Positions 1 to 64,000 of a DNA stretch of 64,000 nucleotides are shown here, piece after piece. The stretch covers positions 1 to 64,000 of the forward strand of contig NZ_PVNG01000004.1 in assembly GCF_003001935.1 (NCBI RefSeq), given 5' to 3'. Each line of letters starts with the position of its first letter. Position 1 is the first letter of the stretch. Below the pieces are notes generated by a model that was not told the DNA's origin, ran no database searches, and was given only the letters and a program-made list of their open reading frames with translations. Source of the stretch: Nonomuraea fuscirosea. Its GTDB lineage: Bacteria; Actinomycetota; Actinomycetes; Streptosporangiales; Streptosporangiaceae. The position numbers and the translations under genes are program-made.

Positions 1-2
1 CC

Positions 3-680
3 ATTCCTGGCACCCGTTCCCCCGTTCATCTGGTCGCCGAACAGCGACAGGTCGACCGCGACAAGCTCTACACGCCCAAGCATCCCGACCCTGGCTCCCG
101 ACCTCGGCTCCCCACCTCGGCTCCCGACCCCCGAACGGCCGGACCCGGACCCAGTACCCCTGTCCGCACCCACGCTTTCGGCACCTACCCTGGTTCCGCT
201 GCCCTGGCCCTCGGACCCCTCCCTGTCCGGACCCTGGACCTTTGTCCGAACCCGCGCCGGTTCCTCGCCTTGGTCCCTGGAACCTCCTTCCGGGACTCCG
301 GCCGCGCCGGTTGCCTGCCCTGGGCCTTGGAAACCCCCTCCCGTCCTCGCGCCGGTTCCCTGCCCGGCTCCTGGAGGGCTCCCTGTTCCTCCTCGCGCCG
401 GTCTCTGCCTGACCGCCGACCGCTGCCTGCCTTGGCCTCCGGGACCGCTCTCCGCCCTGGCCCTGGCCCTTACTTGTCCGGACCCGCGGACCCGCGGACC
501 CGCGGACCTCCGGGCCCCGGACGCCTGGACCCACGGACCCTGGACCCACGGACCCTGGACCCACGGACCCTGGACCCACGGACCCTGGATGCCCGGACCC
601 CCCACGTCCAGCCCCTCGACGCCCGAGCCCTCCTTGTCCTGACCCTGGAGGGGCTGTCTGTGCCGGTTTGGGGTGGGTGA
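3..680 (+). CDS. possible 3' end of a gene entering the window, Pro-rich tail (uncertain)
   Basis: One frame is open from the window edge to the stop at 678-680. The first 30 or so codons look like ordinary protein (for example SPVHLVAEQRQVDRDKLY). After that the frame becomes a long Pro/Gly/Arg-rich, low-complexity stretch that ends in four copies of a five-residue repeat (LDPRT) encoded by the minisatellite at 526-586. No domain is recognisable. It could be the C-terminus of a real upstream gene whose stop was lost and which now reads through minisatellite DNA, or chance openness of GC-rich DNA. The upstream start is outside the window. Confidence 0.25.
   Translation: MPGTRSPVHLVAEQRQVDRDKLYTPKHPDPGSRPRLPTSAPDPRTAGPGPSTPVRTHAFGTYPGSAALALGPLPVRTLDLCPNPRRFLALVPGTSFRDSGRAGCLPWALETPSRPRAGSLPGSWRAPCSSSRRSLPDRRPLPALASGTALRPGPGPYLSGPADPRTRGPPGPGRLDPRTLDPRTLDPRTLDPRTLDARTPHVQPLDARALLVLTLEGLSVPVWGG
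479..601. repeat. minisatellite: three 9-bp and four 15-bp tandem units
   Basis: Around 479-506 the unit CGGACCCGC is repeated three times. From 527 to 586 the 15-bp unit GGACCCACGGACCCT is repeated four times without change, with a degenerate fifth copy after it. The unit length is a multiple of three, so any frame through it stays open. It belongs to the same class of GC-rich repeats as those at 1671, 4770, 12686, 14567 and 35985. Confidence 0.8.
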
Positions 681-730
681 GGCGTGGGTTTCTCCGACCT
701 TGGTGGGGAACGTGGGCTAACGTCCCCTTC

Positions 731-2425
731 GTGGCTTCTTTCGGCAGGCTGGCCGGGCGGGCGGTGACGGGCGCAGTGGTGCTGGCGCTCTCGCCGGTCC
801 TGGGGCTGGCCGCGCTCGCCGGGACGGCCATGGTGGGGGCGCGGCCCCAGGTGTTCGCGGTGACCGGGCTGGCGGTGTTCGCTTCGGTGTTCTTCCTGGG
901 GCTGCTGCTGTGCGTGCCCAGGCCGGCGGCCGGCTGGGGGCGCTGGACGCGTGCGGTGGTGCTGCTCGGCGTCGAAGCGGCGGTGGTCTGGCAGGTCTCC
1001 GCGGCCACGCTGCGCCCGCCCGCCGTCCCCGCCGCGCCCGCGAAGGTGGCCGGGCAGCGCGAGTGGCGGCTGGAGACGGGGTCGCGGCTGGCGTACGTAC
1101 GGGTCTCGCCCCGGCGGGTCACCCAGCCGGAGCCGGTGGTGTTCCTGCACGGCGGCCCCGGGGTGGGCGACCTGGCCGGCGACTCGGCGTTCCTCGGCAA
1201 GCTGGCGGCCGACGGGTTCCGGGTCTACGTCTACGACCAGCTCGGCGCCGGCCGCTCGGGACGGCTGGCCGATCCGCGCGGGTACGGGCTGACCCGCGAC
1301 GTCGCCGACCTGGAGGCCGTCCGCCTGGCCATCGGCGCCGAACGGCTCAACCTCGTCGCCCGCGACTATGGCGCCCAACTGGCGGCGGCCTACCTGGCAC
1401 AGCACCCGGCCCGGGTGGCCAGAGCGGTCCTGTACTCCCCGGCGGGCCTCACCGGCCTGCCTCCTGGACGCGCGGGCGACCACCCACGATCCTCCGCCAT
1501 CCTGCTGGGTCCAGGACCGGTCCCCGACCCGCGCACGCTAGCCGTGTCCACCTTGCTGCGAGTCGACCCGGTCGCCGCCCACGCCTTCGCCGGAGACCCC
1601 GAACTCGCCACCCACCTCACCCTCCTCCGCCACCAAACCCCACCTCCCTGCCCACCCTCCGATGGAAAGACGGCCGGTCCAGGGACGGCCGGTCCAGGGA
1701 CGGCCGGTCCAGGGACGGGCGGCTCAGGGATGGCTGGTCCGGGTATGCGCGGTCCAGTCTCCGGTGGAGGGGCGGCGGTCGGCTCGGGGGTGGCCGGTTC
1801 AGGGATGGCCGGTTCAGGGGCGGCCGGTCCTGGGATGGTCGGTCCAGGGGTGGGCAGGCTTGGAGAGACAAGGATGACGGGCGTTGCTCTGGTAGGACTC
1901 CGGGCGGATGGCTTTGGAGCGGTGGGTTCCGGTCCTGGGGTGGCGGGTTTCGGGCGGGAGGGTGACGGTGTTGCGGGGCTCGGCTGGATGACGGCCGAGA
2001 GCGGCACTTTGCCGCGTTCGGGAGAAGACGTTGCCGTGGTCGGTGCTGAGGCTGGTGCTGCTTCCGCCCGTTCTGGAGGTGATGCCGTCGTGCCCGGTCC
2101 CGAGGCCGATGCGGCTTCTGCCGGGTATGGCGGGTATGTCGCGCTGGCCGGCAGGGCGGTGCCGGCGTCCGTTCGGCGTGGACTGGGCGCGGTGGAGGCG
2201 CCTGTGCTCATCGTCAAGGGGCCCTGTGATGCACAGAGTTGGGCGGAGGCCGGCGACTACCGGAGCGCGCTCTCCGACGCGCGCTTCGCCTACGCCGCCG
2301 GCGACGATGGCTTCTCCGGGCGCGGCACCGCCTACCTCGGCCTGCTCCGGGCCTTCCTCACGGATCGGACGGTTGACACCTACGAGGCCGAAGGCCCGCC
2401 TCCGGACTACCGCGGCCCCGCTTGA
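731..2425 (+). CDS. membrane-anchored alpha/beta-hydrolase-like protein with altered catalytic residues and a repeat insertion
   Basis: The 564-residue protein has about three N-terminal membrane segments (residues ~5-110), then an alpha/beta-hydrolase core with the oxyanion motif HGGPG (~140) and the strand/helix YVYDQLGAGRSG, as in proline-iminopeptidase-like enzymes. The nucleophile elbow reads ARDYGAQ, with Asp where Ser is expected. The last strand gives GPCDAQSW (candidate catalytic Asp), but the usual late His is absent and AAGDDGF stands there. About 175 residues of Gly/Pro/Ala-rich sequence (~315-490) replace the cap region and are partly encoded by a 15-bp minisatellite. GTG 731 is chosen because a TAACGT -10-like box ends seven bases upstream and no Shine-Dalgarno is visible, as for a leaderless mRNA. 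It may be a pseudoenzyme or a decaying gene. Confidence 0.6.
   Translation: MASFGRLAGRAVTGAVVLALSPVLGLAALAGTAMVGARPQVFAVTGLAVFASVFFLGLLLCVPRPAAGWGRWTRAVVLLGVEAAVVWQVSAATLRPPAVPAAPAKVAGQREWRLETGSRLAYVRVSPRRVTQPEPVVFLHGGPGVGDLAGDSAFLGKLAADGFRVYVYDQLGAGRSGRLADPRGYGLTRDVADLEAVRLAIGAERLNLVARDYGAQLAAAYLAQHPARVARAVLYSPAGLTGLPPGRAGDHPRSSAILLGPGPVPDPRTLAVSTLLRVDPVAAHAFAGDPELATHLTLLRHQTPPPCPPSDGKTAGPGTAGPGTAGPGTGGSGMAGPGMRGPVSGGGAAVGSGVAGSGMAGSGAAGPGMVGPGVGRLGETRMTGVALVGLRADGFGAVGSGPGVAGFGREGDGVAGLGWMTAESGTLPRSGEDVAVVGAEAGAASARSGGDAVVPGPEADAASAGYGGYVALAGRAVPASVRRGLGAVEAPVLIVKGPCDAQSWAEAGDYRSALSDARFAYAAGDDGFSGRGTAYLGLLRAFLTDRTVDTYEAEGPPPDYRGPA
1671..1860 (+). repeat. in-frame 15-bp minisatellite inside the hydrolase-like gene
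   Basis: Units of the type GGCCGGTCCAGGGAC are repeated perfectly three times from about 1675 and then degenerate over roughly 190 bp. They encode (T/M)AGPG-like pentapeptides. Because each unit is five codons, the array does not shift the frame. It lies where the cap domain of the hydrolase fold should be. Confidence 0.85.
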
Positions 2426-2695
2426 GGCTTGATGTCAGTGCCTGAGGCCAGGCCACTGAGGCCCAGGCTGGGTCGGGACGCCTGAGGCTGCGGGACGCCT
2501 CTGGGCGAGCCTGAGCGTGGGGGCCTGGTTCGGGTGCATGATCAGGTGCCTGAGGCCGAGCTCGAGTCTGGGCGTCTGGGTCAGGGCGGTGGGGATCGGC
2601 GTGGACGCGCCACCTCGGCCGTAATGCTGGGCTGCTTCTGATCCGAATGGTTACTCTCCGTATCAGAGTCAATTCACCTTGTCAAAGGAAGTCTC
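2426..2695. other. intergenic spacer with degenerate CCTGAGGC repeats and the DUF4142 gene leader
   Basis: The spacer carries several scattered CCTGAGGC-like words (2445-2560) without a clear period. Close to the next gene there is an inverted repeat ACTCT/AGAGT around 2652-2669, followed by the AAAGGAAG ribosome site at about 2684-2691. I see no gene in it. Confidence 0.4.
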
Positions 2696-3238
2696 ATGCG
2701 TACTCGCCTCGCCCTGCCCCTGGCCGTCGCGGCCCTGGCTGCCCTGTCCGGTTGTGCCGGTGAGACGGCACAGAACTACGCTGCGGTGGCCACCCCCACC
2801 GGTACGCCCCCGTCCGAGCAGGACAAGGCCTGGCTGGGTGCTATCCACCAGGGGAACCTGACCGAGGTTCAGGCTGGAGCGCTGGCCAAGAATAAGGGCG
2901 CCGCCAAGCAGGTCAAGGCCGTCGGCGCGATGCTGGTCAAGGATCACAACCAGCTCGACGCCAAGGTCACCCAGACGGCGGTGCGGCTCGGCGTGCGGCT
3001 GCCCAGTTCGCCGGACGCCAGTCAGCACAAGGAGCTGAACCGCCTGGAGGATGCCACGGGGGAGGACTTCGATCAGGACTTCCTGTCGGGCATGGTCAAG
3101 GCGCACAAGCAGGCGCTGGCGGCCACTCAGAAGGAGATCTCCAAGGGCTCGTCGCCGGCGGTGGTGGCGTTGGCCAAGACGGCCGCCCCGTCGTTGCGGC
3201 AACATCTGTCCGCGCTGCGCAAGGCTCAGAGCGATTGA
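2696..3238 (+). CDS. DUF4142 family lipoprotein
   Basis: A 180-residue exported protein. The N-terminus is a lipoprotein signal peptide (MRTRLALPLAVAALAALSGC, lipobox LSGC), so the mature protein should be acylated at Cys20 and held on the outer face of the membrane. Residues ~45-175 form the four-helix, ferritin-like DUF4142 domain, recognisable by EQDKAWLGAIHQGNLTEVQAG, VKAVGAMLVKDHNQLDAKV and the second half FDQDFLSGMVKAHKQAL. The family is widespread in soil bacteria and has no firmly known function; I see no convincing metal site. AAAGGAAG about five bases upstream supports the ATG. The gene stands alone between two repeat-bearing spacers. Confidence 0.85.
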   Translation: MRTRLALPLAVAALAALSGCAGETAQNYAAVATPTGTPPSEQDKAWLGAIHQGNLTEVQAGALAKNKGAAKQVKAVGAMLVKDHNQLDAKVTQTAVRLGVRLPSSPDASQHKELNRLEDATGEDFDQDFLSGMVKAHKQALAATQKEISKGSSPAVVALAKTAAPSLRQHLSALRKAQSD

Positions 3239-3510
3239 AGGCGAGCTGGGTGGTTGTCAGCCGGATGGCCGTGAGCCGGATGACCGTCAACCGGACGACC
3301 GTGAACCGGGTGATGTCGAGCTGGTGATGCCGAGCCGGGTGGTGCCGAGTCCGGTGGTCCGAGCTGGGTGGCTGGAGTCGGGTGACGCCGAGTTGGTGAC
3401 GCCGAGTCCGGTGGGCTGAGCTGGGTGGCTGGAGTTCGGGGGGCGTCGAGCTGGGTGGTCTGAGCTGGGTGGCCGTGTCGGGGTGGGTTGCTGGAATAGG
3501 GTTAAAACTG
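3239..3510. repeat. degenerate 15-18 bp repeats after the DUF4142 gene
   Basis: This 350-bp gap contains about a dozen diverged units around GAGCCGGATGRCCGT and GAGCTGGGTGRYGCC. They begin right after the TGA at 3238. No gene is visible. From about 3515 the sequence turns locally AT-richer (ATGTGGATATGTGGTGATTT), which is probably the promoter region of the next gene. Confidence 0.6.
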
Positions 3511-3589
3511 ACCTTCCCCTATGTGGATATGTGGTGATTTGGGGTATTTGTCCCTTTTGAACCACGAGAGAAACATCGGGGGGATCGAC

Positions 3590-4621
3590 GTGGCTATGCA
3601 AACAGAGATCCGCAACCTGCTCGACTGCCACGTGGTGGGTTCGGACGGACAGTCGATCGGCAAGGTAGGACAGGTCTACCTCAACGATCGGACGGGCGAG
3701 CCGGAGTGGGTGACCGTACGCACGGGGTTCTTCGGGATGAAGCAGACGTTCGTGCCTCTGGCCAACGCCCGCCGCTCGGGTGAGGAGATCCGGGTCCCCT
3801 TCGACAAGGAGATGATCAAAGGCGCGCCGAACATCGACGTGGACGGACGCCTGTCGCTGAACGAGGAGGCCGACCTCTACCGCTACTACGGCATGCACCC
3901 GTCCGACATACCGCGTCAGCGCCCCGGCGATACCCGTACCAGGGAGCCGATCACGGGGGAGAGCGCGGAACGGCGAGCGGGGCTGGCCGGCGAGACGACC
4001 GGCGACATGCCCGGCGGGACGCTCGGGGAGACGACCGGCGACATGCCCCGCGGAACGTCCGGCGAGATGCCCGGCGAGATGGGCGGCGGACTGGCCGGTG
4101 GCGCTATGGGCGGCGCGATGCCCGGCACGACCGGCAGGGAGACGCCCGGTGGCCTCGGCGACGAGATGCGCGGTGGCCTGCGCGACGACCAGGACATCGA
4201 CATGATCTGCTCGGAGGAGCAGATCCACATCGGCAAGGAGAGCCGGGAGTCCGGCCGCGTCCACCTGCACAAGTTCGTGGACACCGAAGTCGTCCGCGAG
4301 ACGATCCCGCTCTCGCACGAGGAGGTTGTCATCGAACGCGAGCCCATCCGCGACGGCGAGATGGTGGGGACGTTCGAGATCGGCGAGGAAGACCGGGAGA
4401 TGATCCTGCACGAGGAACGTCCGGTCGTCGGCAAGGAGACCAGGCCGGTCGAGCGCGTGCACGTGCGCAAGCAGGACGTGCAGCGCGAGGAGACCGTCGA
4501 GGGTCAGGTCCGCAAGGAGCGGCTGGAGATCGACGAGACCAGGGACGAAAGCTCCGGCTTCGGCCGTGACAGCCGCGACGGTCTCGACGACCCCGGCAGA
4601 AACCTGCCGCCCGACCGGTGA
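3590..4621 (+). CDS. PRC-barrel and YsnF/AvaK (DUF2382) domain protein
   Basis: The N-terminal ~85 residues are a PRC-barrel (MQTEIRNLLDCHVVGSDGQS, with GKVGQVYLNDRTGEPEWVTV). The C-terminal ~120 residues are the DUF2382/YsnF domain with its alternating charged strands (EEQIHIGKESRESGRVHLHK and VVIEREPI). Between them is a Gly/Met/Thr-rich linker (~125-205) of repeated GETTGDMPGGT-like units. This architecture is common in actinobacteria as a soluble, stress-associated protein; its biochemical role is unknown. An upstream in-frame ATG at 3521 exists, but the GGGGGG run at 3578-3583 places translation at GTG 3590 (or ATG 3596). It is monocistronic and faces a convergent sialidase gene. Confidence 0.85.
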   Translation: MAMQTEIRNLLDCHVVGSDGQSIGKVGQVYLNDRTGEPEWVTVRTGFFGMKQTFVPLANARRSGEEIRVPFDKEMIKGAPNIDVDGRLSLNEEADLYRYYGMHPSDIPRQRPGDTRTREPITGESAERRAGLAGETTGDMPGGTLGETTGDMPRGTSGEMPGEMGGGLAGGAMGGAMPGTTGRETPGGLGDEMRGGLRDDQDIDMICSEEQIHIGKESRESGRVHLHKFVDTEVVRETIPLSHEEVVIEREPIRDGEMVGTFEIGEEDREMILHEERPVVGKETRPVERVHVRKQDVQREETVEGQVRKERLEIDETRDESSGFGRDSRDGLDDPGRNLPPDR

Positions 4622-5092
4622 ACCACCAAAGAAACCTTCCGGACGAGCGATCAATCGAAGGAACCTGCCGGCGGAGCGGAGAACCAACCGGCCGCGCGCC
4701 GGCCGGGGTCGCGCGGGGAAGCGCCGGCGCCGCGGGGAGTGGCTGCCTGCCCTCCCCGCGTCCGCGCGAAGGCATGTTCGGGTGAAGGCGTGTCCGCACG
4801 ATGGTGTGTCCGCGCGAAGGCGTGTACGGCGCCGGAGGCAAGCGCGAAGGCATGTTCGGGTGAAGGCGTGTCCGCGCGAAGGCGGTGTCCGCACGAAGGC
4901 ATGTTCGGGTGAAGGTAAGCCCCGCGAAGGCGCAGAGGGCGAAAGCATGTGCGCGGAACGTGCGTCCGCGTCGAAAGCCCGTCTGATCGGCCGCGATGAC
5001 GGCGAGCGGATCGCGATGGTCGCCGGCCTCCCCTGGGCCCGTGTCCGTACGCCACACCGATGACCGGAATCACCGGCGGCGATGACCGGAAA
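4622..5092. repeat. intergenic region with CGAAGGCATGTTCGGGTGAA-type minisatellite
   Basis: This 470-bp gap between convergent genes carries at least seven diverged copies of a 14-16 bp unit, GCGAAGGCRTGTYCG, between 4770 and 4960. The unit encodes nothing consistent on either strand. I see no gene and no clear terminator hairpin. Confidence 0.7.
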
Positions 5093-6829
5093 TCACCCAG
5101 GGCTGTTCGACGAGTAGAGCTCGACCTCGTTCAGCACCCCGCACGAGCGACCGATCTCCGGATCGCAACCCTCCGACGGCTCGACGACGATCTTGACGTG
5201 CCGGGCCCTGCGGTCGCCGAGGTCGTCGTAACGCAGGGCGTAGTCGGTCCTGTCCTCGATCGTGACGACGGGTTCGCCCCAGTCGCGCCCGTTCCCCGAC
5301 ACGTACACCCGGGCCCCAGCCGGATGCCCGGGACGCAGGCTGAGGCCGATGCGGCTCAGCCGGTACGGCCGGTCCAGGTGCAGCACGTAACGTCCGCGCC
5401 CCTTGGCGACGGCGCTCGACCAGTAGCCGGTGCTGCCGTCGAGCGCCCCGCCGGGCCCGGTGCGCGGCCGGTACCGGCTCGACCAGCGCATCGTGGTCGA
5501 GACCCGCAGAGCGCCCCGCCGGTACAGTTCGTCCAGGTCGAGCCGGGTGCCGCCGGCGGCGCCAGGAGTGGCCACGGTGAACAGCTGCCGCTTGACCGCG
5601 TACCAGCCGCCGTGCTCGAAGCGATCGTGCAGGGGGCAGGCCGTCTCGTCGAGCAGCCCGTCGGGCCGCACCCCCGGCAGCTTGCAGTTGTCGAAGACCT
5701 GGATCAGCCGGTGCGGCCCCACGGCGGCCAGGCCGGTGTAGCCGGACGAGCCGTGGGCGTCCCAGATGCCGTCGCGGTTGTGGTAGGTGATCACCGGCTC
5801 CCGCCACTCCTCCCCGAGCCCGTCGGGAGAGACGGCCAGCCAGTTGTCCGGCCGCCCCGCGCTCAGCACGAGGACGCCGCCGGGGGTCAGCAGCAGCCGC
5901 GGGGCGACGCCGCGCACCACGCAGTCCAGGCCGGCGAAGCGCAGCTCGCGCACCGGTGCCCAGGTGCGGCCCGCGTCGGTGGAGCGGGTCTGGTGCAGCG
6001 TCGAGTATTTCCCGCCGTCGCGGCGCAGCACGGCCACCAGGCTGCCGTCCATCGCCTGCGCGACCGCCGCCTCGTTGTAGACGAACCCGGGCTCGGGTCC
6101 GGCGATCACGCCGCGCCGCTCGAAGGTGGCGCCGCCGTCGCCGCTGGCGTACACCTCGGCCTGGTACGTCCCCGTGTCGGCGTAGCGCGCGTACACCGTG
6201 ATCAGGATCGTCCCGTCGGCGAGCTGGATCGGCGCCCCGTGCGCCGCCCCGCCGGGCAGCAGCTCGCCGGGCGTGGACAGCAGCGCCTCCGAGCGCAGCC
6301 AGCTCTCCCCGTCGTCCAGCACGGACGAGGTGAGCACGCCCAGCCGTGCCGTGTGCGGGCCGATCCGGTCCGGATAGTACTCCGTGGCGAAGAACCGGCC
6401 GTCGTGCAGCTCGACCGGGGACTCGCGCAGCGGCGTGGCGCCCGACGGGCCGAAGGTGATCCCGCCGTCCTCCGAGACCGCCGACGAGCTGGTGAGGGTG
6501 ACGACCCGGTCCACGTTGGTGGTGAAGGTGGAGATCACCTTGAGCGCGGGAGCGCCGTCGGAATCGGTGACGTCCAGGGCCGAGACGTTCGGGAATCCGG
6601 CGAAGTCGAGCCGTTCTGAAGAGGTCGGCTCCGGCTCGGCGGGCGGCGGATTGGGATGAATCCAGTCTAGGAAGGAAGCAGTATCGATCAGGTAAGGCCC
6701 CGCCGCCGCGGACCGCAGGGAGTGATCGGGTAGCACGCAGTAACCGGCTCCGGCCTGCACCGGGCCGGGATGCGGGGGCAGCCCGGCGACCACGGTCACG
6801 GCCGCGACCATGACGTTGCGCATCGGCAC
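5093..6829 (-). CDS. secreted sialidase-like BNR protein with C-terminal discoidin-type domain
   Basis: A 578-residue exported protein. After a short signal peptide (MRNVMVAAVTVVAG) comes a beta-propeller with Asp-box repeats SEDGGITF, SGDGGATF and STDAGRTW, the hallmark of sialidases and related glycosidases. Glu and Tyr candidates are present (YNEAAVAQAMDG). From about residue 425 the sequence resembles an F5/8 type C (discoidin) carbohydrate-binding domain (ALDGSTGYWSSA, YRLSRIGLSLRPG). The substrate could be sialic acid or another uronic or sugar-linked glycan; Asp boxes alone do not prove sialidase activity. An upstream ATG at 6862 is possible, but GAGGAG at 6842-6837, seven bases before GTG 6829, decides the start. 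No operator of the 44-63 kb regulon is found near it. Confidence 0.75.
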   Translation of the reverse strand: MPMRNVMVAAVTVVAGLPPHPGPVQAGAGYCVLPDHSLRSAAAGPYLIDTASFLDWIHPNPPPAEPEPTSSERLDFAGFPNVSALDVTDSDGAPALKVISTFTTNVDRVVTLTSSSAVSEDGGITFGPSGATPLRESPVELHDGRFFATEYYPDRIGPHTARLGVLTSSVLDDGESWLRSEALLSTPGELLPGGAAHGAPIQLADGTILITVYARYADTGTYQAEVYASGDGGATFERRGVIAGPEPGFVYNEAAVAQAMDGSLVAVLRRDGGKYSTLHQTRSTDAGRTWAPVRELRFAGLDCVVRGVAPRLLLTPGGVLVLSAGRPDNWLAVSPDGLGEEWREPVITYHNRDGIWDAHGSSGYTGLAAVGPHRLIQVFDNCKLPGVRPDGLLDETACPLHDRFEHGGWYAVKRQLFTVATPGAAGGTRLDLDELYRRGALRVSTTMRWSSRYRPRTGPGGALDGSTGYWSSAVAKGRGRYVLHLDRPYRLSRIGLSLRPGHPAGARVYVSGNGRDWGEPVVTIEDRTDYALRYDDLGDRRARHVKIVVEPSEGCDPEIGRSCGVLNEVELYSSNSPG

Positions 6830-6970
6830 GGGCTCGCTCCTCGATCGTCGTCCACGGTTCACCGCACCGTACGGACTTTAGATCATCCACCTGCGACAAC
6901 ACGGCATTCACCTGCGTGGATCCACCGGCTCCCCGTGTCGAGGGCCGGCTAAACCTGGGCGCCAACCGGG

Positions 6971-7048
6971 CTACGTAAAGTGCCAGTTGACAGAAAACGG
7001 TCGTCTTACGACGATCAGAGCGGCACTATTAAGTGTCAATTTACGTAG
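6971..7048 (+). promoter_or_regulatory. structured promoter region of the 7-14 kb gene set
   Basis: The left element CTACGTAAA (6971-6979) is repeated as its exact reverse complement TTTACGTAG (7040-7048). Between them, AGTGCC (6979-6984) pairs with GGCACT (7022-7027), TTGACA (6987-6992) pairs with TGTCAA (7034-7039), and GTCGT/ACGAC flank a 3-nt loop (about 7000-7013). Possible promoter parts are TTGACA as -35 and TATTAA (7027-7032) as a -10. The region is clearly less GC-rich than its surroundings. It probably binds one or more dimeric regulators; none is encoded next to it. Confidence 0.55.
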
Positions 7049-7083
7049 GTCGAGAGACCGCGCGGGTCAGGAGGTGGCCCCAG

Positions 7084-7980
7084 ATGAGCATCGAGCCAAG
7101 GGCGAGAGTGGCCCAGGAGCGCGTGCTGCCGGGCCCGGTGCCGATGTCGCCGGAGACGGCGGCACAGCAGCGGGTCGTGCAGCGGATCTGCGCCAGGGTC
7201 GCGCCCGACGGCATGGACATCGGCGTGGCGGAGCTGCCCCCCGGCGGCCTCCAGGTGTGGATCGACACCCCGCTACCGCCGGCCGGACAGGAGTCATGGG
7301 TGCTGCACCACCAGATGGCTCGCGAAGTGGCGCTGGTCGGCTGGCACTGCGAGGCGGACGCGGACCGCCTGCTGGTACTCGGCTGGAGCGCCGCGTGCCT
7401 GCAGAACCGGGTACGCCTGCTGCAGAGCGGGCTGCGCCGGCTCGCCGACTTCGAACCCACGGCCCAGCGGGCCGTGCGACTGGACGGGCACGACCCCGAC
7501 GACGAGCCCGCCGCGCGGCTCGTCGCGGACGTGTGCGCCGCCATCGAGCGGCGGCTGCGCTGGCCCGAGCGGCTGGCCGAGCTCAAGGGCTTCGAGCGCA
7601 GCTCGGGCCTGCCGCACCTGCAACTGCTCCTCGCCCAGGTCGCCGGCCTGGAGGCGAAGGTCGCGGGCGCCTGCGAAGAGCACCTCGTCATGGCACGGGT
7701 GCTGGCGCGGGCCGTCTGCGAGCACTACGCGCTGCACGCGGACCTGGTCCGCGCGCAGCGAGAGGTGCTGGTGGAGACGCGCCGATGGGTGCACGCCAGC
7801 TCCATGATCCGCGGCTCGGCCACTCCCAGGCCGAGCATCCCCGGTGCCGGCCGTCCCCACATGGGGCTGGCGGAGCGCCGCATCGCCGCGAGCGTCATCA
7901 ACCACGGCGTGCCGCGGGCCACCCCCGCGGCCGTCACTCCACGAGCCGGACACCCCGGCATCGAGGAGGGCGCACGCTGA
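7084..7980 (+). CDS. conserved-looking protein of unknown function, first gene of the 7-14 kb cluster
   Basis: I do not recognise this 298-residue protein. It is soluble, with no signal peptide or membrane segment, and largely helical. An N-terminal half with HHQMAREVALVGWHCEADAD and a run of Arg/Leu heptads is followed by a helical middle (LLAQVAGLEAKVAGACEEH) and a disordered Pro/Ala-rich tail (~255-298). The AGGAGG at 7069-7074 points to ATG 7084, so an upstream ATG at 7033 is unlikely. It is the first gene behind the structured promoter at 6971-7048 and lies 69 bp before the small peptide gene, so a role in that cluster (scaffold, regulator or tailoring partner) is an inference from position only. 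Confidence 0.6.
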   Translation: MSIEPRARVAQERVLPGPVPMSPETAAQQRVVQRICARVAPDGMDIGVAELPPGGLQVWIDTPLPPAGQESWVLHHQMAREVALVGWHCEADADRLLVLGWSAACLQNRVRLLQSGLRRLADFEPTAQRAVRLDGHDPDDEPAARLVADVCAAIERRLRWPERLAELKGFERSSGLPHLQLLLAQVAGLEAKVAGACEEHLVMARVLARAVCEHYALHADLVRAQREVLVETRRWVHASSMIRGSATPRPSIPGAGRPHMGLAERRIAASVINHGVPRATPAAVTPRAGHPGIEEGAR

Positions 7981-8049
7981 CCCCGAACCGCTCAACGGCG
8001 AGTGGTCGCCCGGAAAACCCCATCAGAATCCGGTAGGAGAGCTCCCGTC

Positions 8050-8343
8050 ATGCGAACCCCCCCGCACCTGCCCGCCCGCTCCCGGCGCGAGCACACCGAC
8101 CACGTCCGGCGACACCCGTACGGCCTGCACGACGTGCCCGCGCAGACCGCGCCGCGCGGCAGCCTCGACTTCCCCGCCTTCCCCGAGACCGTCCCGACCG
8201 CCTTCCCCGAGACCGTCCCGTCCGCAGACTCCTACGCCGAGGCCGAGGCCGACGTCTTCGTCGAGCAGCGGCTGCGTGACATCCGAGAGATGTCCAACCA
8301 GGCCATCGGCTCCATCGACGACCTGCTCACGCACACCGCCTGA
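8050..8343 (+). CDS. 97-residue peptide of unknown function, possible precursor or carrier peptide
   Basis: A strong ribosome site (GGTAGGAGA, 8032-8040) precedes ATG 8050, and a 97-residue peptide follows. The N-terminal half is basic (RRHPYG, SRREHTDH). The middle contains a perfect 24-bp duplication giving FPETVPTA/FPETVPSA. The C-terminal 35 residues form an acidic, amphipathic helix (FVEQRLRDIREMSNQAIGSI). There is no signal peptide, Cys or domain. It sits between an unknown protein and two flavoenzymes plus an MFS exporter, so a ribosomally made precursor peptide is thinkable. However, no YcaO, LanB/C, radical-SAM or leader peptidase gene is nearby, so this remains a guess. It may equally be a small accessory protein. 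Confidence 0.6.
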   Translation: MRTPPHLPARSRREHTDHVRRHPYGLHDVPAQTAPRGSLDFPAFPETVPTAFPETVPSADSYAEAEADVFVEQRLRDIREMSNQAIGSIDDLLTHTA

Positions 8344-8409
8344 CGTGTGCCCCCCGCGGCTCCCTCGCCGGGGAGCCGGAGACATGGACCGCACCATTCA
8401 AGGAGAGTC

Positions 8410-9810
8410 ATGCAGGATCTGTCGCGACCGGAGCTGAGGTCGCGTGACGTCGGGGGCCACCAGCCGCGCTCCGTGGCGGGCGTCGAATCACCGCGCAGCC
8501 TCGACGAGGTACGCGCGCTCGTCCGGCGGGCCACCGCGGCCAAGCTCCGTCTCTATCCCATCAGCACCGGCAGGAACTGGGGCATGGGCTCCGGCATGCC
8601 GGTCACCGACGACAACCTCGTCGTCGACCTCGGCGGCATGAACCGGGTCCGCAGCCTCGACCTGGAGGCCGGATACGCGGTCATCGAGCCGGGCGTCACC
8701 CAGCGCCAGCTCGCCGCCGTCCTGCGGGACACCCCGTGGATGTTGAACGTCACCGCCTCGTGCGCCGACACCTCCGTGATCGGCAACGCCCTCGACCGCG
8801 GCGACGGGTGCATCCGCTCCCGCGTGCACGACGTGGCCGGCCTGGAGGCCGTGCTGGCCGACGGCAGCGTGGTCACCACCGGCGGGCTCGACCCCGCCGG
8901 CCGCTACCACGGCCGGGTCGCCGGGCCCGACCTGACGTCCTCGTTCGTCCAGCACAACCTGGGCATCGTCACCGCGATGGCCGTCTCGCTCGTGCCGCGC
9001 CCGCAGACCATCGGGCTCGTGCACGGCCGGATGCCGCGCGACCAGGTCAGCGCGGCGGTCGGCGCCGTCACCGGCTTCCTGCGCGCCGGCAACCCGGCCG
9101 ACGGGCTGCTGCGCGTACGCGAGCTGTCCCTCGTCCCCGGCCACGGAGACTGGACGCTGCCGCCCGGCGTGGACCCCGGCCTGTTCACCGTCCTCGGCCC
9201 GCTCATGGGCAGCGACGCCACCGTCGAACTGGCGGAGGAGCTGCTGCGCAAGGCGCTCATCGAGGTCGAGGGCGCCGAGGCCCTGCGCGTGATGGACGCG
9301 GCCGAGGTCGGCCCCGACGACCCGCTCTACCCCAGGGCGCTCATGGCGCAGGGCATCCCCACCTGCCGGGGCGTGCACGCCGCGCTCGGCGTCACCTCCT
9401 GCGACCAGATCGACGAAGGCGCGATGGGCTTCCTGGCCCTGCTGCCGGTCATGCCGATGCACGAAAGAAGGACCGAGCACATCCTGGCGGCGCTCCAGAC
9501 GGCCGTGGACGCCCACACCACCGCCCTCATGGTCGAGTGGAACATGGTCAGCAAGCACATGGCCAACGGCGTCATGCAGATCTTCTTCGACCGCGGCACG
9601 CCCGACGCCGCCTACCGCGCGCACCAGCTCCGCAACGACGGCAACTGCCTGCTGCGCGGGAACGGCTGCGCCATCTACCGCTCCGACATCGACCACGCCG
9701 CCGCCGACGTCTGGTCGGAGACCAGCACCGCCGGACTCGGCATGCTGCACCGGCTCAAGACGGCGCTCGACCCGGACGGCCTGCTGTCGCCCGGCCGGTA
9801 CGGCGCCTGA
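8410..9810 (+). CDS. VAO/PCMH-type FAD-binding oxidoreductase
   Basis: The 466-residue protein has the N-terminal PCMH-type FAD domain (STGRNWGMGSGMP pyrophosphate-binding loop at ~50, YAVIEPGVTQRQLAAVL, then DTSVIGNALDRGDG) and a substrate cap ending in DPDGLLSPGRYG. This is the arrangement of the 4-cresol dehydrogenase / vanillyl-alcohol oxidase branch. Such enzymes oxidise para-substituted phenols or similar benzylic or alcohol substrates using FAD, often covalently bound. The exact substrate is unknown. AAGGAG at 8400-8405 fixes ATG 8410. It follows the 97-residue peptide gene and precedes an exporter, suggesting a tailoring step in a small biosynthetic pathway. Confidence is high for the family and low for the role. 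Confidence 0.85.
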   Translation: MQDLSRPELRSRDVGGHQPRSVAGVESPRSLDEVRALVRRATAAKLRLYPISTGRNWGMGSGMPVTDDNLVVDLGGMNRVRSLDLEAGYAVIEPGVTQRQLAAVLRDTPWMLNVTASCADTSVIGNALDRGDGCIRSRVHDVAGLEAVLADGSVVTTGGLDPAGRYHGRVAGPDLTSSFVQHNLGIVTAMAVSLVPRPQTIGLVHGRMPRDQVSAAVGAVTGFLRAGNPADGLLRVRELSLVPGHGDWTLPPGVDPGLFTVLGPLMGSDATVELAEELLRKALIEVEGAEALRVMDAAEVGPDDPLYPRALMAQGIPTCRGVHAALGVTSCDQIDEGAMGFLALLPVMPMHERRTEHILAALQTAVDAHTTALMVEWNMVSKHMANGVMQIFFDRGTPDAAYRAHQLRNDGNCLLRGNGCAIYRSDIDHAAADVWSETSTAGLGMLHRLKTALDPDGLLSPGRYGA

Positions 9811-9907
9811 GACCGGCACCACCCACCTCACGTCCGGCTCCGCCGCCGGCACCCGCCGGAGTGCGCCCGCGGCGGAGAACGATCGACGCTTTCATAGGAG
9901 GAACCAC

Positions 9908-11524
9908 GTGCGTTCGTCACCAACGGCCAGCAGGGGGACGGGCACGCCAGGCGCGAACCGGCGTCACGGAGTGATGCTGCGCCTGGTCGGTGCGGGTGTC
10001 ATGTTGACGGTGATGGCCGACACCACGGCCACCACCCTGGCGGTGGGCGTCCTGCGATACACGCCCGCCGGCTCCGCGATGCCGCTCGGCGACCTGGTCT
10101 GGCTGACCAGCGCGGCGTTCATCCCGATCGCGGCACTGCTGGCGACCGCGGGCCGCTGGGCCGACCTGTTCGGCCGCCGCCGGGTGCTGGCGGTCGGTCT
10201 CGTCGTGTTCGTGCTCGGCGGGATCGCCACCGTCACCGTCGAACCCTGGTCGTACGTGCTGGCCGCACGGGCCGTGCAGGGCGCGGGAGCCGCGGCGATG
10301 ATCCCGGCCAGCCTCGGGCTGCTGCTCGGGGAACTGCCGGAATCGCAGCGGCGCGGCGCGATCGCGCTGTGGAGCTCCGCCTCCGGGCTCGGCTGCCTGC
10401 TCATGCAGGCGGGCGGCGGCTGGCTGGCGGCCACCGTCGGCTGGCGGTCCCTGTTCATCCCCGACGTCGTCATCGGCGTCGCCCTCCTCATCGCCTGCGC
10501 GGGGCTGCCGTCCGGCCGGCGCAACTCCGCCAAGGGCGTACCCGACGTGCTCGGCGCGTGGCTGCTGGCCGCGGGCATCGCCGTGATCGTGCTGGCCATC
10601 TCCAAGGCCATGGCCTGGGGCATGGACGTGGTGTGGCTGGCGCTGGCCGCGCTGGCCCTGCTGGGCGGCGCGCTCGCGCAGGCCAGGCACCACCGCCTGC
10701 CGGCCATCGACCTGGCCCTGTGGCGGCGGCCCAAGTTCGTCTGGGGCTGGCTGGCCACCTGGGGGTTCGGCGCGCTGTCGTACGGGCTGCTCACCGTGCA
10801 GCCCCTCTACCTGCTCCACCTCGGCTACCCGATGCTCGAAGTGGCCATGTGGCTGACCCCCACATCGGTCGCCGTCGTCGTCACCAGTTTCCTGGCCGGA
10901 CGCATGGTGAAGCGCATCGGCGCGTACGGGCTCATCTACGCCGGATCCCTGCTCTGCGGCGGCGCGTGCGTGCTCGTGCTGGTCCAGGCCGGACCCACCG
11001 TGTGGGGCCTGATCGCCAGCGTCGTGGTCGGAATGGGGGTCGGCGCGCTCGCCCCCGGCACCTCCGTCGCGACCACCCTGGCCGCCCACCCGCACCAGTA
11101 CGCCTCCGCCGTCGGCGCGGCCACCATGGCCCGGATGGTCGGCGGGGCCGTCGGCGTCGCCGTCGTGTCGGTCGTGATCGACCACCCGTTCATGACCGGG
11201 CCGTACGCGGGCCTGGCCGGCGCGCTCGCCCTGTGCGTGGCCATCTCGGTGCTGATCGGGGCGCTGGCCCTGACCAAGATCACCCGGCTCCGGCCGGACC
11301 CGGGTGACGTGATGATCAAGGTGCCCCGCCGGATGCTGCTCGAACTGCGCATGACCCTCGCCACCGTCGCGGCGGAGGCCGACGCGCTGCTGCCGGTCGA
11401 GACCCGCACTCCCTCCGCACCCCCCTATCCGGGCCCCAACCCGGATCACTACCCGGACCCTGTCCCGCGCCCCAGAGCGGCCGAACCAGGCCCGCTCGCC
11501 GGCACCCGCGGGCACACGCACTAG
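9908..11524 (+). CDS. MFS drug/metabolite exporter (DHA2-like, ~14 TM)
   Basis: A 538-residue integral membrane protein with 13-14 hydrophobic segments and the MFS loop signature DLFGRRRVLAVG after the second pair of helices (~residue 80). It is the length and shape of DHA2 (EmrB/QacA-type) proton-coupled exporters. Motif C-like glycine/proline pattern LLLGELPESQRRGAIALWSS is present around 140. The last ~60 residues are a cytoplasmic Pro-rich tail. GTG 9908 follows AGGAGG (9896-9901). Its place between two flavin enzymes suggests it exports the product of this cluster or gives self-resistance; that role is inferred from context. Confidence 0.88.
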   Translation: MRSSPTASRGTGTPGANRRHGVMLRLVGAGVMLTVMADTTATTLAVGVLRYTPAGSAMPLGDLVWLTSAAFIPIAALLATAGRWADLFGRRRVLAVGLVVFVLGGIATVTVEPWSYVLAARAVQGAGAAAMIPASLGLLLGELPESQRRGAIALWSSASGLGCLLMQAGGGWLAATVGWRSLFIPDVVIGVALLIACAGLPSGRRNSAKGVPDVLGAWLLAAGIAVIVLAISKAMAWGMDVVWLALAALALLGGALAQARHHRLPAIDLALWRRPKFVWGWLATWGFGALSYGLLTVQPLYLLHLGYPMLEVAMWLTPTSVAVVVTSFLAGRMVKRIGAYGLIYAGSLLCGGACVLVLVQAGPTVWGLIASVVVGMGVGALAPGTSVATTLAAHPHQYASAVGAATMARMVGGAVGVAVVSVVIDHPFMTGPYAGLAGALALCVAISVLIGALALTKITRLRPDPGDVMIKVPRRMLLELRMTLATVAAEADALLPVETRTPSAPPYPGPNPDHYPDPVPRPRAAEPGPLAGTRGHTH

Positions 11525-11551
11525 TTCAACCATTCGAAAGGGCTCCCCGTC

Positions 11552-12685
11552 ATGGCAACCACATCCTGCGACGTAGCCATCGTCGGCGCCGGTCTCGGCG
11601 GCTGTTTCCTGGCCTTACTCCTGAGCCGCCGCGGCCGCGACGTCGTCGTCATCGAACAGGGACCCTCGGTCCCCAGCGCGGGGGCCGACTTCCTCAAGCC
11701 ACCTGGACTGCGGGTGCTGGCCCGGCACGGGCTGGCGAACCTCGTCGGACGCAACGGCCTGCGGCGCGACCTCGTCCGCTACTACCACGACGGCGACCCC
11801 ATCCAGGACTGCCACTTCCCCGACGGTGGCTTCCTCATCCGCCCGTACCGTGAGCTGGTCGAGCTCATCTACACCTCCTGCGCGATGGAGGGCGTCGAGT
11901 TCCGCTTCGACGTCAGCATCGACGACATCGCCACGGACGGGAACCGCGTGGAGGAGCTGACGCTCTCCGACGGCCGGCGGCTGCGCGCCGACGTCGTCAT
12001 CGGCGCCGACGGCACCAAGTCCGCGATCCGCCGGGCGCTCGGCATCGAACAGCTCACCATGCCGTACGAGCGGCTGCTCATGCGGGTGGCCACCGTGCCG
12101 CTGAGCGCCAGCGTCGCCCAGCTCAACCGGCTCTACTTCAGCTCGGAAGGCTGGATGACCTACCTGTACCCGATCAGCAGGGACCAGGCCAGGGTGTTCG
12201 TCGGCCTGCCGCCAGAGGCGGACAAGGAGATCTTCCAGGACGGCATCCCGGTCCTGCTGGACGAGCTGAAGAAGTTCGTCACCGAGAGCTCCGACGCCTT
12301 CAACTTCCTGCTGCCCGCCACCTGGCAGCGGATCAAGGTCTCCTCGCTGCGGGTGGAGGCCTACCACAAGGGCAACGCCGCCCTGCTCGGCTCGGCCGCG
12401 TTCGCCTGCCATCCGATGACGGGCATGGGCATGAGCTACACCCTGCACGACGCCGAGATCCTGGCCGACGTCATCTGCGCGGCCGGGAGCGACCACGAGC
12501 TGCTCGACCGGCTGCTCGGCGCCCGGTACGAGCCGCGCCGGGAGGCCCACAGGGAGCTCATCGACTACGGCGACGCCCTGGCCTCCACCTTCCGCGACCG
12601 GGCCGCCTACCTCGCGGCCTTCCGCCCCGACCTGCACGTCCACGGCGAATCCGCGGCCCCGGCCCACCTGGAACCGGCCGGGTGA
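11552..12685 (+). CDS. FAD-dependent aromatic-hydroxylase-type monooxygenase
   Basis: The 377-residue protein carries the three fingerprints of the class A flavoprotein hydroxylases. The Rossmann GxGxxG is in AIVGAGLGGCFLALLLS at the N-terminus, the DG motif is ADVVIGADGTKSAIRR (~155), and the third motif is in the region LGSAAFACHPMTGMGMSY (~290). In the third motif the usual GD reads GS and AH reads AF, a notable deviation at the FAD ribityl contact. It should hydroxylate or epoxidise a substrate with NAD(P)H and O2. The start is ATG with AAAGG upstream. It is 27 bp behind the MFS gene, in the same probable operon, together with the VAO-type oxidase and the desaturase. Confidence 0.85.
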   Translation: MATTSCDVAIVGAGLGGCFLALLLSRRGRDVVVIEQGPSVPSAGADFLKPPGLRVLARHGLANLVGRNGLRRDLVRYYHDGDPIQDCHFPDGGFLIRPYRELVELIYTSCAMEGVEFRFDVSIDDIATDGNRVEELTLSDGRRLRADVVIGADGTKSAIRRALGIEQLTMPYERLLMRVATVPLSASVAQLNRLYFSSEGWMTYLYPISRDQARVFVGLPPEADKEIFQDGIPVLLDELKKFVTESSDAFNFLLPATWQRIKVSSLRVEAYHKGNAALLGSAAFACHPMTGMGMSYTLHDAEILADVICAAGSDHELLDRLLGARYEPRREAHRELIDYGDALASTFRDRAAYLAAFRPDLHVHGESAAPAHLEPAG

Positions 12686-13060
12686 GCCGTACGGGACCGG
12701 CGGCGTGAGCCGCACAGGACGGCGGCGTGAGCCGCACGGGACCGGACGGGTGGCCGGACGAGCCGCGCCGGGCCGGGCGAGGGACCGTGCGGACGCGCCG
12801 GGCCGGGCGAGGGTCCGTGCGGAGACGCGGGGCCGGGCGAGGGGCCCGTGCGTACGTGCCGAGCCGGTGTCCCCGCCGCCCGCCGTTCCCCACCCAGATG
12901 GGGCCGCCCGGCGCCGACGCTGAGGGCGAAGAGCGGTCCCGGTCCCGAGGCGGCGGGGACGCCCCATGGTAGGGCGGGCACTACCGCGGAACCGGGTGAC
13001 AGCGGGGGTTCGTGAGACCCCGGGAACCGGCGATGCTGGGAGGACCATTCCCCTCCTCGG
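12686..13060. repeat. intergenic ~22-30 bp degenerate tandem repeats
   Basis: Right after the hydroxylase stop, GGCGTGAGCCGCACRGGACGGC occurs about three times (12686-12745). It is followed by three copies of a ~30-bp unit around GCCGGGCGAGGGTCCGTGCG (12770-12860). No gene is supported here. The array separates the desaturase gene from the rest of the cluster. Confidence 0.7.
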
Positions 13061-13074
13061 CATCGGAGACGTAC

Positions 13075-14115
13075 GTGACTGTGGCAGAGACCTCCCGCCC
13101 GGCCCCGGGACAACGGCGGGGAAGCGACTTCGCGCGGCTGTCGCGGCGCATCGCCCAGGAAGGGCTGCTGGACAAGCGGCCCGGCTACTACGCGGTCAGG
13201 ATCAGCCTGGTCGCCGCCCTGTTCGCGGGCACCTGGGCGCTGTTCGCCGCCGTCGGCGACTCCTGGTGGCAACTGCCTGTCGCGGTGCTGCTGGCGGTGG
13301 CCTTCGCGCAGGTCACCCTGCTGGCCCACGACCTGGCGCACGGGCAGATCTGGCGGTCGCGGCGCGTCGGCAGGATCGCCGGGCTGCTGGCGGGCAACCT
13401 GGCCGTCGGCCTCAGCTACGGCTGGTGGATGGACAAGCACACCCGTCACCACGCCAACCCCAACCACGAGGACCACGACCCCGACGTCGCCCCCGACGTC
13501 CTCGTCTGGTCGGAGAAGCAGGCCGGGGAGAGCCGGGGACTGCCCCGCTTCGTCGGCCGCCACCAGGCCTGGTTGTTCTTCCCCCTGCTCACCCTCGAAG
13601 GGCTCAACCTCAAGCTCTCCAGCTTCCGCGCGCTGCGCCGCGAATCGCTCAAGGGCAGGGGCGTCGAGGGGCTGCTGCTGAGCGCGCACGTGCTGGCCTA
13701 CCTGGGTGCGGCGTTCCTGGTGCTGCCGCTGCCCAAGGCGCTGCTCTTCCTGGTCGTCCACCAGGCCTGCTACGGCGTCTACCTCGGCTGCACCTTCGCG
13801 CCCAACCACAAGGGCATGCCCGTGCTCACCGCCGAGGACGAGCTGGACTTCCTCCGCCGCCAGGTGCTCACCTCGCGCAACGTGCGCGGCGGACGGCTGA
13901 TCAACACCGCGCTCGGCGGGCTCAACTTCCAGATCGAGCACCACCTGTTCCCCAGCATGCCCAGCGTCAACCTGCGCAAGGCGCAGCCGATCGTGCGCGA
14001 GTACTGCGCCTCGCTCGGCGTCGGGTACGTCGAATGCGGGCTGGTGGAGTCGTGGGCGCAGGCACTGCGCCACCTGCACGAGGTGGGCCGGCCGCTGCGC
14101 GAGGCCAAGGCGTGA
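13075..14115 (+). CDS. membrane fatty acid desaturase family protein
   Basis: The 346-residue membrane protein has the three His boxes of front-end/acyl-lipid desaturases: HDLAH (~85), HTRHHANPNHEDHD (~122), and FQIEHHLFPSMP (~285) with the QxxHH form. These bind the di-iron centre that inserts a double bond (or hydroxylates) using O2 and electrons from ferredoxin or a cytochrome. Four to five membrane helices are seen. GTG 13075 is preferred because GGAGA (13065-13069) lies five bases upstream; an ATG at 13033 is possible but lacks a ribosome site. It may belong to the 7-14 kb cluster or be an independent lipid gene, since a repeat-filled 390-bp gap separates them. Confidence 0.85.
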   Translation: MTVAETSRPAPGQRRGSDFARLSRRIAQEGLLDKRPGYYAVRISLVAALFAGTWALFAAVGDSWWQLPVAVLLAVAFAQVTLLAHDLAHGQIWRSRRVGRIAGLLAGNLAVGLSYGWWMDKHTRHHANPNHEDHDPDVAPDVLVWSEKQAGESRGLPRFVGRHQAWLFFPLLTLEGLNLKLSSFRALRRESLKGRGVEGLLLSAHVLAYLGAAFLVLPLPKALLFLVVHQACYGVYLGCTFAPNHKGMPVLTAEDELDFLRRQVLTSRNVRGGRLINTALGGLNFQIEHHLFPSMPSVNLRKAQPIVREYCASLGVGYVECGLVESWAQALRHLHEVGRPLREAKA

Positions 14116-14121
14116 CCGGGG

Positions 14122-14412
14122 TCAGGACGTGACGATCAGCTCCATGCCGTTGGCGTCCTGGCGGACCTGATGGCCGGCGTCGGTCAGCACGGTCCGCAGC
14201 GCCAGTTGCACCGCCGCTCGGATCGTGGCGTACTTGACCAGCTGCTCCGCCGAGGCGCCCCAGGCGATGACCACTCCGCGCGCCGGATCGTGCCAGATGC
14301 CGAGTCCGCCGTCGGCGGACATCAGGGACGGCTCGACGGTGAAGCCGGCCGCGGAAAGCTCCTGGCGGACCACGCGCTCCAGGTCCTCACCGGCGCTCGT
14401 GACGATGTCCAT
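14122..14412 (-). CDS. small hypothetical protein
   Basis: A 96-residue soluble protein (MDIVTSAGEDLERVVRQELS) with an alpha/beta-like pattern, including GIWHDPARGVVIAWGASAEQ and a helical stretch to the C-terminus. I recognise no domain. It converges on the desaturase gene with six bases between the stops. An in-frame ATG lies further upstream at 14493, but the good coding pattern begins at MDIV; there is no clear Shine-Dalgarno in front of either. It lies divergently to the next membrane-protein gene. Confidence 0.55.
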   Translation of the reverse strand: MDIVTSAGEDLERVVRQELSAAGFTVEPSLMSADGGLGIWHDPARGVVIAWGASAEQLVKYATIRAAVQLALRTVLTDAGHQVRQDANGMELIVTS

Positions 14413-14485
14413 CAGAACCGACTGCCCGCACGCGGGCGTTTCGAACCTCCCGGGCCTCGACGAACTCTGTGGAAAGATGTCGGCT

Positions 14486-15346
14486 GTGCCCACTCCGTCC
14501 CTCTCCGGGCCCTTCGCCCGCGCCGCCTCCCATGGCGCGCCTTCGGGCAGGAGGGCTTCTGGCAGGACGGCTTACGGCAGGTCGGCTTACGGCAGGTCGG
14601 CTTACGGCAAGGCGGCTTACGGCAAGGCGGCCTTCGCGGGCGTGCGTTTTTTTCCGGGCGCTGCTGAGAGCACTGCCGGGGGAACGGGGCTCCGGCTGGC
14701 GCGGGCCGTGGTGTTCGCGACCGTGTGCGGGGCGGTGTCGGCCGGTGGGCACGCGCTGGCCGGCGGGGGCGTGGTGCCGTTCGGGGCCTACCTGGCCGGA
14801 ACGCTCGCCGCCTTCGCGCTGGCGTACCTGATCGACGGGCGCGAGCGGGGCCTGCCCGTCGTGCTGGCCGCCACCACCGGCACCCAGACGCTGCTGCACC
14901 TGCTCTTCGAACGGCTCGCGCCCGCCCAGGCGCACCTGCCCGAGCAGTATCCGGGCCACCTCCTGAGCGGCCACCTGCTGAACGGCCGCCTCCTGGACGG
15001 GCTTTCCCCGAGCGGGCTGGACGGGCACCTCCTTCACGGGCCCGCCCCGAGCGGGCATCCCTCCTTCGGCATGGCGCTGGCCCACCTCACGGTCGCGGCG
15101 CTGACGGCGTGGTGGCTGCATCGCGGCGAGCGCGCGCTGTGGACCATGATCCGCCTGTGCGGCACGGAGTGCCCGCTCGTCGGCCCGCTCGTGCGCTCGC
15201 TCGTACGCCTGCTCATCCCTGCCCCGGCACCGGCCGGCGCGGGAACGGCGGGCAGGTCGATGACGTACGGCGTCGCCGCCTGCTCAGGCCGGGCCGTACC
15301 GGGAACGATCAGCAGGCGAGGGCCGCCGGCGACGGCGCGTCGTTGA
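14486..15346 (+). CDS. membrane protein of unknown function upstream of copC, with Tyr-Gly repeats
   Basis: The 286-residue protein starts with a disordered region holding tandem (S/A)AYG(R/K) pentads (~27-50) encoded by a 15-bp minisatellite at 14567-14635. Then come about four membrane helices (LRLARAVVFATVCGAVSAGG, FGAYLAGTLAAFALAYLIDG, VLAATTGTQTLLHLLFERL, MALAHLTVAALTAWWLH) with a His-rich loop (HLLSGHLLNGRLL, GHLLHG). The His-rich loop and its place 77 bp before copC hint at a part in copper handling; this is an inference. GTG 14486 has GGAAAG (14471-14476) nine bases upstream. No enzymatic motif is visible. Confidence 0.65.
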   Translation: MPTPSLSGPFARAASHGAPSGRRASGRTAYGRSAYGRSAYGKAAYGKAAFAGVRFFPGAAESTAGGTGLRLARAVVFATVCGAVSAGGHALAGGGVVPFGAYLAGTLAAFALAYLIDGRERGLPVVLAATTGTQTLLHLLFERLAPAQAHLPEQYPGHLLSGHLLNGRLLDGLSPSGLDGHLLHGPAPSGHPSFGMALAHLTVAALTAWWLHRGERALWTMIRLCGTECPLVGPLVRSLVRLLIPAPAPAGAGTAGRSMTYGVAACSGRAVPGTISRRGPPATARR

Positions 15347-15423
15347 CGCACCTCCCCGCCCTTGCCCGTGCCCGGACGCCGGCGCCGTGGGCGCGGTCGT
15401 CCGGATGATCTCTGGAGACCAGC

Positions 15424-16083
15424 ATGACAATCCCGCCGCGACACATCCGCAAGGCCGCGCTGGCGGCGCTCGCCTGCGCACTTTTCCTGATATTTCCTGC
15501 CTCACCCGCTTTTGCCCACGACACGCTCAAGAGCAGCTCACCCGCGAAGAACGCCCAGATCTCCTCGCCCAAGGAGATCGAACTCGAATTCAGCGCCGGC
15601 GTGAAGTTCCCGTTCGTCGTGCTCCACGACGCGGCGGGCAAGGAGATCGCTCTGGGCGAGCCCCGGCTCGACGGCCCCCTAGTCCGCACCGACGTGCCGC
15701 AGGCCCTCCCGCCGGGCTCGTACGTGCTCGCCTGGCGCGTCGTCTCCTCGGACGGACATCCCATCGAGGGTGAGATCCCCTTCGGCGTGCGAGGATCTTC
15801 TTCGACGGCTTCGCCCTCGGGCGAGCAGACCGCACCGGCGGACGGCCAGTCCGCCGGCCCAGCCACCGACGCCGCCACCGACGCCGCCACCAGCGCCGCC
15901 GCGACGTCCGCCGCGCCCGCCGGCCCGGACGCGTCGGCGGCGGCCGGGCAGCGGCCCGCGTCCTCGGCCGGCGTTCCCGGCTGGATCTGGGGCGGGCTGG
16001 CCGTGCTGGTGGTGCTGGGTGCGTTCGTCCTGCTGCGGACCTCGCGCCGGGCCCGCGACCGGGAGGAAGTGGATGCGGGCTGA
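15424..16083 (+). CDS. copC: CopC-family copper resistance protein with C-terminal anchor
   Basis: The 219-residue exported protein has a Sec signal peptide ending in FAHD. Cleavage before His would leave His as residue 1 of the mature protein, the N-terminal Cu(II) ligand of CopC proteins. The CopC/YobA domain follows (LKSSSPAKNAQISSP, EIELEFSAGVKF, and the second ligand region VVSSDGHPIEGE). An Ala/Thr/Pro-rich linker (~125-175) leads to one C-terminal membrane helix (WIWGGLAVLVVLGAFVLL) and an Arg-rich cytoplasmic tail. It should bind Cu(II) outside the cell; no CopD gene is adjacent, unless the preceding membrane protein takes that place. The ATG follows GGAGA at ~15414. Its end overlaps the next gene by 11 bases. 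Confidence 0.88.
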   Translation: MTIPPRHIRKAALAALACALFLIFPASPAFAHDTLKSSSPAKNAQISSPKEIELEFSAGVKFPFVVLHDAAGKEIALGEPRLDGPLVRTDVPQALPPGSYVLAWRVVSSDGHPIEGEIPFGVRGSSSTASPSGEQTAPADGQSAGPATDAATDAATSAAATSAAPAGPDASAAAGQRPASSAGVPGWIWGGLAVLVVLGAFVLLRTSRRARDREEVDAG

Positions 16084-17071
16084 GCAGGCCAGGCGGATCG
16101 CGCGGCAGTGGGTGCGCGAGGAGGGCAGCGCGCTGCCCGGCTTCGCGGGGGCGTTCCTGACCGGGTCGGTGCTCTGGGCCGACCCGGCCGCCGAGCTGGC
16201 CCCGAGCTCCGACGTGGACGTCATGGTGGTCGCGCACCCCGGCACTCCGATCGGTCACATCGGGAAATTCCCCTATCAAGGGGTGCTGCTGGAGGTCTCC
16301 TCCATGACCGGGCTCGGCTCCACGCACGAGGTGCTGAGCGACTACCACCTGGCCGGCAGCTTCCACCTCCCGTGCGTGCTGGCCGACCCCACGGGGCGGC
16401 TGGGCGAGCTCCAGCGGGTGGTGGCCCGCGATTTCGCCGAACGCCCCTGGGTGCTGGCCCGCTGCACCCACGCCATGGACCGGGTCCGCGGCTTCATCAA
16501 CGGCGTGGACGAGTCCGCGCCGCCGGTGGAGCAGATCACCTCGTGGCTGTTCGGCACGGGGGTGACCGCGCACGTGCTGCTGGTGGCCGGGCTGCGCAAC
16601 CCCACCGTCCGCCGCCGGTACGCGGCCGTGCGCGACCTGCTCGCCGACCACGGGCGGCTGGAGTACCACGAGGGCCTGCTCGACCTGCTCGGCTGCGCGC
16701 GGCTCGGCGCGGCCGAGGTCGGGCGGCACCTGGACGCGCTGGAGCGGGTGTTCGACGCGGCCGCCTCGGTGCGGGCGCCCGCGTACCGGTTCGACTCCGA
16801 CATCAGCCCCGTGGCCAGGCCGGCCGCCATCGACGGCAGCCGGGAGCTCATCGACCAGGGGCTGCACCGGGAGGCGGTCTTCTGGATGGCGGCCACGTAC
16901 GCGCGCTGCCTGACCAAGCGGGCGCTGGCCGGCGAGAGCGGTTATGAGGACGGCTTCGCCGAACTGCTGTCCGACCTGGGCGTCGAGACGCTCGCCGACC
17001 GGCGCCGGCGCGGCGACCGGGTGCTCGCGGCGCTCCCCGGCCTCTGGCAGACCGCCACCGCCCTGTGCTGA
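16073..17071 (+). CDS. nucleotidyltransferase-fold protein
   Basis: The 332-residue soluble protein begins with a pol-beta-type nucleotidyltransferase domain. Residues ~33-55 show GSVLW followed by SSDVDVMVV, the GS...DxD pattern that binds metal and NTP in aminoglycoside adenylyltransferases and MNT proteins. The C-terminal two thirds is helical, with no named domain. GGAGGAAG (16062-16069) lies inside the 3' end of copC, and ATG 16073 overlaps it by 11 bases, so the two are translationally coupled. The substrate (antibiotic, protein or nucleotide) is unknown. The gene ends in a strong bidirectional hairpin. Confidence 0.7.
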   Translation: MRAEQARRIARQWVREEGSALPGFAGAFLTGSVLWADPAAELAPSSDVDVMVVAHPGTPIGHIGKFPYQGVLLEVSSMTGLGSTHEVLSDYHLAGSFHLPCVLADPTGRLGELQRVVARDFAERPWVLARCTHAMDRVRGFINGVDESAPPVEQITSWLFGTGVTAHVLLVAGLRNPTVRRRYAAVRDLLADHGRLEYHEGLLDLLGCARLGAAEVGRHLDALERVFDAAASVRAPAYRFDSDISPVARPAAIDGSRELIDQGLHREAVFWMAATYARCLTKRALAGESGYEDGFAELLSDLGVETLADRRRRGDRVLAALPGLWQTATALC

Positions 17072-17100
17072 CGCCCGTCCCCGGGGTGGCGGGCGTCAGC
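17067..17100. terminator. bidirectional terminator between convergent genes
   Basis: A perfect 11-bp inverted repeat, GCTGACGCCCG (17067-17077) and CGGGCGTCAGC (17090-17100), has a 12-nt GC-rich loop. The stop codons of both convergent genes lie within the two arms. There is no T-tract, as is common in actinobacteria. Confidence 0.8.
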
Positions 17101-18082
17101 GGCCGACGAGGCGGGGGAGGGCGTCGCCGTAGAGGTCCTGGCTGGCGTCCGTCTGGGCGATGAAGTCGCCGGGAAAGCCCAGCTCGAACTCCGCCGCCGC
17201 CTCCAGCCGCCGCACCGCCTCCTCGGGCAGCCGTACGTCCGAGGCCCCCAGGTTGTCCGTGAGCTGCTCTTCGGTGCTCGCCCCGATGATCGGATGCACG
17301 CCACGCGCCACCGCCCAGGCGAGCGCCACCTGCGAAGGCGTCACCCCCAGCTCGCCGGCCACCTCCGTCACGACCCGCACCGCGGCCCGGTCCCGCTCGC
17401 TGATCGACTCCGGTGACACCCGCGAGGCCGCCGCCCCCGGCCGCGCGTACCGTCCGGACAGCACGCCCCGCGCGAGCACGCCCCACGCCGCCACGCTCAT
17501 CCCGTACGCCCGCGCCATCGGCAGCAGCTCGCGCTCCACGTCCCGCCACAGCAGGCTGTAGGGCACCTGCAGCCCGGCGAACGGCGTCCACCCGCGCCAC
17601 TCCGCCAGCGTGTTGGCCCGGCTGACCACCCACGCGGGCGCGTCGGAGATGCCCGCGTAGAGCACCTTGCCCGAGCGGACCACGTCGTCCAGCGCCCGCA
17701 TCGTCTCCTCCACGGGCGTGTGCCGGTCCCACACGTGCACCCAGAACAGGTCGATGTAGTCGGTGCGCAGCCGGCGCAGGCTCTGCTCCAGCGACAGCAC
17801 CAGGTTCTTGCGGTGGTTTCCGGCCGCGTTCAGGTCGGTGCGGTCGCGGGTGGGGGTGTACTTCGTCGCCAGGACGAAACGGTCGCGGCGGCCCTGGAGC
17901 AGCTCGCCGACGACGTTCTCGCTCTCGCCGTACATGGAGGCGGTGTCGACCACGTTGCCCCCGGCGTCGGCGTACCGATCGAAGATCCGCCGCACCTCGG
18001 GCGAGGCCTCCCGGTAGGTCATCGCGCCGAGGAACAGCTCGGACACCCGCAATCCGGTACGCCCCAGCAGCCGGTAACGCAT
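17096..18082 (-). CDS. aldo/keto reductase
   Basis: The 328-residue protein is a typical AKR (beta/alpha)8 barrel. The catalytic tetrad is visible: Asp and Tyr in VVDTASMYGESE, Lys in FVLATKYTP, and His in DLFWVHVWD. It reduces aldehydes or ketones, or oxidises alcohols, with NADPH. GGGAGGG five bases before ATG 18082 sets the start; the frame is open further upstream but lacks a signal. It is divergent from an MmyB-type regulator gene, a pairing very common in actinobacteria, which suggests that the regulator controls it. The substrate is unknown. Confidence 0.9.
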   Translation of the reverse strand: MRYRLLGRTGLRVSELFLGAMTYREASPEVRRIFDRYADAGGNVVDTASMYGESENVVGELLQGRRDRFVLATKYTPTRDRTDLNAAGNHRKNLVLSLEQSLRRLRTDYIDLFWVHVWDRHTPVEETMRALDDVVRSGKVLYAGISDAPAWVVSRANTLAEWRGWTPFAGLQVPYSLLWRDVERELLPMARAYGMSVAAWGVLARGVLSGRYARPGAAASRVSPESISERDRAAVRVVTEVAGELGVTPSQVALAWAVARGVHPIIGASTEEQLTDNLGASDVRLPEEAVRRLEAAAEFELGFPGDFIAQTDASQDLYGDALPRLVGR

Positions 18083-18229
18083 CAGACCCTCCCCGCGAAC
18101 GAGCCCGAGCCGGTCATGATCACTGTCGTCTTCGTCATGGACACCCACCCTGCCGTGCCGACGTACGCGCGAGGAAGGCCGGGCCCAGACTGGCCCCCGG
18201 AGGGCCACGATAAGCGAGCGGCCGGCCCC

Positions 18230-18243
18230 TAGACTCGACCCCG
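18230..18243 (+). promoter_or_regulatory. -10 box for a leaderless regulator mRNA
   Basis: TAGACT (18230-18235) is followed by exactly seven bases and then the GTG at 18243. With transcription starting about seven bases after the -10 box, the mRNA would begin at the start codon. There is no Shine-Dalgarno. Upstream, GGGCC and GGCCC flank six bases around 18180-18195 and may be the operator shared with the aldo/keto reductase gene. Confidence 0.6.
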
Positions 18244-19166
18244 TGAGCGACAACGAGCTGGGGGCCTACCTGCGCGCACGAAGGGAGGCGACCCGGCCCG
18301 CCGACGTCGGCCTGCCCGGCGGCGGCCGGCGGCGCACGCCCGGCCTGCGCAGGTCGGAGCTCGCCACCGTGGCCGGGGTGAGCGTCGAATACCTGACCAG
18401 GCTGGAGCAGGGCCGCGACCGCAACCCGTCGGTGGGGGTGCTCGTCTCGCTCGCCGACGCCCTGCGCCTGACCCCGCAGGAGCGCATCCACCTGCGCCAC
18501 CTGGTCAAGGTGACCAGCGGCGGCATGGCGCTGTGCCCGTCCGGAGGCCAGGCGCCCCCTCACACCGTGCGTCCCACCGTGCGGGCGCTGCTCGACCGGC
18601 TCGAACCCGCCCCCGCGGTGCTGCTCAACCGGCTGGGCGACGTGCTCGCCCACACCACCGGTTTCGAGCGGCTGCACGGTCCCGCCGGCCTGCTGGAGCA
18701 TGACCTGCCCAATCTGACCCGCTTCGTCTTCTCCGACGCGCGGGCCAGGACCGCCTACCCCGACTGGGACCGGGTCGCCGACGAGTACGCCGCCACGCTC
18801 AAGTACGAGGCCGGCGCCGACGACCCCTGGGGGGCCGAGCTGGTCGACGAGCTGTCCTTCGCGGCGGGGGAGGCCTTCACCGGGCGCCTCGCCGCGGCGT
18901 CCGGGCCACCGGTGCAGGACGACGTGCAGCGCTTCGCGCATCCGGAGGTGGGCGAGCTGCGGCTGGCCAGGGAGCGGCTCGACCTGAGCGGGTCGGAGCA
19001 GCGGCTCGTGGTCTACCTGCCCGCCGACGCCGCCACCGCCGCCGCGCTCGACCGGCTCACGGCCGGCGCAGCGAGCGGGTCAGGCCGGCGGCGATCGTCG
19101 TGGCCAGCACCCAGCCCGCCGCGATCAGCCCGTACGCCAGCCACTGCGTCCCCCCGCCGGGGTTGA
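18243..19166 (+). CDS. XRE-family regulator with MmyB-like ligand domain
   Basis: The 307-residue protein has an N-terminal helix-turn-helix (GRRRTPGLRRSELATVAGVS, then VEYLTRLEQGRD) and a C-terminal MmyB-like, PAS-related ligand domain (residues ~105-270) with motifs ERLHGPAGLLEHDLPNLTRF, DWDRVADEYAATL and HPEVGELRL. Regulators of this type usually repress or activate a neighbouring oxidoreductase gene. The divergent aldo/keto reductase is the likely target. The last ~35 residues (GSGRRRSSWPAP and onward) are out of character and lie over the 3' end of the convergent gene. The stop seems to have moved downstream, giving a 110-bp antisense overlap. Confidence 0.85.
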   Translation: MSDNELGAYLRARREATRPADVGLPGGGRRRTPGLRRSELATVAGVSVEYLTRLEQGRDRNPSVGVLVSLADALRLTPQERIHLRHLVKVTSGGMALCPSGGQAPPHTVRPTVRALLDRLEPAPAVLLNRLGDVLAHTTGFERLHGPAGLLEHDLPNLTRFVFSDARARTAYPDWDRVADEYAATLKYEAGADDPWGAELVDELSFAAGEAFTGRLAAASGPPVQDDVQRFAHPEVGELRLARERLDLSGSEQRLVVYLPADAATAAALDRLTAGAASGSGRRRSSWPAPSPPRSARTPATASPRRG

Positions 19167-21000
19167 ACGCCTTGTCCTGGCCGAAGTCGATGATCGGCAG
19201 CAGCAGGTCGAGCGAGTAGACCAGCGCGTTGAACTCCGGCGCCTCACCCGCCTTCAGCGGCGGCGGCTCGTTCTGCGCGAACACCAGCGTGCCCAGGGCC
19301 AGCAGCGCGAGCAGCCAGCCGGCCGCGCGCAGGGGGCGGAAGCCGTAGCCGACGGTGACGTCCTGGAGGTGCCCCCACAGGCGCGCGTACCAGGGTAACG
19401 ACGAGCGGCGCTGCTGCTGGCCGGCCAGCAGCGTGTCACGGGCGTCGTTCTCGCTGCCCAGCCGCCGGTAGAGCGCGGCGAGCTGCTCGTAGGCGTTGGG
19501 CAGGTAGCCGTCGATGTCGCGGCCGAGCCAGCCGAGCCGTTCGGCGGCCGGCAGCATGGGTTCGAGCGCCTCGTACGACAGCCCGTCCATGCGCAGCTCG
19601 TCCGGCCACACGCCGGGGCTGTCGCGCAGCACCCCGATGCGCGCGTGCCGCAGCTCCACCGTCCCCTGGACCGGCTTGGCGGTGTGCAGTGACAGCTCCC
19701 GCGTCTCCATCCCGAGGCACTTGAGCGCCACGTCGCCGGGCGCCTCCAGCGTGGCGCCCTTGAGGCAGAGGCGGCTGCCGATCCTGGCGTTGGTCAGCCG
19801 GATGCGCCCGCGCGCCGAGAAGCCGTCGCAGAGGTTGAGCACCTTGCCGACCGTGAGGCCGTTGGCCGACAGCGCCGCGCCGCCGGGGTTGACCAGCGTG
19901 GCGCCCTCGAAGTGGACAGGACCGCTGACGGAGGCGTCGAGCAGGCTGATCTCGCCCTCGGCCGTCAGTCCTTCGCGGGCCACGAGGGCGCCGTCGACGA
20001 CGAGGCCGTCGCCCGCCAGCACGAGGTCACCGGGATTGCGCAGACGCGCTCCGCTGACGTTGAACGAGCGGCCGATGGTGGCGGCCTCGACCCAGACGAT
20101 GCCCTCGATCTCGGTCAGCGACAGGAACAGCCCGCCCTCGGCGTTGAGCCCGCCGGCGCGCACCGCGAGGCGGCCGGGATTGCGCAGGCGGGAGCCGCGC
20201 AGCGACAGTGGCCCGCCGACCCGGGCGAAGCGCAGGCTGAACTCCCCGTCCACCTCGACGTCCCGCGCGAACAGCGCCACCTGGGCGACCAGGTTGGACC
20301 CGCCGAACGCCAGCCCGCCCGGGGCCCGCAGGCGCGCGCCGTCCAGCTGGACCGCCCCGCCGATGCCGGCCGCGGTGAGCAGGATCTCGCCGTCGCAGGT
20401 GAAGCCGTCCTCGGCGCGCAGATTGGCGCCGAGATCGAGGTGCTCGGCGTTGAGCGCGATGCCGCCGGGATGGTCGAGGCGGGCGCCGTTCAGCGTGAGG
20501 GTGCCGTTGATCCGGGCGCCGGGCATGCGCAGCTCGCCGCGCACGTGGCAGCCGCCCAGCCGCAGGTTGCCCTCGACCTGGATGTTGGAGGCGGTCAGGC
20601 CGGGCATGTGGGAGCCGGCGAAGCTGAGGAAGCGGGTGCGGGCCTGGTAGAGGTCGGGGACCTCGTCGAACACGCAGTCGTGCAGGATGACCGGGAAGTC
20701 GATCTCGCCGAACGCCAGCTTGAGCTCGCCGGTGATGCGCGCCCCGATCAGGCGCAGGCCGGGTTTGTCGGCGGGCCCGGAGTAATCGGCCAGCAGCAGC
20801 CGTTCCAGCACCTCCGCGCGCACGTCGCGGTCGGCGCCCCAGGAGGCGGCGTCGGCGGGGGAGTCGCGGGCGGGGTCGCCCGAGCGCAGGTCGACCTTGG
20901 CGCCGCGGGCGACGGCGGCGGACACGGCCTGCTCGGCGGGGGTGAGTTCGGCGTTAGGCAAGAGGCGTCCCGGGGGGTGGGGGTCAGTCTCGTACGTCAA
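19057..21000 (-). CDS. large repeat protein with C-terminal membrane segments (actinobacterial 'membrane-associated oxidoreductase' type)
   Basis: The 647-residue protein consists mostly of a right-handed beta-solenoid-like repeat. About twenty units of the form GARLRNPGDLVLAGDGLVVD, each with small residues and Asn/Gly turns, run from ~75 to 480. A helical linker follows (AERLGWLGRDIDGYLPNAYE), then two or three C-terminal membrane helices (~540-645). Relatives are often labelled membrane-associated oxidoreductases, but I see no cofactor site, so the label should not be trusted. A scaffold or bactofilin-like surface role is more natural (inference). It starts with TTG 21000, inside the last codons of the pentapeptide-repeat gene (17-base overlap), so the two are coupled. 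The N-terminal GDPARDSPADAASWG helix region is typical of the family. Confidence 0.7.
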   Translation of the reverse strand: MTYETDPHPPGRLLPNAELTPAEQAVSAAVARGAKVDLRSGDPARDSPADAASWGADRDVRAEVLERLLLADYSGPADKPGLRLIGARITGELKLAFGEIDFPVILHDCVFDEVPDLYQARTRFLSFAGSHMPGLTASNIQVEGNLRLGGCHVRGELRMPGARINGTLTLNGARLDHPGGIALNAEHLDLGANLRAEDGFTCDGEILLTAAGIGGAVQLDGARLRAPGGLAFGGSNLVAQVALFARDVEVDGEFSLRFARVGGPLSLRGSRLRNPGRLAVRAGGLNAEGGLFLSLTEIEGIVWVEAATIGRSFNVSGARLRNPGDLVLAGDGLVVDGALVAREGLTAEGEISLLDASVSGPVHFEGATLVNPGGAALSANGLTVGKVLNLCDGFSARGRIRLTNARIGSRLCLKGATLEAPGDVALKCLGMETRELSLHTAKPVQGTVELRHARIGVLRDSPGVWPDELRMDGLSYEALEPMLPAAERLGWLGRDIDGYLPNAYEQLAALYRRLGSENDARDTLLAGQQQRRSSLPWYARLWGHLQDVTVGYGFRPLRAAGWLLALLALGTLVFAQNEPPPLKAGEAPEFNALVYSLDLLLPIIDFGQDKAFNPGGGTQWLAYGLIAAGWVLATTIAAGLTRSLRRP

Positions 21001-21601
21001 ACCCTAGGGCCCCCGCGACCACGGTCGCCTGGAACGGGTCGATGATCGCGTCCTTCATCGTGACCTCGCGCGGGTCGAGCGTGCTCAGGTCGCTGCCGCG
21101 CAGATCGCACCTGGTGAGGTCGGCCTCGCGCAGCCACGCCCCGGACAGGTCGCAGCGCCGCAGCTCGGCGCCCTCCAGCCGGGCCGCCGACAGGTCGGCC
21201 TCACGCAGCCGGGTGCCGTGGAAGGCGCTGCCGCGCAGGTCGGCGCCGGCCAGGGCGACGTAGGACCAGTCGCCGCCGGACACCTTCAGCAGCCCGTACG
21301 TGCAGCCGTCGAACACGCAGCCGGTCAGCTTGCAGCCCGTGAACGTGGCGTCGAAGAACGAGCAGCGCGAGAACACGCAGTTGAGGAAGCGCGCGTCCTC
21401 GTGGACCGACACGTTGAAGCGCACGTTGCGGAACTGGCACTCCTCGAAGGAGGAGCCGTGGTCGGACAGCTCCGTCATGTCCACGTCCTGGAACAGCACC
21501 CGGCGATGGTTCTCACCGGAGATGTCGAGGCTGTCCCAGTCCGCGGACCTGATCGTCTTGTCCACCGGGGGTGCGGAAACGCCGAGCCTGCGGTCTGCCA
21601 T
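20984..21601 (-). CDS. pentapeptide repeat protein
   Basis: The 205-residue protein is a pentapeptide-repeat (A(D/N)LXX) quadrilateral beta-helix. Units such as ADLRGSAFHGTRLREADLSA and AELRRCDLSG, and the C-rich set CVFSRCSFFDATF, follow each other from ~30 to 180. The family includes DNA-gyrase-protecting mimics and many proteins of unknown role; nothing here identifies a target. The gene is coupled by overlap to the large membrane repeat protein downstream, so the pair probably works together. No signal peptide is present. Confidence 0.85.
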   Translation of the reverse strand: MADRRLGVSAPPVDKTIRSADWDSLDISGENHRRVLFQDVDMTELSDHGSSFEECQFRNVRFNVSVHEDARFLNCVFSRCSFFDATFTGCKLTGCVFDGCTYGLLKVSGGDWSYVALAGADLRGSAFHGTRLREADLSAARLEGAELRRCDLSGAWLREADLTRCDLRGSDLSTLDPREVTMKDAIIDPFQATVVAGALGFDVRD

Positions 21602-21633
21602 GCGAACAAACTAGCGGACCGGCGCTCCCGCCG

Positions 21634-22797
21634 TCAGGCCGCCCGGTTGGCGATGGAGGTGATGAGCGGCTGCACCAGCTTGGCCGCCAGCGGGCCGAAC
21701 GCCGCCAGGATGAGGACGTACGCCGCCGCCAGCGCTCCCAGGTCGGGATGCACGCCCGCGCCCACCGCCAGACCGGCGATGACGATGTTGAACTCACCGC
21801 GCGGGATGAGCGCGATGCCCGCCCGCGCCTGGCCGGCCTTGGCGATGCCCGCCTGTTTGGCCGCGTACATACCGGTCAGCAGCTTGGTGATCATGCTGAT
21901 CAGGGCGAGCAGCGCGGCCAGGCCCGCGACCGGGAGGATCTTCGCCGGATCGGTCTGGAAGCCGAAGAAGACGAAGAACACGGCCGCGAACAGGTCGCGC
22001 AGCGGCGCCAGCAGCGCCTGCGCGTCCTCGGCCAGCTCACCGGAGAGCGCGATGCCGACCAGGAACGCGCCCACCGCCGCCGAGACCTGCAGCTGCTGGG
22101 CCAGACCGGCGACCAGCAGGGCAAGGCCGACGACCTTGAGCAGCAGCACCTCGGAGTTGGGGCTGGACACGAACGCCTCGATGAAGCGCCCGAAGCGCAG
22201 CGCCACGACGAGCACCACGCTCACGGTGAGCAGCGCGATGCCGACCGAGATGGCCCCGCTGAGCAGGCTCAGCCCGGCCAGCATGGTCGTCAGGACCGGC
22301 AGGTAGATCGCCATCGTGAGGTCTTCGAAGACCAGCAGCGAAAGGACCGTCGGCGTCTCCCGGTTACCGATCCACCCCAGGTCGGACAGCACCTTGGCGG
22401 TGATGCCCGACGAGGTGGCGTAGGTGACGCCGGCCATCGCCACGGCGGCGACCGGCCCCCAGCCGAGCAGCAGCGCGCAGACGGCGCCGGGCGCGGCGTT
22501 GAGCACCAGGTCCACGATGCCCGCCCGGGCGTTGCTCTTGAGGCTGGTGACCAGTTCGTCGGCGTTGTATTCCAGGCCCAGCGTGAGCAGCAGCAGCACC
22601 ACGCCCAGCTCGGCCCCGACCGAGATGAACTCCTCGCTCGTGGCCAGCGGCAGCACGCCGCCGGTGCCGAACGCCAGGCCGGCGATCAGGTAGAGCGGGA
22701 TGGGGGAGATGCCGCCGCGCAGCGCCAGGGCGCCCAGGACGCCAAGGCCGAGAAGTACGGCTCCGAACTCGAGAAAGATGATCGCGGTTTCGTGCAC
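21634..22797 (-). CDS. CPA2-type K+(cation)/H+ antiporter, KhtU/KefB-like
   Basis: The 387-residue membrane protein has about twelve helices in the monovalent cation:proton antiporter-2 pattern, with the conserved LGLEYNADEL region (~75) and GAFLVGIALSGELAEDAQAL (~240). It lacks the cytoplasmic TrkA-N domain of KefB/KefC. The preceding gene supplies a separate RCK-C regulatory subunit eight bases away, the arrangement of Bacillus KhtTU. It should expel K+ or another cation in exchange for H+, controlled by a nucleotide or pH signal. The start is GTG 22797 with GGATAGGG upstream. Confidence 0.88.
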   Translation of the reverse strand: MHETAIIFLEFGAVLLGLGVLGALALRGGISPIPLYLIAGLAFGTGGVLPLATSEEFISVGAELGVVLLLLTLGLEYNADELVTSLKSNARAGIVDLVLNAAPGAVCALLLGWGPVAAVAMAGVTYATSSGITAKVLSDLGWIGNRETPTVLSLLVFEDLTMAIYLPVLTTMLAGLSLLSGAISVGIALLTVSVVLVVALRFGRFIEAFVSSPNSEVLLLKVVGLALLVAGLAQQLQVSAAVGAFLVGIALSGELAEDAQALLAPLRDLFAAVFFVFFGFQTDPAKILPVAGLAALLALISMITKLLTGMYAAKQAGIAKAGQARAGIALIPRGEFNIVIAGLAVGAGVHPDLGALAAAYVLILAAFGPLAAKLVQPLITSIANRAA

Positions 22798-22805
22798 CCG
22801 CGGCC

Positions 22806-23288
22806 CTATCCTTCGGCCAGAATGCCGGCGACCTCGGCCGTGCTGTCCTCGCTGCCGACGACGACCACGACATCACCGACGCGGAACGTGAAGTCAGGGC
22901 CGGGGCTGGCGAAGACCTGCCCGCTCCTGACGACGGCCACGATCGAGGCGCTCGTCCGGGTTCGCACGCGCGCGTCACCCATGGGGCGGCCCGCGTAGGG
23001 GGAGCCGTCGGGAATGGGGAGCTGCACGCTGACCAGGCCCTCGACCTGCTGGTGCAGCTGGTTGAGCCGCTGCACGATGCGAGGGGCGCCCAGGAGCTCG
23101 GCCAGGGCGTCGGCCTCCTCGTCGTTGAGCTTGACCATCTGACAGACCGAATCCGGGTCATCCTTGTCGTAGATGACCAGATCCCGGCGTCCGGTGCGAT
23201 GAGACACGACGCCCACCCGCTGTCCCTTGCGGGTAAGGAAGTCATGTTTCAAGCCGATTCCCGGGAGCGCTGTCTGTTCGACCTCCAC
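22806..23288 (-). CDS. TrkA-C (RCK-C) regulatory subunit of the antiporter, KhtT-like
   Basis: The 160-residue cytosolic protein has an N-terminal ~85-residue domain (LPGIGLKHDFLTRKGQRVGV, DLVIYDKDDPDSV) as in KhtT. A C-terminal RCK-C/TrkA-C domain follows (MGDARVRTRTSASIVAVVRS, PDFTFRVGDVVVVVGSEDS). KhtT relatives bind cyclic di-AMP and respond to pH to gate the antiporter; this is known for Bacillus and inferred here. It is the first gene of the two-gene operon, with GTG 23288 directly after GGGATAGG. Confidence 0.87.
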   Translation of the reverse strand: MEVEQTALPGIGLKHDFLTRKGQRVGVVSHRTGRRDLVIYDKDDPDSVCQMVKLNDEEADALAELLGAPRIVQRLNQLHQQVEGLVSVQLPIPDGSPYAGRPMGDARVRTRTSASIVAVVRSGQVFASPGPDFTFRVGDVVVVVGSEDSTAEVAGILAEG

Positions 23289-23463
23289 CTATCCCACCCG
23301 TCCAAACTCGAACATTTCTGGACAACCTTACCAACGGCTTACCCTGGGCTGATCCATGCGTGATGACCATCCGGTCACGCTTTGCCTGCCCATGGGGGAC
23401 AGGCCGGTGGACGGCGTCCGGGGAACCTGCGATCAGGCCGCCTGACGTGCGAGACTGCGTCTC

Positions 23464-24108
23464 ATGCCGCCCGCTCCCTCGATCCGGCTGGTTCTCGTGG
23501 AGGACCACGCCATGGTCGCGGAGGCCATCGGGCAGGCGCTCGGCCGCGCCCCCGGCATCGAGGTGGTGGCCCAGGCCGGGACCATCGCCGGCGCCGTGGC
23601 CGAGACCGGCAGGTGTCGGCCCGACGTGATCGTGCTCGACCGCCGGCTGCCCGACGGCGACGGCATCGCGGCCATCGGGCGGCTGACCGCCGCCGCGCCT
23701 GGAGTGCGGGTGCTGGTGCTGACCGGAGAGGCGACCGCCGCGGTGGCGGCCGGAGTGGTCGCGGCCGGCGGCGCCGGGCTCGTGGTGAAGTCCTCGCGGC
23801 TGGGCGAGCTGGAGTCGGCGGTACGGGAGGTGGCGGGCGGCGGGGTGGTGTTCGCCCCCGGGCTGCTGCCGGGAGTGCTCGACCGGCTGACCGGGCGCGC
23901 CGGGCACCGGGGCTCCGCGCTGACCCCGCGCGAACGGGAGACGCTGCTGCTCCTGGCCGAGGGCGCCAGTACGGACGAGATCGGCGACCGTCTTGGCGTG
24001 GCCCGCAACACGGCGCGCAACCACGTGCAGCACGTGCTGGAGAAGCTCGGCGCCCGCTCGAAGCTGGAGGCGGTGGCGTTCGCGCGCCGAGACGGCCTGC
24101 TCGACTGA
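23464..24108 (+). CDS. LuxR/NarL-family response regulator
   Basis: The 214-residue protein has a receiver domain with the acidic pair in LVLVEDHAMV, phospho-acceptor Asp in DVIVLDRRLPDGDG (~57), Thr in VLVLTGE and Lys in LVVKSSR. The C-terminal LuxR-type helix-turn-helix is LTPREREILL-like (LTPRERETLLLLAEGASTDE, IGDRLGVARNTARNHV). It should bind DNA after phosphorylation, plausibly by the HisKA_3 kinase encoded 0.6 kb downstream on the same strand. A small perfect inverted repeat, GAGAC-TGC-GTCTC, directly abuts the ATG, and no Shine-Dalgarno is visible, so the mRNA may be leaderless and autoregulated. Confidence 0.9.
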   Translation: MPPAPSIRLVLVEDHAMVAEAIGQALGRAPGIEVVAQAGTIAGAVAETGRCRPDVIVLDRRLPDGDGIAAIGRLTAAAPGVRVLVLTGEATAAVAAGVVAAGGAGLVVKSSRLGELESAVREVAGGGVVFAPGLLPGVLDRLTGRAGHRGSALTPRERETLLLLAEGASTDEIGDRLGVARNTARNHVQHVLEKLGARSKLEAVAFARRDGLLD

Positions 24109-24202
24109 CGCAGATGCACCAGAGCGCGTCCCTCAGACGTATGAGCCGCCGTGGGGCGCCTGCGTCTCGTGGCCGGCCGCCGGCCTCCCCGACAGTAGAG
24201 AC

Positions 24203-24655
24203 GTGGCAAGTCAGGAGGCTGAGGCATATCAGGTGGACACCCGGCTGCCCGAGGAGATGGGCAGCATCACGGCGGCGCGCCGCCTGATCGCCGAGGTCCT
24301 GCGGGAGTGCGGCTACCAGGGGCGCCAGGAGGACGTCCTGCTGGTGGTGTCCGAGCTGGTGACGAACGCGCTGGTCCACGGCGAGGGACCCCCCGGCCTG
24401 CGGGTGCTGGGCAGCGGGTCGCGCCTGCGGATCGAGGTCCGCGACGCCGGCGCCGAGCTGCCCGAGCTCCGCGACCCCGGCCCGGCCCGCGGCTGGGGGC
24501 TGCACGTCGTCCGGCTGCTGTCCGCCGCGTGGGGCAGCGCGCCGATCGAGGGCGGCGGCAAGACGGTGTGGTGCGAGCTCACCGCCCACCAGGAACTGAC
24601 GAGCCGGCCTCCGGCGCTCGACCCGCCCCATGGAGCGGCCCAGGACGGCGGCTGA
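24203..24655 (+). CDS. RsbW/SpoIIAB-like serine/threonine-protein-kinase-type ATPase
   Basis: The 150-residue protein is a lone HATPase_c domain: N box in ELVTNALVHG (~50), G1 box in VRDAGAELPELR, and G2 box in GWGLHVVRLL. Such proteins are anti-sigma factor kinases or regulators of partner-switching pathways. No partner anti-anti-sigma factor is in the window. Two starts are possible: GTG 24203, or GTG 24233, which has AGGAGG at 24213-24218 and GAGG nearer to it. I list the longer form. It lies between a response regulator and a PAS histidine kinase, all on the plus strand, so the three may form one signalling unit. Confidence 0.8.
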   Translation: MASQEAEAYQVDTRLPEEMGSITAARRLIAEVLRECGYQGRQEDVLLVVSELVTNALVHGEGPPGLRVLGSGSRLRIEVRDAGAELPELRDPGPARGWGLHVVRLLSAAWGSAPIEGGGKTVWCELTAHQELTSRPPALDPPHGAAQDGG

Positions 24656-24695
24656 TCGCGTTTGGCGCTCCCGCCGGGCCGTGAAAGGCTGCGGT

Positions 24696-25772
24696 ATGCC
24701 TGTGCGTGGCCCGTCACCGGATGATATGACGCTGCTCGTCCAGAGCGTTCGTGACCACGCCATCTTCATGCTCGACCCGCACGGCGTGATCAGCAGCTGG
24801 AACACCGGCGCGGAGCGCATCAAGGGGTACACCGCCGACGAGATCGTCGGCACCCACTTCTCCGTCCTCTACCCGCCCGAGGACGTCGCGGCCGGCAAGC
24901 CGGCCGAGGGCCTGCGCCGGGCCGCCGCCGACGGACGGTGGGAGGAGGAGGGGTGGAGGGTGCGGAAGGACGGCACCCGGTTCCGGGCCGCCGTGAGCAT
25001 CACCGCCCTGCACGGGGACGGCGTCCTGCGCGGGTTCGGGAAGGTGATCCGCGAGCTGACCGAGCGGCACGGCCAGGCCAGGGCGCCCGGCGAGCGCGGC
25101 GCGCTGATGGCCCGCCTGGTCCAGGCCCAGGAGCGCGAACGCCGCCGCATCGCCTCCGGCGTGCACGACGACACCATTCAGTCCATGGTCGCGGTCGGCA
25201 TGCGGCTGCGGTTGTGGGGCGCCGAGCTGCCCGACAAGCACGCCGCCGGGCTGCGCGCGATCGACGACGCCGTCGACGCCGCCGTCCACCGCCTGCGTGA
25301 GCTGACCTTCAGCCTGCGCCCGCCCGGCGGCCTGGTGGAGAGCCTGTCCGGCTACCTGGAACAGACGATGCGCGACACGGGCGTGACCTGCGAGCTGCGC
25401 CACGACCTCGACGGCGACCCGCCCGACGAGACCGTGGTCGCCGTCTACCGCATCTGCCAGGAGGCCCTGATGAACGTGCGCAAGCACGCCGGGGCCGGCC
25501 GGGTCGCCGTGGAGCTCACGTCGCGAGACCGGGGCGTGCACGTACGGGTGCGCGACGACGGCGTGGGCCTGACCCCCGGGGGCGCCGCGCTGAGCGGCCC
25601 TCCTGACGGCGAGATGGGGCATTTCGGGCTGGCCGAGATGCGTGAGCGCGCCGAGGCGGCGGGCGGCTGGTGGAGCATCGGCGGCAGGCCGGGCGAGGGC
25701 ACCACGGTGGAATTCTGGGTGCCCGCCAGCCCGGCCCTCGCCGACGGCCGGGCGGCATCGCCGCGCGGCTGA
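24696..25772 (+). CDS. PAS-domain histidine kinase of the NarL (HisKA_3) type
   Basis: The 358-residue cytosolic kinase has an N-terminal PAS domain (~10-125; VRDHAIFMLDPHGVISSWNT, GYTADEIVGTHFS) with a PAC segment. Then comes HisKA_3 with the phospho-acceptor His in ERRRIASGVHDDTIQSM (~155) and HATPase_c (N box YRICQEALMNVRKHAGA, G1 VRDDGVGL, G2 GHFGLAEMRERAEAAGG). No membrane segment is present, so it senses an internal signal such as redox or a bound ligand through PAS. The response regulator at 23464 is the probable partner. AAAGG seven bases before ATG 24696 sets the start. Confidence 0.9.
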   Translation: MPVRGPSPDDMTLLVQSVRDHAIFMLDPHGVISSWNTGAERIKGYTADEIVGTHFSVLYPPEDVAAGKPAEGLRRAAADGRWEEEGWRVRKDGTRFRAAVSITALHGDGVLRGFGKVIRELTERHGQARAPGERGALMARLVQAQERERRRIASGVHDDTIQSMVAVGMRLRLWGAELPDKHAAGLRAIDDAVDAAVHRLRELTFSLRPPGGLVESLSGYLEQTMRDTGVTCELRHDLDGDPPDETVVAVYRICQEALMNVRKHAGAGRVAVELTSRDRGVHVRVRDDGVGLTPGGAALSGPPDGEMGHFGLAEMRERAEAAGGWWSIGGRPGEGTTVEFWVPASPALADGRAASPRG

Positions 25773-25785
25773 CCCGCCCGTGCCG

Positions 25786-26967
25786 TCAGGCGCCGCCGAT
25801 CAGGGTGTGGGCCTGGCAGGCGATCTCCCACTCCTCGTCCGTCGGGACGACCAGCACCGCGACCTGCGCGTCCGGCGGCGAGATCGCGCGTTCCGCCCGC
25901 GAGCCCGCCGCGTTCAGCTCCTGGTCCACCGCGATGCCCAGACGGTCCAGCCCGGCCAGCGACTCGGCCCGGGTGGCGGCGTCGTGCTCGCCCACCCCGC
26001 CGGTGAACACGATCGCGTCCAGGCGGCCGAGCAGCGCGTAGTACGCGCCCACGTACTTGCGGATCCGCCGCGTGTAGACGGCGAGGGCGAGCCTGGCCTC
26101 GTCGTCGTCGCGGGCGCGTACCTCCCGCATGTCCCCGGTCCCGGCCAGCGCGAGCAGGCCGCCCGCGTGACCGAGCGCGTCCTCCACCTGACGGGCGTCC
26201 ATCCCGTCCACGCGGGCGAGGTAGCCGCCGAGCGCGGGGTCCACGTCGCCCGAGCGGGTGCCCATGACGAGGCCCTCCAGCGGGGTCAGGCCCATGGAGG
26301 TGTCGACGCTGCGGCCTGCGGAGATCGCGGTGGCGCTGGCGCCGTTGCCGAGGTGCAGCACGATCAGGTCGAGCTCGGCCAGGTCACGGCCCAGCACGGC
26401 GGCGGCGCGGCGGGAGACGTAGGCGCACGAGGTGCCGTGGAAGCCGAAGCGGCGCACGCCGAGCCGCTCGCGCCAGTCGCGCGGCACCGCGTACGTGTAC
26501 GCCTCCGGCGGCAGCGTGCGATGGAACGCCGTGTCGAACACCGCCACCTGCGCCACCCCGGGAAAGGCCGCCCGCGCCACGCGTACGCCGGCCAGGTTGA
26601 CCGGATTGTGCAGCGGCGCGAGCGGCGCCAGCTCCTCGATGGCGGCGATCACGCCGTCGTCGATGACGACCGCCTCCGTGAAACGGTCGCCGCCGTGCAC
26701 GATCCGGTGCCCGACCGCGACGGGGTCGAGCCGCGGCCCCTCCCGCGCGAACGCCTCCATGACCGCGGCCAGCCCCTCCTCGTGCGTGGCGAACCGGGCC
26801 GCCCGCTCGTACGGCGGCCCGCCGCCCGCGTGGTGCTCCAGCCGCCCGGACTCCTCGCCGATGCGCTCGACCAGGCCGCGGGCGGGGCGCTCGCCCGTGC
26901 CCATGTCCACGAGCTCGTACTTGATCGAGGAGGAGCCGGTGTTCAGGACGAGGATGCGCCCGGCCAT
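25786..26967 (-). CDS. ackA: acetate kinase
   Basis: The 393-residue protein shows the acetokinase signatures: [14 protein letters not shown] at the N-terminus, the FDTAFH and GFHGTS segments, the phosphate loop [32 protein letters not shown], and FTGGVGEHD near the end. It converts acetyl phosphate and ADP to acetate and ATP. Its ATG at 26967 lies 25 bases inside the end of the phosphoketolase gene, so the two are translationally coupled. The acetyl phosphate made by phosphoketolase is thus used directly for ATP. No phosphotransacetylase gene is present here. Confidence 0.95.
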
Positions 26968-29261
26968 GTCCACGACCTGATATCCGCCGGGTCCTCGCCG
27001 TGGTCCCGCGTGTACGCGCGGGCCCGCAGCCGCTCGTCGCTCATGTGCTGGCGCAGGTGCGCGGCCTTGGCGCCGAGGCCGGGAACCCGGTCGATGACGT
27101 CCATGACGAGGTGGAAGCGGTCGATGTCGTTGAGCATGCACATGTCGAACGGCGTCGTCGTGGTGCCCTCCTCCTTGTAGCCGCGCACGTGGATGTTGGC
27201 GTGGCCGTTGCGCCGATAGGTGAGCTGGTGGATGAGCGACGGGTAGCCGTGGAAGTTGAAGATGACCGGCCTGTCCCGGGTGAACAGCGTGTCGAACTCG
27301 GCGTCCGACATGCCGTGCGGGTGCTCCGTGGGCGGCTGCAGGCGCATGAGGTCCACCACGTTGACGAGGCGTACCCGCAGCTCGGGCAGGTGCTCGCGCA
27401 GGAGCGCGGCGGCGGCCAGCGTCTCCAGGGTGGGCACGTCGCCGGCGCAGGCCAGCACCACGTCCGGCTCCGTGCCCTGGTCGGTGGAGGCCCACGGCAG
27501 GATGCCCAGCCCGCGCGTGTTGTGCGCGATCGCCTCTTCCATCGTGAACAGGTCCAGCACCGGCTGCTTGCCGGCCACGATCACGTTGACGTAGTCGCGC
27601 GAGCGCAGGCAGTGGTCGCCGACCGAGAGCAGCGTGTTGGCGTCCGGCGGCAGGTAGACCCGCACCACCGACGCCTTCTTGTTCACCACCACGTCGAGGA
27701 AGCCGGGATCCTGGTGGCTGAAGCCGTTGTGGTCCTGCCGCCACACGTGCGACGACAGCAGGTACGTCAGCGACGCCACCGGCCGCCGCCACGGGATCTT
27801 CTGCGACGACTCCAGCCACTTGGCGTGCTGGTTGAACATCGCGTCGATGATGTGGATGAACGCCTCGTAACAGTTGAACAGCCCGTGCCGCCCGGTCAGC
27901 AGGTAACCCTCCAGCCAACCCTGGCACAGGTGCTCGCTCAGCACCTCCATGACCCTGCCGCCCGGCCCCAGGTTCTCATCCGTCGGCAGCGTCTCGGCGT
28001 CCCAGGCCCGGTCGGTGACCTCGAACACCTCCGACAGCCGGTTCGAGGCGGTCTCGTCCGGGCCCATCAGCCGGAACGTGTCCGGGTTCGCCGCGATCAC
28101 GTCGCGCAGGAACCCGCCCAGCACCCGCGTGGGCTCGCTGGACTGCTCGGCCGGCGCCTTGACCTCGACCGCGAGCCGGCGGAAGTCCGGCAGCCGCAGC
28201 GGCTCCAGGAGTTCGCCGCCGTTGGTGTGCGGGTTGGCGCTCATCCTGCGCGGGCCGTCCGGGACCGTGCGCAGGATCTCCGCGACCGGCCGCCCGTCCG
28301 AGCCGAACAGCTCGTCCGGCCGGTACGAGCGCATCCACTCCTCCAGCTGGGCCAGGTGCGTCGCGTTCTCGCGGACCTTGGCCAGCGGCACCTGGTGCGC
28401 CCGCCAGGTGCCCTCCACCGGCTTGCCGTCCACCTCCTTGGGGCCGGTCCAGCCCTTGGGCGTGCGCAGGATGATCATCGGCAGCCGGTCGGCTTCGCCC
28501 GCCTTGTACGCGGCCATCTCCTCGAACGCCGTGTCGAGGGTGCCGGCCATCTCCTCGTGGTCGGGGCCGACCAGGTGGGGGCGGTAGCCGTACCCCTCCA
28601 TGAGCTTGATCAGCTCGTCGGTGGGGATGCGGGCCAGGACGGTCGGGTTGGCGATCTTGTAGCCGTTCAGGTGCAGGATGGGCAGCACCATGCCGTCGCG
28701 GCGGCGGTCCACGAACTTGTTGGAGTGCCAGCTCGCGGCCAGCGGGCCGGTCTCGGCCTCGCCGTCGCCGATGACGCAGGCGACCACCAGGTCGGGGTTG
28801 TCGAAGGCGGCGCCGTACGCGTGCGCGAGCGCGTACCCCAGCTCGCCGCCCTCGTGGATGGATCCCGGCGTCTCCGGTGCCACGTGACTGGGGATGCCGC
28901 CGGGGAAGGAGAACTGGCGGAACAGCCGCCGCATGCCCTCCACGTCCTGCGACACGTCCGGATAGCGCTCGGAGTACGACCCCTCCAGCCACGCGTGCGC
29001 CACCGCCGCGGGCCCGCCGTGACCGGGGCCCGCGATGTAGATCATGTCCTGGTCCCGCTCGCGGATCACCCGGTTGAGGTGGGCGAAGCAGAAGTTCAGG
29101 CCGGGCGTCGTGCCCCAGTGGCCGAGCAGGCGCGGCTTGATGTGCTCCGGCCGCAGCGGCTCGGTGAGCAGCGGGTTGTCCAGCAGGTAGATCTGCCCGA
29201 CGGACAGATAATTGGCCGCCCGCCAGTACGCGTCTATGTGGTCCATGTCTGTGTGGTCCAT
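26943..29261 (-). CDS. xfp: phosphoketolase (xylulose-5-P / fructose-6-P)
   Basis: The 772-residue thiamine-diphosphate enzyme has the family features [14 protein letters not shown] at the N-terminus, [17 protein letters not shown], the ThDP motif [14 protein letters not shown], and a C-terminal [15 protein letters not shown] region. It cleaves xylulose 5-phosphate (and often fructose 6-phosphate) with phosphate to acetyl phosphate plus glyceraldehyde 3-phosphate or erythrose 4-phosphate. Length is normal for the family (~790). The start is ATG 29261; ATG 29246 is also possible. It heads the xfp-ackA operon and is divergent, by about 60 bases, from a sugar-acid dehydratase gene. Confidence 0.95.
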
Positions 29262-29310
29262 GCCCCTGCTGATTCCTCCACAGAGCGTGATGAATCCCCT
29301 GGGGCGCCGA

Positions 29311-29324
29311 TAAGGTGCCGAGCA
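29311..29324 (+). promoter_or_regulatory. -10 box for a leaderless dehydratase mRNA
   Basis: TAAGGT (29311-29316) is followed by seven bases and the ATG at 29324. No other ribosome site is seen. The spacing is the same as at 718-731, 18230-18243 and 41952-41965. The GTG at 29315 overlaps this box and is therefore unlikely to be the start. Confidence 0.55.
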
Positions 29325-31030
29325 TGGATCTGAGGAGTTCGCGCTGGTACTCGGGGAACGACCGTAACTCCTACATTCACCGGGCCTGGATGCGCCGCGG
29401 CCTGCCGCGCGAGGCGTTCGAGGGCGGCAAGCCGCACATCGCCATCGCCAACACCGCCTCCGACCTCACCCCCTGCAACTCCCACCTGAACGAGGTGGCC
29501 CGGAGCGTCATGAACGGCGTCTGGGAGGCCGGCGGCGTGCCGCTCAACCTGCCCGTCGTCTCCCTCGGCGAGACGAACGTACGCCCCACCGCCATGCTCT
29601 GGCGCAACCTGGCCGCCATGGCCACCGAGGAGATGCTGCGCGCCAACCCCGTCGACGGCGTCGTGCTGCTCGGCGGCTGCGACAAGACCATCCCGTCGCT
29701 GCTCATGGCCGCCGCCTCCGTGGACCTGCCCGCGCTCGTCGTACCCGGCGGCCCGATGCTCACCGGGCACTTCCGCGGCGCCCCGCTCGGCTGCGGCACC
29801 GACGTGTGGCGGCTCAGCGAGGAGGTCCGCGCGGGCACGCTCTCCCGCGAGGCGTTCCTGCGCTCCGAGTCCTCCATGATCCGCAGCCGCGGCCACTGCA
29901 ACACCATGGGCACCGCCTCCACCATGGCCTGCATGGCCGAGGCGCTCGGCATGACCCTGCCCGGCACCGCCGGCACCCCCGCCCCCGACAGCCGCCTGCT
30001 GGAGCTCTCCCACGAGAGCGGCCGCCTGGCCGTCGAGCTGGTCGAACGCGGACGCCGCCCCAGCCAGATCATGACCAGGGGCTCCTTCCTCAACGCCATC
30101 GTCGCCCTGGCCGCCGTCGGCGGCTCGACCAACGCCGTCGTCCACCTGCTGGCCGTCGCCGGCCGCCTCGGCGTCCGGCTCGACCTCGACGACTTCGACC
30201 GCACCGGCTCCGGCGTGCCGCTGCTGGCGGACCTGCAGCCGGCCGGCCGCCACCTGATGGACGACCTGTTCCGCGCGGGCGGCCTGGCCGCCCTGCTCAA
30301 GGAGGTCGAGGACCTGCTCGACCCCGGCGCGATCACCGTCACAGGCCGGCCGCTCGTCGAGCACCTCGCCGGGGCCGAGATCTGGGACGAGGACGTCATC
30401 CGCCGCCGCTCGGACCCGCTGCTGCCCGACGCCGGCATCGCCGTCCTGCGCGGTAACCTCGCCCCGTCCGGCGCGGTGATCAAGCCCGCCGCCGCCTCGC
30501 CCGAGCTGCTGCGCCACCGCGGCAGGGCCGTCGTCTTCGACAGCGTGGAGGACGTCCACGCCCGGCTCGACTCGCCCGACCTGGACGTGGACGAGACCTC
30601 CGTGCTGATCCTGCGCGGCTGCGGGCCCAAGGGTTATCCCGGCATGCCCGAGGTGGGCAACCTGCCGCTGCCCGCGAAGCTGCTGGAGAAGGGGGTACGC
30701 GACATGGTGCGCGTCAGCGACGCCCGGATGAGCGGCACCGCGTACGGCACCGTCGTTCTGCACGCCGCCCCCGAGGCCGCCGCCGGCGGGCCGCTGGCCA
30801 GAGTGCGCACCGGCGACCCGATCGTGCTCGACGTGGCCGCCCGCCGCCTCGACGTGGACGTGCCCGACGCCGAGCTGGCCGCCAGGCAGCCGGTCATGAC
30901 CGGTCACGCGCGGCCCGCACGCGGGTGGGAACGCCTCTACGTCGAGCACGTCACCCAGGCCGACCGCGGCGCCGACCTCGACTTCCTCATCGGCTCATCC
31001 GGCGACCACGTCGGGCGGGAGTCCCACTGA
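29324..31030 (+). CDS. IlvD/Edd-family sugar-acid dehydratase
   Basis: The 568-residue protein belongs to the dihydroxy-acid/6-phosphogluconate dehydratase family. Cluster-binding cysteines are in NLTPCNSHL-like [26 protein letters not shown] and [12 protein letters not shown], and the [17 protein letters not shown] segment is also conserved. The start [20 protein letters not shown] resembles the L-arabinonate / pentonate dehydratase branch rather than IlvD proper, so it probably dehydrates an aldonic acid to a 2-keto-3-deoxy acid with an Fe-S cluster. It is divergent from xfp-ackA, which also uses pentose-derived sugar. Its end overlaps the convergent MmyB-type regulator gene by 36 bases. 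Confidence 0.85.
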
Positions 31031-31867
31031 CCCTTCCTCGGGGATCGAGGCGAGGGATCCGAGCAGCTTCAGCTTCTCCGCCGTTTCGCTCCCGGCGTCG
31101 GGGTAGTACAGGACGAGCAGGACGTCTCCCACGGGGAGCTTGTCGCGGTGCAGGCGCAGCTCCCCGAGCGCGGGATGGTCGACGGTGGCGGTCCCGCCGT
31201 CGAGCGTCCTGACGTCGTGGCGGGCCCACAGCCGCCGGAAGCGTCCGCTGGCCAGGGAGAGCTCGCCCACGAGCTCGACCACGCGGGCGTCGTCGGCGTC
31301 GTCGCCGGCGGTCTGGCGGAACGCGGCGACGATGCCCGCCGCCGACGCCTCCCAGTCCCGGTGGAACGCCTGTTCCTCCGGGTCGAGCAGGAGTGAGCGC
31401 AGCCGGTTCTCGCCCGGCCGCAACCGGGGTGAGAGCGCGGTGGCCAGGGCGTTGGCGGCCAGGACGTCGAACGTGCGGCTCTCCACGAAGGCGGGCACCC
31501 CCACCACCGCGAGGAGGTGGTGCAGCCGGGCCGGGACGCGCGGTGGCGGTCTGCGCCGTCCGGGGCGGCGGGGCGCGGCGGCCGTGCCGGCGAGGTCGTG
31601 CAGGTAGGCGCGTTCGACCTCGTCCAGCATGAGCACGCGGGCGAGCGCGTCGAGGACCTGCGGGGAGGGGCGGGTGTCGCGGCCCCGTTCCAGCCGCAGG
31701 TAGTAGTCGGCGCTGATCCCGGCGAGCATGGCGACCTCCTCCCTGCGCAGGCCGGGCACCCGGCGGGCCCCTCCTGCGGGGATCCCGGCCTGTTCGGGGG
31801 AGACGAGGCCGCGCCGGGCCCGCAGGTAGGCGCCCAGCCGGTTCGTCCCCGAGCCGTTCATGGGCAT
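30995..31867 (-). CDS. XRE-family regulator with MmyB-like ligand domain
   Basis: The 290-residue protein has the N-terminal helix-turn-helix (RRVPGLRREEVAMLAGISAD, YYLRLERGRD) and the MmyB-like domain (VVGVPAFVESRTFDVLAANA, DWEASAAGIVAAFRQTAGDD, TVDHPALGELRLHRDKLPVG). It lies five bases behind the SDR gene on the same strand and is probably co-transcribed, controlling its own operon through the inverted repeat at 32758-32780. Two ATGs, 31867 and 31861, are possible. It differs from the 18243 paralogue in keeping a normal C-terminus. Confidence 0.88.
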   Translation of the reverse strand: MPMNGSGTNRLGAYLRARRGLVSPEQAGIPAGGARRVPGLRREEVAMLAGISADYYLRLERGRDTRPSPQVLDALARVLMLDEVERAYLHDLAGTAAAPRRPGRRRPPPRVPARLHHLLAVVGVPAFVESRTFDVLAANALATALSPRLRPGENRLRSLLLDPEEQAFHRDWEASAAGIVAAFRQTAGDDADDARVVELVGELSLASGRFRRLWARHDVRTLDGGTATVDHPALGELRLHRDKLPVGDVLLVLYYPDAGSETAEKLKLLGSLASIPEEGSVGLPPDVVAG

Positions 31868-31872
31868 GGGCT

Positions 31873-32718
31873 TCAGCGCCTGCCCGGGACCTGTGTCCGG
31901 CCCGGGGCCTGTGTCCGGCCCTGGGCCTGGACGTGGAGCTGCTCCTGTGCGTGCGGCTGCGTCCGGGCCCGGCCGGGGAGGGTCGCCAGGGCCTGGGAGC
32001 GCTGGGCGACGAGCTCGTCGTAGGTGCCGTCGCGCTCGGCCCAGCGGTGCATGAGGACGCCCCGTACGAGGATCTCGTCCGGTGTCGGGTCCTGGGCGAG
32101 CAGGTCCATGACCTCCGTGGCGAAGTCGTCCAGCGCCAGGGCGCGCGGGTTGGCGCCGCCCATGCCGGTCGCGACCGCCGGCGGGACCAGCTCGGCGACC
32201 TCGACCCCGGTGCCGGCCAGCTGCGCCCGCAACGCCTCGCTGTAGGCGTGCACCGCCGCCTTCGACGCCGCGTACGTCGGCATCAAGGGGAAGGGCAGGA
32301 AGCCGATCCCCGAACTGACCGTGACGATCGTCCCCGCGCCACGCGCGACCAGGTGCGGGGTGAACGCGTCGATCACCCGCACGGTGCCCAGGAAGTTGAC
32401 GTCCATGATCGTCTCGGTCTGCGCGAAGTGAGCCGGGTCACGCAGCTCCTCCGGCATCCCGGTGCCGGCCATCGTCACCACCGTGTCCAGGTCCGGACGC
32501 GCGCCGAGCACCTCGTCACGGGCGCGGGCGACCGAGCCGGCGTCGGTCACGTCGATCTCGGCCGTGGCGAAGCCCTCGCCGGCCAGCCGCGTGAGCACGT
32601 CGCCGCGGCGGCCGCCGACGACGACGGCGCTGCCCGCCTTGAGAAAACGGCGCGACAGTTCGAGCCCGATGCCCGAGGTGCCGCCGATCATGAAGACAGT
32701 ACGTGAGGAGATGTCCAT
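31873..32718 (-). CDS. short-chain dehydrogenase/reductase
   Basis: The 281-residue protein is a classical SDR: cofactor motif GGTSGIG at ~12, catalytic Ser in VTVSSGIGF, and YAASK (Tyr-x-x-x-Lys) at ~155. The loop FIGG and the absence of a membrane segment fit a soluble NAD(P)(H) enzyme of the DltE-like group; the substrate is unknown. The C-terminal ~30 residues are a Gln/Arg/Pro-rich repeat (GRTQAPGRTQVPGRR) that has no counterpart in the fold and is encoded by short repeats at 31880-31925. It forms an operon with the MmyB regulator. Confidence 0.9.
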   Translation of the reverse strand: MDISSRTVFMIGGTSGIGLELSRRFLKAGSAVVVGGRRGDVLTRLAGEGFATAEIDVTDAGSVARARDEVLGARPDLDTVVTMAGTGMPEELRDPAHFAQTETIMDVNFLGTVRVIDAFTPHLVARGAGTIVTVSSGIGFLPFPLMPTYAASKAAVHAYSEALRAQLAGTGVEVAELVPPAVATGMGGANPRALALDDFATEVMDLLAQDPTPDEILVRGVLMHRWAERDGTYDELVAQRSQALATLPGRARTQPHAQEQLHVQAQGRTQAPGRTQVPGRR

Positions 32719-32757
32719 GTCTTCGAAGGTAAGACCGCGAGCGCACTGCTGAGGGGG

Positions 32758-32780
32758 CCCTGTCAGACCCCTGGACAGGG
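32758..32780 (-). promoter_or_regulatory. candidate operator of the SDR-MmyB operon
   Basis: CCCTGTC (32758-32764) and GACAGGG (32774-32780) form a perfect inverted repeat with nine bases between, inside a longer GC-rich dyad. It is 40-60 bases upstream of the SDR start, in the right place for the MmyB-type regulator of the same operon. This is an inference from position and symmetry. Confidence 0.5.
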
Positions 32781-32930
32781 GCGCCCCTCATCCGCCCCCG
32801 CGATGATCTGCGAAGGAGATGCCTTTCCCAAGACTCGGCTCCGCCGTGCGCGGAATCAACCACGGCGGGTACACGGTTACGGGACGATGGGGCCAGGCAT
32901 GATCGGCTTGGCGACGCGAGGAGGAAAAAC

Positions 32931-34562
<1,632 letters not shown>

Positions 34563-34563
34563 C

Positions 34564-35943
34564 ATGCGGCCCGACGAGACGCGGGCCGGCGCGCTGGTGC
34601 TGTTCGGCATCACCGGCGACCTCGCACGCAAGATGTTGCTGCCCGCCCTCTACCACCTGACCGCCGACGGCCGGTTCGACCTGCCGATCATCGGCGTGGC
34701 CAAGACCGACATGGGCCTCGACGGGCTGCGCGAGTTCGCCCGCACCGCCTGTGGCGGCGTCAGCGACGCGGCCTTCGACAAGCTGGCCGGCAACCTGAGC
34801 CTGATCACCGGCGACTACCGCGACCCGGCCACGTTCGCCCGGCTGCGCGAGGAGACCGAGGGCAAGGGCTTCCTCGTCCACTACCTCGCCGTCCCCCCGG
34901 CGCTGTTCTCCGCGGTGGCCGAGGGGCTGGCGGGCGAGGGCCTCAACCGCGACGCGCGGCTCGTGGTGGAGAAGCCGTTCGGCCACGACCTCGCCTCGGC
35001 CCGCGAGCTCAACGGCGAGCTGCTCAAGTTCTTCGACGAGGACCACCTGCGCCGGGTCGACCACTTTCTCGGCAAGGAGCCGGTCGAGGACCTCATGGTG
35101 TTCAGGTTCGCCAACACGCTGCTCGAACCCATCTGGAACCGGTCCCACATCCGCAGCGTGCAGATCACCATGGCCGAAGACTTCGACGTCCGCGACCGGG
35201 GCGGCTTCTACGACGCCAACGGCACCGTCCGCGACGTCGTGCAGAACCACCTGCTGCAACTGCTCGCCATCCTCGCCATGGACCCGCCGCCCTCCACCGA
35301 CGCCCGGGCCCAGCTCGACGAGAAGTGGCGGGTGCTGCGCGCCGTCCAGGCCATCGACCCGGCCGACGTGGTGCGCGGCCAGTACGACGGCTACCTCGGC
35401 ACCGACGGCGTGCGCCCCGACTCCACCACCGAGACCTACGTCGCCCTGCGCGCCTACATCGACAACTGGCGCTGGGCCGGCGTGCCCTGGTGCATCCGCT
35501 CCGGCAAGGGCCTGCCCGTCACCGACCTGGAGGTGGTGGCGGAGCTGCGCAGACCCCCGGTGACGATGTTCGGCAACGGCGACGCGCCCGACGCGCCCAA
35601 CCTCATCCGGTTCCGGCTCCAGCCCGACGCCGGTGTGACCTTCGACCTGCTCGCCAAGGAGCCCGGCAAACAACACACCCGCCCGGTTCCGGTCAGTGTC
35701 GACTTCACCAAGGTGCTCGGGCCGATGCAGGCCGCCTACGAACGCGTCCTGTCCGACGCCGTCAGCGGCGACCCGCGCAGATTCGCCCGGTTCGACCTGG
35801 TGGAGGAGTCGTGGCGGATCATCCAGCCGGTGCTCGACCTGACGGATCGGCCACTGCCGTACGAGAAGGGCACCTGGGGCCCCGCACCGGCGGCCGAGAT
35901 CCCGCCGGGCGGCTGGCACGAGATCTCCACCACCTTCGACTGA
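34564..35943 (+). CDS. zwf: glucose-6-phosphate 1-dehydrogenase
   Basis: The 459-residue protein has the nucleotide motif GITGDLARKMLLPALYHL at the N-terminus, VVEKPFGHDL, and the active-site signature RRVDHFLGKEPVEDL with the catalytic His. It oxidises glucose 6-phosphate to 6-phosphogluconolactone with NADP+ or NAD+. It starts one base after the pgi stop. No gnd, opcA or pgl gene is present in the window, so this is a two-gene unit rather than the usual oxidative pentose-phosphate cluster; it may be an extra copy. Confidence 0.95.
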   Translation: MRPDETRAGALVLFGITGDLARKMLLPALYHLTADGRFDLPIIGVAKTDMGLDGLREFARTACGGVSDAAFDKLAGNLSLITGDYRDPATFARLREETEGKGFLVHYLAVPPALFSAVAEGLAGEGLNRDARLVVEKPFGHDLASARELNGELLKFFDEDHLRRVDHFLGKEPVEDLMVFRFANTLLEPIWNRSHIRSVQITMAEDFDVRDRGGFYDANGTVRDVVQNHLLQLLAILAMDPPPSTDARAQLDEKWRVLRAVQAIDPADVVRGQYDGYLGTDGVRPDSTTETYVALRAYIDNWRWAGVPWCIRSGKGLPVTDLEVVAELRRPPVTMFGNGDAPDAPNLIRFRLQPDAGVTFDLLAKEPGKQHTRPVPVSVDFTKVLGPMQAAYERVLSDAVSGDPRRFARFDLVEESWRIIQPVLDLTDRPLPYEKGTWGPAPAAEIPPGGWHEISTTFD

Positions 35944-35984
35944 CCACCCATCGTCGGCTGGCTCCGAACCCGGCTCGGGTTTGC

Positions 35985-36880
35985 GGGCGGTGATCCGGTT
36001 GGGGTCTACGGGGGTGACTCGGCTCGGGTCCACGGGGATGACCCGGCTCGGGTCCCCGGGCGGTGACTCGGCTCGGGTCTACGGGCCGTGACCTGGTTGG
36101 GGTCCCCGGGCGGTGACTCGGCTTGGGTTCACGGGCCGTGACCTGGTTGGGGTCCCCGGGCGGTGACTCGGCTCGGGTTCACGGGCCGTGACCGGCTCGG
36201 GTCTACGGGGTGACCCGACTCGGGTTTACGGGCCGCTCTCACCCGGCCGGGGAGCGCTGTCGACGCTGCCCCCTCTCTGGGCGGCCTCCGGCCGTTCTTC
36301 CAGTTGTCGCGCGTCCGCCGGCGGCGCCCTTCCATGGGTTGCCTTCGGCGTTTTCCGGTTGCCGCGCTGCTGACTGCGCCTTCCGTTCGGGTCTACGGGC
36401 CGTGACCTGGTTGGGGTCCCCGGGCGGTGACTCGGCTCGGGTTCACGGGCCGTGACCGGGTCGGGTCTACGGGGTGACCCGACTCGGGTTTACGGGCCGC
36501 TCTCACCCGGCCGGGGAGCGCTGTCGACGCTGCCCCCTCTCTGGGCGGCCTCCGGCCGTTCTTCCGGTTGTCGCGCGTCCGCCGGCGGTGCCCTTTCGTG
36601 GGTTGCCTGCGGCCGGTGACCTGGTTGGGGTCCACGGGCGGTGACTCGGCTCGGGTCTGCGGGCGGTGATCTGGTTGGGGTCTGCGGGCGGTGACCAGGC
36701 TCGGGTTTACGGGCCGCCCCCATCCGGCCGGGGAGCGCTGTCGACGCTGCCCCCTCCCTGGGCGGCCTCCGACCGTTCCTTCGGTTGCCGCGCGTCCGCC
36801 GGCGGTGCCCTTCGTGGGTTGCCTTCGGCGTTTTCCGGTTGCCGCGCTGCTGACTGCGCCTTCCGTTGCTCCCTTCCTCG
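35985..36880. repeat. 900-bp repeat region: 25-bp tandem array plus three dispersed ~100-165 bp blocks
   Basis: From 35985 to 36226 there are about ten diverged copies of a 25-bp unit, GGGCSGTGACYYGGYTYGGG plus five variable bases. Three longer blocks follow (about 36226-36390, 36480-36610 and 36706-36867). Each begins with the same GC-rich text (CCGGCCGGGGAGCGCTGTCG) and ends in a shared downstream part. More 25-bp units stand between them. Blocks one and three also share about 50 bp near their ends. Nothing encodes a credible protein. No unique spacers are present, so it is not a CRISPR. Confidence 0.9.
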
Positions 36881-36951
36881 GGACTGTCCGAAATCCCCCC
36901 GGGGTGCGGGCCATGTTCGACGGGGGAGCTCGGGAGGACGAGCATGGGGGG

Positions 36952-37305
36952 ATGGACATCATGGAGCTGATGGAGCAGTCGAAGGACGCCGCGACCGTCA
37001 ACCGGGTCTTCGGCGAGCCGATCCACCACGGCGACATCGTCATCATCCCCGTCGCCAGGGTCGCCCAGGGCGGCGGCGGAGGCCGTGGCCAGGGCAGGAG
37101 CGAGAAGGGCGAGGAAGGCGGCGGCTCCGGCGGCGGCTTCGGCTTCAGCGCCACCCCGGCCGGCGTGTACGTCCTGAAGAACGGTGAGGCGCTGTGGCGC
37201 CCCGCCGTCGACGTCAACCGCATCGTCATCGGCGGTCAGTTCGTCGCGGTCGTCCTGCTGCTCACCCTCCGCGCCATCTTCAAGCGCCGCCGCCGCAAGC
37301 GCTGA
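36952..37305 (+). CDS. GerW/YtfJ-family protein
   Basis: The 117-residue protein matches the sporulation YtfJ/GerW family: VNRVFGEPIHHGDIVIIPVA, a Gly-rich linker (~40-65), then GFSATPAGVYVLKNGEALW and the hydrophobic C-terminal VNRIVIGGQFVAVVLLLTLR with a basic end. In Bacillus the family has a role in spore germination; in actinobacteria it is widespread and uncharacterised. Several ATGs are possible (36913, 36952); GGGAGG and the family's usual N-terminus favour 36952. It lies directly after the repeat region. Confidence 0.75.
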   Translation: MDIMELMEQSKDAATVNRVFGEPIHHGDIVIIPVARVAQGGGGGRGQGRSEKGEEGGGSGGGFGFSATPAGVYVLKNGEALWRPAVDVNRIVIGGQFVAVVLLLTLRAIFKRRRRKR

Positions 37306-37616
37306 CCACCCCGGCGACCGCGTGGGTGCGGGACGTCAGGACGACGCGCGGCCCGCACCCGCCTGCAGCTCGGCACAGCGATCACAGCGATCACACGACA
37401 CACCATCCCGCACCCGTACGGGTGCGCCCGGTCCGTCAGGCTGCGCCCGGTCCGTCAGGCTGCGCCCGGTCCGTACGGGTGCGTCCGGTCCGTCCGGCAA
37501 CGATCGGCCCGTTCGACGGCGTGCGGTCCCTCCGGCGGTGGCCGGCGTGATCGCGAGGCCTGCCTGGCGGCGCGGTCCCGCGGCCCGGTGCGGTGCCGCG
37601 TCGCCAGGCGAGGTGG
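37306..37616. repeat. 312-bp spacer with 19-bp tandem units
   Basis: Between convergent genes, GCGCCCGGTCCGTCAGGCT occurs twice perfectly and twice degenerated (37424-37500). Shortly before, AGCGATCAC is repeated (37377-37395). I see no gene or strong hairpin in the rest. Confidence 0.6.
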
Positions 37617-38849
37617 TCAGATGACGCGGACCTGGAACTGGTCCCCGTCCAGGACGCGGGACTTGTAGTAGAAGGCGCTCAGGTCGGCTCCGCCGAGGGT
37701 GTTCTCCGCCAGGGGGATCATGCACACGCTGTAGCCGCCGGAGTCGTTGTCGGACCGGGTCGGCAGCCATACCGCGTTGCAGGTGAACCCGCTCCCGGTG
37801 TTCCAGTCGATCCAGAAGATGTTGCGGCCGTAGGGCTGAGAGTACGCACCGTTGTAGGTGGACTTGAACGGGTACTCGTCACACGACCAGGTCCCCGGTG
37901 TCGTGGGTTTGGGGTGCCCCGGTGGGCAGGCCGTCTTGTAGTTGTTGTCCATCAGGGTCTCGTTCTGGGTCCTGGTCAGGACGCTCGGCATTCGGTACTT
38001 GACGATGGCCAGGCGCAGGTGCTGGGCGTACGCCGGATAACGGTAGGTCAGCACGTCGAGCACCGGGCGGGCCGAGTCGTAGACGCAGCCCGTGGGGTAA
38101 CCGGGCAGCGCGTCGTCGCAGCGGTGCACGGCCGGCGCGGTGATCGAGGCGATCGTCGTCGGGTTGACCCACGCCGCGTTGGCGAACCAGTACCTCATCC
38201 CGCCGTGCGCGTCCCACTTGTAGCCACCCGGCGGGGACCTGAAGTACGTGGTGGCCGACTGGACGCGGCCGGGAAGCGCTGACCCGCCGACCAGCCCGCT
38301 GCGCGGCACCGTGCAACTGGCCAGGCACTGCGGCTCGGCGTAGACGAAGGTGTCGAGGACCGCCGGGATCGCCGGGCCGGCCACGTTGTTGGCCTGGTAA
38401 TGCCACGACTGGGTCCAGTCCAGCGAGCCGTAGTCGAGGGTCGTCAGGCTGGAGACGGTGAACTGGATCGAGCCGATGACGACCCCGTTCGGCACGGTGA
38501 AGATGAGCAGCAGGCCGTCCTCGATCACGCAGTTGGCCGACCGGCTCAGGGTGGGGCTGCCGCCGCAGATGTCGGCGGCGAGCCCGGCCTCGTCCTTGGC
38601 GGTCTTGGAGGCGCCGGCCTTCCTCGTCTGCTTGCGGACGCAGGTGGCGTTCCCGGACTTGCCGTCCGCGGCGAGCGCCGCCGCCTCCTGCTGGAGATCG
38701 GTGCCGCACGCCTGCGTGGCGGCGGGCTCCGGCGCGGGTTTGTCCGGTGCCACCGCCACCGTCGCGGTCGGCGTCGCCGACGGGGTGGGGACGAACACGG
38801 ATAACAGTCCTAAAGCGACGCTCGCCATCCCCGCTTTCCACCTGACCAC
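37617..38849 (-). CDS. secreted NucA/NucB-type deoxyribonuclease
   Basis: The 410-residue protein has an N-terminal signal sequence (MVRWKAGMASVALGLLSVFV), a long Cys-containing middle part and a C-terminal NucA/NucB nuclease domain recognisable by CDEYPFKSTYNGA, the RNIFWIDWN region and the end LGGADLSAFYYKSRVLDGDQ. These are metal-dependent extracellular endonucleases; in Bacillus NucB acts in sporulation and biofilm DNA breakdown. The middle ~250 residues (LDWTQSWHYQANNV) have no named domain and may bind a partner or the cell wall. GGGAG six bases before GTG 38849 fixes the start. It is divergent from an AfsR-type regulator that probably controls it. Confidence 0.82.
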   Translation of the reverse strand: MVRWKAGMASVALGLLSVFVPTPSATPTATVAVAPDKPAPEPAATQACGTDLQQEAAALAADGKSGNATCVRKQTRKAGASKTAKDEAGLAADICGGSPTLSRSANCVIEDGLLLIFTVPNGVVIGSIQFTVSSLTTLDYGSLDWTQSWHYQANNVAGPAIPAVLDTFVYAEPQCLASCTVPRSGLVGGSALPGRVQSATTYFRSPPGGYKWDAHGGMRYWFANAAWVNPTTIASITAPAVHRCDDALPGYPTGCVYDSARPVLDVLTYRYPAYAQHLRLAIVKYRMPSVLTRTQNETLMDNNYKTACPPGHPKPTTPGTWSCDEYPFKSTYNGAYSQPYGRNIFWIDWNTGSGFTCNAVWLPTRSDNDSGGYSVCMIPLAENTLGGADLSAFYYKSRVLDGDQFQVRVI

Positions 38850-38898
38850 GGGTTTCTCCCTTCGTAAAAGGATCTGTCGAGCGAAGCAGAACCCCGGC

Positions 38899-38928
38899 CT
38901 CTGGACAGGCTCTGGACGTTTGCTGAAC
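38899..38928. promoter_or_regulatory. three direct repeats at 11-bp spacing, candidate SARP binding site
   Basis: CTCTGGAC occurs at 38899-38906 and 38910-38917, and TGCTGAAC follows at 38921-38928. All three start exactly 11 bp apart. Direct heptamer repeats with 11-bp period are the known target type of SARP/AfsR DNA-binding domains. The site lies in the 82-bp gap between the nuclease gene and the SARP gene. Confidence 0.55.
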
Positions 38929-38931
38929 ACT

Positions 38932-41820
38932 GTGGCGGTGCTGGTCGTCCAGGTGCTCGGCCGCCTCCGGGTGTGGCACGATGATCGCGAGGTCGACGCC
39001 GGGCCGCCCGCCCGCCGCCTGATGCTGGGGGTGCTGGCGCTCAACGCCGGGCGGCTGACCACCCGCCGGGAGCTGATCGAGTCGCTGTGGGGCGACCGGC
39101 CGCCGTCCAGCGCGGTCAACGTGCTGCACACCCACACCAGGCACCTGCGCCGTCTGCTCGACCCCGCGCACAGCCCGCGCGACCAGGGCGGCGTGCTCGC
39201 CACCGTCGGCGACGGCTACCTGCTGCGCCTGCCGGACAGCGCCCTCGACCTGCTGCGCTTCCGGCGCAGCGTGGCGGCCGCGCGGCAGGCGGAGAGCCAC
39301 GGCGACCCGGCGCGGGCCGCCGCGCTGTTCCGCGAGGCGCTGCGGCTGTGGGAGGACGACGACCCCCTGTGCGACGTGCCGGCGCTCGACGGCCACCCCA
39401 AGGTGTGGGGCCTGAAGGTCGAGCGCAGCCGCGCGCGGCTCTCCTACTGGGACCTGATGCTGCGGGCGGGGAACGCCGCCGAGATCGTCGCCACGCTGGC
39501 GGTGCAGGGCGCGGCGAACCCGCTGGACGAGGCGGTGCAGGCCACGCTCATCCGCGCCTATCAGGCGACGGGCCAGCGCACACTCGCCTTCGAACGGTAC
39601 GAGGCCACCCGCCTGGTGCTGGCCGATGAGCTGGGTGTGGAACCGGGCGGCGAGCTCGAACGGGCCTACCGGCAGCTCCTCCAGGAGCAGGAGAGCCGGG
39701 GCACGCCGAGGGTTCCGCAGCAGCTCCCCGCGCCGGTGCCGGACTTCACCGGCCGTGCCGGCGAGCTGGCCCTGCTGGATTCCGCCGCCGCCCGCCGGGC
39801 ACCGGGCATCGTGGCGATCTGCGGCACCGCGGGCGTGGGCAAGACGGCGCTCGCCGTGCACTGGGCCCACCGCAACCGCGCGCTGTTCCCCGACGGGCGC
39901 GTCCACCTCGACCTGCGCGGCGACGACGCCGGGCACGCGCTGTCCCCGCACGAGGCGCTGGGCCGCCTGCTGACCGCGGCCGGAGTGCCCGACCAGGACA
40001 TCCCGGCCGAGGCCCAGGCCCGGGCCGCGCTCTGGCGTACCGAGACAGACGGCCGGAGGCTGCTCGTGCTGCTCGACAACGCCGCCTCGGCCGAGCAGGT
40101 ACGGCCACTGCTGCCCGGCACGCACGACACCCTCATGGTGATCACCAGCAGGGACCGGCTGGCCGCGCTGGTCGCCCTGCACGGCGCGCACCGCGTCGAG
40201 CTGGACCTGCTGCCCCCCGCCGAAGCCGCGCACCTGCTGCGCCGGCTGCTGGGGGAGCAGGCCGGTGACGACCCCGGCAGCGTCGACGACCTGGCCGCCA
40301 TCTGCGCCCGCCTGCCGCTGGCGCTGCGCCTGGCCGCCGAGTACGCCGGGGCGCAGGCGCACCTGCCGCTGGCCGGCGTGGTGACGCGGCTGTACCGGGC
40401 CGGTCCGCTGGAACTGCTCGACGGGGGCGGCGGGGCGGCGATCCGGCACGTCTTCGGCTGCTCGTACCGGCTGCTCGACCCGGCGGCGCAGCATCTGTTC
40501 CGGCTGCTGAGCCTGAATCCGGCGGCGCACTCCACGGTCGCGTGCGCGGCGGCGCTGTCCGGCCTCGACGAGCTCGGCGCGGCCCGGCTGCTGCACCGGC
40601 TCGCCTCGGCGCACCTGCTGCGCTGTGACGCCCTGGGCCGCTACGGGTTCCACGACCTGCTGTGCGCGTACGCCGCCGAGCTGAGCCTGGCCGTGGACGG
40701 CGAGGCCGACCGGCAGGCGGCCGTGGACCGGCTGCTGGAGCACTACTGCACGACCGCCGTCTCGGCGAGCGACACCCTCTACCCCGGGTGGAGCGGCAGC
40801 CGCCGGCATGCCGGGCTCGCCCTCACGCCCGGCGACGTCACGCTCTCGCCGGAAGCGGCGCTGGCGTGGCTGGACGGCGAACTGGCCGCGTTCGGCACGA
40901 TCTGCCAGTTCGCGGTGAGGTGGGGACGTCCGGAGCGGGCGGTCGCCCTGGCCGCCGCGCTGCACCGCTACCTGGAGGCGGGGCACGGCACCGAGGCGCT
41001 GCCGATCTACGAGTGCGCCGTCGAGGCCACGCGGGCGCTGCGGGACGTGCGGGGTGAGGCGCACCTGCGCACCAACACCGGTGTCGTCCTGCGGCTGCTC
41101 GGCCGCTACGGCCCGGCCGCCGAGGAGCTGACCGAGGCGCTGGAGCTGTGCCGGCGCGTCGGCAACCGGCACGGCCAAGCCCGCTCGCTGTCGAACCTGG
41201 GCATCATCGAGGAGCGCCTCGGCGAGTTCGCCTCCTCCGCCGCCCGGCACCGTGCGGCCGTCGCGCTCTACCGCGACATCGACGACCCCTTCGGCCAGGC
41301 GGCCGCACTGACGAACCTGGGCAACCTGGAGGAGTCGATCGGCGAACACGCCGAGGCGGCGCGGCACCTCCTGGCCGCGCACGACGTGTTCGCCGCGCTC
41401 GGCGAGCGATCCGGGCAGGCCATCGCCCTGTGCAACCTCGGCCAGATCCACAGCACGCTGGGCGAGGACACGCTCGCCGTCGCCCGGCTGCGCGCGGCGC
41501 TGAGCCTGTTCCGCGAGATCGACCACCGTGACGGGGAGGCGACCGCGCTGAGCAACCTCGGCGCCGCCCTGGGCCGGCAGGGGGAGTCCGAGGAGTCGCT
41601 GCGGCACCTGGAGCAGGCGCTCGCGATCTTCCGGTCGACCGGGCACAGGTACGGCGAGGCGAGCGTGCTCAACGGGATCGGTGAGACGCTGCGCGCCATG
41701 GGCCGGGACGGCGAGGCCGCGCGGCGGCACCGGCTGGCGCTGGCCATCGCCGCCGAGACCGGCGACGAGGACGAGCGCGGACGTGCCGCCGCCGCGCTCG
41801 AAAGCCTCGGCCCCGGCTGA
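38932..41820 (+). CDS. AfsR/SARP-type regulator (SARP-BTAD, NB-ARC, TPR)
   Basis: The 962-residue protein starts with an OmpR-type winged helix (QVLGRLRVWHDDREVDAGPP, TTRRELIESLWGDRPPSSAV) and the BTAD domain (AALFREALRLWEDDDP, AFERYEATRLVLADELGVEP). An NB-ARC ATPase follows with Walker A AGVGKTALAVHWAH (~300). The rest consists of TPR helices with ALSNLGAALGRQGES-like units (~690-960). Such proteins activate secondary metabolism or development genes and bind 11-bp-spaced direct repeats; a matching site lies just upstream. Target: probably the divergent nuclease and possibly itself. The start is one of two close GTGs (38932, 38938). Tandem duplication of its last codons follows. Confidence 0.9.
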   Translation: MAVLVVQVLGRLRVWHDDREVDAGPPARRLMLGVLALNAGRLTTRRELIESLWGDRPPSSAVNVLHTHTRHLRRLLDPAHSPRDQGGVLATVGDGYLLRLPDSALDLLRFRRSVAAARQAESHGDPARAAALFREALRLWEDDDPLCDVPALDGHPKVWGLKVERSRARLSYWDLMLRAGNAAEIVATLAVQGAANPLDEAVQATLIRAYQATGQRTLAFERYEATRLVLADELGVEPGGELERAYRQLLQEQESRGTPRVPQQLPAPVPDFTGRAGELALLDSAAARRAPGIVAICGTAGVGKTALAVHWAHRNRALFPDGRVHLDLRGDDAGHALSPHEALGRLLTAAGVPDQDIPAEAQARAALWRTETDGRRLLVLLDNAASAEQVRPLLPGTHDTLMVITSRDRLAALVALHGAHRVELDLLPPAEAAHLLRRLLGEQAGDDPGSVDDLAAICARLPLALRLAAEYAGAQAHLPLAGVVTRLYRAGPLELLDGGGGAAIRHVFGCSYRLLDPAAQHLFRLLSLNPAAHSTVACAAALSGLDELGAARLLHRLASAHLLRCDALGRYGFHDLLCAYAAELSLAVDGEADRQAAVDRLLEHYCTTAVSASDTLYPGWSGSRRHAGLALTPGDVTLSPEAALAWLDGELAAFGTICQFAVRWGRPERAVALAAALHRYLEAGHGTEALPIYECAVEATRALRDVRGEAHLRTNTGVVLRLLGRYGPAAEELTEALELCRRVGNRHGQARSLSNLGIIEERLGEFASSAARHRAAVALYRDIDDPFGQAAALTNLGNLEESIGEHAEAARHLLAAHDVFAALGERSGQAIALCNLGQIHSTLGEDTLAVARLRAALSLFREIDHRDGEATALSNLGAALGRQGESEESLRHLEQALAIFRSTGHRYGEASVLNGIGETLRAMGRDGEAARRHRLALAIAAETGDEDERGRAAAALESLGPG

Positions 41821-41889
41821 GCACGGTCATGGGACGGCGCCGCGCTCGCAAGCTTCGGCCTCGGTTGAGCAGGGTCATGGGACGGCGCC
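41794..41889 (+). repeat. 48-bp tandem duplication spanning the AfsR-type gene stop
   Basis: Copy one (41794-41841) contains the last codons and the stop of the regulator gene; copy two (41842-41889) repeats it with about seven changes, including a second TGA-like context. The duplicated text includes CATGGGACGGCGCC. Confidence 0.8.
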
Positions 41890-41951
41890 GCTCGGCGTTC
41901 CCCGGGCTCCGGTGTGCGACAGGGGTCGTGCGGGTGCGAAGGCGGTGCTCG

Positions 41952-41965
41952 TAAGGTGGACGGTG
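41952..41965 (+). promoter_or_regulatory. -10 box for a leaderless LysE-type gene
   Basis: TAAGGT (41952-41957) is followed by exactly seven bases and GTG 41965. This matches the other leaderless starts in the window. Confidence 0.5.
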
Positions 41966-42591
41966 TGACTTCCATGGCGCAGATCGCGGCTTTCGGTGGA
42001 GTGGTGCTGCTCGGGGCGATGTCGCCGGGGCCCGATTTCGCGGTGGTGGTACGCCGTTCCGCGGTCTCCGGGCGTGGGCACGGCATGGCCGCCGCGGCGG
42101 GCATCGCGGTGGGCGTGTTCGCCTGGGTGACGGCGGCGGCCACCGGCGTGGCGGCGCTGCTGGCCGCATCCGCGCTCGCGTTCACCGTGGTCAAGGTGGT
42201 CGGAGCGGCCTACCTGATCTACCTGGGCGTCAAGTCGTTGCGCGCGGCCCTGCGCGGGGGCGGGACCCCCGAACTGCACGTCCCCGACGCGGGCGGGCGC
42301 GGCTCTTGGGCCGCCTTCGCCGAGGGGTTGCTGACGAACGTGCTCAACCCGAAGGCGGCCCTGTTCTTCGTGGCCCTGGTGCCGCAGTTCCTCGCCTCCG
42401 GGCTGTCGGCGCTGACGCTGTCGGCGGTGGCGCTCGCCGGGACGATCGTGTGGTTCCTGGTGGTGGCGAACGTCGTGAGCCTGCTGCGCCGGGTGTTCAG
42501 CAGGCCGGCCGTCCGCAGGGCGGTGGACGGCCTGACCGGCGTCGCTCTGATCGGCCTCGGCCTCAAACTGGCCACCGCCGGCCGCCCATGA
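41965..42591 (+). CDS. LysE/RhtB-family exporter
   Basis: The 208-residue membrane protein has about six helices and the family signature GAMSPGPDFAVVVRRSAVSG near the N-terminus, followed by AYLIYLGVKSLRAAL and LLTNVLNPKAALFFVALVPQF. It exports amino acids or similar small molecules by proton exchange. The substrate is not deducible. GTG 41965 fits a leaderless start. It stands between the AfsR-type regulator and an orphan ATP-synthase-b-like gene, with no sign of functional linkage. Confidence 0.88.
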   Translation: MTSMAQIAAFGGVVLLGAMSPGPDFAVVVRRSAVSGRGHGMAAAAGIAVGVFAWVTAAATGVAALLAASALAFTVVKVVGAAYLIYLGVKSLRAALRGGGTPELHVPDAGGRGSWAAFAEGLLTNVLNPKAALFFVALVPQFLASGLSALTLSAVALAGTIVWFLVVANVVSLLRRVFSRPAVRRAVDGLTGVALIGLGLKLATAGRP

Positions 42592-42752
42592 CGTGCCGCG
42601 GCGAATGACGGGTGAATTCGCCGAGTCCGGCTGCTGATCGGGCTGAATTCCGCGCTTTCTTCGTCGGCTTCGCGATGTTACTTTGAATCTTCCACCGGCG
42701 TTTCTCTTCATCATGCCGACCTCGACGTACCACGCCGACGAAAGGTCCACGC

Positions 42753-43259
42753 ATGAACCCTCTCTTCCCGGACCAGTACTACGAGTTCGTCGTCGGATTC
42801 GCCGTGTTCCTCGTCACGCTGTTCGTCGTCGGCAACGTGCTCGTACCGCGCCTGCAGAAGACGCTGGCCGAGCGGGCCGACGCGATCGACGGTGCGATCG
42901 CCAGGGCGGCGCGGGCCCAGGAGGAGGTCCGCGATCTGGAGCGGCGATATCACGAGCAGCTGGAAACGGCCCGGCGCGAGGCGGCACTGCTGCGGGAGGA
43001 AGCCCGTGAGCAGGGCGCCCAGATCAAGGCCGAGCTCCGCGCGCAGGCGCAGGCCGAGGCGCGCCGGCTCATCGAGACGGCGCACGCCCAGATCGAGGCC
43101 GACAGGCAGGCGGCGTTCGCTCGACTTCGCCCCGAGATCGGGCGGCTGTCGACCGATCTTGCGAGCCGAATGATCGGGGAGTCATTGACGGAGAACGTGC
43201 GGAATTCCGGCATCGTGGAACGGTTCTTGGACGAGCTGGAGAATCGAACGGTCGCATAA
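42753..43259 (+). CDS. orphan ATP synthase subunit b-like protein
   Basis: The 168-residue protein has the shape of AtpF: one N-terminal membrane helix (YYEFVVGFAVFLVTLFVVGN), then a long charged amphipathic helix of heptads (LERRYHEQLETARREAALLR, AQAQAEARRLIETAHAQIEA) that would form a coiled-coil stalk. A short C-terminal segment (IGESLTENVRNSGIVERFLD) would contact the delta subunit. The other atp genes are absent here, so it is not part of the main ATP synthase operon. It may be a spare b subunit or a stalk for another complex. AAAGG before ATG 42753 supports the start. Confidence 0.8.
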   Translation: MNPLFPDQYYEFVVGFAVFLVTLFVVGNVLVPRLQKTLAERADAIDGAIARAARAQEEVRDLERRYHEQLETARREAALLREEAREQGAQIKAELRAQAQAEARRLIETAHAQIEADRQAAFARLRPEIGRLSTDLASRMIGESLTENVRNSGIVERFLDELENRTVA

Positions 43260-43284
43260 ATGACAGAGCCGGCGTTTTGTCATT
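43259..43284. terminator. hairpin after the subunit-b-like gene
   Basis: AATGACA (43259-43265) and TGTCATT (43278-43284) form a 7-bp stem around a 12-nt loop that overlaps the stop codon. The stem is less GC-rich than usual; it may be a weak terminator. Confidence 0.35.
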
Positions 43285-43366
43285 CTCCTGCTTCGGCGTT
43301 ATCCGTGGCCTGATGAGCCGGATCGCTCAGGCGAGGTGACCTCACCACGGCCGTGTCGCCGGCGTA

Positions 43367-44089
43367 CTAGGAGACGCTCACCCCGAGCAGGTGACCCAGG
43401 CCGAACGTGATGGTCGCCGCTCCGACCCCGAGCGCGAGCTGGCGCAGGCCGCCGAGCCACCACGGGCGGGCCGTCATCACCGCCACCGCCGCCCCGAACC
43501 CGAACAGCGCCAGCACGCTCAGCACCAGCGCCACCAGCAGCCCGGACGCTCCGAACAGGAACGGGGCCAGCGGCACCAGCGCCCCGGCGGCGAAGGCGAA
43601 GAACGACGAGGCGGCGGCCAGGTAGGGGGAGGGCAGGTCGTCGGGGTCGACGCCGAGCTCTTCGCGTACGTGCACCCGCAGCGCCTGCTCGGGGTCGGCC
43701 GACAGCCCTGCGGCCACCCGCTCGGCCAGGTCGGCGTCGAGGCCACGCGCCCGGTAGAGCGCGGCCAGCTCGGCCTGCTCGCCCACGGGGTTACGGGCCA
43801 GCTCGCGCCGCTCGACGGCGATCTCGGCCCGCATCAGCTCCGTCTGGGACTTCACGGACGTGTACTCGCCGGCCGCCATGGAGCACGCTCCGGCGATCAG
43901 TCCCGCGCACCCGGCCAGCACGGCCCCCTGCCCGGCCCCCGCCGCCCCGACCACTCCGGCGATCAAGGCGAAGTTGGACACGAGCCCATCCATCGCCCCG
44001 AACACCGCCGGCCGCAGCCAGCCGCCGGTGACGTCCCGGTGGCTGTGGTGCTGCTCGGGGGAGTGCGGGCGGGCGAGCTCGATGGTCAT
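43367..44089 (-). CDS. VIT1/CCC1-family transporter
   Basis: The 240-residue membrane protein has the VIT-type pattern: GGWLRPAVFGAMDGLVSNFA (~22), GACSMAAGEYTSVKSQTELM, a cytoplasmic helical metal-binding domain (~75-145) and three C-terminal helices with SFFAFAAGALVPLAPFLFG. Relatives move Fe(II) or Mn(II) out of the cytoplasm in exchange for protons. The ATG follows TGGAGGG. A perfect inverted repeat upstream (44101-44124) is probably the operator. Confidence 0.87.
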   Translation of the reverse strand: MTIELARPHSPEQHHSHRDVTGGWLRPAVFGAMDGLVSNFALIAGVVGAAGAGQGAVLAGCAGLIAGACSMAAGEYTSVKSQTELMRAEIAVERRELARNPVGEQAELAALYRARGLDADLAERVAAGLSADPEQALRVHVREELGVDPDDLPSPYLAAASSFFAFAAGALVPLAPFLFGASGLLVALVLSVLALFGFGAAVAVMTARPWWLGGLRQLALGVGAATITFGLGHLLGVSVS

Positions 44090-44100
44090 GGATTCCCTCC

Positions 44101-44124
44101 ATTTGTGTATCTCTCATCACAAAT
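44101..44124 (-). promoter_or_regulatory. inverted repeat upstream of the VIT1-type gene
   Basis: ATTTGTG (44101-44107) and CACAAAT (44118-44124) are exact reverse complements with ten bases between them, in an AT-rich island 12-35 bases upstream of the start. It does not match the DtxR/IdeR iron box. Confidence 0.55.
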
Positions 44125-44216
44125 CTGGCATGTCGAACGGAAGTTCGCAACGAAGGAAAGGCTTGCCTGAACTGCGGAAACTCAGGGGTGATGGGGTGGC
44201 CGGCTGTGTTCACATA

Positions 44217-44230
44217 ACGGTCAGGACCGT
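44217..44230 (+). promoter_or_regulatory. regulon operator, site 1
   Basis: ACGGTCAGGACCGT is a 14-bp palindrome with a 2-bp centre, flanked by TA and AA. It lies 88 bases before the Gfo/Idh/MocA gene, in the first gap of the 44-63 kb cluster. It matches six other sites in the cluster. Confidence 0.75.
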
Positions 44231-44317
44231 AAGACGGATCTGTCGTCGCCCTCGTTCCGCGTTCGCGTGGATGCGCTGCGATGATGGCCTCCCTTTTCCG
44301 ACAGATCGGAGACGACC

Positions 44318-45268
44318 GTGCGTATCGCTCTCGCGGGGCTGGCCACCAGCCATCCCTACACCGACGCCCGCACCCTGACCCGCCATGCCGAGCTCGTCGT
44401 ATGGGAGCCCGATCCGGAGCGGCTGCGGCGGTTCACCGATGAGCATCCCGGCGTCAAGGTGGCCGGCAGCCTGGAGGAGGTGCTGGCGGGGCGGGTCGAC
44501 GGGGTGGTGCTGACCGTGCCCAATCCCGCAGTGCCGGAGGCGCTGGCCCAGGTGCTGGAGACGGGGGCGGCGTGCTTCGTGAACAAGCCCGCCGCCGCCA
44601 GCCGGGCCCAGCTCGAACGGCTCGACGCGCTGCCGATCCACGACCGGGTGCTGTCGAGCTCGGTGCTGCGCTTCGCCCCGGCCTTCACGAACGCCCTGGG
44701 CGCCGGGATCCGCAGGCCGGGCGGCGAGGATCGGACGGGGGACGTGACGGGGGACGTGACGGGGGGCGTGAGGGGGGAGGTGCTGGCCGTGCGGGCGACG
44801 GTGCGGCATGACGTGGGACTCTGGGCGGACGGGTACAACGCCTGGCAGGACACCCCCGGCGAGGGCGGCGGGACGATGGTGACCATGGGGATCCACGGGG
44901 TCGAGCTGCTGGTGGCGCTCATGGGTCCCGAGGTCGAGCTGGTGGGGGCCGCGGGGGCCAGGCGGCACTACACCTCCCTGCGTTCCGAGGACACCGGGGT
45001 GATGGCGCTGCGCTGGGACGACGGCGTCACCGGCACGGTCGAGATCCTGGGCGTCTCCGAGTCCGAGTCGTACGCCGTCACCGTGCACCGCCGCGACTCC
45101 ACCGAGACGATCGTGATCGAGGGCGGCGGCGATCCGGTGCGGGGGCTCGGCTACGAGGGGACGATCGAGGCGTTCCTCGCGATGGCGGCCGGGGCGCCCA
45201 GCCCGGTGCCGTGGCGCGAGACGCGGGCCGTCCTCGACGTGATCGTCTCCGCGCGCGAGCGGGCCTGA
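44318..45268 (+). CDS. Gfo/Idh/MocA-family dehydrogenase
   Basis: The 316-residue protein has an N-terminal Rossmann fold (RIALAGLATSHPYTDA, with glycine-poor nucleotide loop), the CFVNKPAAAS segment where EKP is usual (Lys kept, Glu replaced by Asn), and a C-terminal alpha/beta domain with GTMVTMGIHGVELLVALMG holding the candidate catalytic His. It should oxidise or reduce a sugar or cyclitol with NAD(P). Residues ~137-150 are encoded by a short GGGGGACGTGACG repeat (44735-44780). GTG 44318 follows GGAGA. It is the first gene of the regulon. Confidence 0.85.
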   Translation: MRIALAGLATSHPYTDARTLTRHAELVVWEPDPERLRRFTDEHPGVKVAGSLEEVLAGRVDGVVLTVPNPAVPEALAQVLETGAACFVNKPAAASRAQLERLDALPIHDRVLSSSVLRFAPAFTNALGAGIRRPGGEDRTGDVTGDVTGGVRGEVLAVRATVRHDVGLWADGYNAWQDTPGEGGGTMVTMGIHGVELLVALMGPEVELVGAAGARRHYTSLRSEDTGVMALRWDDGVTGTVEILGVSESESYAVTVHRRDSTETIVIEGGGDPVRGLGYEGTIEAFLAMAAGAPSPVPWRETRAVLDVIVSARERA

Positions 45269-45282
45269 CCTGGCCGCACCCG

Positions 45283-45323
45283 TTGACAGCCGCAGTCTCA
45301 CCCGGTTACGGTCTGGACCGTAA
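45283..45323 (+). promoter_or_regulatory. promoter with overlapping regulon operator, site 2
   Basis: TTGACA (45283-45288), an 18-bp spacer and TACGGT (45307-45312) form a good promoter. The operator TTACGGTCTGGACCGTAA (45306-45323) covers the -10 box and the start point. Bound protein would block RNA polymerase. Confidence 0.78.
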
Positions 45324-45341
45324 ATCAGGGGAGGAGACCGC

Positions 45342-46349
45342 GTGCGGACGACGGCGGAACTCGAAGAGCGGCTGGCCCGGCCGAGCGCCGGGCTGATCGA
45401 CGATCTGGGCAGGCTCGACGGCGACATCATGATCCTGGGCGCCGGCGGCAAGCTGGGCCCGAGCCTCGTGCGGCTGGCGCTGAACGCCGTCCAGGGCAGC
45501 CGGCGCGTCATCGCGGTCTCCCGTTTCTCCGAGCCGGGGCTGGCGCAGGCCCTGCAGGACGAGGGCGCCACGGTGGTGGCCGCCGACGTCGCCGACGACC
45601 GCGCCCTGCGCGAGCTGCCCGACGCGCCGAACGTGGTGTTCCTGGTGGGTGCCAAGTTCGGCACGCAGGGCCGCGAGCACGCCACCTGGTTCACCAACAC
45701 GTACCTGCCCGGCCGGGTGGCCGACCGCTTCGCCGGCGGCCGGATCGCCGCCCTGTCCACGGGGAACGTCTACCCCCTCGTGCCCCCGGGCGGCGGCGGC
45801 AGCACCGAGGACTCGCCCGTCGGCCCCGTGGGCGACTACGCGATGAGCTGCCTGGGCAGGGAGCGGGTGCTGACCCACTTCGCCGAGACGAACGGCACCC
45901 GCCTGTCGCTGATCCGCCTCAACTACGCCGTAGAACTCCGCTACGGCGTGCTGGTGGACCTGGCCCAGAAGGTGCTCGCGGGCGAGCCGATCGACCTGGC
46001 CACAGGGCAGGTCAACGTGGTCTGGCAGGGGTACGCGAACGAGGTCGCGCTGCGGTCGCTGCTGCTCGCCGACGTGCCGCCGTACGTGCTCAACGTCACC
46101 GGCCCCGAGCTCGTCTCGGTCCGCCGCGCCGCGCTGGACCTCGGCGCCGCGCTCGGCAAGGAGCCGGTGTTCACCGGCGAGGAGGCGCCGACGGCGCTGC
46201 TCTCGAACGCCGCCCGATGCCACCGCCTGTTCGGCTACCCCGAGCTGACCCCCGCCGAGCTCATCGAGCACACGGCGCGCTGGGTCGCCGGCGGCGGCCC
46301 GCTGCTCGGCAAGCCCACCAAGTTCGAACGCCGCGACGGGCGCTTCTGA
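45342..46349 (+). CDS. NAD(P)-dependent epimerase/dehydratase-like SDR
   Basis: The 335-residue protein is an extended SDR with MILGAGGKLGPSLVRLAL as the nucleotide loop (GxGGxxG form) and Ser/Thr in ALSTGNVYPLV. The usual YxxxK reads YAMSC (Tyr kept, Lys replaced by Cys), so catalysis must differ or the Lys role is filled otherwise. A sugar-nucleotide or free-sugar epimerase/dehydrogenase is likely. GGGGAGGAG sets GTG 45342, and the operator-promoter lies directly upstream. It is followed, after a 47-bp tandem duplication, by a DapA-family gene. Confidence 0.82.
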   Translation: MRTTAELEERLARPSAGLIDDLGRLDGDIMILGAGGKLGPSLVRLALNAVQGSRRVIAVSRFSEPGLAQALQDEGATVVAADVADDRALRELPDAPNVVFLVGAKFGTQGREHATWFTNTYLPGRVADRFAGGRIAALSTGNVYPLVPPGGGGSTEDSPVGPVGDYAMSCLGRERVLTHFAETNGTRLSLIRLNYAVELRYGVLVDLAQKVLAGEPIDLATGQVNVVWQGYANEVALRSLLLADVPPYVLNVTGPELVSVRRAALDLGAALGKEPVFTGEEAPTALLSNAARCHRLFGYPELTPAELIEHTARWVAGGGPLLGKPTKFERRDGRF

Positions 46350-46356
46350 CCCGCGC

Positions 46357-46450
46357 GCCCAGGCCGGCAGGCACTCGCGGGCCCGATTCGGCGGCGGCTC
46401 AAGTGCCCGGGCCGGCAGGTGCTCGCGGTCCCGATTCAGCCGCGGCCAAC
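46357..46450 (+). repeat. 47-bp tandem duplication after the SDR gene
   Basis: Copy one 46357-46403 and copy two 46404-46450 share about 80% of bases, starting with GCCCRGGCCGGCAGG. They lie 8 bases behind the stop codon. Confidence 0.8.
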
Positions 46451-46483
46451 GTGCTCACTTCAGTAGAAAGAGGGGGACCTCAC

Positions 46484-47539
46484 GTGCTCAGCACGGCTCC
46501 AGAGGCGCAGACGTCCGTGCGCGATCTGTTCAGGCGCGGTCTGGTGATCCCGGCTCATCCCCTCGCCCTCACGGGTGACAGGCGGCTGGACGAGCGCCGC
46601 CAGCGCGCCCTGACCCGCTACTACGTGGCGGCGGGGGCGGGCGGGCTGGCGGTGGGCGTGCACACCACGCAGTTCGCCATCCACGGCACCGGCCTGCTGC
46701 CGCCCGTGCTGGAACTGGCCGCCGTCACGGCCGCGGAGTCCGACCGCGAGGTGGTGCTGGTGGCCGGCGCGACCGGCCCCACGGCGCAGGCGGTGGCGGA
46801 GGCCGAGCTGGCCAGGTCGCTGGGATATCACATGGTGCTGCTCAGCCCGTACCGGGAGCTGGACGAGGACGGCCTGATCGAACGGGCCAGGGCTGTCGGC
46901 GAGGTGCTGCCGGTGATCGGCTTCTACCTCCAGCCGGCCGTGGGCGGGCGCCCGCTGTCGCGGGACTTCTGGACGCGGCTGGCGGCGATCGAGTCGGTGG
47001 CGGGCATCAAGGTCGCGCCCTTCGACCGCTACCGCACCCTCGACGTGCTGCACGGCGTCGTACGGGCCGGGCGGGCCGGCGAGGTGGCGCTCTACACCGG
47101 CAACGACGATCACATCCTGGCCGACCTCGTCACCTCGCACCGGGTGATCGTGGACGGGCGGGAGGTGGAGGTGGAGTTCGTCGGCGGGCTGCTCGGCCAG
47201 TGGGCGGTCTGGGTGCGGCGCGCCGTGGAACTGCTGGAGGAGGCGACGCTGGCCCGCTCGGGTGACGACGCGGCGGTACGCAGGCTGCTCAGCCTGGACG
47301 GGCACCTCACCGACGCCAACGCGGCGATCTTCGACTCCGCGAACGGCTTCCACGGATGCATCCCCGGCATCCACGAGGTGCTGCGCCGGCAGGGCCTGCT
47401 GGCGGGCCGCTGGTGCCTCGACCCGGCCGAGGAGCTCTCCCCGGGCCAGCTCGCGGAGATCGACCGGATCTGGGCGGCCTACCCGTGGCTGCGCGACGAC
47501 GAGTTCGTGGCGGAGGGCCTGGACCGATGGCTCGCCTGA
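46484..47539 (+). CDS. DapA (dihydrodipicolinate synthase)-family aldolase/lyase, copy 1
   Basis: The 351-residue protein is a class I aldolase-type TIM barrel. The Schiff-base Lys is in VAGIKVAPFDRY (~165), the catalytic Tyr in PVIGFYLQPAVGG (~145), and the N-terminal RDLFRRGLVIPAHPLALTGD replaces the usual GVTPL motif. It should cleave or dehydrate a 2-keto-3-deoxy sugar acid or a related keto acid. AGGGGG before GTG 46484 is good. It is co-directional with the SDR gene and convergent to the regulator gene. A second, shorter family member lies at 53287. Confidence 0.82.
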   Translation: MLSTAPEAQTSVRDLFRRGLVIPAHPLALTGDRRLDERRQRALTRYYVAAGAGGLAVGVHTTQFAIHGTGLLPPVLELAAVTAAESDREVVLVAGATGPTAQAVAEAELARSLGYHMVLLSPYRELDEDGLIERARAVGEVLPVIGFYLQPAVGGRPLSRDFWTRLAAIESVAGIKVAPFDRYRTLDVLHGVVRAGRAGEVALYTGNDDHILADLVTSHRVIVDGREVEVEFVGGLLGQWAVWVRRAVELLEEATLARSGDDAAVRRLLSLDGHLTDANAAIFDSANGFHGCIPGIHEVLRRQGLLAGRWCLDPAEELSPGQLAEIDRIWAAYPWLRDDEFVAEGLDRWLA

Positions 47540-47589
47540 TCCTCCCTCCGCGCCGTACGGGAGCGCCGGGTACGACGCGTGCGGCGGGG

Positions 47590-48795
47590 TCAGAGGGTGA
47601 GGCGGTAAAGGGTGAGGGGTCGGCCGCTGGAGCCGCTGGTCAGGTTGCCGGTGCGTTCGGCCAGCCCCGCCAGCTCCAGCCGGTGCAGCATCCGCCGCGC
47701 CGTCCGCTGCTGCACGGCCAGCCGGTCGGCGATCTCGCGCGTGGTCAGCGCGGCACCCTTCGCCGCGTCTCGGGCTTCGAGGAGTTTCTCCAGCGTCGGC
47801 ACCGACAGCCCCACCCGGCGGGCCAGCACCGGCAGGTTGTGCTCACCGGGCGGCTCGTCGGCCACCGACTCCAGCACGATGTCGGTGTCGGCGCGCAATG
47901 ACAGCACCGCGGCCACGCCGCCGATCCGCCGGGCCCTGGACAGCGCCCGGCGGGCCAGGCTCTCGGCCTCGGCGGCACTGCGCCCGAGGCCGAACCCCAC
48001 CCGCGCCACGCCGCCGCGCGCCGCCAGCCTGGACAGCATGGGCAGCCGGGTGAAGCCGCCGGTGGCGTCGTGCAGCGGGCCCCGGGTGGTGACGAGGAGG
48101 TGGGTGCCGTCGCCGAAGGCGGCCAGCGTGCCGCCCAGCGCGCCGGCCTCGCGCAGCAGCCCTTCCTCGCCGTCCACCTCCAGCAGGCCGAGCGCGATCT
48201 GCGCGTCCTCCTGCGCCTGTCCCTCGGCGGTCAGCAGGAGCCGGCGCAGCGCCACGCGGACCGAGTGCACCGACGGCGCCAGCCGCAGCACGTGCAGCTC
48301 GTCGCGCAGCGCCTCGTGCACCGAGCTGAGGCAGGTGATCACCGGATGGGCGGGCCCGCGGCGGTGGAAGGCGACGACCTTCTTGGAGGTGGTCTCCGGC
48401 CGGTAGCCGAGGGTGCGCAGCCGTTCGGTGGGCAGTCCGGCCTCGTGGAACGTGGCGGTGACGTCGGCGGGGGAGATGGTGTCGATGGACAGGCAGGTGA
48501 TGTCGTGACCCTCGTGCTGCAGCCGGACCAGGGCGCTGAGCAGCGTCGCGCCCGAGTAGTCGACGAACGCGGCCGGCCGCGACAGCACGTCGGCGGAGCG
48601 GGCCAGCATGTACGGGACGACGCCGGTGAACAGCCAGCCCTCGACCGTGCCCGCATGGGCCTCGACGATGGCCGGGGCCTGCGACTCGTGGTCGTAGTCG
48701 AGCCGCGTCGTGGTGACGCCCGGCTGCTCCTCGCAGGTGGCCGCGACGTCGTCGACCAGATCGTGCGGGCCGACGACTCCGATGACGATACCCAC
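47590..48795 (-). CDS. winged-helix regulator of the 44-63 kb regulon, unassigned family
   Basis: The 401-residue protein has three parts. Residues ~1-160 form an alpha/beta domain (MGIVIGVVGPHDLVDDVAAT, GWLFTGVVPYMLARSADV) resembling a periplasmic-binding or PrpR-N-like sensor. Residues ~195-300 resemble a degenerate nucleotide-cyclase/GGDEF fold (FGDGTHLLVTTRG, VARVGFGLGRSAAEAESLAR). The C-terminal ~75 residues are a winged helix (LTTREIADRLAVQQRTARRM, LHRLELAGLAERTG). I cannot name the family. GTG 48795 follows AGGAGG. The operator at 48816-48829 is in its leader, so it should control itself and the other six sites, most likely as a repressor released by a cluster metabolite. Confidence 0.78.
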   Translation of the reverse strand: MGIVIGVVGPHDLVDDVAATCEEQPGVTTTRLDYDHESQAPAIVEAHAGTVEGWLFTGVVPYMLARSADVLSRPAAFVDYSGATLLSALVRLQHEGHDITCLSIDTISPADVTATFHEAGLPTERLRTLGYRPETTSKKVVAFHRRGPAHPVITCLSSVHEALRDELHVLRLAPSVHSVRVALRRLLLTAEGQAQEDAQIALGLLEVDGEEGLLREAGALGGTLAAFGDGTHLLVTTRGPLHDATGGFTRLPMLSRLAARGGVARVGFGLGRSAAEAESLARRALSRARRIGGVAAVLSLRADTDIVLESVADEPPGEHNLPVLARRVGLSVPTLEKLLEARDAAKGAALTTREIADRLAVQQRTARRMLHRLELAGLAERTGNLTSGSSGRPLTLYRLTL

Positions 48796-48811
48796 CCGCG
48801 CCTCCTTCTCC

Positions 48812-48860
48812 TATAACGGTCTAGACCGAAAGGTTATCCGGTGACCCTGCACTTTCCCAA
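48812..48860. promoter_or_regulatory. regulon operator site 3 with divergent promoters
   Basis: ACGGTCTAGACCGA (48816-48829) lies between the regulator gene and the DegT gene. For the regulator, minus-strand TTGGGA (48860-48855), 18 bases and TAACCT (48836-48831) put the start of transcription in the operator. For DegT, TATAAC (48812-48817) could be a -10 box without a clear -35. Autoregulation is likely. Confidence 0.7.
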
Positions 48861-50052
48861 CATGGCCGAACCCGCGGGCCGTACCCTCGGCGACGAGGAG
48901 GTGGCGGCGCTGGAGCGGGTGATCCGCTCCGGCATGCTCAACTCCGTGTGGGGGACCGAGGCCAGGTCGCTCGAACGCGAGGTCGGCGAGCTGTACGGCT
49001 CGCGCCACGCGATCGCGTGCAGCTCCGGCACCGCGGCCCTCCATCTGTCGGTCGTGGCGGCGGCGCCGGACCCCGGGGACGAGATCATCACGACGCCGAT
49101 CACGGACTTCGGCACCGTGGCCCCCATCTTGGCGCAGAACGCCGTTCCTGTCTTCGCCGACGTGGACCCGTCCGACGGCAACCTCGACCCGGACTCCGTG
49201 GCCGCGCTCATCGGGCCGCGCACCCGGGCGATCATGGCCGTGCACCTGTTCGGGGCGCCGGCCAGGATCGGCGCCCTGCGCGCGCTGGCGGACGAGCACG
49301 GGCTCACGCTCATCGAGGACTGCGCCCAGGCGTGGCTCACCGAGCTGCCTGGCGGAGCCCTCGCCGGCACGGGCGGGCACGTCGGCACGCTGAGCCTGCA
49401 GCAGTGGAAGCACATCACCTGCGGCGACGGCGGGCTGACCGTCACCGATGACGACGAGCTGGCCAGGCGGATGCGGTTGTTCGCGGACAAGGGCTGGGAC
49501 CGGGCCGCGGGCCGTTCGCACGAGAGCCTGGGCCTGAACTACCGGATGACCGAGCTGCAGGCCGCGGTGGCCCGCGCCCAGCTCGCCAAGCTGCCCGGCG
49601 TCGTGGCGGCGCGGCGCCGCACCGCCGTCCAGCTCATCGAGGCGCTGCGCGACCTGGACGGCGTGCTCGACAGCGGCGCGCACGAGGTCGCCGGCGCGGG
49701 GGAGGGAAGGCGCGTGATCCGGTTGCCCAGGCCGGACGGGCACGCGTGGTGGTTGTTCCCGCTCGTCCTGCCCGGCGGGGACGCCCCCGAGCTGGCCGGG
49801 CACCTGAGCGCGGCCGGGATTCCGGCGCGGTCCGGATATCTCCAGGATCCGCTCAACCGGGCGCCGCTGTGGCGGCAACCGATCTACGGGACCTCCTCCT
49901 ACCCCCTGGACGGCTACCGCCCCGCCGCCTGCCCGGCCGCTGAGCGCCTGGTCGACAGCACACTGCTGGTCATCGACTGGAACGAGCACTACACGTCGGA
50001 GCACGTGGCGGCCATCGCCGGCGCCGTGCGGTGCTACCAGGCGAGACCCTAG
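48841..50052 (+). CDS. DegT/DnrJ/EryC1/StrS-family PLP enzyme, copy 1
   Basis: The 403-residue protein is a fold-type I PLP enzyme: AIACSSGTAALHLSVVAA binds the cofactor phosphate, TLIEDCAQAW holds the PLP-ring Asp, and the Schiff-base Lys is in LSLQQWKHITCGDGG (~187). Family members transaminate keto sugars or cyclitols, or work in reverse. In a regulon with an importer and lyases, removal of an amino group from an amino sugar is the natural guess. GTG 48841 has AAAGG upstream. A second family member lies at 61563. Confidence 0.9.
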   Translation: MTLHFPNMAEPAGRTLGDEEVAALERVIRSGMLNSVWGTEARSLEREVGELYGSRHAIACSSGTAALHLSVVAAAPDPGDEIITTPITDFGTVAPILAQNAVPVFADVDPSDGNLDPDSVAALIGPRTRAIMAVHLFGAPARIGALRALADEHGLTLIEDCAQAWLTELPGGALAGTGGHVGTLSLQQWKHITCGDGGLTVTDDDELARRMRLFADKGWDRAAGRSHESLGLNYRMTELQAAVARAQLAKLPGVVAARRRTAVQLIEALRDLDGVLDSGAHEVAGAGEGRRVIRLPRPDGHAWWLFPLVLPGGDAPELAGHLSAAGIPARSGYLQDPLNRAPLWRQPIYGTSSYPLDGYRPAACPAAERLVDSTLLVIDWNEHYTSEHVAAIAGAVRCYQARP

Positions 50053-50072
50053 TTACGTTCATGTATCAGCCA

Positions 50073-50116
50073 TTGACCGGTTGTCCCCTCCTCACTAGGT
50101 TTCGGTCAGGACCGGT
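50073..50116 (+). promoter_or_regulatory. promoter and regulon operator, site 4
   Basis: TTGACC (50073-50078), 17 bases and TAGGTT (50096-50101) form a promoter. The operator core TCGGTCAGGACCGG (50102-50115) follows directly at the start point. It controls the ABC importer genes. Confidence 0.78.
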
Positions 50117-50137
50117 ATTCAGGAAAGGAAGCCACCG

Positions 50138-51385
50138 ATGAGGAAGGCAGCGGCAGCCGGAATCGTGACCGCGCTGAGTGTCGTGATGACCGGGTGCGGA
50201 TCCGGTGGCTCGGGCTCGGAGAAGAGCACGGTCACGCTCTGGATGTACCCCGTCATCATGGACCAGGCCGCGAACAAGTCCTTCTGGGACAAGGTCGAGA
50301 AGGACTTCGAGGCCAAGAACCCCGCCGTCGACGTCACCATCGACCAGCAGCCGTGGGACGGCCGCCAGGAGAAGGTCACCACCGCGCTGGCCTCCAGGAA
50401 GGGCTTCGACCTGGTCGTGCTCGGCCCCGACCAGATCCCGCAGTACGCCCAGCAGGGCACGCTCGAACCCGTGGACGACGTGGTCGCCCCCGAGAAGGCC
50501 GCCTACCTGCCCAACTCGCTCACCGCGCTGAGCGTGGACGGCAAGCTCTACGGCGTGCCGATCTACCAGACGATCACGGCCCCCATCTACAACAAGAAGC
50601 TGTTCGCCGACGCGGGCGTCACCAAGGTGCCCGAGACCTGGGCGGAGCTCAAGGAGGCCGCGCCCAAGCTGGCCGCGGCGAAGGTCGCCGTGCTCGACTA
50701 CCCGGGCAAGCCCGAGGTCTCGCTCAACCAGAGCTTCTACCCGATCCTGTGGGCCAACGGCGGCTCGGTCTTCGCCCCCGACGGCAAGAGCGTGGTCGTC
50801 AACAACCAGCAGGGCGTCGACAGCCTGCAGTACCTGCTCGACCTCAAGGCCGCCGGCGGCCTGCCGGAGAACACCGCCAGCAAGGGCAACGACATCGAGG
50901 GAGGCCCGCTCGCGGCCGGCAAGACCGCCCTCTACCACGCGGCCACCGCCATCCAGGCCGACCAGCTCGGCGCCGCCATCGGCGCCGAGAACGTGGGCAT
51001 CGGCCTGCCGCTGGAGGGCACGAAGCGGGTCGCGTTCGGCATCCCCGGCGGCCTCGTGCTGGCCAAGCACTCAGAGATCAAGGACGCGGCCAGGAAGTTC
51101 GCCGCCTACGTCGCCTCCGCCGAGGTGGCCGGGCCGCTGGCCAAGGAGTCGGGCTTCTTCTCCGCGCGTACCGACGTGACCATCCCCGGCCAGTCGGAGG
51201 CGTCCAAGGAGTTCGCCAAGTCGCTGGAGTTCGCCTTCCCCGGTGACACCCACCCCAAGGCCCGGCAGGTGATGTCGATGATCGCGGCGCACGTACAGGC
51301 GGCGCTGATCGGCAAGGAGGATGCCAAGGCGGCGCTGGACGCGGCGGCCAAGGAGGCGAACGAGCTGCTCGCCGCGGGCAGCTGA
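50138..51385 (+). CDS. sugar-type ABC transporter, solute-binding lipoprotein
   Basis: The 415-residue protein has a lipoprotein signal (ITALSVVMTGC-like, lipobox MTGC at ~23) and the family 1 extracellular solute-binding fold: VTLWMYPVIMDQAANKSFWD, DLVVLGPDQIPQYAQQGTLE, YGVPIYQTITAPIYNKKLFA. It should capture a carbohydrate-like ligand outside the cell. AGGAAAGGAAG precedes the ATG. It is followed by a GC-rich hairpin (51396-51418) and two permease genes. Confidence 0.93.
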   Translation: MRKAAAAGIVTALSVVMTGCGSGGSGSEKSTVTLWMYPVIMDQAANKSFWDKVEKDFEAKNPAVDVTIDQQPWDGRQEKVTTALASRKGFDLVVLGPDQIPQYAQQGTLEPVDDVVAPEKAAYLPNSLTALSVDGKLYGVPIYQTITAPIYNKKLFADAGVTKVPETWAELKEAAPKLAAAKVAVLDYPGKPEVSLNQSFYPILWANGGSVFAPDGKSVVVNNQQGVDSLQYLLDLKAAGGLPENTASKGNDIEGGPLAAGKTALYHAATAIQADQLGAAIGAENVGIGLPLEGTKRVAFGIPGGLVLAKHSEIKDAARKFAAYVASAEVAGPLAKESGFFSARTDVTIPGQSEASKEFAKSLEFAFPGDTHPKARQVMSMIAAHVQAALIGKEDAKAALDAAAKEANELLAAGS

Positions 51386-51395
51386 CCCGACCGGA

Positions 51396-51418
51396 GCCCG
51401 CGCGCCGCCCGCGCGGGC
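51396..51418 (+). terminator. intercistronic hairpin between binding-protein and permease genes
   Basis: GCCCGCGCG (51396-51404) and CGCGCGGGC (51410-51418) form a perfect 9-bp stem with a 5-nt loop. Such hairpins stabilise or partially terminate the message so that more binding protein than permease is made. Confidence 0.7.
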
Positions 51419-51438
51419 CCCGTCCTTTTCGGAAAGGT

Positions 51439-52314
51439 GTGAACCCGGTGCGTCATCGCCTGCGCGATCCGATCACAGGCTTGCTGTTCGTCCTGCCCAT
51501 GCTCGTGCTCTTCCTGATCTTCAAGATCTTCCCCACGCTGGGCGCGGCGGGCATGAGCCTGACGAACTGGAACATCGGCGGCGAATGGGACTTCATCGGC
51601 GCCGACAACTACACCCGGCTCGTGAACGACCCGAACTTCTGGTCCAGCCTGCGCGCCACCCTCGTCTACACGGCCATCTACGTGCCGCTGGTCGTGCTGG
51701 TCTCGCTCGGCACCGCGCTGCTGCTCAACGCGATCGTCTTCATGCGCGGGCTGTTCCGCGGCATCCTCTTCCTGCCGTACGTGACCAGCTTCGTCTTCGC
51801 CGGCCTCATCTGGCGCTGGATCTACGAGTTCGACGGCCTGATCAACGGCCTGCTGGCCAAGCTGGACATAGCCCCCGTCGCCTTCATGGAACGCTCGGAG
51901 CTGGTGCTGCCCGCGCTGGCCCTCGTCTCCTGCTGGAAGGGTTTCGGCTACTCGATGCTGATCCTGCTGGCCGGGCTGAAGGCCATCCCGGGCTCGTACC
52001 TGGAGGCGGCCAGGGTGGACGGCGCGAGCGCCTGGCAGCGCTTCCGCTCCATCACGCTGCCGCTGCTCAAGCCCGCGCTCTTCTTCGTCCTGGTGATCGA
52101 GACGATCGCCTCGTTCCAGGTGTTCGACACGATCTACGTGATGACCGGCGGCGGGCCGGCCAAGGCCAGCTACACCCTCATCTACGGCATCTTCGAACGC
52201 GGCTTCAGGTTCTGGGAGTTCGGCTACGCGGCCACGTGGGGGATGGTGCTGTTCGCCGTCGTCCTGGTCGTCTCGCTGATCCAGCGCCGCTTCGTCGGCA
52301 GGGAGAACACGTGA
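51439..52314 (+). CDS. sugar ABC transporter permease (MalF type)
   Basis: The 291-residue protein has six membrane helices and the cytoplasmic EAA loop EAARVDGASAWQRFRSITLP (~193), where the ATPase binds. The N-terminus (MNPVRHRLRDPITGLLFVLP) is typical of the MalF/UgpA group. GTG 51439 follows GGAAAGG. It overlaps the next permease gene by four bases (GTGA). No ATP-binding subunit is encoded in the window. Confidence 0.93.
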   Translation: MNPVRHRLRDPITGLLFVLPMLVLFLIFKIFPTLGAAGMSLTNWNIGGEWDFIGADNYTRLVNDPNFWSSLRATLVYTAIYVPLVVLVSLGTALLLNAIVFMRGLFRGILFLPYVTSFVFAGLIWRWIYEFDGLINGLLAKLDIAPVAFMERSELVLPALALVSCWKGFGYSMLILLAGLKAIPGSYLEAARVDGASAWQRFRSITLPLLKPALFFVLVIETIASFQVFDTIYVMTGGGPAKASYTLIYGIFERGFRFWEFGYAATWGMVLFAVVLVVSLIQRRFVGRENT

Positions 52315-53177
52315 CGCTGACCGCCGCACGGCCCGCCGCCGCCAGGACCGGCCGCCCGGCCCCCGCGCCCCGCCGCCGGGGCCGCAGGTGGGCGCTCTAC
52401 ACCCTGCTCACGGTCATGTCGCTGCTGACGATGGGGCCGTTCGTCGCGATGCTCGTCGTGGCGCTCTCGCCGCGCGGCGAGCCGACCCTGCCCGCGCGCT
52501 GGCCCGCCTCGCTCACCTTCGACAACATCGCGCAGGTCCTGAACGCCTCCGGGTTCGCGGAGTGGACGATCAACTCGCTGGTCTACTCGGCCGTCTCCGT
52601 GGTGATCATCCTGCTGACGGCGTCGATGGCCGGGTACGCGTTCGCCAAGAAACGTTTTCCCGGCCGCGACGCCATGTTGTGGACGTTTCTCGCCACCATG
52701 ATGGTGCCGTTCCAGGCCACGCTCATCCCGCTCTACGTGCTGGTGTCCGACTTCGGCGGGGCCGACACCTTCTGGGGGCTGATCGTCCCGACACTGGCGA
52801 ACTCGCAGGCCGTTTTCCTGATGCGCCAGTTCATCCTCGGGCTGCCCGACGAACTGTTCGACGCCGCCAAGGTGGACGGCGCCTCTGAGCTGCGCGTCTA
52901 CTGGACGATCGTGGTGCCGCTGACCAAGCCGATCCTGGCCACGCTGGGCGTGTTCGTCTTCCTGTGGCACTGGAACGACTTCCTGTGGCCCCTCGTCATC
53001 TCGCAGAGCGACGCCACGCGGACGCTGACCGTGGGGCTGACGGTGCTGAAGACGGAGGAGATGCAGTGGGCGACGCTCATGTCCTCGGCCGCGGTGTCGG
53101 CGGTGCCCTGTCTGCTGGTGTTCTTCCTGCTGCAGCGCTACCTGGTCAACAGCATCGCCATGACCGGCCTGAAGTGA
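52311..53177 (+). CDS. sugar ABC transporter permease (MalG type)
   Basis: The 288-residue protein has six membrane helices and the EAA loop DAAKVDGASELRVYWTIVVP (~190). The N-terminal ~25 residues are a disordered basic/Pro stretch. GTG 52311 overlaps the stop of the first permease gene, with GGGAG upstream. It forms the heterodimeric channel with the previous protein; energy must come from a shared MsiK-like ATPase encoded elsewhere (known for actinobacteria, inferred here). Confidence 0.93.
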   Translation: MTLTAARPAAARTGRPAPAPRRRGRRWALYTLLTVMSLLTMGPFVAMLVVALSPRGEPTLPARWPASLTFDNIAQVLNASGFAEWTINSLVYSAVSVVIILLTASMAGYAFAKKRFPGRDAMLWTFLATMMVPFQATLIPLYVLVSDFGGADTFWGLIVPTLANSQAVFLMRQFILGLPDELFDAAKVDGASELRVYWTIVVPLTKPILATLGVFVFLWHWNDFLWPLVISQSDATRTLTVGLTVLKTEEMQWATLMSSAAVSAVPCLLVFFLLQRYLVNSIAMTGLK

Positions 53178-53212
53178 CCTGGCGCTCAGGTGACCCGGGC
53201 CTGAAGTGACCT
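53166..53212 (+). repeat. 15-bp direct repeat spanning the permease stop codon
   Basis: GGCCTGAAGTGACCT occurs at 53166-53180 and again at 53198-53212 (32-bp period). The first copy contains the TGA of the permease gene. Confidence 0.8.
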
Positions 53213-53286
53213 GAGCCGAACGCCTACGCTTGGCCGACGGAGCCGTCCGGCGGGCCGAGGTGGCCGTGCCGGTGAGGGGAGCGACG

Positions 53287-54177
53287 ATGAGCACGCCGAT
53301 CGACCCGCGGGCCGCCCGGTTGCGCGACCGCCTGCGCGGCGCCCTGGTGGCGGCCGCGGCGACGCCGATGGCCGCGTCCGGTGAGGTGGACCTCGACGTG
53401 GCGGAGGCGTACTTCCGCCGGCTGGCCGCAACCGGCGCCGACGCCCTGGCGGTGCTGGCCCACACCGGTCGCGGACCCTACCTCGCGCCGGACGTGCGCG
53501 CCGGGGTGATCGAACGCGCCTGCCGGACCGGTGTCCCCGTGGTCGCCGGCGTCGGCGGCGGCGCCGTCCCGGCCGCCGAGGAGGCCAAGGCCGCGGCGGC
53601 GGCGGGGGCCGGCGGCGTGCTGGTGTTCCCGTCACCGGGCGACCGGGCGGCCCTGCACGACGAGGTGTGGACGGCGGCCGGGCTGCCGATGATCGCGTTC
53701 GACCTCTACACCGCGCCGTGCCCGCCGAACATGCTGCGCGAGGTCGTCCGGCACCCCGGCGTGGCCGGGCTCAAGACGGCGCTGCTGTCGGACGCGATGG
53801 GCTGCCAGGAGGCGATCGCGCTGACCTGCGCGGCGGGCCGGCTGGCCATCACCGGCGAGGACCGCATGTTCGGCCCCTCACTGCTGTGGGGAGCCGAGGC
53901 GGCGCTGGTGGGCATCGCGGCGGCGTCGGTGCCGACGACGGCCGCCGTGCTGCGCGCGTTCCGCCGCGACGACCTGCGGGAGTTCGAACGGGCGTCCGCG
54001 CGGCTGGACCGGCTGGCCGGGGCCACGTTCACGGCCCCCATGGAGGGGTACGTGCAGCGCATGTTGTGGCTGGCCGAGGCGGAGGGCCTCATCCCCGCCA
54101 CCCACGCCTTCGACCCGTACGGCCCCGGCCTCCCCGACGACGAACGCCCCGGCGTGCTGGCAGCGGCCTCCGCCTGA
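53287..54177 (+). CDS. DapA (dihydrodipicolinate synthase)-family aldolase/lyase, copy 2
   Basis: The 296-residue TIM-barrel protein is of normal DapA length. The Schiff-base Lys is in VAGLKTALLSDAM (~160), the Tyr in IAFDLYTAPCPPNM, and the N-terminal AAAATPMAASGEVDLD replaces the GVTPF motif. It should act on a keto acid from the pathway. GAGGGGAG six bases before ATG 53287 decides the start. It ends in front of a strong hairpin and is convergent with the propeller gene. Confidence 0.87.
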   Translation: MSTPIDPRAARLRDRLRGALVAAAATPMAASGEVDLDVAEAYFRRLAATGADALAVLAHTGRGPYLAPDVRAGVIERACRTGVPVVAGVGGGAVPAAEEAKAAAAAGAGGVLVFPSPGDRAALHDEVWTAAGLPMIAFDLYTAPCPPNMLREVVRHPGVAGLKTALLSDAMGCQEAIALTCAAGRLAITGEDRMFGPSLLWGAEAALVGIAAASVPTTAAVLRAFRRDDLREFERASARLDRLAGATFTAPMEGYVQRMLWLAEAEGLIPATHAFDPYGPGLPDDERPGVLAAASA

Positions 54178-54197
54178 CGCCCCGGGCTCCGCGGGAA

Positions 54198-54219
54198 GCG
54201 CCCGGCGCGGGCCGGGCGC
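54198..54219. terminator. bidirectional terminator candidate
   Basis: GCGCCCGG (54198-54205) and CCGGGCGC (54212-54219) form a perfect 8-bp stem around six bases, between the convergent DapA-type and propeller genes. Confidence 0.65.
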
Positions 54220-54234
54220 GTTCCCCGGGCGGGG

Positions 54235-56172
54235 TCAGATGGCGATGCGGATGAGGTTGCGGCCCTTGAGGCCGTACAGGGCCTTGCGGGACGGGTCGAT
54301 GGTGATGCGGGAGCCGCCGCCGAACCAGTCGCTCGCCAGCCCATCCACGATCTTGCGGGCGGTGAAGGCGACCAGATCGACCTTGTAGACGGCGTCCTCG
54401 TCGCTCGTGTACGCCTTCGTCCCGGACAGCACCAGGTCGCCGCCCCGGTCGCAGACCTTGAGGGTGCGGGTGACCTTGCGTCGGCGCGGGTCGAACTCGA
54501 ACAGCACGCCGTCTCCGGTGATGCCGTACAGGGCGAGCGCCGTGTGCTTGAGGCTCGTGACGGAGGTCGCGCCGGCCACCGGCTCGACCTCCCACGTCAC
54601 CTCGCGGCGCCGCAGGTCGAACGCGGCCAGCCGGGCCGTGGACGTCACCGGCGGTGACCCGAGGCCCTCCTGCGTGCTGGTGCCCAGGTAGACGGTGCCC
54701 AGCCGGGCGGTCAGCGCGAACACCGTCTGGCGCTCGACGACCGGCCGGTAGGTGTCGAGCCGGCCGCTGCGCGGGTCGTAGACGTCGAGCGCGCCGTTCT
54801 GGTGACCGGGCTCCGGCTGGGTGGACATCACGATCAGGCCGGTCGCCCGGTCGTGGCACAGATCCTTGGGCCGGTCCTGATTGTGGCCGGTACGCAGGAG
54901 CAGCTCGGCCTCGGCGTCGCCCGCGCGGTGGGAGTAGAGGGCGGCCTGGGTGTAGACCCCGAGGTACGTGATCCCGTTCGCGGTCATGATGGTCTTCGGC
55001 TCGCCGGGGATCGGCAGCCGGGTGACCTCGCCGGAGGCCAGGTCGTGCACGTCGCAGCCGCCCTTGCCGCCCACGTAGACGCGCTCGCCGTCGCTGTGCA
55101 CGGACATGGGCTCCTCGGGGGCGGCCTTGAAGCCCTTGGCCACGTGGCTGACGTACTCGATGCCGCCGGTCGCGGGGTCGTAGACGAAGACGCCCGGCTC
55201 CTGGACGCCGTAGATGCGGCCCCCGTGCTCCAGGATCCGTACGGTCTGCGCCTCGGGGAACGGCACCCCGAGCACCTCGTACGTGCCGTCCTCGATCCGG
55301 TAGCGGTAGAACGTGCCGGACGGCCGCCCGGCGAAGTACACCCAGCCGTCGTGGATCAGCACCGAGACGACGTACTTCTCGCCCGGCGCGGTGGCCTTGA
55401 CCACCTGGTACGCGGCCGGGTTCGTCTTCTCCAGCACGATCAGCTCGCCCAGCGAGTTCATCCCGCCGGCGATGTGGGTGGCGCTGATCGACATGCTCGA
55501 CACCCAGTCGCGGTCGGCCACCTCGGCGGGCAGCAGCTCGCGCTTGTCGCCGGTCCTCCTGTCGATCGCGACGAGGTGGGCGTTGCTGCCGACGCCGGCG
55601 TAGACGTGGGTGTCGTCGGCCTGGATGCTGCGCACGTACGACTCGCCGGGGGCGGGCTGGCCCAGGTCGCGGCTTGCTCCCGTGGCGGGGTCGTACTCGA
55701 CCACGCGGCCGGGCTGCGAGGTGCCCAGGTAGACCTTGCCGTCGGGCGAGGAGGCCATGGTCCAGATGTAGGGGTCGGGATACTCGGCGACCTTCGTGGT
55801 CGTACCGGTCAGGGTGTCGATCCGGTACAGGTCCGACCTGGAGTGGGTGCCCACGTAGACGTCGGTGCCGACCTTGCACATCGCCCAGATGCCCACGCCC
55901 GAGGTGATGTCGAAGTGGGCGGTGACCTTGTCCTGGCCCAGGTCCCAGGCGCCGACGACGTTGGGCGCCAGGCCGCGCGAGCCGAGGTAGAGCACGTCGC
56001 CGACGAACTCGGCGTTGCCCAGCGGGCTGGTGACGCTGGCCGGGCCGAGGTCGGTGATCGTGCCCTCACGCTCGCGGCCCGCGGCGAGGGCGGGGGTGGC
56101 GGTGAGCGCGGGCAGGGAGGTCACGGCCGCGGTGGCGGCCGCGGCCTGGAGGAAACGGCGGCGGGGGATCAT
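54235..56172 (-). CDS. Tat-exported beta-propeller protein, copy 1
   Basis: The 645-residue protein starts with a twin-arginine signal (MIPRRRFLQAAAATAAVTSL) cut near ALAAG. The rest is a repeat of WD/PQQ-like blades, each with VYVGTHSRSDLYRIDT-, VYLGTSQPGRVVEYDPATG- or LYGITGDGVLFEFDP-type strands, seven or eight in all. No PQQ- or metal-binding cluster is evident. It should act on, or bind, an extracellular substrate of the pathway. GAGGAG ten bases before ATG 56172 sets the start. It is the last gene of an operon with two amidohydrolase-like genes. A Sec-exported relative lies at 57806. Confidence 0.8.
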   Translation of the reverse strand: MIPRRRFLQAAAATAAVTSLPALTATPALAAGREREGTITDLGPASVTSPLGNAEFVGDVLYLGSRGLAPNVVGAWDLGQDKVTAHFDITSGVGIWAMCKVGTDVYVGTHSRSDLYRIDTLTGTTTKVAEYPDPYIWTMASSPDGKVYLGTSQPGRVVEYDPATGASRDLGQPAPGESYVRSIQADDTHVYAGVGSNAHLVAIDRRTGDKRELLPAEVADRDWVSSMSISATHIAGGMNSLGELIVLEKTNPAAYQVVKATAPGEKYVVSVLIHDGWVYFAGRPSGTFYRYRIEDGTYEVLGVPFPEAQTVRILEHGGRIYGVQEPGVFVYDPATGGIEYVSHVAKGFKAAPEEPMSVHSDGERVYVGGKGGCDVHDLASGEVTRLPIPGEPKTIMTANGITYLGVYTQAALYSHRAGDAEAELLLRTGHNQDRPKDLCHDRATGLIVMSTQPEPGHQNGALDVYDPRSGRLDTYRPVVERQTVFALTARLGTVYLGTSTQEGLGSPPVTSTARLAAFDLRRREVTWEVEPVAGATSVTSLKHTALALYGITGDGVLFEFDPRRRKVTRTLKVCDRGGDLVLSGTKAYTSDEDAVYKVDLVAFTARKIVDGLASDWFGGGSRITIDPSRKALYGLKGRNLIRIAI

Positions 56173-56208
56173 GCGCTGGCACTCCTCAGGACGGGTTGGC
56201 CGCACGCT

Positions 56209-56228
56209 ATTACGGCCTAGGCCGTAAT
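56209..56228 (-). promoter_or_regulatory. regulon operator, site 5 (perfect 20-bp palindrome)
   Basis: ATTACGGCCTAGGCCGTAAT is fully symmetric. The stop codon TAG of the upstream amidohydrolase gene lies in its centre, and it stands 37 bases before the propeller gene. It may give this gene its own controlled promoter inside the operon. Confidence 0.78.
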
Positions 56229-56945
56229 GTCCAGATCAAAAAGTCGTACGGCGTTCCGCCACGCGATCAGCTCGGCCGTCTCCGCGTCCAGCCCGGCGGC
56301 CGCCACGGCCCCGAACGCCGACGCCGGGTCGATGAGGGTCGAGTCGGTGCCGAACAGCAGGCGGGTGCGGTCCACCGCCGCCGCGACCCGGGAGACGCGG
56401 CCCGCCGGGGCGTGGGAGTAGCAGGGCTCCAGGTAGAGCCGGTCGCAGGCGTTCGCGGCCTCGATGGCGTACGGGTAACCGTCGGCGCCCATGTGCCCCG
56501 CGATGACCCGCAGGCCGGGCGTGCTCTCACAGACCTCGGCCAGGTCCAGCACCGTGGCGCCCCAGGTGTGCACCAGCGCGGGCACCCCGGCCTCGGCGAC
56601 CATGGCCAGCGCCTCCCGCGTCTGGGGCGAGGAGACGGGCGACCTCGTGTAGTCGGTGTGGATCTTGACCCCGGCGAACCTGCCCGTCGGGAGGTATTCG
56701 CGCAGGTCACGCTCGGCGTCGGCCTGCCTGCGCGGGTTGATCGTGACGTAGCCCAGGTGGCGCTCGCTCGTGGCCAGCCACTCCGCCAGGGCCCGGTTGC
56801 CCGCCGGCGCGTCGTAGATCACCGCCTCGGTGGCCGACACGATCGACAGGGCGATGCCGTACCGGTCCATGGTCGCCAGGTTGGCGCCGGCCACGTCCAT
56901 GGTGAAGAACCACGGGCCCCAGTGGGCGTGCACATCGATGATCAT
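56217..56945 (-). CDS. amidohydrolase-family protein with intact metal site, copy 1
   Basis: The 242-residue TIM-barrel protein is of the amidohydrolase-2 type. Metal ligands: VHAHWG (HxH) at residues 5-7, the candidate Lys/His region GVKIHTDYTRS (~92), HTWGAT (~125), GHMGADG (~150), and the Asp in LLFGTDSTLID (~198). It should hydrolyse or decarboxylate a C-N, C-O or C-C bond in a ring or carbonyl compound with Zn or Mn. ATG 56945 overlaps the stop of the previous gene by four bases. Its partner gene upstream encodes a relative without these ligands. Confidence 0.85.
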   Translation of the reverse strand: MIIDVHAHWGPWFFTMDVAGANLATMDRYGIALSIVSATEAVIYDAPAGNRALAEWLATSERHLGYVTINPRRQADAERDLREYLPTGRFAGVKIHTDYTRSPVSSPQTREALAMVAEAGVPALVHTWGATVLDLAEVCESTPGLRVIAGHMGADGYPYAIEAANACDRLYLEPCYSHAPAGRVSRVAAAVDRTRLLFGTDSTLIDPASAFGAVAAAGLDAETAELIAWRNAVRLFDLDITA

Positions 56946-57727
56946 CCGAACAGCCTCCTCGCGTTGCCGCCCGCCACCGCGGCGACCTCGTCCGGCGTCA
57001 GGCCGCTGGTCGCCAGGCGCAGCAGGGGGACGATCGGCTCGTAGTGGGGGGTGCGCGAGCCGAACACGAGACGGTCGGCCGGGACGGTCTCCAGCGCGTC
57101 GGGGGAGTTGAGCAGGCGGGTCGAGGTGTGGAACCCGGGCTCGTCGGCGGCGGCCACCAGGAAGTCGCCGAGGTGGTAGAAGTGCGTGTCCAGGAAGACG
57201 ACCTTGGCCTCCAGACCGGAGAACGGCTGCCAGAACCTGCGCACGTCACCGCCGGTCAGCACGACCAGGCCCGACAAGGCGGCCCGTCTGGCGACGTGGC
57301 GGACCGAGGGGAAGCCCGCCTCCACGCCCTGCTCGTCGGGGAACAGCCTGATCGCCCGCACGCCCAGGGGTTCGAGGCGGTCGATCTCGCGTACGGCGCC
57401 GATCGGGTCACGCAGATCGACGGTCCCGACCGGAATCACGTCCACCGCCCCCGCCGCGTCTCTTCCGGTCCCGGCGCCGCCACTCCCGGAGTCTCCGATG
57501 GTGCCACGCAGGGACAGGACCTCGTCGTTGCCCGACCGCACGTCGAACAGCGCGGCCCGCAGCGACGCCACCGCCCCCGCCCTGACGCGGTGCCCGGCCA
57601 GGGCCGCGAGCACGGATTCCGGGGTGCCCGGCGGGCCGTCGCGGTCGGGATACGCGCCGACCAGCACGTCCACGTCGAAGGTCACCTCAAGCTCGCCGAC
57701 CAGTCCACCAGCGTCGAACGCCGTCAC
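56942..57727 (-). CDS. degenerate amidohydrolase-family protein, copy 1
   Basis: The 261-residue protein has the same barrel pattern as its downstream neighbour, but the metal ligands are gone: FDAGGLVGEL stands for HxH, RAIRLFPDEQG for the Lys/His strand, and FGSRTPHYEP for the Asp strand. It keeps the surrounding hydrophobic framework and the C-terminal GGNARRLFG. A pseudoenzyme that pairs with the intact copy is the simplest reading. GTG 57727 is chosen because GGAGG lies just upstream; a further ATG would lie inside the operator. It heads the operon at 57727-54235. Confidence 0.72.
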   Translation of the reverse strand: MTAFDAGGLVGELEVTFDVDVLVGAYPDRDGPPGTPESVLAALAGHRVRAGAVASLRAALFDVRSGNDEVLSLRGTIGDSGSGGAGTGRDAAGAVDVIPVGTVDLRDPIGAVREIDRLEPLGVRAIRLFPDEQGVEAGFPSVRHVARRAALSGLVVLTGGDVRRFWQPFSGLEAKVVFLDTHFYHLGDFLVAAADEPGFHTSTRLLNSPDALETVPADRLVFGSRTPHYEPIVPLLRLATSGLTPDEVAAVAGGNARRLFG

Positions 57728-57737
57728 GCCGCCTCCA

Positions 57738-57777
57738 TTGACTATTCCCGATCCGCACATTACGGTCTGGGCCAAAA
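57738..57777 (+). promoter_or_regulatory. promoter with overlapping regulon operator, site 6
   Basis: TTGACT (57738-57743), 17 bases and TACGGT (57761-57766) form a plus-strand promoter for the 57806 gene. The operator TTACGGTCTGGGCCAAAA (57760-57777) overlaps the -10 box; its right arm is degenerate. The site also lies upstream of the divergent amidohydrolase operon and may serve both. Confidence 0.72.
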
Positions 57778-57805
57778 TTGGGCAACAACTCGCGGAGGTG
57801 CGGCC

Positions 57806-59929
57806 ATGCCGCGCGGTTCCCTCACGCTCTCAGCGGTCCTGGCCGCCGTGCTCCTCACCACGGCGGCCCCGGCCTCGGCAGCGGTCTTACCCACGCCCCC
57901 CACGTCATCCGGCCCATCAGCCGGCGCACCCTCGCCCGCCGTCCCGGTCACCGCCGAAACAGGCTTCCAGGGCCGCGCGTCCGAGGCCGCCGAAGGGTCC
58001 CGGTCCTGTGCGGGGACGCGGGTGGAGACGTTCGGACCGGCGTCGCTGACCGGCGCGATCGTCGGCGCCGCCGTTCACGACGGCAGGGCGTACGTCGTCA
58101 CCCGCGGCCAGAAGCCGCCCGTGCTGGCCGAGATCGACCTGGCCACGCGCGCGGTCGTCCGGACCGCCCGCCTGCCGGACGCCCCCGCGGCCGGGGAGCC
58201 CGAGGGCGGCTGGGCCACGGCGGTCTCCGGCGGCAAGGTCTACGTCGGCACGTACCCGGTGCCCGACCTCTACCGCTTCGACCCGGCCAGCGGCGAGGTG
58301 ACGCACCTGGCCTCGTTCGGCAAGAACGGCGGCTACATCTGGTCGCTGGCCGCCGCGCCCGACGGCACCCTCTACGCCGGCACGTACCCCGACGGCCGGG
58401 TCAGGGAGTACGACCCGGACACCGGCGCCGTGCGCGACTTCGGCGTGCTCGCCGCCGGCGAGCGCTACGTCAGGGCCGTCGTGGCCGACGACCGCACCGT
58501 CTACGCGGGCCTGCTCGACAAGGGCAAGCTGGTGGCGATCGACCGGGCCACGGGCGCGGTCAGGGAGCTGGCGCAGGGCACGACGGGCATCGGCGTGGTG
58601 GCCGAGCACGGCGACCGGGTCCTCGCGGTCAGCGGGCCGGCCCTGATCGACGTGCGCAAGGACGGCACCGACGTCAGGAACGTCCCCCTGGGCCCGCTCA
58701 GCCTCGACGCGCTCACGGTCGCCGCCGACGGCACCGTCTACGCCACCTCCCGCCCCGACGGCGCGATCCACCGCTACCGTACCGGCGACACCGCCCTCAC
58801 CCCGGTGGCCGATCCGCCGTCGCGGGACGACGAGACCAGGCGGATCGTGCTCACGGACGACGACACCCTCGTCGGGTTCTCCGGCAGCGGCGGCATGTGG
58901 TCGCTGGACCTGCGCACCGGCACGTCCGCGTTCACCGACCTGATCGAGGCGGGCCTGCCCGCCGGAGCCGAGCGCCCGCAGAGCATGCTGCTGGTGCCCG
59001 GCCGCGCCGTCTACGTCGGCGGGCACTTCTTCATGGACGTACGCGACCTGCGTACGGGCGAGCAGCGCAGGTTCCGCGTCCCCGGCGAGCCCAAGGACCT
59101 GGTCCGCCACGGGAACAAGATCTATGCCGCCCTCTATCCCAGCGGCCAGGTCGTCTCCGTCGACCTGCGCACCGACGAGGTCCGCCCGCTGGCCCGCCTG
59201 GGCCACGACCAGCAGCGCCCGTGGGACATCGAGTACGACCCGGGAACCGGCAAGCTGCTGGTCGCCTCCGCCCCGCTGGGCGCCAGGCTGGAGGGCGCCC
59301 TGTCGATCATCGACCCCGGCACCGGCGCGATCGACTCCTACCCGGGCGTCATCCCTGACCAGAGCCTGATGAGCCTGTCGCTCGACTCCCGCGCGGGCGT
59401 CGTCTACCTGGGCGGCGACGTGCTCGGCGGCGGCGGGACGCCGCCGGTCAGAGCGTCGGCCTCCGTCGCGGCCTTCGACCTGCGCACCCGTACGGTGCGC
59501 TGGCAGGTGGACCCGGTCCCGGGCATGCGGACGTTCCAGGACGTCAAGGTGCACGGCGGCCTGCTGTACGGGGTCTACAAGCGCGACTCCGGCACCTGGA
59601 TCGCCCTCGACCCGGCCACCGGGACGGTCAGGCAGCGGGGCGCCCTGTCCGGGTACGGCGAGCTGACCGTGCATCGCGGCCGGGTGTTCGCCGCCACGTT
59701 CTTCGGCGGCGGCAACGCGTACGAGCTGGGCACGGACGAGCCCGGCGGCGGCGCGCTCGGACCCGCCAGGCACCTGGCCACCGGTCTCGGCGACGACTGG
59801 TACACCAACCCGCAACTGCACTTCGAGCCCGGCTCGTGGCAGGCGTGGACCATGAGCGGCCGTCATCTGGCCAGGGTGGACCTGAACCCGCGCTGCCCGC
59901 TCTTGACCGTCACTCCACCGCAAGGCTAA
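57806..59929 (+). CDS. secreted beta-propeller protein, copy 2
   Basis: The 707-residue protein has a Sec signal (LTLSAVLAAVLLTTAAPASA), a Pro/Ser-rich linker (~30-70) and a propeller like that of 54235-56172. Shared features include blades of the type VYVGTYPVPDLYRFDPASG, the segment SASVAAFDLRTRTVRWQVDP (compare ARLAAFDLRRREVTWEVEP in the other copy), and GHDQQRPWDIEYDPGTG. GGAGGTG five bases before ATG 57806 is strong. It is followed ten bases later by the third amidohydrolase-like gene, which has its own promoter. Confidence 0.8.
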   Translation: MPRGSLTLSAVLAAVLLTTAAPASAAVLPTPPTSSGPSAGAPSPAVPVTAETGFQGRASEAAEGSRSCAGTRVETFGPASLTGAIVGAAVHDGRAYVVTRGQKPPVLAEIDLATRAVVRTARLPDAPAAGEPEGGWATAVSGGKVYVGTYPVPDLYRFDPASGEVTHLASFGKNGGYIWSLAAAPDGTLYAGTYPDGRVREYDPDTGAVRDFGVLAAGERYVRAVVADDRTVYAGLLDKGKLVAIDRATGAVRELAQGTTGIGVVAEHGDRVLAVSGPALIDVRKDGTDVRNVPLGPLSLDALTVAADGTVYATSRPDGAIHRYRTGDTALTPVADPPSRDDETRRIVLTDDDTLVGFSGSGGMWSLDLRTGTSAFTDLIEAGLPAGAERPQSMLLVPGRAVYVGGHFFMDVRDLRTGEQRRFRVPGEPKDLVRHGNKIYAALYPSGQVVSVDLRTDEVRPLARLGHDQQRPWDIEYDPGTGKLLVASAPLGARLEGALSIIDPGTGAIDSYPGVIPDQSLMSLSLDSRAGVVYLGGDVLGGGGTPPVRASASVAAFDLRTRTVRWQVDPVPGMRTFQDVKVHGGLLYGVYKRDSGTWIALDPATGTVRQRGALSGYGELTVHRGRVFAATFFGGGNAYELGTDEPGGGALGPARHLATGLGDDWYTNPQLHFEPGSWQAWTMSGRHLARVDLNPRCPLLTVTPPQG

Positions 59930-59948
59930 TTTCGGTCTGTGCCGAAAT
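59903..59948 (+). promoter_or_regulatory. promoter with overlapping regulon operator, site 7
   Basis: TTGACC (59903-59908), 18 bases and TAATTT (59927-59932) form a promoter inside the end of the propeller gene. The operator ATTTCGGTCTGTGCCGAAAT (59929-59948) overlaps the -10 box and the GTG at 59939, whose position six bases after the box suits a leaderless mRNA. Confidence 0.75.
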
Positions 59949-60625
59949 CAGTGCTGGACGCCCACCGGCTCATCGGGCCCGTGCCCTTCGACGACCTGCC
60001 CCGCGACCCGGGGCGGGAGATGGACCGGCTGGGCATCCACCACGCCTGCGTCACCCACACGCTCAGCCTCTACTCCGACGTCCACGCCGGCAACGAGGCG
60101 CTGCTCGGCCTGCGCGACCCCCGGCTCGTCCCGGTGCCCGTCCTGCTCCCCGAAGCGTTCGCGCCCGCCCAGGACTGGGACGTGCCGATGGTCCGCCTCT
60201 GCCCGGCCCGGCACCGGTACGAGCTCACCGGCCCCACGGCGCTGCGCCGGCTGGCGGACCTCGGCGCCGTCGCGGCGATCGAACTCGACGAGACCTCACC
60301 GGCCGAACTCGTCACCCTCACCCGCCGGCTGCCGGAACTGCGCGTCCTGCTGCTCAGCCCCGGCTACCGGCGGCTGCGCGCGATCGGCGAGCTCATGGCC
60401 GAGATCCCCAACCTGTGGCTGGAGATCGGCACCGTCAACACGCAGCGCGGCGTCGAATGGCTGGCCGCGCACTACGGCGCCGAGCGGCTCGTGTTCGGCA
60501 CCGGGGCTCCCGTCATGGACGACTGCGGGCCCCGCTTCCTGCTCGACCACCTCGAACTTCCGGAGGCCGACATCGACCTGATCGCCTCGGGCGGCAGCCT
60601 GCTCGGGCAGGGAGTCCTGCGGTGA
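59939..60625 (+). CDS. degenerate amidohydrolase-family protein, copy 2
   Basis: The 228-residue protein has the amidohydrolase barrel framework but lost the metal ligands: SVLDAHRLIGPV keeps one His of HxH, LLLSPGYRRL replaces the His strand, and LVFGTGAPVMDD replaces the Asp strand. It stands directly before an intact homologue, as on the other side of the cluster. GTG 59939 lies in the operator and would be leaderless; GTG 59951 is an alternative. Its end has been tandemly duplicated. Confidence 0.7.
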   Translation: MPKSVLDAHRLIGPVPFDDLPRDPGREMDRLGIHHACVTHTLSLYSDVHAGNEALLGLRDPRLVPVPVLLPEAFAPAQDWDVPMVRLCPARHRYELTGPTALRRLADLGAVAAIELDETSPAELVTLTRRLPELRVLLLSPGYRRLRAIGELMAEIPNLWLEIGTVNTQRGVEWLAAHYGAERLVFGTGAPVMDDCGPRFLLDHLELPEADIDLIASGGSLLGQGVLR

Positions 60626-60689
60626 TCCTCATCGACCGGCTCGCTTCGGGCGGCGACCTGCTCGGGCGAGGAGTCCTGCGGTGATCCTC
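60572..60689 (+). repeat. 59-bp tandem duplication spanning a stop/start junction
   Basis: Copy one 60572-60630 and copy two 60631-60689 differ at few positions. Each begins ATCGACC and ends GTCCTGCGGTGATCCTC, which contains a GTGA stop/start overlap. Confidence 0.9.
60622..60684 (+). CDS. 20-residue relay ORF created by the duplication
   Basis: GTG 60622 overlaps the stop of the degenerate amidohydrolase (GTGA), and the ORF's own TGA overlaps the GTG of the next gene (60681). The product, VILIDRLASGGDLLGRGVLR, repeats the C-terminus of the upstream gene. It may only serve to pass ribosomes on to the next gene; a function of the peptide itself is not suggested. Confidence 0.35.
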   Translation: MILIDRLASGGDLLGRGVLR

Positions 60690-61427
60690 GACGCGCACGG
60701 CCACCTCGGATCGTGGCCCGACTTCCTCATCCCCGACCCCTCCGCCGCCGGCATGGTGTCCCTGATGGACCGGCTCGGCATCGACGCGATCGGCATCAGC
60801 CACCTGCTCGCCGTCGGCCCGGACGCCGAGGAGGGCAACCGGCTGGCGTTCGCCGCGGCCGGGCGGCATCCCGGCCGGATCGGCGTCTGGCAGGTCTACA
60901 ACCCGCACCAGCGCAACCGGCTCACGGGCAGCGGCGTCTGGGGCGTGAAGATCCATCCGGACGTGCACGAATGCCGGCTCGACGACCGCCGCTACGACCC
61001 CGTGTGGGAGCTGGGCCTGCCCGTGCTCGCCCACGGCCAGACCGGCTCCCCGTGGAGTGACCCGGCGCAGTTCGTCACCGTGGCCGGGCGGCATCCGCAC
61101 GTGCCGCTCCTGCTCGGCCACGCCGGGCTCTGGCCGAACGGCTTCGCCAGGGCGGCCGAGCTGGCGGGCCCGTATCCGAACCTCTTCCTGGAGATCTGCG
61201 GTTCCAAGATGACCGGCCGCTGGATCGCCCGGCTGGCCGAGCTGATCGGCGCCGACCGGGTGATCTACGGCTCCGACGCCTGCTTCCTCGACCTGCGCGT
61301 CGGCTTCGGCCGCGTCGCCCTGGCTCCCCTCACCGATGCCGACCGCACCCTCGTCCAGGGCGCCAACCTCGCCCGCCTGCTGCCCCCGGACCAACCGGCC
61401 GGGCCCGCCCGATCGCCCGAGCCGTGA
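60681..61427 (+). CDS. amidohydrolase-family protein with intact metal site, copy 2
   Basis: The 248-residue protein keeps the ligand set: LDAHGHLGSW (HxH, residues ~5-7), KIHPDVHECR (~93), AHGQTGSPWSDP, LLGHAGLW and VIYGSDACFLD. It is closest in plan to the intact copy at 56217-56945. The reaction is unknown but should use Zn or Mn. CGAGGAG seven bases before GTG 60681 supports the start. The C-terminal ~20 residues are Pro/Ala-rich and are part of a 52-bp tandem duplication. Confidence 0.85.
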   Translation: MILDAHGHLGSWPDFLIPDPSAAGMVSLMDRLGIDAIGISHLLAVGPDAEEGNRLAFAAAGRHPGRIGVWQVYNPHQRNRLTGSGVWGVKIHPDVHECRLDDRRYDPVWELGLPVLAHGQTGSPWSDPAQFVTVAGRHPHVPLLLGHAGLWPNGFARAAELAGPYPNLFLEICGSKMTGRWIARLAELIGADRVIYGSDACFLDLRVGFGRVALAPLTDADRTLVQGANLARLLPPDQPAGPARSPEP

Positions 61428-61500
61428 TCGCCCGAGCCTCGGGTGCGTGGCCGGACCCGCCCGTTCAGCCGAGCCGTGATCGCCCGAGCCTCGGTCATCC
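61397..61500 (+). repeat. 52-bp tandem duplication spanning a gene end
   Basis: Copy one 61397-61448 contains the stop at 61425-61427; copy two 61449-61500 repeats it. The last 24 bases, GAGCCGTGATCGCCCGAGCC plus TCGG, are identical. Confidence 0.85.
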
Positions 61501-61562
61501 CGTCCTCGATCGCCTGAACCCGTTCGTCGTGGCCCCGTTCGTGCAGACAAGGACCAACTCGT

Positions 61563-62783
61563 ATGACGCTCGCTCTCTACGGCGGAGCCCCCGTCCGCAC
61601 CTCCCCCTGGCCCGCCTGGCCGCCGCCGCTCGACGGCGCCCAGCGTGAACGGGTCACCGCCGTGCTGGACAGCGGACTGTGGGGCGCCACGCAGGGTGGG
61701 TCCGCGTGCGCGGAGCTGGCCGGCGCGTTCGCTCGCCGGTCGGGGGCCGAGCACGCCGTGACCGTCGGCAACGCCACGCTCGGTCTGTTCGCCGCGTTGC
61801 GCGGGCTCGGGGTCGGGCCCGGCGACGAGGTGATCGTCCCGGCGTACACGTTCGTCGCCTCGGCCACCGCCGTCCTGCTCGCCGGCGCCACGCCGGTGAT
61901 CGCCGACGTGGACGCGGACGACCTGCACCTGTCGGCGGACACGGTACGGGCGGCGCTCACCCCGCGCACCGCCGCGATCATGCCGGTGCACCTCGCGGGC
62001 AGCCCGGCCGACATGGACCCGCTGACCGAGCTCGCCACCCGGCACGGGCTGGCCGTGATCGAGGACGCCGCCCAGGCGCACGGCGCCACCTACCGGGACC
62101 GTCCGGTCGGCGGGCTCGGCGACGCGGGCGTCTACAGCTTCCAGGCGAGCAAGGCGATGACGGCGGGGGAGGGCGGCCTGATCGTCTGCCGGGACCAGGC
62201 GGTGCACGACGCCGTCTGGTCGGTCTGCAACCTCGGCCGCGACCCCGGCGGCGCCTGGTACGGCCATCCGTCGGTCGGCTGGAACCTGCGGCTGACCGAG
62301 ATCCAGGCCGCGCTGCTGCTGCCCTGGCTGGACCGGCTCGACGCGGAGATCGACCGCAGGAACGCGTTCTGCGCCGCCCTCGAACGCGAACTGTCCGCGA
62401 TACCCGCGCCCCCGGGCCGCGAAGGTGCGGGGGAGCCGGGAGAGAGGGCCGGGCCGGGGGGATTCCGGCCCGTGACGGTGGTCCCGCGGCCGGCGGGGAC
62501 CACGCGGGACTCCCGGCACCTGCTGATGCTCAGGCTGCACGTGCCCGTCGACCGGTCGTTCCTGCTGGAGGCCATGGCGGCGGAGGGGGTGCCGCTCGAC
62601 GGCGGCTACCCGCCGCTCGGCACCATGACGGCGCTGACCGGGGCCGGCGCCAGGCCGGAGCCCTGCCCGGCCGCCGAGGCCGCCGCCCGCGAGGTGGTCT
62701 GGGTTCGCCAGTCCATGCTCATGGACGACCCCGCCGGCGCCGCCTGCGTCGCCGAAGCCCTGGCCAAGGTCCTCACGGGCTGA
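61563..62783 (+). CDS. DegT/DnrJ/EryC1/StrS-family PLP enzyme, copy 2
   Basis: The 406-residue protein shows AVTVGNATLGLFAALRGLG, VIEDAAQAHGATY with the PLP Asp and the Schiff-base Lys in YSFQASKAMTAGEGG (~197). It resembles sugar or cyclitol aminotransferases. A variable stretch at ~278-310 is Gly/Pro-rich. AAGGA ten bases before ATG 61563 is present. No operator lies directly upstream, so it is probably read from site 7 as the last gene of the regulon. Confidence 0.9.
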   Translation: MTLALYGGAPVRTSPWPAWPPPLDGAQRERVTAVLDSGLWGATQGGSACAELAGAFARRSGAEHAVTVGNATLGLFAALRGLGVGPGDEVIVPAYTFVASATAVLLAGATPVIADVDADDLHLSADTVRAALTPRTAAIMPVHLAGSPADMDPLTELATRHGLAVIEDAAQAHGATYRDRPVGGLGDAGVYSFQASKAMTAGEGGLIVCRDQAVHDAVWSVCNLGRDPGGAWYGHPSVGWNLRLTEIQAALLLPWLDRLDAEIDRRNAFCAALERELSAIPAPPGREGAGEPGERAGPGGFRPVTVVPRPAGTTRDSRHLLMLRLHVPVDRSFLLEAMAAEGVPLDGGYPPLGTMTALTGAGARPEPCPAAEAAAREVVWVRQSMLMDDPAGAACVAEALAKVLTG

Positions 62784-62795
62784 CCCGCGACCGGG

Positions 62796-63458
62796 TCAGA
62801 CGGACGCCGGGGTGGCCGGGGCCGACGTGGGCTGCTCGGTGCGGATCAAGGCGTCGCACTCGGCGATCGTCTCCTCCAGCAGCGTCCGCAGCAGCGCGTC
62901 CGGGTCGGGGATGCACGCCTGCACGATCCCCACCACGGCCAGCTGCACCGCGTTCGGGGCCGCGTACCGGCGGAAGCCCTTCTCCGTGATCCGCGCGGCC
63001 CTGCTGAAGCGCCGGGCCTGCTCGGCCGCGTGCGGGACCTCCTCCATGGCCCGCCTGCTGCGCTCGCTCAGCCGCCCGGGCGGCGCGCCGTCGAGCCGGG
63101 CGAGCATCTCCTCGGCCGCCAGCACCGACACCGCCAGCGCGAGCTGGCGCTCGGCCGCCGCGACCGGCAGGGCCGTGGTGGCGCAGCGCAGCGCGATGTG
63201 CGCGTCCACCCGCAGGTCGTCGCTGGCCAGGCCGATGATGGACGGGACGAGGTGGACGAGCTTGGCCCGGCTCTCGTCGCCGGTGTTGTCGTTGACCAGG
63301 CGGGCGAGCGCGGCCAGCAACGGATGGGTGCAGGCCGGATGGTCACTCCACCGCTCGCCGGCCAGGTAGGAGGCCAGCTCCATGAAGCAGGCGCCGCGCT
63401 TCGGGTTGCGATGCCTGCCGCGGGAAAGAACCGGCATGTGATCAAGGTGATTGTCCAC
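62796..63458 (-). CDS. conserved hypothetical protein, actinobacterial
   Basis: The 220-residue soluble, mainly helical protein begins MPVLSRGRHRNPKRGACFME after a short extension and continues LASYLAGERWSDHPACTHPL, LARLVNDNTGDESRAKLVHL. I recognise the pattern as recurring in actinobacteria, but no function is known to me. Two cysteines (GACF, PACTH) near the N-terminus might bind metal or a cofactor (inference). The GTG at 63458 has GGAG five bases upstream; ATG 63437 is the alternative. It converges on the DegT gene with 13 bases between them and shows no link to the regulon. Confidence 0.72.
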   Translation of the reverse strand: MDNHLDHMPVLSRGRHRNPKRGACFMELASYLAGERWSDHPACTHPLLAALARLVNDNTGDESRAKLVHLVPSIIGLASDDLRVDAHIALRCATTALPVAAAERQLALAVSVLAAEEMLARLDGAPPGRLSERSRRAMEEVPHAAEQARRFSRAARITEKGFRRYAAPNAVQLAVVGIVQACIPDPDALLRTLLEETIAECDALIRTEQPTSAPATPASV

Positions 63459-63564
63459 GGGTGCTCCACTGCTCCACGCGATCGCCGTTTATACAGTCTG
63501 CGCCGTCGTGCCGCGCAATGCCAGTGATGTCCTTGAACGTTCCCCCTACCCCGCCGGGTCACAC

Positions 63565-64000
63565 TCAGGCGCTCACGAACACCGCGACCGTCCGCGCGGG
63601 CACCGTCACCGTGCCGGTGGCGGGATCGAACGACGACTCCCGCACCACGGGGTCCTCGGAGGCCGCCTGTACGGGATGCAGCGCCACCTCCCGCCCCGCC
63701 ACCTCCGGCAGCGTCTGCGCCTGGGCCGACGGGGTGGCGTTGAAGACGACCGTCACCGACGCCCAGCGCGGGTCGAGCCCTTCCGTGTCCACGTGCATCG
63801 TGATCACCCCCTCCGCCGAGCCGGGGAACGTCAGCCGCCGCCCCACCTCCTCCGCCGACCCCAGCGCGAACGCCGGCGACGACGCCCTGATCCGCAGCAG
63901 CTCGCCGAACCCGGCCCGGGCGGCGCCGATGTCGGCGCAGCCGGGCCGCAGCGCGGGATCGGCCAGCAGCGGCCTGGCGTAAGGCCACGCGGCCTCGTTG
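63565..64000 (-). CDS. pullulanase-type alpha-1,6-glucosidase, C-terminal part (gene runs off the window)
   Basis: The minus-strand frame is open from the window edge to the stop at 63567-63565, giving 144 C-terminal residues. They match the C-terminal region of bacterial pullulanases (DUF3372-like): WPYARPLLADPALRPG, FGELLRIRASSPAFALGSAE, LDPRWASVTVVFNATP, and the end GTVTVPARTVAVFV. The enzyme debranches alpha-1,6 links in pullulan or glycogen. The catalytic GH13 domain lies outside the window. Confidence 0.85.
   Translation of the reverse strand, partial: NEAAWPYARPLLADPALRPGCADIGAARAGFGELLRIRASSPAFALGSAEEVGRRLTFPGSAEGVITMHVDTEGLDPRWASVTVVFNATPSAQAQTLPEVAGREVALHPVQAASEDPVVRESSFDPATGTVTVPARTVAVFVSA

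Follow-up and report, generated by a model that had tools for sequence, protein, structure and literature searches.

The window, i.e., the whole stretch of 64,000 nucleotides from Nonomuraea fuscirosea that was analysed, contains two pairs of amidohydrolase genes, named A to D here, together with the genes listed in Table 1. All four exceed the curated cut-off of Pfam family PF04909 (Amidohydro_2; 26.4 bits), with scores of 92.7 (A), 38.9 (B), 40.4 (C), and 74.5 bits (D), and the four reading frames lie where the preliminary description of this DNA had placed them. In pair 1, B and A overlap by 4 bases; in pair 2, C and D are separated by a gap of 55 bases. Concerning B, the open reading frame opens at a TTG (57775), but the start is probably the GTG at 57727, since matches to orthologues mostly begin around residue 13-18 of the longer frame.

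Table 1. Genes and gene regions in and around the two amidohydrolase pairs (positions within the window).
Feature	Positions	Strand	Remarks
Catabolic neighbours	44318..54177		largely conserved
P1	54235..56205	-	propeller-like protein with Tat-like N-terminus; downstream of pair 1
A	56217..56945	-	amidohydrolase (PF04909) with intact metal site, 242 aa; follows B in pair 1
B	56942..57727	-	degenerate partner, around 261 aa; first gene of pair 1; predicted amidohydrolase barrel
P2	57806..59929	+	propeller-like protein; lies upstream of pair 2 and diverges from B; start set by eye
C	59939..60625	+	degenerate partner of D, 228 aa; precedes it in pair 2
D	60681..61427	+	amidohydrolase (PF04909) with intact metal site, 248 aa; follows C in pair 2
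Aminotransferase	61563..62783	+	PLP-dependent, DegT/DnrJ/EryC1/StrS family; downstream of D

P1 matches TAT_signal, PQQ_2, and a further four models of the repeat type, each of the six under its cut-off, and P2 matches PQQ_2 and DUF6923 above the cut-off. In related loci P1 usually adjoins the pair, as the aminotransferase usually adjoins D. The catabolic neighbours include a Gfo/Idh-like oxidoreductase, an NAD-epimerase-like protein, two DHDPS-family proteins, a regulator-like protein, a second DegT aminotransferase, an ABC solute-binding protein, and two ABC permeases (the permease label was given by eye).

The intact members carry the motifs VHAHWG and FGTDS (A) and DAHGHLG and YGSDA (D), and the motifs LDAHRLIG and FGTGA of C as well as FGSRT of B are also found as previously described. 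The motif FDAGGLVG, which had been taken as the counterpart of HxH in B, is situated 13 residues upstream of it; the true counterpart is FDVDVLVG, which falls at the HxH position in the MAFFT alignment. In the model of B, FDVDVLVG lies on the first strand (residues 18-24) and FDAGGLVG on a short helix (residues 6-10). The loss of ligands in B stands despite this correction.

The ligand set scored across orthologues comprised HxH, the fifth-strand His, the sixth-strand His, and the eighth-strand Asp. A and D possess the full set of metal-dependent amidohydrolases, invariant in every row with letters: in A, none of the 8 metal-site positions varies among the 47 rows (47/47), and HxH is present in 47/47 and 26/26 rows; in D, HxH is present in all 46 main rows, in the three second-locus rows with letters, in 80/80 rows from named genomes, and in 26/26 rows of the class sample. 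B and C lack this set. In B, HxH is replaced by Asp and Leu (49/49 and 27/27 rows with letters) and the ligand Asp by Arg (48/48 and 28/28), the sixth-strand His (H182) is kept, and the fifth-strand His is gone from all unbroken rows except two divergent ones (L127, L128). In C, the second His of HxH, the fifth- and sixth-strand His, and the Asp are lost in all unbroken rows. Gly takes the place of the ligand Asp in 49 of 51 rows (the remaining two being one Ser and one broken gene), in 74/74 named-genome rows, and in 26/26 class-sample rows, and the first His of HxH is kept in 40/51, 28/74, and 14/26 rows, as well as in the window. The copies had been called devoid of a metal site, which holds for most of the ligands and not for all of them, as B keeps H182 and C the first His of HxH. 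An alignment of orthologues had been proposed as a check, and in every unbroken orthologue tabulated the ligand loss of B and C is conserved, so that it is not a matter of chance.

The two degenerate members differ in what became of the pocket. Of the 8 metal-site positions, B shows no variation at 7, six of them with new residues and the seventh being the sixth-strand His, and D20, R127, H182, R204, and R225 form an invariant polar pocket. This pocket would also suit a metal-free enzyme, which counts against a complex. In C, the columns of both His of HxH on the first strand (b1 H1, b1 H2) and those of b5 and b6 show about average variability or higher (63-79% of the columns are at most as variable), such that no substitute active site common to the C proteins can be made out. 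B and C might be enzymes in themselves, lacking the usual metal centre and serving a neighbouring step, with adjacency and fusion reflecting pathway coupling or channelling. The fixed new residues of B fit such a role, and fusions, as is also known, join enzymes of consecutive steps; the variable columns of C do not fit it, nor does the recurrence of the one-dead-one-live layout beside differing neighbours (DegT or class-III aminotransferases, different importers), and we regard it as rather unlikely.

The degenerate and the intact genes are found together in almost all loci seen. Among 80 named-genome loci gathered with a profile of the D family, a C-type gene is situated directly upstream of D in 74, C and D form a single reading frame in five, and one locus starts at a contig edge. 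In the class sample, D and C are neighbours in 26 of the 27 C-type loci, five of which are single reading frames (apparently all of the Jiangella kind), and the 27th lies at a contig end; altogether, six of ten fused loci appear to be one Jiangella kind. A has B alongside in 46 of 46 loci fetched. The overlap amounts to 4 bases in 44/46 loci for B and A and in 36/49 for C and D. The order degenerate-then-intact is found again in AT-rich genomes of the phylum (family f15), the degenerate partners of which fall under the PF04909 cut-off in all four cases tested (no match, 14.3, 19.6, and 15.1 bits). In a locus of another family (L242) the order is reversed, the degenerate gene following the intact one. 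The pairs separate only as whole pairs: in one genome (G083) they are 5.6 Mb apart on one contig, and in two others (G207, G084) pair 1 is present without a close C. In the loci seen, pairing is thus near-universal, and within the A/B and C/D families the gene order hardly varies either. Adjacency alone was rejected as proof, since a further tandem PF04909 pair occurs in the genome of the window (C17), with HxH and the late Asp preserved in both members.

B and C could also serve in binding or regulation: they would sense a substrate or product and act as controls on A and D, or on transcription, and would not be stable subunits. The polar pocket of B and the regulator-like genes near the clusters would be consistent with this. 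Such a role appears improbable, as a 1:1 relation is implied by the natural fusions and by the overlaps of 4 bases.

Concerning selection, median dN/dS is 0.26 in A, 0.27 in B, 0.38 in C, and 0.35 in D, and the 90th percentile reaches 0.755 in C versus 0.571 in D; C is less constrained than A, B, and D. The idea that B and C are decaying copies can draw on one locus (L129, genome G283) with truncated pieces of B and C and neither A nor D within the 10 kb fetched. In a further genome (G610), a stop cuts the intact partner rather than the degenerate one. Against decay, the ligand replacements are fixed across genera, the dN/dS values of B and C are near those of their partners, and, loci truncated at contig ends aside, both genes are almost always unbroken and have an intact partner beside them. 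We therefore give decay hardly any credence, and its dismissal in the preliminary description is upheld as far as sequence goes by conserved ligand loss, partner-like dN/dS, and near-universal pairing. Mirror-tree correlations over 40 loci were higher within pairs (r = 0.907 for A-B and 0.955 for C-D) than across pairs (0.58-0.65). Without six divergent loci this preference vanishes (A-C 0.862, C-D 0.771, A-B 0.644), and the mirror-tree was dropped as evidence for interaction.

In a quick tree, with degenerate rows on long branches and the L242 neighbour left outside, one clade (SH-aLRT 96) takes in all degenerate members (B, C, and their AT-rich counterparts) and a second (94) all intact partners. 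Constrained trees joining B to A, or C to D, were rejected, the first less clearly (AU p = 0.031) than the second (0.0024). The previous assumption that the ligands were lost twice is therefore unsupported; a single loss in an ancestral pair, followed by duplication of the whole pair, would seem the better history. The degenerate neighbour at L242 could represent a separate loss.

Structure prediction with AlphaFold suggests that a natural C-D fusion packs confidently (pLDDT 91.1, pTM 0.91, five models between 89 and 91). The input alignment for this model consisted of fusions and C rows only, as a mixed alignment of fusions, C rows, and D rows was rejected because MAFFT aligned C rows to the D half. 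B is predicted as an amidohydrolase barrel (a good model in one of five cases, 88 versus 64-74 for the other four). The solved structure nearest to the B model is the uncharacterised amidohydrolase CAC3332 (PDB 3cjp; Z 23.1, rmsd 2.5, 216 aligned residues), which is also closest to the intact half of the fusion among the best 50 matches (Z 26.6, rmsd 2.2, 228 aligned), these covering almost only that half and barely probing the degenerate one.

A and D have the fold and metal ligands in common with the ACMSD/Amidohydro_2 decarboxylases and hydrolases (PF04909), the shared ligands being His, His, His, and Asp plus the sixth-strand His; the comparison with ACMSD made here rests on fold and metal ligands. 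Each ACMSD subunit contains a zinc site, whereas here one of two homologous subunits lacks a metal site. ACMSD is described as a homodimer with an active site completed by Arg239 of the neighbouring subunit (PMC11650718), and its distinguishing feature is Arg51 together with Arg239 from that subunit. A bacterial aspartate transcarbamoylase complex is described as requiring an inactive dihydroorotase of the amidohydrolase type (PMC4581275). That protein partners a transcarbamoylase and not an active copy of itself, whereas in the present pairs the partner is a homologue, and B and C do not fit this type, as no transcarbamoylase is encoded alongside (none among the 16 window proteins scanned, i.e., all four genes and most of the cluster). 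Prozymes of trypanosomatids have folds unrelated to amidohydrolase barrels. In AdoMetDC and deoxyhypusine synthase of these organisms, a dead paralogue is described as forming a heteromer with its live copy and activating it (PMC5201418, PMC3663545); these are eukaryotic systems with measured activation, whereas for A/B and C/D we infer it. No description of live/dead amidohydrolase pairs of this kind was found among the papers listed in a literature collection with few subscription papers.

Given its age, its conservation, and the occasional fusion into one protein, the pairing points to a dead relative that works with the live one and is not a decaying copy, and the C-D fusions, the confidently predicted fusion fold, and the 4-base overlaps lend indirect support to a heteromer. 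We consider it likely that each pair constitutes an obligate complex of a live and a pseudoenzyme barrel, derived from one ancestral loss and a pair duplication and acting in a catabolic pathway. The catalytic subunit (A or D) would have a mononuclear, ACMSD/Amidohydro_2-like metal site, and the pseudoenzyme subunit (B or C), having no catalytic metal, would stabilise or activate its partner or complete its active site. A single loss of the ligands would have occurred in an ancestral gene pair of the order degenerate-then-intact, and this pair would later have been duplicated as a unit. Most likely, the intact subunit would hydrolyse or decarboxylate an acidic, amino-sugar-like intermediate in a catabolic pathway for an imported substrate. 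We infer the heteromer of the unfused pairs, the single catalytic site of each pair, the donation of residues across the interface, and the reaction.

More tentatively, and with considerable doubt on our side, invariant residues of the degenerate subunit might enter the partner's pocket and make the active site composite, such that neither barrel would be an enzyme alone. The pairs would then form an old family of obligate enzyme/pseudoenzyme amidohydrolases in actinobacteria that underwent duplication of the whole pair and more than one fusion; its more diverged partners fall under the Pfam cut-off and are therefore likely overlooked. In C-type proteins, the arginines of the motif GYRxLR, after the lost sixth-strand His, would reach the partner pocket; from this region, Arg239 may be offered to the adjoining subunit in ACMSD.

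Dead paralogues assembling with live copies are best documented in eukaryotes. The pairs represent a large bacterial family in which catalytic and non-catalytic barrels have remained together through duplication, genome moves, and fusion. They would be a ready system for studying how an enzyme comes to depend on its dead twin, as they come both split and fused and in two paralogous forms, the pocket of the degenerate partner being either retooled (B) or relaxed (C). Amidohydrolases of this kind may fail when assayed alone, without their partner.

The genome holding the window (12.18 Mb in 93 contigs, with the window on contig C4) possesses two pairs of amidohydrolase genes, and in both the degenerate gene is followed by the intact one. 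In a profile scan, all four exceed the Pfam cut-off for PF04909. The propeller-like proteins P1 and P2 have N-termini that appear signal-like by eye; some relatives contain up to four matches of this kind, and some contain two tandem copies of P2. The cluster also comprises an ABC solute-binding protein, two permeases (labelled by eye), two DegT aminotransferases, a Gfo/Idh oxidoreductase, an epimerase-like protein and two DHDPS-family proteins, a gene content that points to the breakdown of an imported amino-sugar-like compound. Another PF04909 match (G000:C4:78757-79281, locus L016, in a frame of 431 residues) is situated about 17 kb downstream of D, and on contig 17 a tandem PF04909 pair (G000:C17:48016-49723, loci L014 and L010) shows HxH and the late Asp in both members.

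Features of the two amidohydrolase pairs in the window
Feature	Position	Strand	Description
P1	54235-56205		propeller-like protein adjoining one pair
A	56217-56945	-	second gene of pair 1, intact; 4-base overlap with B
B	56942-57727	-	first gene of pair 1, degenerate
P2	57806-59929		propeller-like protein adjoining one pair
C	59939-60625	+	first gene of pair 2, degenerate
D	60681-61427	+	second gene of pair 2, intact; 55 bases after C

The preliminary description of two pairs, each with an intact and a metal-site-less member, holds in substance, except that the motif FDAGGLVG was misplaced as the counterpart of HxH in B: according to the alignment, this is FDVDVLVG, 13 residues further on, which forms the first strand in the predicted B model. 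A and D possess HxH, the fourth-strand Lys/His, the fifth- and sixth-strand His and the eighth-strand Asp. B exhibits the substitutions His to Asp, His to Leu, Lys to Arg, His to Phe, His to Thr and Asp to Arg and retains the sixth-strand His. C retains the first His in the window and exhibits second His to Leu, Lys to Arg, His to Cys, His to Leu, His to Ser (Asn in most orthologues) and Asp to Gly.

In a search of 297 genomes of the order, B was found in 50 genomes (8 of 62 genera) and C in 54 (10 of 62 genera), the latter genome count including genomes with solely a diverged second-locus type, and many of the matching genomes are classed as 'same genus'; neighbourhoods were fetched around the matches and metal-site positions tabulated. 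Alignment of orthologues, proposed earlier as a check, demonstrates that the ligand loss is conserved. The eight positions are invariant in all 47 rows of A, and D retains its ligands in 46 of 46 main-locus and four second-locus rows (the L135 row lacks the gene start). In B, Asp and Leu replace the two His of HxH in all 49 rows and Arg replaces the ligand Asp in all 48 rows with a letter, the fifth-strand His being retained only in the divergent loci L127 and L128 (2/49). C possesses the second His in none of 51 rows and Gly for Asp in 49 (exceptions: Ser in L108, a broken gene in L129). Of 100 confirmed relatives in a scan of named genomes with the D-family profile, 80 were kept, 40 of them Nonomuraea; D retains HxH and Asp in 80/80 rows, C has Gly for Asp in 74/74 and the second His in none (one gap), with the first His retained in 28/74 and the fourth-strand His in 10/74, and B (28 rows) and A (26 rows) repeat the pattern of the order set. 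In the class sample, all five ligands checked are retained in 26/26 D rows, and C has Gly for Asp and lacks the second His in 26/26 (rows above 150 bits, the weaker C row L273 and the contig-edge L277 not both included). The three sets overlap in organisms and are not independent. Many of these genera also carry a second, diverged C/D locus (L135-L138, L139-L182); at those examined, importer, Gfo/Idh and class-III or DegT aminotransferase genes separate from those of the main cluster accompany it.

That B and C are decaying copies, an explanation disfavoured in the preliminary description, is contradicted both by these conserved changes and by median dN/dS values of 0.26 (A), 0.27 (B), 0.38 (C) and 0.35 (D), with 90th percentiles of 0.34, 0.34, 0.76 and 0.57 (Nei-Gojobori, non-independent sequence pairs with dS 0.05-1, loci from L125 on excluded): all four genes are under purifying selection, which is weakest in C. 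Decay is encountered in genome G283, where locus L129 (contig 26) contains a truncated B piece (2667-2930) and a C piece from about 4600, with neither A nor D within the 10 kb fetched, such that the whole set seems to decay together. Concerning the former pockets, B varies at just one of the eight metal-site positions, and its pocket is therefore regarded as retooled, whereas the His positions of C show about average or higher variability. Near-invariant in C are H92, G142-Y143-R144, R147, E173, T188-G189 and D194, and R86 is almost so, a pattern consistent with a partner whose usefulness rests in part on regions other than the metal site it once had.

In 74 of the 80 named-genome loci, the gene immediately 5' of D is of the C type. 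In five others, C and D constitute one uninterrupted ORF with the degenerate half first (L164 and L172, Microlunatus; L174, Ruania; L201, Jiangella; L204, Allorhizocola), and in the remaining one, L149, some 150 bases separate the start of D from the end of the contig; these six are not exceptions to pairing. The class sample (394 genomes) yielded C-profile matches in 22 genomes and a C-type gene in 27 of 30 fetched loci, adjoined by D in 26; the 27th, L277, stops at a contig edge, and the three loci lacking a C-type gene, L274-L276, matched weakly and belong to other kinds. In five of the 26, C and D share one ORF (L272, L281-L284); these resemble L201 and are probably one Jiangella kind. The first five fusions are scattered over three separate parts of the tree (L204 is placed next to the unfused L189, L201 stands by itself, and those of Microlunatus and Ruania surround unfused Kribbella). 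With start codons picked by homology, the overlap of B and A is 4 bases long at 44 of 46 fetched junctions and 1 base long at two; C and D share 4 bases at 36 of 49 junctions and are separated by gaps of 1-110 at the remainder. Where the set is split, it is split only as pairs: 5.6 Mb apart on a single contig in G083 and on different contigs in G258 and G228, while G207 and G084 contain pair 1 and no close C.

When the L204 fusion was searched against 396 genomes of the phylum, 89 matched, mostly by the intact half only. In the AT-rich family f15, a degenerate gene directly precedes an intact one at 12 loci in 11 genomes (L220-L226, L228, L230, L241 (partial), L247 and L252). Of the ligands of the intact partners, HxH, the fifth-strand His and Asp are present in all 12 rows with letters, and the sixth-strand His in 11 of them, Tyr replacing it in one; in G610 a stop interrupts the intact gene, and a further f15 locus, L227, is cut off by the contig edge. 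Among the 17 remaining loci fetched in this search, profiles revealed no partner within 1.5 kb flanks except at L242 (1465-3011; G544, family f21), where the order is reversed: the intact gene comes first, and the degenerate-looking one after it lacks HxH and the late Asp. All four AT-rich degenerate partners scored fall below the Pfam cut-off, so Pfam-based annotation would overlook such genes. Neighbours at L249, L250, L224 and L252 include MttB-like, URO-D-like, fucose-isomerase-like, class-II-aldolase-like (these last two matches below cut-off) or class-III aminotransferase genes, so that the chemistry of the pairs may vary.

The preliminary description assumed that ligands were lost twice, which the tree does not support (90 rows, quick search, SH-aLRT support only, L242 left out). 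Every one of the 38 degenerate rows (B, C, AT-rich) lies on one side (SH-aLRT 96), the intact partners (37 rows; A, D, AT-rich) group together (SH-aLRT 94), and partner groups are similarly arranged inside both clades. Constraining A with B (likelihood -31.6, AU p 0.031) or C with D (-47.3, AU p 0.0024) is disfavoured. The fourth-strand Lys to Arg change, common to nearly all B and most C rows (51/51 and 69/73 with letters; 18/26 in the class sample), fits loosely with a single loss. On this sequence evidence, the history should read as one loss followed by duplication of the pair, long branches calling for caution.

The predicted fold of B is an amidohydrolase barrel (pLDDT of the best model 88.1, pTM 0.87; other four 64-74), nearest to structure 3cjp (Z 23.1, rmsd 2.5, 216 aligned), followed by resorcylate decarboxylase and ACMSD (Z about 21). 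Both barrels of the L204 fusion are well defined in its model (pLDDT 91.1, pTM 0.91, five models 89-91), and a pTM of 0.91 over two 250-residue domains implies that their predicted mutual placement is confident. The intact half matches 3cjp (Z 26.6) in a fold search that barely covered the degenerate half.

A dead paralogue kept with a live copy is a known kind of arrangement; among the papers listed by the literature searches, none described such pairs in the amidohydrolase fold and this setting. We consider it probable that each pair forms an enzyme/pseudoenzyme complex, a reading on which L242, the one-kind Jiangella fusions and the looser Lys to Arg change bear little either way; an active site composed from both subunits is rather doubtful. 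ACMSD acts as a dimer in which Arg239 of the neighbouring subunit enters the active site (PMC11650718). In a corresponding heterodimer, one subunit would be metal-free yet still supply an interface and substrate-contacting residues, and evolution towards such an arrangement would take a short step.
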